Assembly (NCBI GenBank): GCA_020435005.1
Contig: JAGRAE010000014.1
Span: forward strand, 1-33,599
Source: Bdellovibrionales bacterium
GTDB lineage: Bacteria; Bdellovibrionota; Bdellovibrionia; Bdellovibrionales; UBA1609
Direction: 5' to 3'
DNA length: 33,599 nt
Position numbers and translations under genes: made by a program. The notes beneath the pieces are model-generated. The model was not told the DNA's origin. It did not search any database and saw only the letters and a list, made by a program, of their open reading frames with translations. Positions 1 to 33,599 of this stretch are shown piece after piece (positions within the stretch are counted from its first letter, which is position 1; each line of letters begins with the position of its first letter).

Positions 1-1
1 T

Positions 2-1096
2 AATATTCTACTTGCTGATCTACCTGAAGAAAAACAAGATGAGATTGGTCTTTTAGGGGCTGTTCTGGAAGACAATAATGAAATTATCGAATATTTTATG
101 AATGAAAAAAAAGCCCCATTAGAATTGGGCTTGATTGGTGCACTTAAAATTTGTGACATGAAAAAAGCCGATTTATTTGCCGATCATGTGACTTATGATT
201 CTGTTACAAAAAACAAAACTATTGATTTTGAAGTTCCAAAATATTGGGCAGCTTACATAGGAGATTTATCTATATTCAAATATTTAGGAATAAAATCGTC
301 CTCAGGAGTTAAAATAATACATGTAAATATAGGTAATCTTAGACTAGATAGAGAAAGTGAAAAAATATTTAGAGATCAAATAGCACAAGAGCTACAACAG
401 AACTATGTTAGACTAGATTTTTATGACAACTATTGGGCAGCGTACAATGGCCATTTAGAAATCGTTAAATATGGGATTGCTCATGGTGCGAGTCCTGCTG
501 GCGCTTTCTTTGGCGCTGGTAGTGGTGGTCACTCTTCGGTCTTAGAGTATCTTTACTCTCTTTTTGATAAATATGAATATTTAGCCAAAAACAAAGATTA
601 TTTTGCAAGTTGGGGGCTCTTGGGAGCCGCTCAATCTAATAATATAGATGTTGGCAAACAAATGATTGAACTGGGTGCCAAACTTGTTTTTGGAGTTGAA
701 GGTAGTACGCGATATGGACAATTAAATTTTTTAAAGTTTATGATATCAAGCGGTGCAACTGAAAGAGATTTTGGATATGTGTATATATATGCATGTGAAA
801 ATAAACATCTCGACATTGTAAGTTATATGTTTAAAAACGCCAGCAAAGATATTCCTTTTGAAGGAGACTCTTGCTTATATTCTGCCATTAAAAATGGTGA
901 TATTAATATGATAAAATATCTGATTGAAAATGGCCAGAAAGTGACAGAAGGAAATATAAACTTTGCAAACGAAGCTCAACAAGCAGAAGTTGTAAATTAC
1001 CTTAATCAAGCATTGGATGCTCAACAAGATAAACAGTCACAAAAATTTCAAATTCAAGATAATGATATGATTATTGAAGAATTAGGACAGGAGTAA
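2..1096 (+). CDS. Ankyrin-repeat protein, 5' end outside the window (partial)
   Basis: The reading frame is open from base 2, so the first in-frame ATG at 98 is internal and the true start lies outside the window. The visible part is 364 codons. Degenerate ankyrin repeats run through it: YWAAYIGDLSIFKYLG, then YWAAYNGHLEIVKYGIAHGA, then AAQSNNIDVGKQMIELGA, YACENKHLDIVSYMFKNA and SAIKNGDINMIKYLIENG. These show the usual A-x-x-G-H/D-hydrophobic pattern. Ankyrin repeats mediate protein-protein contacts; no catalytic domain is visible. The C-terminal tail is acidic and Gln-rich. The stop is 5 nt before the next gene's ATG, so it is cotranscribed with the secreted proteins downstream. Ankyrin proteins sometimes sit beside polymorphic toxins, but a protective role here is only a guess. 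No signal peptide can be judged because the N-terminus is missing. Confidence 0.85.
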   Translation, partial: NILLADLPEEKQDEIGLLGAVLEDNNEIIEYFMNEKKAPLELGLIGALKICDMKKADLFADHVTYDSVTKNKTIDFEVPKYWAAYIGDLSIFKYLGIKSSSGVKIIHVNIGNLRLDRESEKIFRDQIAQELQQNYVRLDFYDNYWAAYNGHLEIVKYGIAHGASPAGAFFGAGSGGHSSVLEYLYSLFDKYEYLAKNKDYFASWGLLGAAQSNNIDVGKQMIELGAKLVFGVEGSTRYGQLNFLKFMISSGATERDFGYVYIYACENKHLDIVSYMFKNASKDIPFEGDSCLYSAIKNGDINMIKYLIENGQKVTEGNINFANEAQQAEVVNYLNQALDAQQDKQSQKFQIQDNDMIIEELGQE

Positions 1097-1101
1097 TTTA
1101 T

Positions 1102-3030
1102 ATGTACTTATTAAGATTGCTTACTGTTTCAGCTTTACTCCTAATCAGCGCTTCTGGTTTAACTGCTCAATTAAATAGAAATGTAGATGATAAAGTAGAA
1201 ATAATTAATTTTTTAAATGATACTTATTTATCATTAAACAAAACAAACATTAGTAGATATCTAGTAGATTGGGATAAAAAAGTAAAAAAATATTTATGTG
1301 ATGATGAATCTGAATGTAATGTTATGTACATTTTAAAATTAAATACAGAAAACAACTCTGAATATCTATTAGTGCCACAACTTCCTAGCATTCTTGTAAA
1401 TGATAAGAATGATCTAGAAATTAGCTTTTCCCTATCACGAATTAAAGATTTACCCTTAGTTAAAAAAGTGGATGGTAATGTATTAAAATTTGATACTTTT
1501 TCAGAGCCAGTTATTTATGACAAATATTTAGAAATAAAAGATTTAAATGCAACAGAATTTACTACACCAAGAGACATTGACCAGTTTATTGATTTTTATG
1601 AAAATAAAATTCTAACTGAATTTAACTCACTAAATACTCTTAGAGTAACAATGAATGATCAATCAAGCTCCAATTTAATTGATAGTGAAACTGTATATTC
1701 TGCAATTATTGAAGATAGTTATTTACAAAATTTCACCTGTAAAGATATGATAATAAAACTGCTAGACACAGAAGGAATGGAAATTGAATCTCCATATATT
1801 TATATTGAAAATGGTATTGTATATCAATTGATCAACAAAATATATTCGAGTGAAATTGTTAACAGTCAATGTGTAAATTCAAATGGAACTTTTGTTTTGT
1901 CTATTAATAGTTTAGATGAAAAAGAAGCTAATAATATTCAAACAATTGATTTCCCTTATAATATTAAAGATGAATTACATGGGATTTATAAAATTCAAAG
2001 AATTGACGACAAAATATCCCCTTATATATTTAGTTTAAGTAAAGTAGATTTCAATAATAATTTAATGAACCTAGAATATTCCGTTTTAAAGAATCATAAA
2101 AATGATTACACACGTGTTATTAGAAGAAAAAATGTTGGCATATGTAAAATGGCAGAGGCATTTAAGCTTTTTAGTCATGTAAACGTATTCAGTCTGGAAA
2201 TGTTTCCTATAAAAAGAGGTTACGGTTGTCTTTCTTATGGCAATTCTGTAGTTGAAAAATTAACTATTCATAACTTCAGTGGCATTCCTATTACACAAAA
2301 TAACCAAATTGCCTTTAGTAATGTAAATAGAAACATCTTAAACCTACCGAAACTAAAAGAAATTGAATTTCCATTTTTCTTGGCTAGAGACTACCCATCA
2401 GTTCAAAATTTTAGAAATGGTATTCTAAACAGTTCTTATATTAAAAAGTACGAAGAAGATAACTCTCTGCATACAGCCTTTAAAAAGCCTAACTCTGATT
2501 CTACATACAATATAAAAACGTCATTGATCTTCAAATCCGAAGCAGTTTATACAATAACAAAAAATGATATCACAAGTGAATACACTACTCCAGGAAATGA
2601 GGGCAAACAAATTTACTCCATATCTCCGGCCAATGGTTTATCTTTTGAAGCTATACGAATGATGCGCAACAATAAGGGCTATAAATTAAAAGTAGTTTTA
2701 GATTTAGAAAACACATCAGGTGAGAAGTTATTGAAGGATATCAAAGACATCGATTTTTTTGAAGTACGTTTAGTTTGTGAACAAAATCCCAACGAAGATT
2801 TGTTAACAAAGTTTAGTTCAACAAAGTTAGATAGATATTCTAAAGGTGAACAGATGTTTAAAAGACTCAGCAATAACCTTTTTGAAGCAGAGCTGGACAT
2901 TTCTCCTTTAGACAAATGTAATACTTATGATGAAAAAAACTTTACAATTACTGTGCAAGTAAATGTTGCAAAGAGCTCTCCAATACAACTAAAATATTTT
3001 GATTGGTATTTACAAAGTGCGGATATTTAA
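1102..3030 (+). CDS. Secreted protein of unknown family (642 aa)
   Basis: I do not recognise the family. The N-terminus is a clear Sec signal peptide (MYLLRLLTVSALLLISASG, cleavage probably after LTA), so the protein is exported. The remaining ~620 residues are soluble-looking, Asn/Lys/Ile-rich, with scattered cysteines and no later membrane segment. A good ribosome binding site (AGGACAGGAG overlapping the previous stop) precedes the ATG. The gene starts 5 nt after the ankyrin gene and ends 1 nt before the ATG of the haemagglutinin-like toxin gene. It is therefore translationally linked to that gene. Its position directly before the toxin, where a CdiB/TpsB transporter often lies, suggests a secretion or anchoring partner, but it shows no obvious beta-barrel or POTRA signature by eye. 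That role is inference from position only. Confidence 0.85.
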   Translation: MYLLRLLTVSALLLISASGLTAQLNRNVDDKVEIINFLNDTYLSLNKTNISRYLVDWDKKVKKYLCDDESECNVMYILKLNTENNSEYLLVPQLPSILVNDKNDLEISFSLSRIKDLPLVKKVDGNVLKFDTFSEPVIYDKYLEIKDLNATEFTTPRDIDQFIDFYENKILTEFNSLNTLRVTMNDQSSSNLIDSETVYSAIIEDSYLQNFTCKDMIIKLLDTEGMEIESPYIYIENGIVYQLINKIYSSEIVNSQCVNSNGTFVLSINSLDEKEANNIQTIDFPYNIKDELHGIYKIQRIDDKISPYIFSLSKVDFNNNLMNLEYSVLKNHKNDYTRVIRRKNVGICKMAEAFKLFSHVNVFSLEMFPIKRGYGCLSYGNSVVEKLTIHNFSGIPITQNNQIAFSNVNRNILNLPKLKEIEFPFFLARDYPSVQNFRNGILNSSYIKKYEEDNSLHTAFKKPNSDSTYNIKTSLIFKSEAVYTITKNDITSEYTTPGNEGKQIYSISPANGLSFEAIRMMRNNKGYKLKVVLDLENTSGEKLLKDIKDIDFFEVRLVCEQNPNEDLLTKFSSTKLDRYSKGEQMFKRLSNNLFEAELDISPLDKCNTYDEKNFTITVQVNVAKSSPIQLKYFDWYLQSADI

Positions 3031-3031
3031 T

Positions 3032-6000
3032 ATGAGAATCAGAAGCTACATTTACTTAATATTTGCTTTGTTTTTATCACAAAATGTGCTGGCTAAGACA
3101 GTTGCCTTAAACTCAAGTTTAATTGCAAATGGCTGTGAGAGTTTATTCCCCTTCTATACGGCGCAAACTCTTAAAATATCTTGTCTTGAAGATGAAGGTA
3201 TCTTTATTGAAACTAATAACGATTTGGAAATCGATGGAAAATTAGATTCAAAACATAAAATAATTATTGTTGCTAATTCAATTAAAATTCAAAAAGAGAG
3301 TCAAATAAAAGTAGATAGCCTAATCTTAGAGTCTACTGGTGACATTGAATTAAACGGCAAATTGTCTCTATATAAAACCCAAATTAAAACACAGTCAGAA
3401 TTACGAATACTGGGTGATATTTCATCGCATGAAAAAGCTTATGTGTATGCCAAAAAAATCTTAATTCAAGGACGCTTTAGTAATCAACTGGGCTCAAAAC
3501 TCAATGCACAAGATCTTATTTTAACTAGTGAACATAAAAATGGTGCCCAAGTAGTATCTACTGCAGGAATAATAGAAGCAAAAATAGAGAATGACATCAA
3601 TCTAATAAATGGACTTTTATTTTCAAGATATATAAGACTTTATTCCACATCATTAACTTGCGATCAATCACGTTTACGCACGACAGGCTTAATGCTTGTA
3701 AGATTACTTGAGCCAGAGGGTAACGGAGGAAACGATAGCAATAAAAGTAATGACATGAAATTTACTTCTTGCGATTTAAGTACAAAATTTGCGAACTTGG
3801 GTGATTCAATAAGGTTGTACCAAGAAAAGTACAACCTCTTTTTAGATCTCAATTGGGGCATTGCAGGTCCAAGACCTCAGCGCGATGATCCTAAGCGCGA
3901 TGAAAAATATATTCTACTGTATACCAAAGGTAATATCGAACTTAGTGATACTAGAATTACTCCTGTTGCAACAAAAGCTTATATACAGGGCAAAAAAGTA
4001 ACCGGTTACGGCGGTGCTATTGGCTACAATGGTTCGTTTAGTTCTTCTGATATTGAAATACGTTCTGAAATCCAAAATCTAGATAGCTATGTGGCTGGAG
4101 AAAATGTAAATTTATTACAGATTGGCAAAAAAAGTGATTTTAATAATTCAGGTTTAATTTATGCAAATAATGTAAAAACCATATCCGAAGGAAGTTTTTC
4201 TAACAGAGGTAGAATTAAAAGTACAAATAACACAACAGTCATGCAAAACTACAAAGACGGGAAATTAATAAATTCTGGTCATATAGCTGCTGGTGAAAAT
4301 TTATACTTAGAGGGTGATGGTGTCACCGATTATTCAAAAGGTACACGCACTGCTGGCAAGTTAATAGATATCGCTAATCATAAAGATTCAGTTATTAATC
4401 CCGGCAAGGTGAATACCAAGGATATGTATATAGCCAGAAACTGGAACTCAGATCAGATTAAGGAGTTTTCAGGATTTCAAGATCAATTAAATGTGGATTC
4501 ACTCGTTATCCATCGCAATTCAATAGATCCTAAAGATGAGCTAAAAATTAAAGACCATATTAAATTTAAAACTAACACCAATGTTGCCCTACTGGCCAAT
4601 AATGTTAAGCTATTACCTGGCGGTTCTGTAAGTACCAAAGGCGATCTAGATATAAATGCCATTATTGGTAATGTTGTATTAAGTGAAAATACTAAACTAA
4701 AATCAGAGGGTAAAGTTTTAGTTTTTGCGGGAAACACCATACAACAACTGGCTAAAGTTGTAGGCAGTGGTAGTTCAGCAGCACTTAAACGTTCAGAAAT
4801 CTTTTCTGGAAATGAAGGCGTCAGCTTTCAGGCTGAAAATTACTATGGTCAAGCACCAAAAATTGATGTGCAAGATGAGGGCACAGTTACATTTGATATA
4901 AACAAAGAAATTCAAATAGTGCCCATTGAGCATGAATATACTGAGTTAGTGTCAAAAAGAAAGAGTATTTGGGGCACAAAGCGCAAGTATGCCGTTCGTG
5001 TAAAATACTTTAATCCTGAGATCAATGCTAAGCAGATAAACGGAGTATTAGACGCTGAAAAGTCGACTCTTGTGAACACTCAACTCAATGGCAATATTAT
5101 TAGTTACGATTTAAATGAAGAGCATTTTAATCGCACAAAACACACGACTGAATATTATGAAGACCAAGAATATTTTTACAAAACCTATTCGGCTAACTTA
5201 TCTGCACATATTGTGCGAGCCGTGGTAACAGCGGTAGCTTATGTTTACGGTGGTCCTGCTGGAGGAGCTGCAGCATCAACCCTCACAGAAACCTTAGTGT
5301 CGGGTGAAAATCACACACTTGACAGTGCAATCAAATCATTTGCCGTTAACTACGCAGCTATGTCGGTGGCATCTAGTTATGGTGCTGTCAGTGGAAGTTT
5401 AACTAGAATTGCCGCTGATAAAGCCATCAACAACAGAAATTACACATTTAAAGAGTCCTTAGCGATGGTGGCAACTGCTGCCGCAAGTGAATATGTATTT
5501 AAAAATGAAGCTTTTAGTACTAAGAATGTAGAAAACTTAAGTGTTGGTGAGATCTATTTACAGAAGTTCTATGAGAATGCCACCTATAAGGTGATTAATC
5601 AGATTATCAATAAAGATGAAGCGCTAACTGCTCAGGGCTTTTTAAAAGATATCTCCGAATCCGCTCTAATAGATTTAGTTCATGATTTGGCTTTGATAGA
5701 AGCCACAAAGTTAAAACAACAACAAAGCCTTAGTTATAAGGAAGCGACCAAGAAGTTAGACCCCATAGAAAAGGCTAAGCTAGAGGAAATACAACAAGCT
5801 TTTGTAGACATACTCAATGAAGTTCAAGAAAAATCCGCCCAAGATTTTTACGGAAAGTCTTATAATGAATTAACAGATACAGAGAAGGCTAATTCTGAAT
5901 TTATAAATCAAACACGCACAATAGCTAGAAGAGTTTTAAAAGAAAATCAAAACAGCAATAAAAATTTTCTCGCTGATGCTCAAATATTTTTAATTAATGA

Positions 6001-6832
6001 AAATAACAGCGATAGTCCACTGAGATCTTCTGTAAGCAAGAATGAATTCAATTTATTACAAGAAGCCAGCTTTATGGCAGAAGTCTCAGAAATGGTTAAC
6101 AAATTTTTTGGGTTAGAACGTGAGGCCATAGATAAGGATGGAAATACCATCCCCACACCCAAATATGAATTTGATGAGGAGGATAAATTATTTAAAAATG
6201 CACTTCTCAACGGCGGAGAAGATACTCGCAAATATTTAGAGTACAGATACTTAATGGGTTTAGAGCCTATAATGTATAATGGGGAGCCCCATTATATAAA
6301 AGACCAATGGAAAATAGTCGATATAAATGGCAATTTTGTATCAGAAGTGGGTATAGACACGCCCATTCTTGATCCCATAGATTTAATTCCCACCACAGCT
6401 ATTTTGCGTGCCATTGCTAAGAGGTCTTTGTTAAAATTCAGCGCAAAAGAAACAGGTGAAGTTTTAGCCCGTGAATCGGCTGAGGCAGTAGACACCGCCC
6501 AGAGAATTGGGGTTAAGACTAAGGAGGGCACACTCAAACTTGGCAAGCACCTTTCAGCAGATAAAATAAGCCCGTTTGATTTAAACCCAACTCACAAGAT
6601 AACAATGGGTAAACGGACTTACCAAACTTTTAAAGAACAATTAAAGCAAGACGGTGTAGTTCGAGAAACAATTAAATATATAGAGTACAAAGGTCAAAAA
6701 TATATCGTTGATGGTCATCATAGAGCTAGAGTGGCCAAAGAGCTTGGTTTCAAGGTGGTGCCTGTAGAAAAAGTTGAATTACCATTTAAAGGATATAAAA
6801 ATATTGATGATGTACTTGCAGGGGGCAATTGA
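3032..6832 (+). CDS. Filamentous haemagglutinin-like polymorphic toxin with C-terminal ParB/Srx-like domain
   Basis: I chose the ATG at 3032, 1 nt after the previous stop, because it begins a signal peptide (MRIRSYIYLIFALFLSQNVLA). The upstream in-frame ATG at 2999 would overlap the previous gene by 32 nt and bury it. The product is 1266 aa. Residues ~40-620 are short beta-strand repeats (DLEIDGKLDS, DIELNGKLSL, ELRILGDIS, NLYLEGDG) typical of a secreted beta-helix. A Gly/Ala-rich hydrophobic stretch at ~730-755 and an alpha-helical region follow, as in FHA/CdiA proteins. The last ~95 residues form a ParB/Srx-type nuclease-like domain with the motif YIVDGHHRARVAKELG near residue 1224. Such domains are known tips of polymorphic toxins. 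The next gene overlaps the stop (TGATG) and is a likely immunity gene. I see no N-terminal TPS motif (NPNL/NPNG) and no CdiB gene. Target and activity are unproven. Confidence 0.85.
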   Translation: MRIRSYIYLIFALFLSQNVLAKTVALNSSLIANGCESLFPFYTAQTLKISCLEDEGIFIETNNDLEIDGKLDSKHKIIIVANSIKIQKESQIKVDSLILESTGDIELNGKLSLYKTQIKTQSELRILGDISSHEKAYVYAKKILIQGRFSNQLGSKLNAQDLILTSEHKNGAQVVSTAGIIEAKIENDINLINGLLFSRYIRLYSTSLTCDQSRLRTTGLMLVRLLEPEGNGGNDSNKSNDMKFTSCDLSTKFANLGDSIRLYQEKYNLFLDLNWGIAGPRPQRDDPKRDEKYILLYTKGNIELSDTRITPVATKAYIQGKKVTGYGGAIGYNGSFSSSDIEIRSEIQNLDSYVAGENVNLLQIGKKSDFNNSGLIYANNVKTISEGSFSNRGRIKSTNNTTVMQNYKDGKLINSGHIAAGENLYLEGDGVTDYSKGTRTAGKLIDIANHKDSVINPGKVNTKDMYIARNWNSDQIKEFSGFQDQLNVDSLVIHRNSIDPKDELKIKDHIKFKTNTNVALLANNVKLLPGGSVSTKGDLDINAIIGNVVLSENTKLKSEGKVLVFAGNTIQQLAKVVGSGSSAALKRSEIFSGNEGVSFQAENYYGQAPKIDVQDEGTVTFDINKEIQIVPIEHEYTELVSKRKSIWGTKRKYAVRVKYFNPEINAKQINGVLDAEKSTLVNTQLNGNIISYDLNEEHFNRTKHTTEYYEDQEYFYKTYSANLSAHIVRAVVTAVAYVYGGPAGGAAASTLTETLVSGENHTLDSAIKSFAVNYAAMSVASSYGAVSGSLTRIAADKAINNRNYTFKESLAMVATAAASEYVFKNEAFSTKNVENLSVGEIYLQKFYENATYKVINQIINKDEALTAQGFLKDISESALIDLVHDLALIEATKLKQQQSLSYKEATKKLDPIEKAKLEEIQQAFVDILNEVQEKSAQDFYGKSYNELTDTEKANSEFINQTRTIARRVLKENQNSNKNFLADAQIFLINENNSDSPLRSSVSKNEFNLLQEASFMAEVSEMVNKFFGLEREAIDKDGNTIPTPKYEFDEEDKLFKNALLNGGEDTRKYLEYRYLMGLEPIMYNGEPHYIKDQWKIVDINGNFVSEVGIDTPILDPIDLIPTTAILRAIAKRSLLKFSAKETGEVLARESAEAVDTAQRIGVKTKEGTLKLGKHLSADKISPFDLNPTHKITMGKRTYQTFKEQLKQDGVVRETIKYIEYKGQKYIVDGHHRARVAKELGFKVVPVEKVELPFKGYKNIDDVLAGGN

Positions 6833-7302
6833 TGGCTGTATGGCAGTATTCACTATTTTTAATTTCTAAGAATGAATTACTCAATAAACAAGGTAAATTA
6901 CCAGATTCACTTACTGAAGATGAGAGAGAAAATCTAATAGGATGGGAGGCTTCAACTAAGCTTACGATGATTGAGAAAATATTATCTAAGCATTTCAAAA
7001 AGAAGAAAAGTTGGAGTAATAATATCGAACAGTGGGGTGAAGAAGATAGTCATTGCGTTGAAGTTATTTGTGAAAATGATAGATTTTCAGAGGTATCAGT
7101 TCGATTAGATTTGAGAAATTTAAATGGTGACAACTTGAGGTTAATAGTGGATTTAGCAGAAACGCTTGATGCAATAGGTTTAAATATTGATGGTATTATA
7201 TTCGAAGTAAGTTTGAACAACTTAAAAAGTGAGATTAAAATTTCCGATGCTTTTAGCTTTGTAAAAGACCCTAAAGGTTTTTTATCAAATTTATCTAACT
7301 AA
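6832..7302 (+). CDS. Probable immunity protein for the ParB-tip toxin (156 aa)
   Basis: The ATG at 6832 overlaps the toxin stop codon (TGATG). An in-frame TTG one codon earlier is possible but less likely. A purine-rich GGGGGC run lies about 7-12 nt upstream. The product is a small, acidic, probably cytoplasmic protein with no signal peptide and no membrane segment. The N-terminal half is helical with a Lys-rich patch (KHFKKKKSW). The second half has alternating hydrophobic strands (SEVSVRLDLRNL, LRLIVDLAETL, GIIFEVSLNN). I do not recognise the family. The call rests on what is known of polymorphic toxin loci: a small, cytoplasmic, translationally coupled gene right after a toxin tip is nearly always the cognate immunity gene. 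Confidence 0.7.
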   Translation: MAVWQYSLFLISKNELLNKQGKLPDSLTEDERENLIGWEASTKLTMIEKILSKHFKKKKSWSNNIEQWGEEDSHCVEVICENDRFSEVSVRLDLRNLNGDNLRLIVDLAETLDAIGLNIDGIIFEVSLNNLKSEIKISDAFSFVKDPKGFLSNLSN

Positions 7303-7304
7303 TC

Positions 7305-7322
7305 GCAATTCTAAAGAATTGC
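7305..7322. repeat. Perfect inverted repeat 3 nt after the immunity gene stop
   Basis: GCAATTC - TAAA - GAATTGC is a 7-bp perfect stem with a 4-nt loop directly behind the immunity gene. It has no following T-run on either strand, so a Rho-independent terminator is not well supported. It marks the boundary between the intact toxin/immunity pair and the decayed second pair. Confidence 0.4.
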
Positions 7323-7362
7323 CCCTTAAACAGTTCCATAAACTCCAAAATCCAGAAAGTAG

Positions 7363-7656
7363 AGTGGTCATTTAAAAAATAATACTATAAAAATAGATGA
7401 GTTTTTAAGTTCAGTCAAAAATGCCAAACCAATAGATATACCTTGGGGTTCAGGTAAAGCAGTACAGGAATTATCTGAAGATGCACTAATAGTACGACAT
7501 AAAGTTGAAAATGGAGGTACACTTTATAGAATAGGTACTAGAAATAAGAGTCATATTGGTGGCAATGCACAATTCTGGTCACATGTAAGTCCACTTAGTC
7601 CTGGATTTGCAGAAAAATATGGTATGGTAATTTCAAACAAAAAACATTTCCGATAA
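7363..7656 (+). pseudogene. Remnant of a second toxin C-terminal domain
   Basis: No start codon is present. The frame opens after a TAG at 7360-7362 and runs 97 codons to a TAA at 7654. The readable part ends in GGTLYRIGTRNKSHIGG followed by NAQFWSHVSPLSPGFAEKYG. I recognise this (from memory) as like the tips of Rhs/CDI polymorphic toxins, which carry the pattern YRIGT...QFW...PLSPGYA..YGI and normally continue for several dozen more residues. Here the frame is lost just after EKYG and the sequence passes into an immunity-like remnant in another frame. The fragment sits right behind the intact toxin/immunity pair, the usual place for displaced orphan toxin tips. It has no start and no end of its own domain, so I call it a dead cassette. 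Confidence 0.6.
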
Positions 7657-7777
7657 TATTAAAGTTGGTACAAGAGGTGCTATCTTACTATGCTTTGAAA
7701 ACGATGAGTATGAAGTAGAATTTATTGATAGTGAGGGTGAAACCTTGGAGGCGCTAACTGTCGCAGGTAGTGCATAA
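7631..7777 (+). pseudogene. Remnant of a DUF4926-like immunity gene
   Basis: In the +2 frame, after a TAA at 7628-7630, 48 codons are open to a TAA at 7775. They include KNISDNIKVGTRGAILLCFE and DEYEVEFIDSEGETLEALTV. This matches the core and C-terminus of DUF4926 proteins as I remember them (an x-L-K-x-G-x-x-G-T-I strand, then YEVEFVD..GxTxALLT). That family is a small immunity-type protein often next to polymorphic toxins. There is no ATG in the frame, and the first ~15-20 residues of the family are missing. The frame overlaps the end of the toxin remnant, so one deletion could have removed the toxin's end and the immunity gene's start together. Confidence 0.6.
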
Positions 7778-7866
7778 AAACTTGAAGAAAATGTACAGGA
7801 CTCTTAGTGAGTATTGGGTTTTAACTCTATTATCTGGATTTGAGGTTTTTTTCTTTAATAAGCAAA

Positions 7867-9009
7867 TTAAATAATTTTACGATTCCAAAGTAAATGTAAA
7901 AATTCAGTATAGGGAAGAATTTCGATTCCATCTTCTGTTTTTCTAGGTTTATTTTCAAGACAAACTAATATTCGTCTTTTAATTTTTTTGTGGTCTTTAA
8001 TAACTTCTTTTAAACCCTTTAAGTGAGATGAATTAATATTGTCACGACCTTTAACTTCTATAGCTACTTCCATATTGTTTAAAATAAAATCTACCTCTAT
8101 GCCAGAAGGCAGTTTCCAATAGGAAATTTCTAGATCCGGATTTAAATAATCCCTATAGCAACAAAGTTCATGAAAAACCCAGTTTTCAAAAGCTTTACCA
8201 AATAGTTCATTTCCTGGCTCAACCCATCCTCTTTTTGTTAGTTTTCTGACAACACCAACATCAAAAAAATAAAACTTGGGTGCTTGAATGACTCTTCTTT
8301 TTGGCTTTTTAATAAAGGCTGGTAAAAACTCACCAATCATAGTATCAATTAATATTTGAAAATATGATTTAATAGTAGGTTGTGAAACTCCTACATCTCT
8401 TGCAAAAGAACTATAACTTATCATTTCTGTATCAGATAAACTAGCTAAGTCCAAAAACTCAGAAAAACTTGGTAAATTTCTTACTAAACCTTCTGCTGAT
8501 ATTTCTTCTTTTAAATAGTCTGTAACATAGGCGCGTAAATATTCATCTGGATTTTTACTCAAGTAAATCTTAGGCAAATAACCGTGATTAAGAGCTGTTT
8601 CAAGTTTAAATTCTTCCTCTAGTTCATGTGCAGTTAGCCCTCTTAGGGTTCTACGAAATGCACGTCCTCCGAGTAAATTAGCATGACCCTGTTTTAATTT
8701 TCTGGCACTCGATCCACAAAGAATAAATTGTGTATTTGTATTTTCAATAAGCCAGTGGACTTCATCTAAAAGCGGTGGAACTTTCTGAATTTCATCTATT
8801 ATTAATTTATCTGGTTTTTTATATTCCACATGCTCACGCAAAAGACTGGGCTTTTTTGAATATTGAACAAACTCATCAGATTTAAGCAAATCAATATAAG
8901 TGGCGGCAGGAAATTGAGTCTTTAAAAGGGATGTTTTACCTGTTTGCCGTGGGCCCCACAAGAATAGACTTTCATTTATTGACCTCAAATCTAATTTTCG
9001 ATTTATCAT
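7867..9009 (-). CDS. AAA_14 / DUF4143 family ATPase (380 aa)
   Basis: This is a P-loop ATPase of the common prokaryotic AAA_14-DUF4143 family, whose physiological role is poorly known. Walker A is GPRQTGKTS at residues 19-27, and Walker B is KLIIDEIQKVP with the acidic pair at 72-73. A sensor-like FILCGSSARKL follows near 95. The C-terminal half is the DUF4143 part, with a winged-helix-like stretch (SYSSFARDVGVSQPTIKSYF) and a restriction-endonuclease-fold-like end (EISYWKLPSGIEVDFILNN, VAIEVKGR). Length is normal for the family. The gene converges on the toxin-remnant region and has its own promoter-like sequence upstream. No partner gene is evident. Members are often in variable genome regions, which fits the neighbouring toxin locus. 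Confidence 0.9.
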   Translation of the reverse strand: MINRKLDLRSINESLFLWGPRQTGKTSLLKTQFPAATYIDLLKSDEFVQYSKKPSLLREHVEYKKPDKLIIDEIQKVPPLLDEVHWLIENTNTQFILCGSSARKLKQGHANLLGGRAFRRTLRGLTAHELEEEFKLETALNHGYLPKIYLSKNPDEYLRAYVTDYLKEEISAEGLVRNLPSFSEFLDLASLSDTEMISYSSFARDVGVSQPTIKSYFQILIDTMIGEFLPAFIKKPKRRVIQAPKFYFFDVGVVRKLTKRGWVEPGNELFGKAFENWVFHELCCYRDYLNPDLEISYWKLPSGIEVDFILNNMEVAIEVKGRDNINSSHLKGLKEVIKDHKKIKRRILVCLENKPRKTEDGIEILPYTEFLHLLWNRKII

Positions 9010-9017
9010 GATATTTC

Positions 9018-9047
9018 AAAGTACACCTTTGAGTAATGATATGTCAA
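9018..9047 (-). promoter_or_regulatory. Candidate sigma70-type promoter for the ATPase gene
   Basis: On the minus strand, a perfect TTGACA (9042-9047) is followed after 18 nt by TACTTT (9018-9023), with the ATG at 9009. A short inverted repeat CAAAG-TACAC-CTTTG (9017-9031) overlaps the -10 region and could be an operator. The leader would be very short. Confidence 0.45.
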
Positions 9048-9117
9048 TAAAATCATTAGACTTTTGTCGACCATGGAAAGCCAAGTTTATTAAGATTGAT
9101 AAAAAACCTGAGAAAGT

Positions 9118-9312
9118 CTATCGACCAAAACTTCTGGTACGCGTGTGTGTCGGCTCAGGTGATAGCTTTTCTATAAAAATATTTACTGCTGCACCACCGT
9201 TACCGGAATTATTATTTGAACCGGTATTCACACTACTACTCGAAGCTAGTGTTGTGCTACTTAAAGCAAAAACTGAAATAGAAAAAATCAACCACTTATA
9301 AATGACTTTCAT
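9118..9312 (-). CDS. Small secreted protein (64 aa)
   Basis: I chose the ATG at 9312 rather than the in-frame ATG at 9330. It is preceded by GAGGGG at a proper distance and begins a good Sec signal peptide (MKVIYKWLIFSISVFALSST, cleavage about TLA-SS). The mature peptide is only ~40 residues: a Ser/Asn/Gly-rich stretch, then VNIFIEKLSPEP and a basic C-terminus THTRTRSFGR. I do not recognise it. It follows the Gly-rich protein gene by 37 nt on the same strand and is probably the last gene of that operon. A plus-strand ORF covers the same bases but has no ribosome site and no recognisable product. Confidence 0.6.
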   Translation of the reverse strand: MKVIYKWLIFSISVFALSSTTLASSSSVNTGSNNNSGNGGAAVNIFIEKLSPEPTHTRTRSFGR

Positions 9313-9349
9313 ATTCAAATCCCCTCGCATCCCATCGAATAATTAAAAG

Positions 9350-10255
9350 TTAGCGTCCCCGATTTGGACAGTACAATCTATTGGTCAAACAGTACTCGAT
9401 GTATTTATTTGTCACTCGCGACCAAATGTTTTCGTGCTTTCCTGCAATTTGACCACTGAGGCCACGTCCTCCACCACTCAAGCCAGCCAGTTTTCTCTGT
9501 GGTGGTTTTTTAGGTAAATACTTAGCTAAATCAAAAGGCTTGGCTTTATTATTTCTACCACTACCGCCAACGGGGTTGGAATAGCCACCACCGCCACCGA
9601 AGCCCATACTCGATACCGAATATCCACTACCGCCACCAAGGCCGCCAAGGATATCTGTCTTTAAACCTTTTTGTTGGCCGCCACCGCCGCCACCACCAGA
9701 GGCTCCGCCACCACCCGTGCCACCGCCGCCGGGAAGTCCACCCGTTGTTCCACCTTGTGTGGCTACAACAGAGCGATCACCGATTTCATTATTGCCCGTC
9801 GAAGGCAATTGATTGCCAAGGCCTTCATCCGCACCGCCAAGGTCTACAGATTCACGAGTTCCACCGGCTGCACCAAAGGGTACCGATGAACCCGATCCAC
9901 TACCCAATTTATTTCGTGTGACATTACTTGCACTCTGACACTCGGGTAAATTCATGCTGCCTGGTTGAGAGCAAAATTGTTGTCGACAGTAAGGATTACT
10001 TAAATCTGTCGGATCAGAACACAAATTATTAGGTAGCCCAGGTGCGACTGGCGGGGGTGTTGCCATAGCTACATCTTGACAGATTTTTGCCATTTGCGAA
10101 GTGCTAACAAAAGTTGTAACAGCCCTTGTACCCATGTCGACTTCAGCAGTGGCTAAGGATTCGCATTTGTTGATGTGTTTATTAGTTTCGGCGATTAAGT
10201 TTTCATAGATTCTTTCACAGTTCGCATCGCCTGAGCATTGTGTATTGGCCGCCAT
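9350..10255 (-). CDS. Cys- and Gly-rich protein without signal peptide; probable 3' half of a split gene
   Basis: The product is 301 aa and I do not recognise the family. Residues 1-105 are Cys-rich (QCSGDANCER, NKCES, AKICQD, NLCSDP, YCRQQFCSQ, PECQ). Residues ~110-255 are low-complexity Gly/Ser-rich runs. The C-terminus is basic and ends YIEYCLTNRLYCPNRGR. So many cysteines suggest a disulphide-bonded exported protein, yet there is no signal peptide and no Shine-Dalgarno before the ATG. The upstream gene, which has a signal peptide, ends in TAG exactly seven codons earlier in the same frame. The simplest reading is one ~607-codon secreted protein interrupted by an amber codon, by mutation, sequencing error or readthrough. 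Two coupled genes remain possible. Base composition is visibly richer in G+C than the surroundings because of the Gly codons. Confidence 0.7.
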   Translation of the reverse strand: MAANTQCSGDANCERIYENLIAETNKHINKCESLATAEVDMGTRAVTTFVSTSQMAKICQDVAMATPPPVAPGLPNNLCSDPTDLSNPYCRQQFCSQPGSMNLPECQSASNVTRNKLGSGSGSSVPFGAAGGTRESVDLGGADEGLGNQLPSTGNNEIGDRSVVATQGGTTGGLPGGGGTGGGGASGGGGGGGQQKGLKTDILGGLGGGSGYSVSSMGFGGGGGYSNPVGGSGRNNKAKPFDLAKYLPKKPPQRKLAGLSGGGRGLSGQIAGKHENIWSRVTNKYIEYCLTNRLYCPNRGR

Positions 10256-10276
10256 TTTAGTTTTGATACTGTCGCG

Positions 10277-11173
10277 CTAAGTGGTGCAAGAGTTATCGCA
10301 AGTGCTGCGTTTCATATGGCATTGTGTGGCCATCGCCGTATTTATACCGGCACCAAAATTGGCTAAACCTGCCTGACTATCACAGTTTTCAGCCATGCTG
10401 GTTAATTGTCGGTTAGCAATTAAAGCTTGAGCGAGCATGGTTCCTACGGAAGTTATAGCACCAATGTCACTGTCTTTAGGTGCACCAATTAAGCAGCCCA
10501 TCGCGGTGGGACCACAACAATACTCTGCATCCTCGCGCATGTCTTTACATTGAACTTCAATTTGTGGTTCAAAAATATCTTTATCTGCCCGTGCAACATC
10601 GTAGGGATTGCTTCCACTACCAGGTGGTGGTGTATTGCCTCCTGGAGGCTCTTCTGGTGGAGGTGTATCAGCTGGTGGTGGGGGTTCTTTCGCCACAGGA
10701 GGGGTAGCAGTTTCCCTTAGCTTAGCTTCTTGTACAGCAGAACAGCTGTTAAACTCTACTCCGTAGCATTCAACTTTTAAATCATCACATTTTTTCTCAT
10801 CATTGAATGTGTTTTGACACAATGTTAAAAAAAGATTGGCCTGATCATTATCACTATCATTTACAGTACCTGTATTACTTCCATTTGAAGGGTTTTGACT
10901 AAAACAAGTATAAATATTTCCACTACAATCACTAATCGATACTGGATAAAAAAATGGATCAACTTCATAATGCATTAAACCCTTATCATTACAGTAATAT
11001 TTTGCTAGTTCAGTGGCATCTGATGTTTGTGGGGACTGTATTGCACAAATATTTCCTGCTTCGCCTGCGAGCTGTGTGCCTCTGCCGGTATATTTTTTGA
11101 TGGCTTCCTCTAAATCTAAGGAAAACCCTTCAAAAACATAAAGAAATGTAAATAGAAATATCAAATACTTCAT
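10277..11173 (-). CDS. Secreted Cys/Pro-rich protein; probable 5' half of a split gene
   Basis: I chose the ATG at 11173 over the one at 11197. It follows AGTAGGGAGCTC, a good Shine-Dalgarno, and starts a signal peptide (MKYLIFLFTFLYVFEGFS). The product is 298 aa. A Cys-containing N-terminal domain (ICAIQS, YYCNDKG, SDCSGNIYTCF, KKCDDLKVECYG) is followed by a Pro-rich linker near 165-200 (EPPPPADTPPPEEPPGG). A second Cys-rich part has EYCCGPTAMGCLIG and ends CHMKRSTCDNSCTT. The family is not recognised. The stop is TAG, followed by C, and the same frame reopens for the 301-aa Cys/Gly-rich protein. Together they would make one envelope or extracellular protein with alternating Cys-rich and low-complexity segments. 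Confidence 0.75.
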   Translation of the reverse strand: MKYLIFLFTFLYVFEGFSLDLEEAIKKYTGRGTQLAGEAGNICAIQSPQTSDATELAKYYCNDKGLMHYEVDPFFYPVSISDCSGNIYTCFSQNPSNGSNTGTVNDSDNDQANLFLTLCQNTFNDEKKCDDLKVECYGVEFNSCSAVQEAKLRETATPPVAKEPPPPADTPPPEEPPGGNTPPPGSGSNPYDVARADKDIFEPQIEVQCKDMREDAEYCCGPTAMGCLIGAPKDSDIGAITSVGTMLAQALIANRQLTSMAENCDSQAGLANFGAGINTAMATQCHMKRSTCDNSCTT

Positions 11174-11237
11174 GAGCTCCCTACTTTTTTCGGACAAAAA
11201 TCGACAATTATTAAAGAGTTTCTAGATGGCTATCACT

Positions 11238-11304
11238 TTGATACACAAAAATTGTATCAAATTAAGCAAAGGATTAAAATTTTTTTAGAAAAGACGTATC
11301 AAAT
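11238..11304. repeat. Cluster of GTATCAA/TTGATAC repeats between two secreted-protein genes
   Basis: TTGATAC (11238-11244) and GTATCAA (11254-11260) form a perfect 7-bp inverted repeat with a 9-nt loop. A third copy, GTATCAAAT, lies at 11296-11304 and matches the second copy over 9 nt. They lie between the stop of the 468-aa gene (11318) and the start of the Cys/Pro-rich gene (11173). They could be an operator or a weak hairpin; no T-run supports termination. The 144-nt gap holds nothing else I can identify. Confidence 0.35.
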
Positions 11305-11317
11305 AGAGACAAGTATT

Positions 11318-12724
11318 TTAATAATTACTATCTTTTAATGTTTGATAAAAATCACCTCTAACAAGTCTTACTACATTAGCATTATACCTAGGATCACATG
11401 TGCTTCCATGAAATCGCACATTACCATCATTAGTCTTTGTGCCATGATAAACACCCATTACAGCTTCAAACTTTCCATAATTTGGAATTTCGATATTCGA
11501 TGCCATATTACCGCCACCAGACCCACCACCATTAATGTCTGTACAAGTTAACACATTATGTTCAGAATCATAATTTATAAACTTTGAGTTTTTTGTAAAA
11601 ACTCTTCGATCATCATCAGAAACACTTATCTTTTTATATTCTTTACTTAAACCATATTGCTTAAAGTTTATATCTTTCTTATTCCAAATAATGTCATTAA
11701 TCTCACTATCGCTTAAACTAATTATAGGTACTGTTTGAATTCCAAAATTTGCTTCAATGACACCTGCAGACCACTCAACATCATCATCATTATCTGCAGC
11801 TTTTGTCCATGGCGTAAATTTTTTAATTACTCTAGCTCTTAAGTTAACTTCATTATTCCTAAAATCTTCTTTGCTGTATTTCAATGTTGCATTTGTTTTA
11901 TCAATATTAATTGGCTCATTTCCACTAGGATAAAAATAGCATTCATCAGTTAATTTTATAATCTTCTTTTCCCATTTCCCAGTGGCTCTATTTTTTACAA
12001 AGTCTGTAACACTTTCCATCCAGTTATGACCAACAGCTGCGATTCGCACTCTATTTTTAGGAAGTCTTGTCCACTCGTGATAAGAAAATGTACGTGTTGC
12101 TTGGTCATACTTAATTTCATCTTGTACAGCTGTAGCAGAACCAATTTCACGCAAGTTACCCTTTTCACTCATACACCAAAGCCCACCACTTGCCTTACAA
12201 CCCAAATCCGAACTATTACATTCTCTTCTTGAGTCTTCATCACCATTTTTACGGTTGTTATCACCCATTATGTCAACTTTCCTAGATAACTTCTGGTGTA
12301 GCTCTCGAAGGCCTTTGGCTTCTACGCCATTTGTGTGCATGTCATCGCAAGCCACATTGTCGTCTTTTTCAACTGTTAATTTTAAATCTCCGTGAATAAA
12401 ACCATCTTTTTCGTAAGGGCCGAAATCCTGTCCAACAACAGCATCTCCTTTGGCTAAACCACTTTCTACACCCATTGTTACTCGAGTTGTTTCGCAAGCT
12501 GTTCGCTTTAAAGATTTACCTACAGTTTTTAATACTGATTTTGGTAATGAACGAAGATACTCTTGTGCAAGCCTTGTAACCTCAGGGTCGCCACAGTTGA
12601 GATCGTTAAGATTTAAGGCATGAATTGAAGGTGAAAATAATAATAGGAATAGCGTAATAACCGATAGGGAACTGACATTTTTTGATTTATTTGAATTAAA
12701 AAACATTGGTGTTTTACTTCTCAT
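11318..12724 (-). CDS. Secreted protein of unknown family (468 aa)
   Basis: AGGAAAG precedes the ATG at 12724. The N-terminus has a charged stretch, then a hydrophobic segment (LSVITLFLLLFSPSIHA) that reads as a Sec signal peptide with cleavage after IHA. The mature protein starts LNLNDLNCGDPEV, has about ten cysteines (for example CDDMHTNG, RRECNSSDLGCKASGGLWC, DECYFYPSG) and a Gly-rich insert (GGGSGGGN) near residue 405. There is no later membrane segment and no catalytic motif I recognise. It is the first of the run of secreted, Cys-containing minus-strand proteins, 144 nt before the next one, and probably belongs to the same envelope or extracellular function. Confidence 0.8.
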   Translation of the reverse strand: MRSKTPMFFNSNKSKNVSSLSVITLFLLLFSPSIHALNLNDLNCGDPEVTRLAQEYLRSLPKSVLKTVGKSLKRTACETTRVTMGVESGLAKGDAVVGQDFGPYEKDGFIHGDLKLTVEKDDNVACDDMHTNGVEAKGLRELHQKLSRKVDIMGDNNRKNGDEDSRRECNSSDLGCKASGGLWCMSEKGNLREIGSATAVQDEIKYDQATRTFSYHEWTRLPKNRVRIAAVGHNWMESVTDFVKNRATGKWEKKIIKLTDECYFYPSGNEPINIDKTNATLKYSKEDFRNNEVNLRARVIKKFTPWTKAADNDDDVEWSAGVIEANFGIQTVPIISLSDSEINDIIWNKKDINFKQYGLSKEYKKISVSDDDRRVFTKNSKFINYDSEHNVLTCTDINGGGSGGGNMASNIEIPNYGKFEAVMGVYHGTKTNDGNVRFHGSTCDPRYNANVVRLVRGDFYQTLKDSNY

Positions 12725-12810
12725 ATCTTTCCTATTCGTCAGTTTTAACTCTTATGATGAATTATCATTATTGTTACGCTATATCTATATAAACATATAC
12801 AGCGAATTTT

Positions 12811-12824
12811 ATACCAAGTGGTAT
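12811..12824. promoter_or_regulatory. Palindrome upstream of the 468-aa secreted protein gene
   Basis: ATACCA-AG-TGGTAT is a perfect 6+6 palindrome about 90 nt upstream of the start at 12724, near AT-rich promoter-like DNA (TATATAGATATA on the minus strand). It has the size of a repressor half-site pair, but no copy elsewhere was noticed. The rest of the 242-nt gap (12725-12966) is AT-rich with no gene I can support. Confidence 0.3.
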
Positions 12825-12966
12825 GCTCTGTAACATTTTGAAATTGTTAAACTTATACATAATAAATTTAATATTTTTTGTAAAATTTTTTGGCGGTTTT
12901 TGAACAATTTATGGCACCGGTTAAGTTGAGATCATCAAAGTATTGCTTTTTTGCTTAGTAAATCTT

Positions 12967-13806
12967 TCAGTAGTTCATCAAGCCATAAATATTAACATAT
13001 CCCAATGGAGTTCTGATGGGGATTTTCAAACCTTTGGCTTTTTTTAGCCTTTTAAACTCTTGAGAATCTCGCTCAACATTTATCTCATTCAAGATGTTAA
13101 TACTTTGCTCTTTATATTTTTTTATGGAGTAGCGAGCAATTGCATCTCCTGTAGCTTTCACCACTTTGCTAAATTCTTCTTCAGAGCTTACTTTCTGTTT
13201 TTGACCTAACCTTTTAATAACCTCGTTATCAAAAGAAAATAAGAAACTATTTTTGATTTTTCCAACCTTAATAGCAATTAGAACCATATGGTCGCCATCA
13301 ACATTTTCACCTTCCTTTTTGGGACTAGGCGGCTCCTGAGTCACTTCTAGACCTGCTCCTTTGTCCAAAAGATAATGACCAGAATCTATAAAAGTATTCA
13401 GCAAGTCTGCGGCCACTCTCTGGTCTGTTTTGCCCAATTTTAATTGATTCGCGACAACTTCTATAAATTTAGTTTGATTCAATGGCTTTAATAAAATCGT
13501 AATTTTCTGTTCATTGATACCATCAGGATCTTCTCCTGTTATTACCAAAATAGGTGTGTGCTCATTCATTTGACTTTCTTTTACCGCTTGAATAAATGCA
13601 TGTCCTGATTTTTTAGGCATATTTAAATCTGTAATAATTAAATCAAAAGCTTGAAATGGAAGTTTATTTGTTGCTTCTACACCATCTTCAACAGTTAATA
13701 CTTTAACACTTTCACCAAAGTGCATATCTAAAAAAGATTCATAAAGCTCTAACAACTCTTTATCATCGTCAGCTAATAAAATCCATTTTTTAAGATTTTT
13801 TTGCAT
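12967..13806 (-). CDS. Response regulator: REC domain with CheX/CheC-like output domain (279 aa)
   Basis: Residues ~8-125 are a REC receiver domain with all phosphorylation residues: acidic DDD at 13-15, phospho-acceptor Asp60 in IITDLNMP, Thr90 in ILVITGE and Lys107 in ILLKP. After a linker, residues ~165-279 (FSKVVKATGDAIARY... LKIPIRTPLGYVNIYGLM) resemble the CheX/CheC phosphatase fold in pattern. This is a weaker assignment made from the conserved helix and the final P-x-x-G-x-x-x-I-x-G element. No histidine kinase is in the window. The gene lies 57 nt after the DUF1854 gene, at the end of the ABC-transporter run, and may have its own promoter. A CheX-like output would act by dephosphorylating a REC protein or by protein contact, not by binding DNA. 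Confidence 0.8.
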   Translation of the reverse strand: MQKNLKKWILLADDDKELLELYESFLDMHFGESVKVLTVEDGVEATNKLPFQAFDLIITDLNMPKKSGHAFIQAVKESQMNEHTPILVITGEDPDGINEQKITILLKPLNQTKFIEVVANQLKLGKTDQRVAADLLNTFIDSGHYLLDKGAGLEVTQEPPSPKKEGENVDGDHMVLIAIKVGKIKNSFLFSFDNEVIKRLGQKQKVSSEEEFSKVVKATGDAIARYSIKKYKEQSINILNEINVERDSQEFKRLKKAKGLKIPIRTPLGYVNIYGLMNY

Positions 13807-13812
13807 AAATTT

Positions 13813-13840
13813 ATTATATTTAAAGTAAATCTATTTACAA
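13813..13840 (-). promoter_or_regulatory. Candidate promoter for the response regulator, possibly leaderless
   Basis: On the minus strand TTGTAA (13835-13840), a 16-nt spacer and a perfect TATAAT (13813-13818) end six bases before the ATG at 13806. Transcription would begin at or next to the start codon, and there is no Shine-Dalgarno, which would suit a leaderless mRNA. The sequence is AT-rich, so chance matches are possible. Confidence 0.4.
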
Positions 13841-13863
13841 ATTAAATTTATCTTACAAAAATA

Positions 13864-14367
13864 TTAATCAATAAACGCCCATAACAGCTTTTTTCCTGAA
13901 GGCTTCAGTTCAGAAACTTTTGGAATATAATATATATCTCCGGCTAAATCTTGTATTAGCAAACCTCCACTAGACAATTCTCTGGGCCAAGCCATAAGTT
14001 CAGTTTGAAATTGCCTCATTCCTTGGTTAGTTTCAACCTCCCAAACACGCAATTCATAGTCTTCTTTAATTGTTATAATATCATTAATAATAAAACAAAA
14101 ACCCGAAGCTAAAAGTGATGAGATAATTGCATCTCTCGAATGTTCATCAAGAGCATTGATATCTTCTATTAGCAGAACCTCTTCGTCACTTTGGTTTCTA
14201 ATTGAAAAAAAAGAGTCCTTATTTGACCATGGAAAACACTTTTTTATGTAAACACTAATTTTTTTTTCTTTATTTACAAAAAATAATTGTCCGTGCTCAT
14301 TAAACTCTAGTTTAAATTCTATAATTTTGTTTTGATCTCTTAATTTGTCTACATTCAAAACATCCAT
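13864..14367 (-). CDS. DUF1854 family protein, partner of the ABC exporter (167 aa)
   Basis: The sequence follows the DUF1854 pattern. It has a W at 47 with a following SIRNQSDEEVLLIEDINALD, a middle helix (DEHSRDAIISSLLASGF), the strand RVWEVETNQGMRQF at ~107-120 and the end LLIQDLAGDIYYIPKVSELK. From memory, DUF1854 genes usually lie beside an ABC exporter gene. Some databases label the pair cyanophycin-metabolism-associated because of its neighbours in other bacteria; biochemical function is not known to me. No cyanophycin synthetase is visible here. The ATG at 14367 is 9 nt after the ABC gene's stop and has GAGAGG in front, so the two proteins are made together and probably act together. 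Confidence 0.8.
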   Translation of the reverse strand: MDVLNVDKLRDQNKIIEFKLEFNEHGQLFFVNKEKKISVYIKKCFPWSNKDSFFSIRNQSDEEVLLIEDINALDEHSRDAIISSLLASGFCFIINDIITIKEDYELRVWEVETNQGMRQFQTELMAWPRELSSGGLLIQDLAGDIYYIPKVSELKPSGKKLLWAFID

Positions 14368-14376
14368 TTTAACCTC

Positions 14377-16686
14377 TCAAACTTTATTAGCATGTAATTC
14401 TCTTTGCATATTTACTAAGTTTTTATAAACTCCATTTTCTAATTTCATTAAATCTATACTCGTTCCCTGCTCTTTTAGTTCTCCATTTTTAAGGACTAAA
14501 ATCTTATTCGCTTGAGCCAAAGTAGATAACCTATGAGCTATAGCAATTGTTGTTCTACCTTTTACCAATCTATCAAGAGCCTGTTGTATTTTCTTTTCAG
14601 TTTCAGTATCTACACTACTTGTCGCTTCATCTAAAATAAGTATTTTAGGGTTTCTTAAAATAGCTCTAGCAATTGAAATTCTTTGCCGTTCTCCTCCAGA
14701 AAGTGTATGACCTCGTTCTCCGACGACAGTGTCGTAGGCCTGTGGGAGATTACAAATGAAGTCATGGGCGTTTGCTGCTTTAGCTGCACTAATTATCTCT
14801 TTTAGAGTGGCCTCTGGATGCGCATATTTAATATTATCTAGTATAGTACCATGAAATAAATAAGGATCCTGCAAAACAATTCCCATTTGACTACGATAAC
14901 TATTCAAATCAATTGATGTTATTTTTTTACCATCAATTAGAATTTCACCAGACTGTGCATCATAAAAGCGAGCAATCAAATTAGTAATTGTTGTTTTACC
15001 ACTACCTGAAGGCCCCACCAATCCTACCATCTCACCAGAATTAATTTTAAAGCTTACAGACTTAAGAGTCTTGCGAACTCCATCATAACTAAAATTTACA
15101 TTTTTAAACTCAACTTCTCCCTTGAAATCTTCTAAAGGTAAAGCCCCCTTTAAATTAAGTATTTGTGGTTCAGTATCTAATATTTCAAATACTCTATGTG
15201 CTGAACTTGTCGCTCGATTTATCATCCGTGACATCTGACCTATAATCTCTATTGGCTGAACAAACATACCTAAATAAAGAACAAATGAAATAAAAACTCC
15301 AGGGGATAAACCACTTTCAATATTTCCGGTTTTATTAAAATACTCAATATGGTCGAGTACTCGTGGCATTCCAAATGTCCAAACTCCAATCACTATCGCT
15401 TGAATCGTCAACATTAAAAAAGGCCAAAACCGAGTCCATGCTTTATGAATACCATTAAATTCTTTAACTACAGATTGATTTCTCAACCGAAATCGTTGCA
15501 CCTCTTCTTTCTCTTTATTAAAGGATTTAACAACCTTTATGCCAGGTATAGTATCAGACAAACAATCCGTAAGGTCAGACCATTTTCTCCATGCTTTCAA
15601 GAATAACTTCTGCATACTTTGTCCATGCCAGTAAATTATAAATAAGATGAATGGAACCGGTAATGAGACTAGGAGCCCCAACCGCCAATCCAAAGCAACA
15701 AGAACCACTGAGAGACCCATCAACATAATTATAGATGTTGTAACTTCAACAACTCCAAAGGCTATAAAATCCCATATTCTATCTGTATCTGCTCCCACAC
15801 GACTAATTATAGATCCCGTCTGCTTACTATTAAAAAAACTTAAGCTTAACTTTTGTAAATGATTATAGACTCTATCTCTTAAATCGCGTGCGACATACTC
15901 ACCAAGAATTGCCATTTTTTGTAAACGGATCCAAGCAAAAAATTCTCTCAATATGTAAACAGTGATCAAGCCCATTAAAGTAATGTAAGTTAACTTTATT
16001 GCTATATCTTTAGTCAATTGTCCGGCCTGAAAAGGTTTTATTACTTCATCAATTATTTTACCGGTTAAAAATGCTGGAACAAGACTCACTAAAGTCATCA
16101 ATACCGCTCCGGACATTCCTAAAAGAACGGAGTATTTATATGGCCTTAATAAAGCCAAAAGTCTCCAGACTACATCATATTGTCCCCCCGAAATAGAAGC
16201 TTGCGCTTTCTCAATAGGTTTTACGAGTTGTTTTAAATATAGTGAATCAGCATCATCGTTTTCGAAATCTAGTTCATACTTTTTTTGATCAACCATTTGC
16301 TCTAAGACAAACTTGACTGAACTCATTGTTGTAGCTTGTCTTAAAGTGTAATTTACACTAAATATGACTTCAGCCTTTTGATTTTCAAAAAGTAACTTCC
16401 TATAGCTTAAGCCAGACAATTCCTTTGTTGCTGATATTTCGCTTATGTTTAATATTTTAATTTCCCATTTAGAATTTCTTCTTGTAGCAAACACTATTTG
16501 CAACTGACCAACTACAATCCACTGTTCTGCCAATTGGAAATGTGAATCCAAGTCAGCAAATGAATATAATAAAATATTTTGTTTTTCCCAGGATTTAAAA
16601 ATTAATTCTTTTAAATCCTTTGGCAATCTATCAGGTTGCTCATAATATTTATTAACAAGGGAAGTTTTACTTTTTAAGACTTCCAT
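14377..16686 (-). CDS. ABC exporter (TMD-NBD) with an extra N-terminal domain (769 aa)
   Basis: This is a full-length type IV (MsbA-like) half-transporter. I chose the ATG at 16686, which has TAGGAG at a good distance and lies 11 nt after the stop of the 71-aa ORF. Longer starts up to 16809 overlap that ORF and lack a ribosome site. Residues 1-~175 are an extra soluble domain with beta-strand pattern (WIVVGQLQIVFATRR, WEIKILNISEI), perhaps PH-like. Residues ~180-470 form the transmembrane domain. The C-terminal NBD has Walker A GPSGSGKTT, signature LSGGERQR, Walker B ILILDEATSSVD and H-loop AIAHRLS, all intact. No C39 peptidase domain is present. With DUF1854 directly downstream it forms the conserved pair. 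Cargo is unknown: candidates are the small peptides encoded just upstream, or the lipids made by the next operon. Confidence 0.9.
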   Translation of the reverse strand: MEVLKSKTSLVNKYYEQPDRLPKDLKELIFKSWEKQNILLYSFADLDSHFQLAEQWIVVGQLQIVFATRRNSKWEIKILNISEISATKELSGLSYRKLLFENQKAEVIFSVNYTLRQATTMSSVKFVLEQMVDQKKYELDFENDDADSLYLKQLVKPIEKAQASISGGQYDVVWRLLALLRPYKYSVLLGMSGAVLMTLVSLVPAFLTGKIIDEVIKPFQAGQLTKDIAIKLTYITLMGLITVYILREFFAWIRLQKMAILGEYVARDLRDRVYNHLQKLSLSFFNSKQTGSIISRVGADTDRIWDFIAFGVVEVTTSIIMLMGLSVVLVALDWRLGLLVSLPVPFILFIIYWHGQSMQKLFLKAWRKWSDLTDCLSDTIPGIKVVKSFNKEKEEVQRFRLRNQSVVKEFNGIHKAWTRFWPFLMLTIQAIVIGVWTFGMPRVLDHIEYFNKTGNIESGLSPGVFISFVLYLGMFVQPIEIIGQMSRMINRATSSAHRVFEILDTEPQILNLKGALPLEDFKGEVEFKNVNFSYDGVRKTLKSVSFKINSGEMVGLVGPSGSGKTTITNLIARFYDAQSGEILIDGKKITSIDLNSYRSQMGIVLQDPYLFHGTILDNIKYAHPEATLKEIISAAKAANAHDFICNLPQAYDTVVGERGHTLSGGERQRISIARAILRNPKILILDEATSSVDTETEKKIQQALDRLVKGRTTIAIAHRLSTLAQANKILVLKNGELKEQGTSIDLMKLENGVYKNLVNMQRELHANKV

Positions 16687-16696
16687 ATACAAACTC

Positions 16697-16912
16697 CTAT
16701 AAACCGATAAATGGTTTCTCTTTTTCGACCTCTTCCCACTCTGAGTGTCCGGGGCCCATTTTTTTAATAATTTTTCCTGAAAACATAAGTACCAAATTGT
16801 TTTCAACACTTTCTATACTCATATACAATAAATTCTTCACCTTTTTATTGAGTTTACCCAATGACCAATTTAGACTTATGGGTAAAGCCACATTTTTTAA
16901 TACAGCTTTCAT
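16697..16912 (-). CDS. Small basic protein upstream of the ABC exporter (71 aa)
   Basis: The ATG at 16912 has ATAGGAG at a proper distance, and the stop is 11 nt before the ABC gene's own ribosome site and ATG, which argues for a real gene. The product is Lys-rich in its first half (LKNVALPISLNWSLGKLNKK), with a strand-like middle (ENNLVLMFSGKIIKKMG) and an acidic to basic tail (WEEVEKEKPFIGL). There is no signal peptide and no double-Gly leader. I do not recognise it. Position in front of an ABC/DUF1854 pair makes it either an accessory subunit or cargo. Both are inference. Confidence 0.6.
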   Translation of the reverse strand: MKAVLKNVALPISLNWSLGKLNKKVKNLLYMSIESVENNLVLMFSGKIIKKMGPGHSEWEEVEKEKPFIGL

Positions 16913-16943
16913 TATAAACTCCTATTTTGAGCAGTGTATTTTT

Positions 16944-16966
16944 CTCAAAGACTAATTTGTCTTGAG
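16944..16966 (-). repeat. Stem-loop between the 33-aa and 71-aa ORFs
   Basis: On the minus strand CTCAAGAC - loop AAATTA - GTCTTTGAG forms an 8-bp stem with one bulged base. It is followed by A's rather than T's, so it is not a clear intrinsic terminator. It could be a processing or mRNA-stability element that lets the short upstream ORF be expressed differently from the ABC genes. Confidence 0.35.
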
Positions 16967-17007
16967 ACTGAAATGTAATAAAACTTTAATGATTTAACAG
17001 AAAGTGA

Positions 17008-17109
17008 CTAATAGCTTATTCTCATGCCCATATCTGATGTATGGATAGGATCAAAAGAGGTAGAATCAATCTGCTTCTGTACTTTTTTAATTTTAATTGT
17101 ACTATTCAT
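17008..17109 (-). CDS. Micro-ORF with near-perfect Shine-Dalgarno (33 aa)
   Basis: AAAGGAGGTAGAA precedes the ATG at 17109, the strongest ribosome site in the window. The 33-residue product begins MNSTIKIKKVQKQID and ends FDPIHTSDMGMRISY, with a TAG stop. The first half is basic (five Lys in 12 residues) and the second is neutral to acidic. It resembles a leader-plus-core layout, but no Cys, double-Gly or other known precursor signature is present. It lies 77 nt after the PhoD-like gene and 95 nt before the 71-aa ORF, all on the same strand. It could be a secreted or modified peptide exported by the ABC protein, a small regulatory protein, or a translated leader. It is not rich in one amino acid as attenuator peptides are. 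Confidence 0.5.
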   Translation of the reverse strand: MNSTIKIKKVQKQIDSTSFDPIHTSDMGMRISY

Positions 17110-17151
17110 TTCTACCTCCTTTCATAGGTATAAATTTATTTATAAATGAAG

Positions 17152-17182
17152 TTTCATAAAAATAAAAGTTTTTTTTATGAAA
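17152..17182 (-). terminator. AT-only hairpin after the PhoD-like gene
   Basis: TTTCATAAAAA and TTTTTATGAAA form an 11-bp perfect inverted repeat with a 9-nt loop, 4 nt after the PhoD-like stop codon. It has almost no G/C pairs and no clean following U-tract, so termination would be weak. It separates the lipid operon from the micro-ORF/ABC operon. Confidence 0.35.
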
Positions 17183-17186
17183 AAAT

Positions 17187-18503
17187 TTAAAATTGGACTT
17201 TATTCAAATCAACTAGAAATTTAGATTTTCTTTTATCAAAAGACAAACAGTTAATTTGCCCAGTAACAACAGTTTTTGTAAATTGAGAATTTATTATTAA
17301 ATAGTTGTTTGAATTTGTACCTACGATTCTATCCTTATTTTTAAATACATAGTTAAAGCCTGGTACAGATCTTGAGTGAAAACTACTCGAAGTTAGCTCC
17401 AAAGTTTTATAACCTAGTAAATCTTCAGAAACATTAACGATTTCACTAAAGTGGACATCCCCTGAACACAAAATAAAAGGGGCATTTAGACTTTTTAATC
17501 TACTAAATGTCTCCTTAAATGCATCGGGATGTGTTTTACTGAAGTTTTCTGTTCTATCATAAGTAGTCGTCCATTGAGAGCCTTGCATTAACCAAGATAA
17601 TTTTTTTGAATTCACATTACTTTCAAGCCAACTCATTTGGTCATTACCAAAGAACTGTTCATCGTTGGCCCCTTTTTCAGAGCGAAAAGATCTATTATCT
17701 AAAAGATAGAAATCTTGATTATTTGTAGAAATTTTCTTCGAAACTCCTGGACCTTTAGTTAAGTTAACGTTTTCTTTAAATGGAAAAAAAATATTAAAAA
17801 TACCTTGAGATTCATGTTTAAGAACAAATGCACGATTTGAGTTGTTTAAACCATAATCATGATCATCCCATGTTGCAAATACCGGTTTCAAGTGTTGCCA
17901 ATAATAAATATCTAATGTGAGCCTAGCTTGTACATGACGCCCCCAGAGCCTTTGCTCACTCACTTCTTTAGAGCCTCCCCACTTGCGATCTATATAGACA
18001 GAATCTCCAACAAAAATAATAAAATCTGCATTTTGTTCTTGTAAACTCTGCCAGATTTCTTTTTTATGTGTACCGTCATACATACACGAGCCAAAAGCCC
18101 AGTACAAATTTTCTTTATTTAAATCTAATGTTTGAAAAGTTCTGTTGTCTAAGAACTTGCCATCCGATTCTCGGACAATTTTTAGCTCGTAGAAGTAATT
18201 TGGATCTAAATTTTCAATATATAGATTATAAATTACCCAGTCAGAAAAATCTTTTTCGTGTACTTCAATTTTATTTATATGAATGGAAAGAGAAAGACTT
18301 TGGTTATAGCATTCAAACTTATAATTGCTATTTTTTAAACCTAAAATACTAATTTGTGTACTTTGTGCTGAAGTTGCCCCTTGCAACATTGGCACACCCG
18401 AAGGGAAATCTTCACTTTTGTTAACTTGCCCTCCACTTGGAAATGAAAAGCTAAGCAATCCTAAACCTAAAATTTTATGAAAGTCTCTTCTTGAAAAGTT
18501 CAT
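17187..18503 (-). CDS. Tat-exported PhoD-like phosphatase/phosphodiesterase (438 aa)
   Basis: The N-terminus MNFSRRDFHKILGLGLLSFS is a Tat signal with the twin-arginine motif SRRDFHK. The body follows the PhoD family (alkaline phosphatase D / metallophosphoesterase). It has WAFGSCMYDG near 135, a metal-binding DFIIFVGDSVYIDR near 160-172, the hallmark FATWDDHDYG near 210, LLDNRSFRS, and the last metal motif ILCSGDVHFSEI near 345. PhoD enzymes hydrolyse phosphodiesters or phosphomonoesters, including phospholipids, in the cell envelope. GAGGGGG precedes the ATG. It follows the PlsC-like gene by 49 nt, so the family's phospholipase activity would fit membrane-lipid remodelling here. The spacing between motifs and the overall length are normal, and no catalytic residue appears to be missing. 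Confidence 0.9.
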   Translation of the reverse strand: MNFSRRDFHKILGLGLLSFSFPSGGQVNKSEDFPSGVPMLQGATSAQSTQISILGLKNSNYKFECYNQSLSLSIHINKIEVHEKDFSDWVIYNLYIENLDPNYFYELKIVRESDGKFLDNRTFQTLDLNKENLYWAFGSCMYDGTHKKEIWQSLQEQNADFIIFVGDSVYIDRKWGGSKEVSEQRLWGRHVQARLTLDIYYWQHLKPVFATWDDHDYGLNNSNRAFVLKHESQGIFNIFFPFKENVNLTKGPGVSKKISTNNQDFYLLDNRSFRSEKGANDEQFFGNDQMSWLESNVNSKKLSWLMQGSQWTTTYDRTENFSKTHPDAFKETFSRLKSLNAPFILCSGDVHFSEIVNVSEDLLGYKTLELTSSSFHSRSVPGFNYVFKNKDRIVGTNSNNYLIINSQFTKTVVTGQINCLSFDKRKSKFLVDLNKVQF

Positions 18504-18552
18504 AAATTCCCCCTCACTTAATGTATTTATACTAATATCATATGATTTAAAG

Positions 18553-19332
18553 TTATACGACTGGAATAAAAGATTTAACTACTAAATCATATGATTTTTC
18601 AGCTAAGGCTTGAGCTTCGTTAACTTCTATAGTTGGCAATTCAGATAAATATTCTAATTCAACTTCTATATTTGATTGCCCCATTAATCTCCATAAATGA
18701 GGAACAAAACTCATCCCTCCATACCAGAATAACAGATCGCGATTTTGTGGGCTTACCACTTGATTATTTATTTTCTTATAGTTTATGCAAATAGGTTTTA
18801 CAAATTTTTTACTAGCGATAGCTGCATTATACAAAGGTCTTCTAAAACGCAATACTGATTCGCCATTTGTACTTGTTGCCTCAGGAAAAATAGTTACATT
18901 TATTCCTCGCTTTAGAGCCTCAGAAATCTCATTAATTTCATTTTGAATGTTTGCTTTACTTCTTCTCTCTACATAAAGGCAACCACCCACCTGTGTCATA
19001 AACCCCAACACAGGTGTTTCTTTAATTTCCATTGAAGTCACAAAACAACTGGGAAACTGTGAAGTGGTTATGAGAATATCTATATAAGACAAATGATTTG
19101 ATACAATTAAATAACTATTACTACCATTTACTGTTTGACCCTTCGATTTTATAGTTATGCCTATTAAATTTAGTGCTCTATGCGTCCAAAATCTTAAAAA
19201 GGGATACATTGCATTTCTATATTCCCAAGGTCGTTTTCTATAGAAAAAATAAAGAACAAGCATATTTATCATATACATGACAATGTATATGATCATTAAT
19301 GTGAACTTAAAAAGTTGTTTTAATTTATACAA
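18553..19332 (-). CDS. 1-acyl-sn-glycerol-3-phosphate-type acyltransferase, PlsC/OlsA-like (259 aa)
   Basis: The gene starts with TTG immediately after the previous gene's TAG (TAGTTG). GGAGAG seven bases upstream supports this start; later ATGs would cut into the membrane anchor. Residues 10-30 are a hydrophobic membrane segment. The acyltransferase motifs are present: NHLSYIDI with His80 and Asp85 (HX4D) and FPEATSTNG at 149-157 (motif III). PlsC-family enzymes move an acyl chain onto a hydroxyl of a lysolipid. Because it directly follows an OlsB-like N-acyltransferase gene, the likely job is OlsA-like O-acylation of an N-acyl amino acid to give an aminolipid. A role in phosphatidate synthesis is the alternative. 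Confidence 0.88.
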   Translation of the reverse strand: MYKLKQLFKFTLMIIYIVMYMINMLVLYFFYRKRPWEYRNAMYPFLRFWTHRALNLIGITIKSKGQTVNGSNSYLIVSNHLSYIDILITTSQFPSCFVTSMEIKETPVLGFMTQVGGCLYVERRSKANIQNEINEISEALKRGINVTIFPEATSTNGESVLRFRRPLYNAAIASKKFVKPICINYKKINNQVVSPQNRDLLFWYGGMSFVPHLWRLMGQSNIEVELEYLSELPTIEVNEAQALAEKSYDLVVKSFIPVV

Positions 19333-20193
19333 CTATTCTCTCCAGGGTTTAAAGTAACGCTTATAATACATTGGATTAATATTTTCTAAATCTAAAACCG
19401 TAAAATAATCTGTGCATCCAAAACTTTTATCCAAAGCTGGCTCCCCATATATAAAAGCTCCCGCTGCCAAATATGATTTCATAAGTGAGGGAATGTATTG
19501 TTCAATATCAAAGTTCTCTTCTTTAACAATTTGTAATTTTGAAAAGTGTGGATACACGTATTTTTTAGTTGGGTGAATATTAAATTTGTTACCTTGATAT
19601 TCTTTTTGACAAAAATTGAGAACGGATGCTGCTAATTCCGAATCTGTAGTGCGCACACTTGTACAGCCAAATAAATAGCTGGCTTCTGTCAACAAAACAT
19701 ATTTTGCCAAGCCTCTCCAAATTAAACTGATACTCGCTCCGGTTCTGTAATCTGGGTGAATACATGCTCTACCCAATTCAACTTTTACACCTGGTGATCT
19801 TTTAAATTCATTGATTTCAAATTCACTATCTGAATAAAACTCATTGGTAAATGAAGAACACATTAATCTATATGTTCCAATAATTTTCTGGGTGGCCTGA
19901 TCAATAAGTATGACATGATCTCCCAATAGGTCCAACTTATCAAAGTCAATCTCAGAAAACTTCATTTTCACGCCATATGTTTCTGTAAAAATATTGTATC
20001 TAAGTTTTAAAACTTCCCACAGTTCTTTTGAATTACTAACTGTTTTAATTGTGTAACCATGAAAATCAAAAGAGAAGGATACTTTTGGGTAAAATGATTT
20101 TAATTTTAACTCTAAATACCTTTTTTTAAAAGACTCCCATCTTAGAGATTTTGCTGATGACCTCAAAATGTTTCTTGCTGTTTGAGTATTCAT
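19333..20193 (-). CDS. OlsB-like GNAT N-acyltransferase (hemolysin-like family, 286 aa)
   Basis: The sequence has the acyl-ACP-using GNAT fold (Acetyltransf_5). LWEVLKLRYNIFTETYGVKM is the N-terminal helix, IIGTYRLMCSS the core strand, KVELGRACIHPDYRTG the signature, and YLFGCTSVRT a later strand. OlsB transfers a 3-hydroxyacyl chain from ACP to the amino group of ornithine; relatives use lysine, glycine or other amines. The ATG at 20193 overlaps the M20 gene stop (ATGA) and has GGGAGG upstream, and the next gene is PlsC-like. This gives an OlsB-OlsA order typical of ornithine-lipid-type synthesis. The C-terminal ~60 residues (LMKSYLAAGAFIYGEPALDK) also match the family. The amino acid substrate cannot be read from the sequence. 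Confidence 0.85.
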   Translation of the reverse strand: MNTQTARNILRSSAKSLRWESFKKRYLELKLKSFYPKVSFSFDFHGYTIKTVSNSKELWEVLKLRYNIFTETYGVKMKFSEIDFDKLDLLGDHVILIDQATQKIIGTYRLMCSSFTNEFYSDSEFEINEFKRSPGVKVELGRACIHPDYRTGASISLIWRGLAKYVLLTEASYLFGCTSVRTTDSELAASVLNFCQKEYQGNKFNIHPTKKYVYPHFSKLQIVKEENFDIEQYIPSLMKSYLAAGAFIYGEPALDKSFGCTDYFTVLDLENINPMYYKRYFKPWRE

Positions 20194-21413
20194 AAAAATT
20201 CCCTCCCGACTTTTAAAAGTGGATTGTTTATATTCTTTAAAAAATGAAACAGCACCGAGCTGCGAGACTTTAAAGAGGAAATCTGTATATACTCTCTATT
20301 TGTGTGCATTCCACCGCCTATTGCGCCTAAGCCATCAATACATACAGAACCTTTATGACTCATGTAATTGACATCTGAAGCTCCACCGGAATGAATGGCA
20401 CTAGCTGTATAATTCTCTTCACTATGAATTAATTTTTTTAATAAAGTAAAGTATGGCTTTGAAGCATCTACTTCACTAAATGCCGGACAATCGTCTGCAA
20501 TACTAAATTTAATGTCACATTTATGACCTTGAACTGTAGATAACTCACCTTGATTTAAAATTTCTGTTAAATCTTTGTGCAAATTGTCTTTAGTTTCATT
20601 GCACTCAAATCTAAAATCTAACTTTGAAGTAACATCTCCACATACTACATTATATTTATCTTTAGAGGACCTTGTAGACCCAACATTTAGTTTAACATTT
20701 CTATACTTATCTTTAAGTTTTAATATTTTAACTAATTTAAAAGCCCACTCATGAGCTGCATTTAACTCTTCACCTTGACACCTTCCAGAATGAGCTTCTA
20801 TTCCCTGAATAGTTATGTCATACCATCTATTTCCATGGCGACTATGTATAATATCACCATCATTCATCGCTGGTTCAAATCCTAGAATTAAATCACTTTT
20901 TTTACCAAGACTTGATAATTGTTGCCTAAAACCATCGGATCCTAATTCTTCATTAGGCACACATACAAATTGAATATTAAATTGCGGTCGAGTATGGCTT
21001 AAAAACATTCTTAAACCTTCAAGAGCAATTACAATTCCACCTTTATTGTCTATAACTCCTGGACCAAATAACTTGCCTTTTTCTAAATTCACACCTTCTA
21101 GACCATATTGTTGACTGTCTAAGACTGTATCGGCATGCATGACAAGTGAGATTGTTTTTGCTGATTTTGCATGAAAAAAACCTACTAACATTGGCGCAAA
21201 ATGATTTTTTTCATGCATTATAAATTGAGTTGTTAAACCTAAATTGTGAAGCTCTCTTGCTACCCATTTTTGAACAGAGAAAACTCCCTCGATATTTCTT
21301 GTTGGTGAATCCAATTCAACAAGCTCAATTAAGTTTTTAAAACATCGACCTCTTAAAAACTCTGATGAGCTTTTTAGTTGAGTTTGTTTAAAATTCTGTG
21401 ATGTATAAATCAT
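20190..21413 (-). CDS. M20 family metallohydrolase (deacylase/peptidase, 407 aa)
   Basis: I use the ATG at 21413. A TTG eight codons earlier (21437) is in frame, but neither start has a strong ribosome site. Di-zinc ligands of the M20 family are visible: VMHADTV (His93, Asp95), VIDNKGG (Asp122), VPNEELGSDG (Glu155/156), FEPAMNDG (Glu180) and the late HSGGASDVNYMS. The dimerisation/lid domain lies between ~190 and 310 (HSGRCQGEELNAAHEW). M20 enzymes include ArgE (acetylornithine deacetylase), DapE, carboxypeptidase G2 and aminoacylases. It overlaps the OlsB-like gene by 4 nt. An attractive but unproven idea is that it frees the amino acid head group, or degrades N-acyl amino acids, for the aminolipid pathway. 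Confidence 0.88.
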   Translation of the reverse strand: MIYTSQNFKQTQLKSSSEFLRGRCFKNLIELVELDSPTRNIEGVFSVQKWVARELHNLGLTTQFIMHEKNHFAPMLVGFFHAKSAKTISLVMHADTVLDSQQYGLEGVNLEKGKLFGPGVIDNKGGIVIALEGLRMFLSHTRPQFNIQFVCVPNEELGSDGFRQQLSSLGKKSDLILGFEPAMNDGDIIHSRHGNRWYDITIQGIEAHSGRCQGEELNAAHEWAFKLVKILKLKDKYRNVKLNVGSTRSSKDKYNVVCGDVTSKLDFRFECNETKDNLHKDLTEILNQGELSTVQGHKCDIKFSIADDCPAFSEVDASKPYFTLLKKLIHSEENYTASAIHSGGASDVNYMSHKGSVCIDGLGAIGGGMHTNREYIQISSLKSRSSVLFHFLKNINNPLLKVGREFL

Positions 21414-21489
21414 ATTTTGACTTAAGTATAACAACAATTTTAAAACACAAGATTAGAATTCGATGAGCTTTTTTAGAAATAGTCTATTT

Positions 21490-22212
21490 TTAAGCATAAA
21501 TTTGTTTTTGGTATTCATTTTCCTGCGTATTCTCATAGAAAACGAATTTAATCCTTTGTTTTCTAATGGCTTCAAGAATATCTGCAGGGTTCTTTTTGCA
21601 ATCAAGCAGTGTTTTCCATGATCTCATATGATGAGGATGGTGAAAGTCACTATTAGCAATCAAAGGTAAACCACTAGTCAAAACTTCATCAAACATGTGA
21701 GGACCACTTGCTACTTCCCAAGCATCAATTACTGATGCTAACTCCCAACGGTTGTCCCATAAATGATATGTTTGTGGCTCTACTTTTCGTGTCCAAACAG
21801 GATGGGCCGCAATACATAAGCCATCTTGTTTATGTATATCAATAGCCAAGTCATAGGGGTCTTGAAGAGGGTTAATATAGTTTTCAACGTTAATCGCTAA
21901 GACATGGGCTGATCTTGAATTTATTAGAGAATTTTTTGTTAACTCGACCCCTGGTAAAACTAATAGCCTATATTGAAACCAAGCTCGCTCGGCTTCGGCT
22001 TGGAGTGTTTCCAAATATAAATTCCAGGTCTTCTGGGTGAGTGTTTTATCAAGATAGTTGGCGGCCATTCCGCAAAGGCTTTGGTTATCACACAAGTGGT
22101 CAGTGATCGAGATTACATCAAAGCCCCTCATTCCGTAATAGTCGATCACCTCAGGTATCGAAAGACGACCATCACTAAAATTTGTATGTATATGGAAATC
22201 ACCCAGTAACAT
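21490..22212 (-). CDS. PHP-domain metal-dependent hydrolase (240 aa)
   Basis: This is a PHP (polymerase and histidinol phosphatase) fold protein. DFHIHTNFSDG carries His7 and His9, SITDHLCDN carries Asp38 and His39, an internal LPGVEL and CIAAHPVW supply further metal ligands, and ANSDFHHPHH is the last metal motif. Relatives hydrolyse phosphate esters (histidinol phosphatase, 3',5'-nucleoside bisphosphate phosphatase) or act as exonucleases. Specificity cannot be read here. It is on its own side of a short gap, 65 nt after the cystathionine beta-synthase gene, and has no strong Shine-Dalgarno. It probably shares that gene's transcript. Confidence 0.85.
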   Translation of the reverse strand: MLLGDFHIHTNFSDGRLSIPEVIDYYGMRGFDVISITDHLCDNQSLCGMAANYLDKTLTQKTWNLYLETLQAEAERAWFQYRLLVLPGVELTKNSLINSRSAHVLAINVENYINPLQDPYDLAIDIHKQDGLCIAAHPVWTRKVEPQTYHLWDNRWELASVIDAWEVASGPHMFDEVLTSGLPLIANSDFHHPHHMRSWKTLLDCKKNPADILEAIRKQRIKFVFYENTQENEYQKQIYA

Positions 22213-22220
22213 ATTAAAAT

Positions 22221-22235
22221 ACTAATTAAATTAGT
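22221..22235. promoter_or_regulatory. Palindrome just upstream of the PHP gene
   Basis: ACTAATT-A-AATTAGT is a perfect 7-bp inverted repeat with one central base, lying 9-23 nt before the ATG at 22212. It could be a small operator. It is AT-only apart from two G/C pairs and may be chance. Confidence 0.25.
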
Positions 22236-22277
22236 TTTTAAATTTAATGAGTGATTAGTAAGAACTCTGTTAGATCT

Positions 22278-23231
22278 TTAAAGACTGAAATTATTTTTAC
22301 TCAGCCATTCTTCATCTAAAAACTTGGACATGTAATTGCGTATTCCATCAGGCAAAATAACCACACAATTTTGTCCTGAGCTTAAACTTTGCGCCTCTTG
22401 AAGAGCGGCTGCCATAGCTGAACCACTTGAACCACCACATAATAGTCCCTCTTCTTTGATTAAGCGTCTAGCTAGATGGAAAGACTCTTTATCTTCTGTT
22501 TTTACCCATTTATCAATAAGTGAACGATTGAGTACCTCTGGGATAAAGTCATATCCGATACCTTCGACTTGATAAGATTTAATTTCTTCATCACCAGCCA
22601 GTATTGAGCCCACAGGGTCAGCACCAACAATTTTACAATTTGGATTGTGTTCTTTCATAAATGTGGCGATACCACTAATAGTTCCACCTGTTCCCGCTCC
22701 GCCAACAACCATATCTACTTTTCCATTGAGATCTTCCCAAATTTCCAATGCTGTTCCCTCAATGTGGGCCATGGGATTTGCTGGATTTGCATATTGATCT
22801 AAAATATGAGCATTGGGTAGCTCCTGTTCCATTCTCTTAGCCACAGAAATATGACTATCCGGGTGTTCAGAAGCCACTTCAGTAGGTGTACGTACAATTT
22901 CTGCACCCAATGCCTCCATGGCAACTTGTTTTTCTTTACTCATTTTCTCCGGCATAACAATGATTACTTTATACCCACGAACAGCACCGACTAAACATAA
23001 ACCAATACCTGTATTACCGCTTGTTGGTTCAATAAGCGTATCTCCAGGCTTGATGCGTCCCTCTTTTTCAGCTTCTATAATCATACGATAAGCGATGCGA
23101 TCCTTGATAGATCCACCGGGGTTAAAATACTCACACTTGGCATACAAGTTACAGGCTAAGCCTTTAGACATATTATGAATCTTAACTAAAGGTGTTTTAC
23201 CAATTGTGTCTAAAATTGAATCAAAAACCAT
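22278..23231 (-). CDS. Cystathionine beta-synthase catalytic core (PLP-dependent, 317 aa)
   Basis: The fold is that of PLP-dependent beta-substituting enzymes. NPGGSIKDR carries the PLP lysine (Lys43), EPTSGNTGIGL (71-75) binds the substrate carboxylate, and GGAGTGGTISG (178-184) binds the PLP phosphate. Several stretches (AVRGYKVIIVMPEKMSKEK, AEIVRTPTE, YQVEGIGYDFIP, EGLLCGGSSGS) are closer to animal cystathionine beta-synthase than to CysK as I remember them. So I call cystathionine formation from serine and homocysteine; cysteine synthase is the alternative. It has neither the N-terminal haem-binding extension nor the C-terminal CBS pair of the human enzyme. AGAGGAA precedes the ATG. It follows the AGCS symporter gene by 74 nt. 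The upstream nucleoside phosphorylase could belong to the same sulphur/adenosine recycling, but that is loose inference. Confidence 0.88.
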   Translation of the reverse strand: MVFDSILDTIGKTPLVKIHNMSKGLACNLYAKCEYFNPGGSIKDRIAYRMIIEAEKEGRIKPGDTLIEPTSGNTGIGLCLVGAVRGYKVIIVMPEKMSKEKQVAMEALGAEIVRTPTEVASEHPDSHISVAKRMEQELPNAHILDQYANPANPMAHIEGTALEIWEDLNGKVDMVVGGAGTGGTISGIATFMKEHNPNCKIVGADPVGSILAGDEEIKSYQVEGIGYDFIPEVLNRSLIDKWVKTEDKESFHLARRLIKEEGLLCGGSSGSAMAAALQEAQSLSSGQNCVVILPDGIRNYMSKFLDEEWLSKNNFSL

Positions 23232-23305
23232 AAATTCCTCTTTATAATATAGATAAGTGGTAGCTTAGGGAGAATTGTTTAAAATGGCAAAACCTTTGCG
23301 CTGCG

Positions 23306-24688
23306 CTAGCCATCAACATACTTCTGAAAATAAAGCTTAAGGGCATCTTTGACTTTTGGAGCTAAAATCAAAGTGGCTGCCATATTAGGAAAAGCCATTA
23401 ACCCTAAACCCGCATCAATAAAGTTTAATACTGTTTCTAAAGGGAAAATAGCTCCCAGCCAAATGCTCGTCGAGAAAAAGATAATATATGTCTTCTCCCC
23501 TAGCCCCCAACGCCCTTTAAATAAAAAGTTCCAACATTTTTCATTATAATTGGCCATTCCTATCATCGTTGTTACAGAAAATAGAATAATTGAGACACCT
23601 AATATATGTCCGCCCCAATCGGGTATGCCTTTTTCAAAAGCGGCTAAAGTTAATAATACACCTTCTGTTTGTGTATAAGATTTTTCAGGAAAACTAATTA
23701 AAATCACCAAGGCTGTCATCGTACAAATAATTAAAGTGTCTATTAACGGCCCTAACATGGCGACCAGCCCCTCGCTCACTGGCTCATTTGTTTTCGCATT
23801 ACTATGGGCCATGGGTGCTGTACCAATTCCCGCCTCATTTGAAAAAGCCGCTCTCCTCACCCCAATGATCATCACTTCTTTAAAAGCCCAACCCAGTGTT
23901 CCTCCTGAAATGGCCACTGGATTGATAGCTTCCTGTACGATGCTCCATAAGATTGAAGGAATGAGCTCAATATTTTGAATTAAAATAAATGTACAACTCA
24001 ATACATAAACAACACACATAAAAGGAACAATTGAGGAAGTAAATTGTGCTATTCGTCGTATTCCTCCCATTAAAATATAGGCAATTAGAAATGCCGAAAA
24101 CAAACCCACCCAAGATCTTTCCATGGAATAATGACTATTCATGTAATCTGCAAGTTGATTGACATTGTACATAGCCATACAGCCCAACAATCCAAAAAAT
24201 GCAAATAAATAGGCTAACCAATGGAATTTTTTTGGCAATGCATTTTTTATGACATACATAGGTCCACCTTGCACTTCCCCTCTGTAGTCTATTCCTCTGT
24301 ACATTAAAGCCAGTGTGCATTCAAAAAACTTAGTATTCATTCCCAGAAAAGCTGCTACCCACATCCAAAATACTGCTCCAGGGCCTCCAGATGAAATGGC
24401 GACAGCGACACCACCAATATTCCCTAGCCCCACTGTGGCAGCAATGGCATTTGTCAGTGCTTTAAAATGAGAGAGTTGTCCCTTTGCCTTTTCTTCATCA
24501 GTGTGATGGAACTTTCCAGAAACAAGTTTTAGCGCCATAAGAAAGCCAGTTAAGGGCAAACCTCTAGAAAAAACAAATAGATAAAATCCACCACCTATCA
24601 ACACTGTAATTAAAGGCCAGCCCCAGGCAAAATCAGCTAAGGTACTGGCTATTTTGCCCATGAGTATTTTAAATTCGTTCAAGACCAT
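23306..24688 (-). CDS. Alanine/glycine:cation symporter family protein (AGCS, 460 aa)
   Basis: This is a polytopic membrane protein with about ten hydrophobic segments and the AGCS signatures. These include GNIGGVAVAISSGGPGAVFW near 90-110, NTKFFECTLALMYRG, GGPMYVIKN, and the long conserved FSNEAGIGTAPMAHSNAKTN in the middle. The family imports small neutral amino acids with sodium (or H+). I prefer the ATG at 24688, preceded by GGGGT; it overlaps the nucleoside phosphorylase stop by 10 nt. A TTG at 24697 is the next option. The overlap shows translational coupling. Import of alanine, glycine or serine would feed the serine-using cystathionine synthase encoded next, which is an inference. Confidence 0.9.
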   Translation of the reverse strand: MVLNEFKILMGKIASTLADFAWGWPLITVLIGGGFYLFVFSRGLPLTGFLMALKLVSGKFHHTDEEKAKGQLSHFKALTNAIAATVGLGNIGGVAVAISSGGPGAVFWMWVAAFLGMNTKFFECTLALMYRGIDYRGEVQGGPMYVIKNALPKKFHWLAYLFAFFGLLGCMAMYNVNQLADYMNSHYSMERSWVGLFSAFLIAYILMGGIRRIAQFTSSIVPFMCVVYVLSCTFILIQNIELIPSILWSIVQEAINPVAISGGTLGWAFKEVMIIGVRRAAFSNEAGIGTAPMAHSNAKTNEPVSEGLVAMLGPLIDTLIICTMTALVILISFPEKSYTQTEGVLLTLAAFEKGIPDWGGHILGVSIILFSVTTMIGMANYNEKCWNFLFKGRWGLGEKTYIIFFSTSIWLGAIFPLETVLNFIDAGLGLMAFPNMAATLILAPKVKDALKLYFQKYVDG

Positions 24689-25446
24689 CCACCCCAATGT
24701 TTAGCAATTGCACTTAGCAACTTTAAAAAACTTTTTTTAATTATTTTATTATTAAAATGTGGTTGCCAACTATCTCCAGATAAAACATCGCTCACAATAA
24801 ATAGGCTAATTGCTTTAACACCCCTAAATTGAGAAACAGCATACAAGGCGGAAGCTTCCATTTCTACTGTTTTAACTCCCAAACCTCTATATTTACTTAT
24901 TTCTTCTTTTGTCTCACGATAGGGCGCATCTGTGGTCCAACTTGTTCCTTTTTGAACGAAAATGTTTTCGTTTTTTAAACATTGTTCAATTTGAAATACT
25001 AATTCTTCATTTGCATTGATTATCGAACTAGAGGATGGAAGGTAATGATAAGAAGTGCCTTCATCTCTATAGGCTTTATCACAAATTACAATATCTCCAG
25101 GTTTTAATTGTTGATCAATAGCCCCGGCAATACCTATAAACACAAATTCTTTTACACCTAACTCAATATACTCTTCTAATTTAATTACAGAAGCTGGAGC
25201 TCCTTGTCCTATGTAAGGATTAATAACACAAGAAGGCAGTTGATAAATTTTATTAAATAAAAGATGGCCCGTTTTAATTTCATTTTTATTTAGCCAATCT
25301 TCAGAGTATGATTTTACCCAAGTAAAGATTGTTTTAGTTTTTTTTATGCTAGTATTGTGGCCACTTTTTTGGGCAAAGTTAATGAATTCTTTGGGAGTCA
25401 CAAAGCTCGTCTGTTGCAATTTATTTTTATCTAAGGGTAAACTCAT
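24679..25446 (-). CDS. Nucleoside phosphorylase (PNP/UDP family, 255 aa)
   Basis: I chose the ATG at 25446 (MSLPLDKNKLQ). The longer frame to 25533 has a hydrophobic non-family N-terminus and runs into the start of the plus-strand gene. The PNP_UDP_1 fold is clear: EFVFIGIAGAIDQQLKPGDIV is the phosphate/purine-site region, AYRDEGTSYHYLP the base-site loop, and KTVEMEASALYAVSQF carries the ribose-binding MEAS motif. ISLFIVSDVLSGDSW is the final conserved part. The enzyme would cleave a nucleoside with phosphate into base and ribose-1-phosphate. It looks closest to uridine phosphorylase-like members, but purine substrates are not excluded. It heads the metabolic operon and is divergent from the lipoprotein gene. 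Confidence 0.88.
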   Translation of the reverse strand: MSLPLDKNKLQQTSFVTPKEFINFAQKSGHNTSIKKTKTIFTWVKSYSEDWLNKNEIKTGHLLFNKIYQLPSCVINPYIGQGAPASVIKLEEYIELGVKEFVFIGIAGAIDQQLKPGDIVICDKAYRDEGTSYHYLPSSSSIINANEELVFQIEQCLKNENIFVQKGTSWTTDAPYRETKEEISKYRGLGVKTVEMEASALYAVSQFRGVKAISLFIVSDVLSGDSWQPHFNNKIIKKSFLKLLSAIAKHWGGWS

Positions 25447-25472
25447 AGAAAACAACTCTAGCCTTACTGGTA

Positions 25473-25478
25473 TATAAT
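25473..25478 (+). promoter_or_regulatory. Candidate -10 box for the lipoprotein gene
   Basis: A perfect TATAAT (within GGTATATAATTTG) lies in the 50-60 nt divergent gap, about 20-35 nt upstream of the possible ATGs. No good -35 is seen at 17 nt upstream, so this is only a weak promoter call. Confidence 0.3.
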
Positions 25479-25510
25479 TTGTAGTATTAAAAAAAATGGA
25501 AAATAGAATT

Positions 25511-26584
25511 ATGAAAACAATGTCGCAACACAATAAAAAGTTTATAATTTTTCAGCATTTAAGATGGTTACAACTACTGATTTTTACATTTATTTTAAGT
25601 TTCGTAGGTGGCTGTGGTGACCAAAAGCGTCCAAACAAAAAGAATTTTACAGAATTTAATAAAAACTTTGAAAAGCAACAGGTTCTTTTTGAATCAAGAA
25701 ACATGGCAAAACTCAATATTGATAGTCTTAGTCAAGCGCGAAGACTACTCAATTTGTCTGAAGAACCCGGAAAAATTTTAAATAACTACACCAATGCTTG
25801 TGTGATTTTTTCTGAGGATGACACTCAAGAAAATGAATTAAATTTGACAATTAATTGGCGGGATTTAGGTTGCAAGATGGGAACCGAAGGTAAAGTTTTT
25901 AAATTAACTGGTAGTGAAGTTATTACTTATCACTTTAGTAATAATCAAATTGAACGCATAAATTATAGAACAAGAAATTTAAAGTTAATGACAGGTACAA
26001 CAGAGTTTTATTTAAATATCGATGCTCAAATGTTGATAAACAATACTCTTTCAGAAGTTGTTTTTACACAAAATTTATTTGTAACACGCCAAGAAAACTC
26101 TCAAGAAGTAGAATTTGATATAACTACTGAAGCCCATGGGTTATTAAACACAAAAACAAATCATCTTGCTTTCTCAGCCGTGAGCTTTGACACAAAATAC
26201 GAAAAATTTAAGCGAAACAAGTCTATGAACAAAGTCCACACTACCAATCACAAGATGATTAGTAATAATTTAAAAGACAGTTTTTTGGACAGTTGCGGAT
26301 TAGTGATGGGAGAGTTTAACTTCGAAAATCATTATAATCTTAAAATAAAAGAAAAAAGTGAAATTAACGCGGGTAACAAAGACTATTATTTTAAAGGTGA
26401 ACAGGTCACAGAAAACAGAGTCAGCTGCAACGCCAGAGATCCTTTTATCTTTAAAACACTATCAATTTATTTGAATCGTTTTAAATCCTACGGTTCTGGT
26501 GCTATTGGCAGTAGAAAAAGTAAAGCGGAAAACGAGACTGAAGATGAAAATAAAAATAAAGATAAAAACGAAAGTATAAAATAA
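25511..26584 (+). CDS. Lipoprotein of unknown function (357 aa)
   Basis: I prefer the ATG at 25511, which has GGA about 10 nt upstream; the in-frame ATGs at 25496 and 25520 are alternatives. The N-terminus has basic residues, a hydrophobic stretch (LLIFTFILSF) and the lipobox VGGC, so the mature protein begins at the lipidated Cys. The body is soluble, with many beta-strand-like segments (EVVFTQNLFVTRQ, LNLTINWRDLGC) and a few cysteines. It ends in a highly charged Glu/Asn/Lys tail. I do not recognise a family. Its stop shares a base with the ATG of the glutamine amidotransferase gene (TAATG), so the two are coupled. Confidence 0.8.
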   Translation: MKTMSQHNKKFIIFQHLRWLQLLIFTFILSFVGGCGDQKRPNKKNFTEFNKNFEKQQVLFESRNMAKLNIDSLSQARRLLNLSEEPGKILNNYTNACVIFSEDDTQENELNLTINWRDLGCKMGTEGKVFKLTGSEVITYHFSNNQIERINYRTRNLKLMTGTTEFYLNIDAQMLINNTLSEVVFTQNLFVTRQENSQEVEFDITTEAHGLLNTKTNHLAFSAVSFDTKYEKFKRNKSMNKVHTTNHKMISNNLKDSFLDSCGLVMGEFNFENHYNLKIKEKSEINAGNKDYYFKGEQVTENRVSCNARDPFIFKTLSIYLNRFKSYGSGAIGSRKSKAENETEDENKNKDKNESIK

Positions 26585-27423
26585 TGTGTAGGATATTTGG
26601 ATTTAGATCTGTTATCAAAAGCCAAGTACACCATAGTTTAATCAGTGCTGACAATGCTATTCATAACCAAAGTGAAAATCATCCTGACGGCTGGGGGGTT
26701 GCCTACTATGTGGATAGTTCTCCACATGTAATTAAATCTGAAAAAACGGCTATCCAAGACCATTTGTTCAAAAGAGTTTCTGGAATTGTAAATTCACAAA
26801 CAGTCATTGCACATATTCGCAATGCTACTTCCGGTCAGCAGAACATATTAAACACCCATCCATTCCAATATGGTCAATGGGTCTTTGCCCATAATGGAAA
26901 TATAAAAAACTTTAGTACAACAAAAAATAAATTGCATGGTTTAGTAAACCCTCATTTATTTAAGTACATACTTGGTGATACGGATAGTGAAATATTATTT
27001 TATATCCTATTAACTGAGCTACAAAAAATACAAAATCTTACGGATTTATGTACTTTAAATAATTTGTTTGAAATGAACACTAAGGCTATAGAAAAAATAA
27101 CAAAAATTATTGGTCCATGTTTAAATCAAGATGATGGACCAATAAATGAAAATTACTTAACTTACATATTAACTAATGGTCAGGTCTTTTTTGCCTATCA
27201 AGGTGGCAAGCAGCTTTATTATTCAACTCACAAAAGTAAATGCAAAGAAAGAAATTCTTGTCCATTTTTTGCTGAGGAATGTGAAAATCCAACTCTCAAC
27301 GGAAAAGTTAACCACTTGCTATTTTCAAGTGAACCCATTCAAGGGGACAATGTGTGGTTGCCGATGACATTTGGCCAAAGCCTAGGTGTAGATAATCAAA
27401 TGATACTAGGGATTTCCTCTTAG
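26584..27423 (+). CDS. Class II glutamine amidotransferase (279 aa)
   Basis: The second residue is the catalytic cysteine (MCRIFGFRS), exposed after removal of Met. The Ntn-hydrolase motifs of the family follow: NHPDGWGVAYY near 32-43, TVIAHIRNATSG near 80, and HPFQYGQWVFAHNGNI near 95-110. The protein is a stand-alone glutaminase-type domain of the YafJ/EgtC type, without a synthase domain. It would release ammonia from glutamine or hydrolyse a gamma-glutamyl amide; the true substrate is unknown. Two extra CxxxxxCP-like cysteines (KCKERNSCPFFAEEC) near 220-230 are unusual and could bind a metal. It is coupled to the lipoprotein gene, and its 3' end overlaps by 18 nt the 3' end of the convergent minus-strand gene. 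Confidence 0.88.
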   Translation: MCRIFGFRSVIKSQVHHSLISADNAIHNQSENHPDGWGVAYYVDSSPHVIKSEKTAIQDHLFKRVSGIVNSQTVIAHIRNATSGQQNILNTHPFQYGQWVFAHNGNIKNFSTTKNKLHGLVNPHLFKYILGDTDSEILFYILLTELQKIQNLTDLCTLNNLFEMNTKAIEKITKIIGPCLNQDDGPINENYLTYILTNGQVFFAYQGGKQLYYSTHKSKCKERNSCPFFAEECENPTLNGKVNHLLFSSEPIQGDNVWLPMTFGQSLGVDNQMILGISS

Positions 27424-28731
27424 TTTTTTTAGCCATTCAGGCTGTGGCACCCAGTCTTCATTAAAATTTATTGGCAATTCTTTTTTAGGCAATTCAGCTT
27501 GTAACTTTTCATATTCATCTCTTGATAAATATTCACCGCCCATATTTTCTGTATTTGGAGTTACCATACCTGTATTTAAAAATGTAATACCTGCTTCGTA
27601 CAATTTATCCATTAAAGCAAGAATTGCAAAATTAGCTTTATCAATTCCATCTTTATACAATAAAGTTTCTGGGTGGAAGACATTACCCGATCGACTACCA
27701 TAAGTTCCAGCTACCAATTCTCCATTGCCATTCCAGACTTCAACAGTAATAAAATCACCTTTTTTAAATGATTCTCTAAAATTATCATAGTCAGCCTTTG
27801 TAAATCGATTGGACTCATCTTCATCTTGACCAACACGGCTCTGCTCTTCAGTGAGCTTAATCAAACCTTCTAAATCTTTATTAAAAGTAATTCTCCACCC
27901 CTGTTTTTGAACCAGCGGATTCGCCGATCTGCGTAGTTTCATATAGCGACTATTTCTTCCGCCAGTTTTGTGTTTTTCTATATATCTTTCAGTAGTAATA
28001 ACACCGACTATCTTCGTATAAAACCATCCTCTTTGGTACAAAAAGTATTCACCATAATAGTCTGATGAATCCTCATGAGTAGGCATTTTCACCTTTGACT
28101 CTGAAGACATAACTTTTAAATTTTCAGGAGTAAACAATTCAGCTACTTGCTCATCTGGAACTCTAACAGCCTTTCCTTCTTCAAAATACCACATACCCTT
28201 TTTAGAATAAGATCTTTTAAAAGCCTCTTGAGCAAGTTGTTTTTGTTTCTTTTCATTCCTTTCGTCTAAATACCTATAAATATTTAAGGGATTGATTTGC
28301 TGCTCTAATTTACCTTTTATATACTTTACTACCTTAGAGCCTGATAACTTCTTTTGCTCTTTTAAACTGTTATATTTTAAAACATCTTCATCAATTAGAT
28401 AAAATCCCTTCATTAATGGATCTTTGTTGTCACTAAAGTTATCAAACTGTTCTGCCACTTCAAGACTTGGCATTATATAAATTCTAGCACCCCACCATTT
28501 CGCCCCAATTTCTCTCATTTTTTCTTCGTTGCTGGCATTGTATTCTGGTACTGCACCCAAAAAACCTCGATACCCCAATCCTTGTTCTGGATTCAGCAAC
28601 AACTTATTAGCAAGTATTATGTTGCAAAATGTAGGTGGAATTTCTGTTTTATGTTTTTCTTCAGCCCAAGCATGAGATGTAATTAAGAATTGCAATAAAA
28701 CTAAATAAATTAAAAATATTTTTCTTACCAT
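27406..28731 (-). CDS. Secreted protein with leucyl/phenylalanyl-tRNA-protein transferase (Aat)-like domain (441 aa)
   Basis: MVRKIFLIYLVLLQFLITSH plus AWA is a clear Sec signal peptide, so the protein leaves the cytoplasm. Residues ~226-432 follow the Aat pattern: YQRGWF (Aat YQRGIF), GWRITFNKDLEGLIKL, ITVEVWNGNGELVAGTYGS (Aat SIEVW..ELVGGMYG), an F-x-x-E with Glu355 (Aat FxGES), and the ending SRDEYEKLQAEL then LPINFNEDWVP (Aat LPNNFWVP). However, the IDCQ motif whose Asp and Gln are reported as important in the E. coli enzyme is FLNTGM here. Cytoplasmic Aat adds Leu/Phe from tRNA to protein N-termini; a secreted version cannot do that in the usual way. Residues 30-225 are an unrecognised extra region. 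It lies 18 nt after the 1288-aa membrane protein gene and is surely cotranscribed. Confidence 0.75.
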   Translation of the reverse strand: MVRKIFLIYLVLLQFLITSHAWAEEKHKTEIPPTFCNIILANKLLLNPEQGLGYRGFLGAVPEYNASNEEKMREIGAKWWGARIYIMPSLEVAEQFDNFSDNKDPLMKGFYLIDEDVLKYNSLKEQKKLSGSKVVKYIKGKLEQQINPLNIYRYLDERNEKKQKQLAQEAFKRSYSKKGMWYFEEGKAVRVPDEQVAELFTPENLKVMSSESKVKMPTHEDSSDYYGEYFLYQRGWFYTKIVGVITTERYIEKHKTGGRNSRYMKLRRSANPLVQKQGWRITFNKDLEGLIKLTEEQSRVGQDEDESNRFTKADYDNFRESFKKGDFITVEVWNGNGELVAGTYGSRSGNVFHPETLLYKDGIDKANFAILALMDKLYEAGITFLNTGMVTPNTENMGGEYLSRDEYEKLQAELPKKELPINFNEDWVPQPEWLKKLRGNP

Positions 28732-28741
28732 AAACCTTTTA

Positions 28742-28767
28742 TCTCTTCTTTATCTCTCTTCTTTATC
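28742..28767. repeat. 13-bp tandem duplication across the stop codon of the 1288-aa gene
   Basis: On the minus strand GATAAAGAAGAGA occurs twice in perfect tandem. The first copy encodes the last residues (DKEER) and the second contains most of the gap and purine-rich ribosome-site region before the next ATG. The stop TAA spans the junction area. Confidence 0.7.
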
Positions 28768-31700
28768 TAAAACGCTATTACACGGAGACTTTTCTCCTTC
28801 GTTTTGAGTTTTTTGATTTAAATTCATTTTACTATTGGTCTCAGTAGTAGGTTTACTTTTTATGCCAAGCTTGCGTTTAATATTAGGCCATAATTTACCC
28901 AAATAATATTCCCAAGGTTCTTTACCTAAAGTTGCATAGGCAGCACCATAAAGACCTAAACTTCCTAGTGACCAAGCAATTAAATTAGTACCCGTAATCC
29001 ATTCTGGATTAAATGTATTCACCGCTAAGGGAATTGATAACCAAGTAGTTAATACAGCTCCACCAACCCATGAGGCAAACCAAGCTGTCCAAGAGTTCGC
29101 ATTGGTATAGATCGGCGTATTTTCAACACTGAACTCTAACAAACTTTGAGCATTTAGCTTATTTAATTCATCCAGATCTAAATTTTGATCATCAATCATG
29201 ATTTGCTTTAAAATATCAGAATAAAGTTTAATTTCTTGCTCATTTTGTTCAGTGATAGCAATAGATAAACTCACAATAGTAGAATAATAGTGTTTAGCTT
29301 CCTCAGTTACTTTTGTGTTCTTTGCATTAGTAAAAAGTTGATTGATTTGCTTTATACCTCTGACTTGATTCTCAGCTTCTTCCAATACTTTTGGGTTGTA
29401 TTTTCTAAACAGCCCAAACATTTCATCCACACCCGTATCGAGTAGTTCTTTAGCACGCTCTGGATTTTCTTCTTTCAACCCCTGAGACAATTTAAAACGG
29501 GCATCTTTTAAGGCTAAATTCATTTCCTCTTCACGGTTTTCTTGAAGTTGAGTTCCACGGTCGACAATATCCCATGGGTAACCAAAAACCCAATTTGCGG
29601 CAAAACGAAAGATCACAAATGCCAAAAGCATATCGCCAACAGGTTGATCTGTAAAAACCAAACGTGTAGCCATCCACATGATCAGTGCCGCTTGCGAAGT
29701 TGCAACATATCGCTGGAACCTCTTCCACATAAGAGCCCCAAGGTCTGCCTTTAGAGGGTTAGAAACATTTTTAACCCACAAGCCCGTTGACCTTAAAAAG
29801 CCTTCTGTTCGTTCTTTTGTTGGAAAAATAAAGTCTTCTAAAGCTTCATAATTATTTTCAGCTTCTGAATGCAGACGTTGATACACCAAAGCCAAACTAG
29901 AACCTGATGCAAAAAAGTGACTATAAGTATTTAAAGAGACGTCAGCCCAATGCACACCGTTTGTCTTTAAAAAACCATTGGGGTCCGCTGCCAACTGATC
30001 GGGCTGCATAAGATCAGCTCTTTCCCCAACAAGGGCATAAATCCCTGCAACCATCAAATGATCGGGAACAAAATGACGTTCAATTTGATTAGATACAAAT
30101 TTATTGGTGAAAACCTTCATTAAAAATTCGTGTTCAGTAACCCCCCAATTTAAAACCCAGTTTTTAAATCTTCCGGATTTATATCTTATCCAATTATTGA
30201 GGATACCCGTTTTCACTTCTAATTTTGATTTTGCTTTAATAGCCTTGGCATTTGCATAGGCCAGATCCAGCATAGTTTGCATTTTTTCTTTATTGAGCTC
30301 AGTAACATCAAGGTCTGCTGATTTGTATTGTAAATCATTTAATTGCTTTGAAAGGGTTGATAATAAAAGTATAAACTCATCAGTCTTTTCTTTGTCGGTA
30401 AATATGTTCTCTATATTTTCCGGACTTACCATATCTGAACCCACGGCGGCTATTAATGCTGGATCTATACTTTCTTTTTCACTAACTACTAAAATGGCTA
30501 ATAGCCAAGCCAGGTTATCAACTTTAGCTTTTTGCTGGTGCACAGCACTTTGCAATCTTAATTTTTGGATACGCTCTTCCTCAAAAGCTTTTTTACTATT
30601 CTTGCCCCAGAGTCCACCTAAAGGGTTATTAGTTCCAACACTTGAATCTCTTTTTAAGCCTGCCATTTTACCGATAACAGAGTCTTCTTTTACTTTTCTG
30701 AAAGGATTGAGCCCGGTACGAATGGCTTCTAAGAAAGTGGTTTGGCGAAATCCATTGCGAATTAAAACATTCCATAGCGGATAGATAATTGTTCCGTAGA
30801 AGCGCATGCCAAAGCTACCGATTCTCTGCCAGGGAGTTAAATCCACCCATTTTTTTCTCAAATCGCGAAACACTTGTGCTACTTTTGAACTACTATTCTT
30901 AAAACCAGCTGTAATAACTTGAATAAACTTTCCTGCAAATATGGATGTCAAAATACCTAAAGGCCACAATGCTGTAATGTACAACATACTTTGATTATTT
31001 ATATAACGGTAAGCTTCATCTTTCATGACATCAGTAACTGCATGGTCATAAAGCCAAGTTAATGCTTGTACCTGTTGCAACAGCTCACTGGATTCATAGG
31101 CAAATGGATAAGCGACATAGGCTGAAAATCCACCGATCAAAACTGAAGCGGGTTGCAGCATTAACTTTTTCATTCGCAATAAAGCCTGCTTAACCTTTAC
31201 TGTTTTACCTACTTTTGGCGTAAAGTCTTGCTGGTTTATATCTTTTTCCGCCTCTTGTTTTTGAACCAATTCTTTCCATGAACCAGCAAAAGAACCCTTC
31301 TCACTTTCGTTTTCTAGATTCTTTAACTTTACTTCCAGCTCTTGAAGTTTAACTATATTTTTTGATTTTTTAATTTGCGATTTTAACACTTCTTGTTCAT
31401 GTCGTGCTTGGTTTTGTATTTGTTCAAATTGATCGAGCCATTCTTCCACACTAAAAGTATCAAAATTTCGAGATTTTAAGCCATTGACTTCAAAGCCACC
31501 TTTTATATCGACTTTTCTTCTCGATAAAAACTGCAATTGCTCTTTTTTAACACCCAACAAGGCATTGCGCACTTCTGAATAAGAATTTGCCTTTTGTAAG
31601 CGATGAGCTTCTTCCTGGGAGCCCATGTCTTCTAAATCTTTTATTATAGATTTTAGGTTTTCATTGGTATTCACATCTGGGTTTGAAATAAAAGCTATCC

Positions 31701-32616
31701 ACTCGAGAACAGTTGAAGCAAAAACAATGTGTTCATAAGTTACAGATCTTGAAAACACCCCAAACAGTTCATCATCTTGACCCTTTTGATTTTCAATAGT
31801 GACTATTAAGTCGCCTGCGCGAAGGCGTATGTAACCATCTTTATCACGCGGAAGTACAGAATTTAATTTTTCTTGATCTAAAGAAAATGGCTTAAGACCT
31901 CGAGTTAAGTAACTTGCTTTTAATTTTTTTCCGCTCAAATCCATTTTCTCAGTGGGTACCCAAAAATCAGTCAATACGGGAATGGGACTTTTAAAACCTT
32001 GTTCTTTGACAAAGCCCATATCGATCACATGTAAGCGACCTTGATTATCTATAATCGATAACATTTCTTTATCTTGAGCCATGGTGGCAATATCCATTTC
32101 GGGAATATATTGTTTTGCAACTAACTGCCCGCCTTCTCCATGATCATCAGCACCACGATAGCCCTCAAAAATAAGTTCTTTTGTTTCTTCATCATAAACG
32201 ACTTTAAGAGAGGTTACAGAAATTATAGGTAGTCCAACACTTTCACGACCTAATTGGATATTTACGCTTTTTTCTTTATCAAAAATTTCAATTCTTTGCT
32301 TAGTGAGTCTAAAAGAGTCATATTTTTCGGGATCGATTTTGGCCAGCTCGCCATTTTCGAGATCATCTGCAAATTGGTCAAACTTTTGAGCTTGTAAACG
32401 CACATCAGGTATGTCTAAACCTTGGCGTACTGCAAATCTGAAAAGATCGCTACTTCTATGTTTTTCACCATTATCTTGGGCTTCAGCATGCGCTTGATAA
32501 AATAAAGAAGTATTAAAGGTGAGTTGGAAAACTAAGATTAGTTTTAAAATTTGAGAAATTTTGTTTTTAACGACAAAACTCTTAAAGAACTTGTATATGT
32601 TCTTACTACCCTTCAT
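28750..32616 (-). CDS. Large polytopic envelope protein of unknown function (1288 aa)
   Basis: I do not recognise the family. The N-terminus has a basic region and a hydrophobic segment (ILKLILVFQLTFNTSLFYQA) ending AHA, a likely signal peptide. Residues ~50-480 look soluble, probably extracytoplasmic, and include a coiled coil near 395-450 (HEQEVLKSQIKKSKNIVKLQ). Several membrane segments follow: VLIGGFSAYVAYPFAY, LYITALWPLGILTSIFAGKF, MRFYGTIIYPLWNVLI, then LIMWMATRLVF and MLLAFVIFRFAANWVFG. Two more near the C-terminus lie around WFASWVGGAVLTTWLSIPLA and LIAWSLGSLGLYGAAYATLG. The tail is short and charged. There is no transporter motif I can name. It is cotranscribed with the secreted Aat-like protein, 18 nt downstream, so the two may work together at the envelope. 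Confidence 0.8.
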   Translation of the reverse strand: MKGSKNIYKFFKSFVVKNKISQILKLILVFQLTFNTSLFYQAHAEAQDNGEKHRSSDLFRFAVRQGLDIPDVRLQAQKFDQFADDLENGELAKIDPEKYDSFRLTKQRIEIFDKEKSVNIQLGRESVGLPIISVTSLKVVYDEETKELIFEGYRGADDHGEGGQLVAKQYIPEMDIATMAQDKEMLSIIDNQGRLHVIDMGFVKEQGFKSPIPVLTDFWVPTEKMDLSGKKLKASYLTRGLKPFSLDQEKLNSVLPRDKDGYIRLRAGDLIVTIENQKGQDDELFGVFSRSVTYEHIVFASTVLEWIAFISNPDVNTNENLKSIIKDLEDMGSQEEAHRLQKANSYSEVRNALLGVKKEQLQFLSRRKVDIKGGFEVNGLKSRNFDTFSVEEWLDQFEQIQNQARHEQEVLKSQIKKSKNIVKLQELEVKLKNLENESEKGSFAGSWKELVQKQEAEKDINQQDFTPKVGKTVKVKQALLRMKKLMLQPASVLIGGFSAYVAYPFAYESSELLQQVQALTWLYDHAVTDVMKDEAYRYINNQSMLYITALWPLGILTSIFAGKFIQVITAGFKNSSSKVAQVFRDLRKKWVDLTPWQRIGSFGMRFYGTIIYPLWNVLIRNGFRQTTFLEAIRTGLNPFRKVKEDSVIGKMAGLKRDSSVGTNNPLGGLWGKNSKKAFEEERIQKLRLQSAVHQQKAKVDNLAWLLAILVVSEKESIDPALIAAVGSDMVSPENIENIFTDKEKTDEFILLLSTLSKQLNDLQYKSADLDVTELNKEKMQTMLDLAYANAKAIKAKSKLEVKTGILNNWIRYKSGRFKNWVLNWGVTEHEFLMKVFTNKFVSNQIERHFVPDHLMVAGIYALVGERADLMQPDQLAADPNGFLKTNGVHWADVSLNTYSHFFASGSSLALVYQRLHSEAENNYEALEDFIFPTKERTEGFLRSTGLWVKNVSNPLKADLGALMWKRFQRYVATSQAALIMWMATRLVFTDQPVGDMLLAFVIFRFAANWVFGYPWDIVDRGTQLQENREEEMNLALKDARFKLSQGLKEENPERAKELLDTGVDEMFGLFRKYNPKVLEEAENQVRGIKQINQLFTNAKNTKVTEEAKHYYSTIVSLSIAITEQNEQEIKLYSDILKQIMIDDQNLDLDELNKLNAQSLLEFSVENTPIYTNANSWTAWFASWVGGAVLTTWLSIPLAVNTFNPEWITGTNLIAWSLGSLGLYGAAYATLGKEPWEYYLGKLWPNIKRKLGIKSKPTTETNSKMNLNQKTQNEGEKSPCNSVLDKEER

Positions 32617-32653
32617 GATTGACCCTTTTTTCCCATGTACAATAAACTTCTCT

Positions 32654-32682
32654 TATATACTATAGACGCATCGCACCCACAA
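32654..32682 (-). promoter_or_regulatory. Candidate promoter for the 1288-aa gene
   Basis: On the minus strand TTGTGG (32677-32682), a 17-nt spacer and TATATA (32654-32659) lie about 40-65 nt before the ATG at 32616. The 17-nt spacing and the intergenic position support it; the -35 is imperfect. AAAAGGG upstream of the ATG is the ribosome site. Confidence 0.4.
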
Positions 32683-32781
32683 TGAGGCTGTATTTTTTTC
32701 TCATTAAAAAATAAATAATTCACTATTAAATGACGTAGAATTAGGTAGTTATAGATCTTAATATTTAAGAAACCATTAAGT

Positions 32782-32804
32782 TAGTGCTTATTTTGTAAGC
32801 ACTA
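32782..32804 (-). terminator. Stem-loop 9 nt after the coiled-coil gene
   Basis: TAGTGCTTA - TTTTG - TAAGCACTA is a perfect 9-bp stem with a 5-nt loop, right after the stop at 32814. No U-tract follows on the minus strand, so it may act as a weak terminator or mRNA 3' end stabiliser. Confidence 0.45.
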
Positions 32805-32813
32805 TACCTTATA

Positions 32814-33599
32814 TCAATTATTAATATTTCTTATATAACTGTCTTCTCCAGTCGCTGATCTATAATGTTGGGGATGTAAAGGGTACCATTCAGGTTTAGC
32901 AATTTGTGATTCAAAAATAAGTTCTTTCCATAAATTTTCCCATTCTTTTATAGAAATATTTAGAGCTTTTTCATAGACTTCAGATTGTGGACTTTGCATT
33001 AATTGAATTATTTCCTCTTTCTTCATTTTTAAAAGTTGGCCAATATCTACCAGGGTTGACTCTTTGGCCAATAAATCGGGATCAACTTTTCTTACGATTC
33101 CATTGTACTCATGTTTTAGCAATGCCATCTGTGATTTAATTCGAGCTTCTTCTATTTCAATTTCAAGCAGTTTTGCTTCAGCAATTCTTAATTTACCCTC
33201 TATTGAATGATTATCGAATATAACAGGAGTTACAGTTAAATCAGTTTGTCCGAGTAAATTATTAATATGCTCTTCTGCCTTGCCGAAATCTGGAATATCC
33301 ACTTCATTGAGCGCTCCAGGGTTGGGCAACTCTCCCCTTCTTAGTGAATTCAAAAAGGCCTTTAACACTTCTTTTTTTGCCATAAAGAATTCATCCCTCA
33401 ATTCCGTGTACTCAATAATATCTTGTTGAATTTCTGCCGGTATAAAATTGAAGTCCTCTTGAGAAAAAAAGCCTTGAGTTTCAATTATATTAATTAAATA
33501 TTTTTGGATTTTATTAGAGAGTTCTGCCTCAACAACTTTCCACCTTTCCAATGCGGCTTCCCTTTTTCTGACTTTATTTCTGATGTTTTTTGACCACCA
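32814..33599 (-). CDS. Coiled-coil protein, 5' end outside the window (partial)
   Basis: The frame stays open through the right edge: upstream of the TTG at 33551 it reads WWSKNIRNKVRKREAALERW, so the true start lies beyond the window. The visible 261 codons are charged and mostly helical (VVEAELSNKIQKYLIN, KLLEIEIEEARIKSQMALLK), consistent with coiled coil. There is a Pro-containing break around 85-120 (RRGELPNPGALNEVDIPDFG). I do not recognise the family. No membrane segment is seen in the visible part. It ends 197 nt before the promoter side of the 1288-aa gene, with a stem-loop between, so it is probably a separate transcript. Confidence 0.75.
   Translation of the reverse strand, partial: WWSKNIRNKVRKREAALERWKVVEAELSNKIQKYLINIIETQGFFSQEDFNFIPAEIQQDIIEYTELRDEFFMAKKEVLKAFLNSLRRGELPNPGALNEVDIPDFGKAEEHINNLLGQTDLTVTPVIFDNHSIEGKLRIAEAKLLEIEIEEARIKSQMALLKHEYNGIVRKVDPDLLAKESTLVDIGQLLKMKKEEIIQLMQSPQSEVYEKALNISIKEWENLWKELIFESQIAKPEWYPLHPQHYRSATGEDSYIRNINN

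Follow-up and report, generated by a model that had tools for sequence, protein, structure and literature searches.

An Aat-like protein of a Bdellovibrionales bacterium with a predicted signal peptide and an altered active site

Leucyl/phenylalanyl-tRNA-protein transferase (Aat) is an N-degron enzyme that acts inside the cell, where it transfers an amino acid carried by tRNA to a protein; it is seen as tRNA-bound and purely cytoplasmic. In E. coli Aat, whose residue numbers (W49, W111, E156, D186, Q188) were verified on the MG1655 sequence (b0885) and are used below, we take W49 and W111 to hold the terminal adenosine of the tRNA, and D186 and Q188 to be the catalytic pair. A divergent Aat paralogue recruited to another job is described in Streptomyces, the livipeptin L/F-transferase (PMC10548850). 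No report of an exported Aat was found in the open-access literature searched.

The window analysed here is a stretch of 33,599 nucleotides from a Bdellovibrionales bacterium (GenBank assembly GCA_020435005.1, contig JAGRAE010000014.1). An earlier, sequence-only reading had described in it an Aat-like exported protein with an altered active site, and this is borne out by Pfam, structure models, the predicted signal and the motif alignment. The coordinates given for the gene, 27406-28731, stand, and its strand is corrected to minus: the open reading frame of this 441-residue, long-type protein, called P0001, begins at an ATG at 28731, preceded by an AGG-type ribosome-binding site, and stops at 27406. 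PADLOC made no call for P0001.

Residues 1-23 of P0001 (28663-28731, minus strand), MVRKIFLIYLVLLQFLITSHAWA, with cleavage between AWA and the following E, form a predicted Sec-type signal peptide. Signal peptides were called by a heuristic of hydropathy and n/h/c-regions, for which cytoplasmic Aats served as control. Over 12-residue segments near the N-terminus, the highest hydropathy is 2.75 in P0001 and 1.7-3.1 in exported forms at their listed starts, against 0.75-1.5 in 8 canonical, cytoplasmic Aats from related genomes. One exported form, G034_C21, scores 1.52 because its listed start misses the signal, which is found in frame just upstream. In a wider set, a few canonical Aats score 1.7-2.5 as well, owing to a hydrophobic stretch inside the protein beside GLVAVGG or to a short extension of the start, but have no other part of a signal peptide, so that the heuristic is no substitute for SignalP. 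By this heuristic the Sec signal claimed for P0001 is predicted there and also in all 16 long homologues examined; the short exported members each have a hydrophobic signal too.

The sole cysteine of P0001, Cys36 (28624-28626, minus strand), lies close behind the signal, as a cysteine does in 9/9 short and 16/16 long exported Aats, in the context C-x-x-x-[LF] (loci L034-L048, L085, L087, L088, L090, L094 and L099); in one long member it precedes the listed start by a short distance, in the same frame. The same motif and a signal peptide are present in an exported RimJ-like GNAT (Acetyltransf_3, kin of acetyl-CoA enzymes; L085:3231-3899, minus strand), the gene of which adjoins that of a long exported Aat in divergent orientation.

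The family assignment is clear at the level of Pfam: PF03588 (Leu_Phe_trans) matches residues 264-401 with E 9.3e-14 and 51.7 bits, for a gathering score of 22.7. The TIGR00667 equivalog gives only 28 bits, below its cut-off of 143.55. Among PDB sequences, the sole real matches are E. coli Aat entries. The AlphaFold model of P0001 has a mean pLDDT of 53 and is good in the C-terminal half only, where most ten-residue blocks of residues 262-420 lie at 64-87 (lower around 300); residues 97-232 are below 50. Its clear top match by Foldseek is E. coli Aat (E 1e-10); by VIA, it aligns with 2dps_B over 189 residues (Z 20.3, rmsd 4.6), and in a second alignment with E. coli Aat over 170 residues (Z 19.9, rmsd 2.5-2.6 Å). 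Thus the comparison of a predicted structure with E. coli Aat, which had been proposed as a check, returned the Aat fold. FemX is the next family (Z 12.8), and no Fem profile was listed for P0001 at E ≤ 10 in the profile search. A compact paralogue of 391 residues, G019_b, gave a better model (pLDDT 75, pTM 0.72), in which residues 27-383 align with Aat 7-232, over 220 residues of the 228-residue target (rmsd 3.1, Z 18.5). This whole-length alignment, together with the match of P0001, indicates that the mature protein comprises an entire Aat, interrupted by an insertion. On these models the fold is that of Aat, not just of a GNAT.

Three parts of the mature protein can be delimited on this basis, all on the minus strand. 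A first segment, approximately residues 45-95 (28447-28599), belongs to the Aat N-terminal domain and includes W80, the equivalent of W49; it is placed by alignments and by the structural alignment of the paralogue, which covers the whole mature length. An insertion of about 135 residues follows (approximately residues 96-230; 28042-28446), between W49 and W58 in E. coli numbering. It is specific to the long clade, being absent from canonical and short Aats, and coincides with the part modelled at pLDDT below 50. The remainder of the Aat fold, including the GNAT core, occupies approximately residues 231-430 (27442-28041). The C-terminal half is therefore Aat-like, as first noticed, but the likeness is not limited to it, since the N-terminal Aat domain is also there. 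The idea that residues 25-225 form an unrelated domain was rejected, because the W80 region aligns with the Aat N-terminal domain and only residues ~96-230 are inserted.

The motifs quoted at the outset (F-x-x-E, LPINF..WVP and LNTG) were all found in P0001, which carries E331-VWNGNGELVAGTYG-345, FHPE at 352-355, and LPINF..WVP close to the C-terminal end. By alignment, the equivalents of W49, W111, E156, D186 and Q188 are W80, R309, E355, N386 and G388. Arg309 (27805-27807, minus strand) replaces the adenosine-stacking Trp111, and L385-N386-T387-G388 (27568-27579, minus strand) replaces I185-D186-C187-Q188 of the E. coli enzyme. P0001 also retains equivalents of W58, G127, E133 and G143, and K167 has become Asn367. 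With W111, Q188, D186 and K167 changed to Arg, Gly, Asn and Asn, features of aminoacyl-tRNA use and the catalytic relay have been lost.

Two tiers of exported Aats emerged when 369 Bdellovibrionota genomes were surveyed. Short forms, with the site for the tRNA end and the catalytic site virtually intact, are present in 9 genomes (loci L038, L044-L048, L087, L088 and L090). A profile made from these nine members scores them at 315-366 bits and all other Aats at 235 or less, a clean separation. Long forms, with the insertion, W111 replaced by Arg and usually Q188 by Gly, are present in 8 of the 369 genomes, that of P0001 among them; seven are detected at E ≤ 1e-36, and one genome (G098) carries a more diverged copy. 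Several copies per genome are common: three in the genome of P0001, G000 (P0001, C322 and C255), three each in G019 and G034, and two each in G050, G011 and G362. Besides these, G000 encodes ClpS and, on contig C323, a canonical cytoplasmic Aat (213 bits). G019 and G362 have long exported Aats only, with neither canonical Aat nor ClpS (the genomes being 91% and 76% complete, respectively); in G019, of 1.8 Mb, three long exported Aats lie in direct tandem (L101:5907-9859). No exported Aat was found in group g38, more than 20 genomes of ~3.0-4.1 Mb that are probably Bdellovibrio itself. A scan of named genomes with P0001 alone gave no match, and with a four-sequence alignment it gave two MAGs only, Bdellovibrionales JALZUS01 and Bdellovibrionaceae CANEZP01. 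Plasmids gave no match. The long clade thus appears, from its sequences and their distribution, to be a branch of Aat paralogues specific to Bdellovibrionota and found only in some relatives of the predatory Bdellovibrio.

Residues were counted in an alignment of 57 canonical (E. coli included), 9 short exported and 14 long exported Aats. Position 111 is Trp in 57/57 canonical and 9/9 short sequences, and Arg in 14/14 long ones, or in 15 of 16 once two very diverged extra members are added. Q188 is kept in 56/57 canonical (one is masked) and 9/9 short sequences, whereas the long ones have Gly (nine), Gln (three), Glu (one) or Met (one). D186 is kept in 57/57 and 9/9, and the long forms have Asp in ten cases, Asn in three and Ile in one. 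E156 is conserved in 56/57 canonical sequences (one masked) and all nine short ones, and is Glu or Asp in all 14 long ones. Finally, W49 is Trp in 57/57 canonical, Trp or Tyr in 9/9 short (Tyr in two) and Trp in 13/14 long sequences. In this alignment, the replacement of W111 by Arg, which the sequence-only reading had not noticed, is a fixed change of the long clade, and LNTG is the extreme of a trend rather than a fixed signature, the majority of long members retaining Asp186. The change from IDCQ to LNTG, correct for P0001, therefore does not extend to its clade. The survey of homologues that had been suggested came out likewise divided: predicted signal peptides are common to all 16 long forms examined, LNTG is not uniform, and the short exported forms are intact.

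P0001 has shed more of the active site than most of its long siblings. Of 36 near-invariant Aat positions, 15 are kept by the long clade (in at least 70% of members) and 12 by P0001. The clade has its own conserved positions, Arg309 and Gly325 (14/14 each), Gly342 and Trp80 (13/14 each), in proteins only ~20-31% identical to P0001. Such invariant residues in divergent proteins suggest selection rather than decay.

In a phylogenetic tree, the long forms are monophyletic (bootstrap 100, SH-aLRT 98) and nested in paraphyletic short exported forms, with canonical Aats outside. In a broader tree with the 57 canonical Aats, rooted on E. coli, the exported group has an SH-aLRT of 87 and the long clade of 99; the forks that make the nesting have moderate support (81-93), and both trees contain long branches. 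Since the long clade is nested in short exported forms with an intact site, export would have come first and remodelling of the active site later. The order suggested by the sequences would be a duplication of aat, acquisition of a signal peptide while the active site stayed intact, and then the insertion, W111 to Arg and drift at Q188. The sequence-only reading had set loss of the motif beside export. The two are separate events, as nine exported relatives keep W111, E156, D186 and Q188.

Upstream of P0001, with an 18-bp gap, lies its operon partner (28750-32616, minus strand), a 1288-residue exported protein from a family of Bdellovibrionota in which no domain is recognised; Pfam and NCBIfam gave no match and the PDB no convincing relative, its weak hits being de novo helical bundles. 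Its sole cysteine, Cys1279, is 10 residues from the C-terminus. In another genus (G011), a homologue of 1413 residues (23% identity, E 1e-59) is flanked by two exported Aats; the second of these is truncated where the contig stops, and its remainder is on C124, the overlap being identical. Of 140 genomes of the order, 16 encode a member of the giant family. For the remaining giant loci that were retrieved, from 15 genomes, the list of Aat hits was empty, so that linkage to Aat is seen in two genomes only. Throughout the family (28750-32616; L134, L136-L139, L141-L146, L043), the proteins are exported, 1200-1400 residues long and without known domain; the C-terminal cysteine is invariant (13/13 aligned copies), 5-16 residues from the end in the context C-x-x-x-[FL], which resembles that of the cysteine behind the signal of exported Aats, and is often the sole cysteine of the mature protein. 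At Aat-linked loci, 22/22 single-Cys exported proteins have their cysteine in a terminal position. A single terminal cysteine as a general export tag was rejected: two 400-kb control stretches had no such enrichment, which confines the tag to certain families.

Elsewhere in the window, a large exported haemagglutinin-like protein (2999-6832, plus strand), with a ParB-like tail by eye and no Pfam match, is overlapped by a 157-residue open reading frame (6829-7302, plus strand), possibly a polymorphic toxin and its immunity protein. At 9350-12724 (minus strand) are three successive exported or low-complexity proteins without Pfam match. At 18553-20193 (minus strand), an OlsB-like GNAT (Acetyltransf_5) adjoins a PlsC-type acyltransferase, a pair that probably serves ornithine-lipid synthesis.

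What does P0001 do? Sequences and models point, with evenly balanced confidence, to a transferase that acts outside the cytoplasm and whose donor site has changed, in an exported Aat clade specific to Bdellovibrionota. After export, it would take an acyl or aminoacyl group from a donor other than the 3' end of tRNA and attach it to an amine on a peptide or protein. The Arg that invariably occupies the former adenine-stacking site may hold this new donor, for example via an anionic group, and the N-terminal Cys and the insertion may tether P0001 or hold a partner, plausibly the giant protein from the same operon. Because two genomes with long forms lack both canonical Aat and ClpS, the job seems to be apart from the N-degron pathway. 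A new job outside the cytoplasm, as first proposed, is thus retained as the best reading; as for the kinship with Fem transferases invoked with it, Fem proteins match about as well as the other GNATs that use aminoacyl-tRNA and no better (Z ~12, compared with 18-20 for Aat). A job on the cell wall is neither supported nor excluded.

The 12 of 36 near-invariant positions kept by P0001 count against a transferase, as they fit a binding protein equally. The main rival is accordingly an exported, non-catalytic binder, whose Aat cleft would bind peptides, N-termini or another envelope ligand, perhaps as a subunit alongside the giant partner; we consider it a realistic though doubtful alternative. 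The loss in P0001 of all four residues at positions 111, 167, 186 and 188, the long branches and the variability of position 188 within the clade would suit it. However, D186 persists in ten and an acidic residue at 156 in all 14 aligned long members, the clade has an invariant pocket residue of its own, R309, and GNAT catalysis is possible without one fixed base.

Aminoacyl-tRNA is not expected outside the cytoplasm, an argument that holds for the bacterium's own envelope and would fail if the protein reached the cytoplasm of prey. Exported Aats might be passed into other cells, prey for example, and work on the aminoacyl-tRNA of those cells, with P0001 as a derived member of the set. The site of the nine short forms (28-42% identity), with W111, E156, D186 and Q188 intact and Trp or Tyr at W49, is indeed hard to explain without aminoacyl-tRNA; the order includes Bdellovibrio, and the exported RimJ-like GNAT next to one long form would fit as well. 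Nevertheless, the adenine-stacking Trp is gone in every aligned long member, P0001 included, and the probable Bdellovibrio group has no exported form, which makes this an unlikely account of P0001. A composite history, in which Aat gave rise to a set of secreted transferases, the short forms acting on another cell's aminoacyl-tRNA and the long forms later acquiring a new donor and extracytoplasmic targets, is also improbable as a whole.

A transferase using an aminoacyl-phospholipid, the product of MprF, as envelope donor would keep to the same reaction, from aminoacyl ester to amide; a phosphate would be well served by the Arg that has replaced the adenine-stacking Trp, and an LPG_synthase_C protein is encoded in G000 and G019; but as only 2 of the 8 long-positive genomes have such a match, the MprF product cannot be the general donor, and we give this reading very little credence. 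That P0001 is a decaying copy without function, as the patchy distribution of long forms could suggest, is most improbable given open frames of 380-690 residues in several families, often in multiple copies, with clade-specific invariant residues and a conserved signal and Cys.

On the preferred reading, an extracytoplasmic transferase, the Aat fold would have left the cytoplasm and taken a new job. The exported clade, with a site intact in short forms and then changed in a fixed way in long ones, offers a natural series for exploring other capacities of this fold. It also leads to a question that can be tested: where would an aminoacyl-tRNA enzyme find its substrate once exported?

Among known systems, FemX/FemA, the C-terminal domain of MprF and the peptide synthases Sbb17/Sba18 share with P0001 a GNAT-type fold that transfers aminoacyl groups (Z ~10-13), but they are more distant than Aat, are cytoplasmic or membrane proteins, and use aminoacyl-tRNA. 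The livipeptin enzyme is tRNA dependent and pairs with an NRPS-like protein for peptide biosynthesis, and no export is described for it (PMC10548850), whereas P0001 is predicted to be exported. With E. coli Aat (PDB 2cxa, 2dps, 2z3k; PF03588, TIGR00667), P0001 shares the whole fold, namely the N-terminal domain with W49 and the GNAT core, as well as E156 and many glycines. It differs by its predicted export, the insertion and the four substitutions, and, compared with the Aat equivalog, it falls far under the TIGR00667 cut-off and seems not to be tied to ClpS. The short exported Aats stand in between: like P0001, they have a predicted signal peptide, a Cys behind it and the Aat fold; unlike it, they lack the insertion and have a canonical active site, save for Tyr in place of W49 in two of them, and they form the grade that would have given rise to the long clade.
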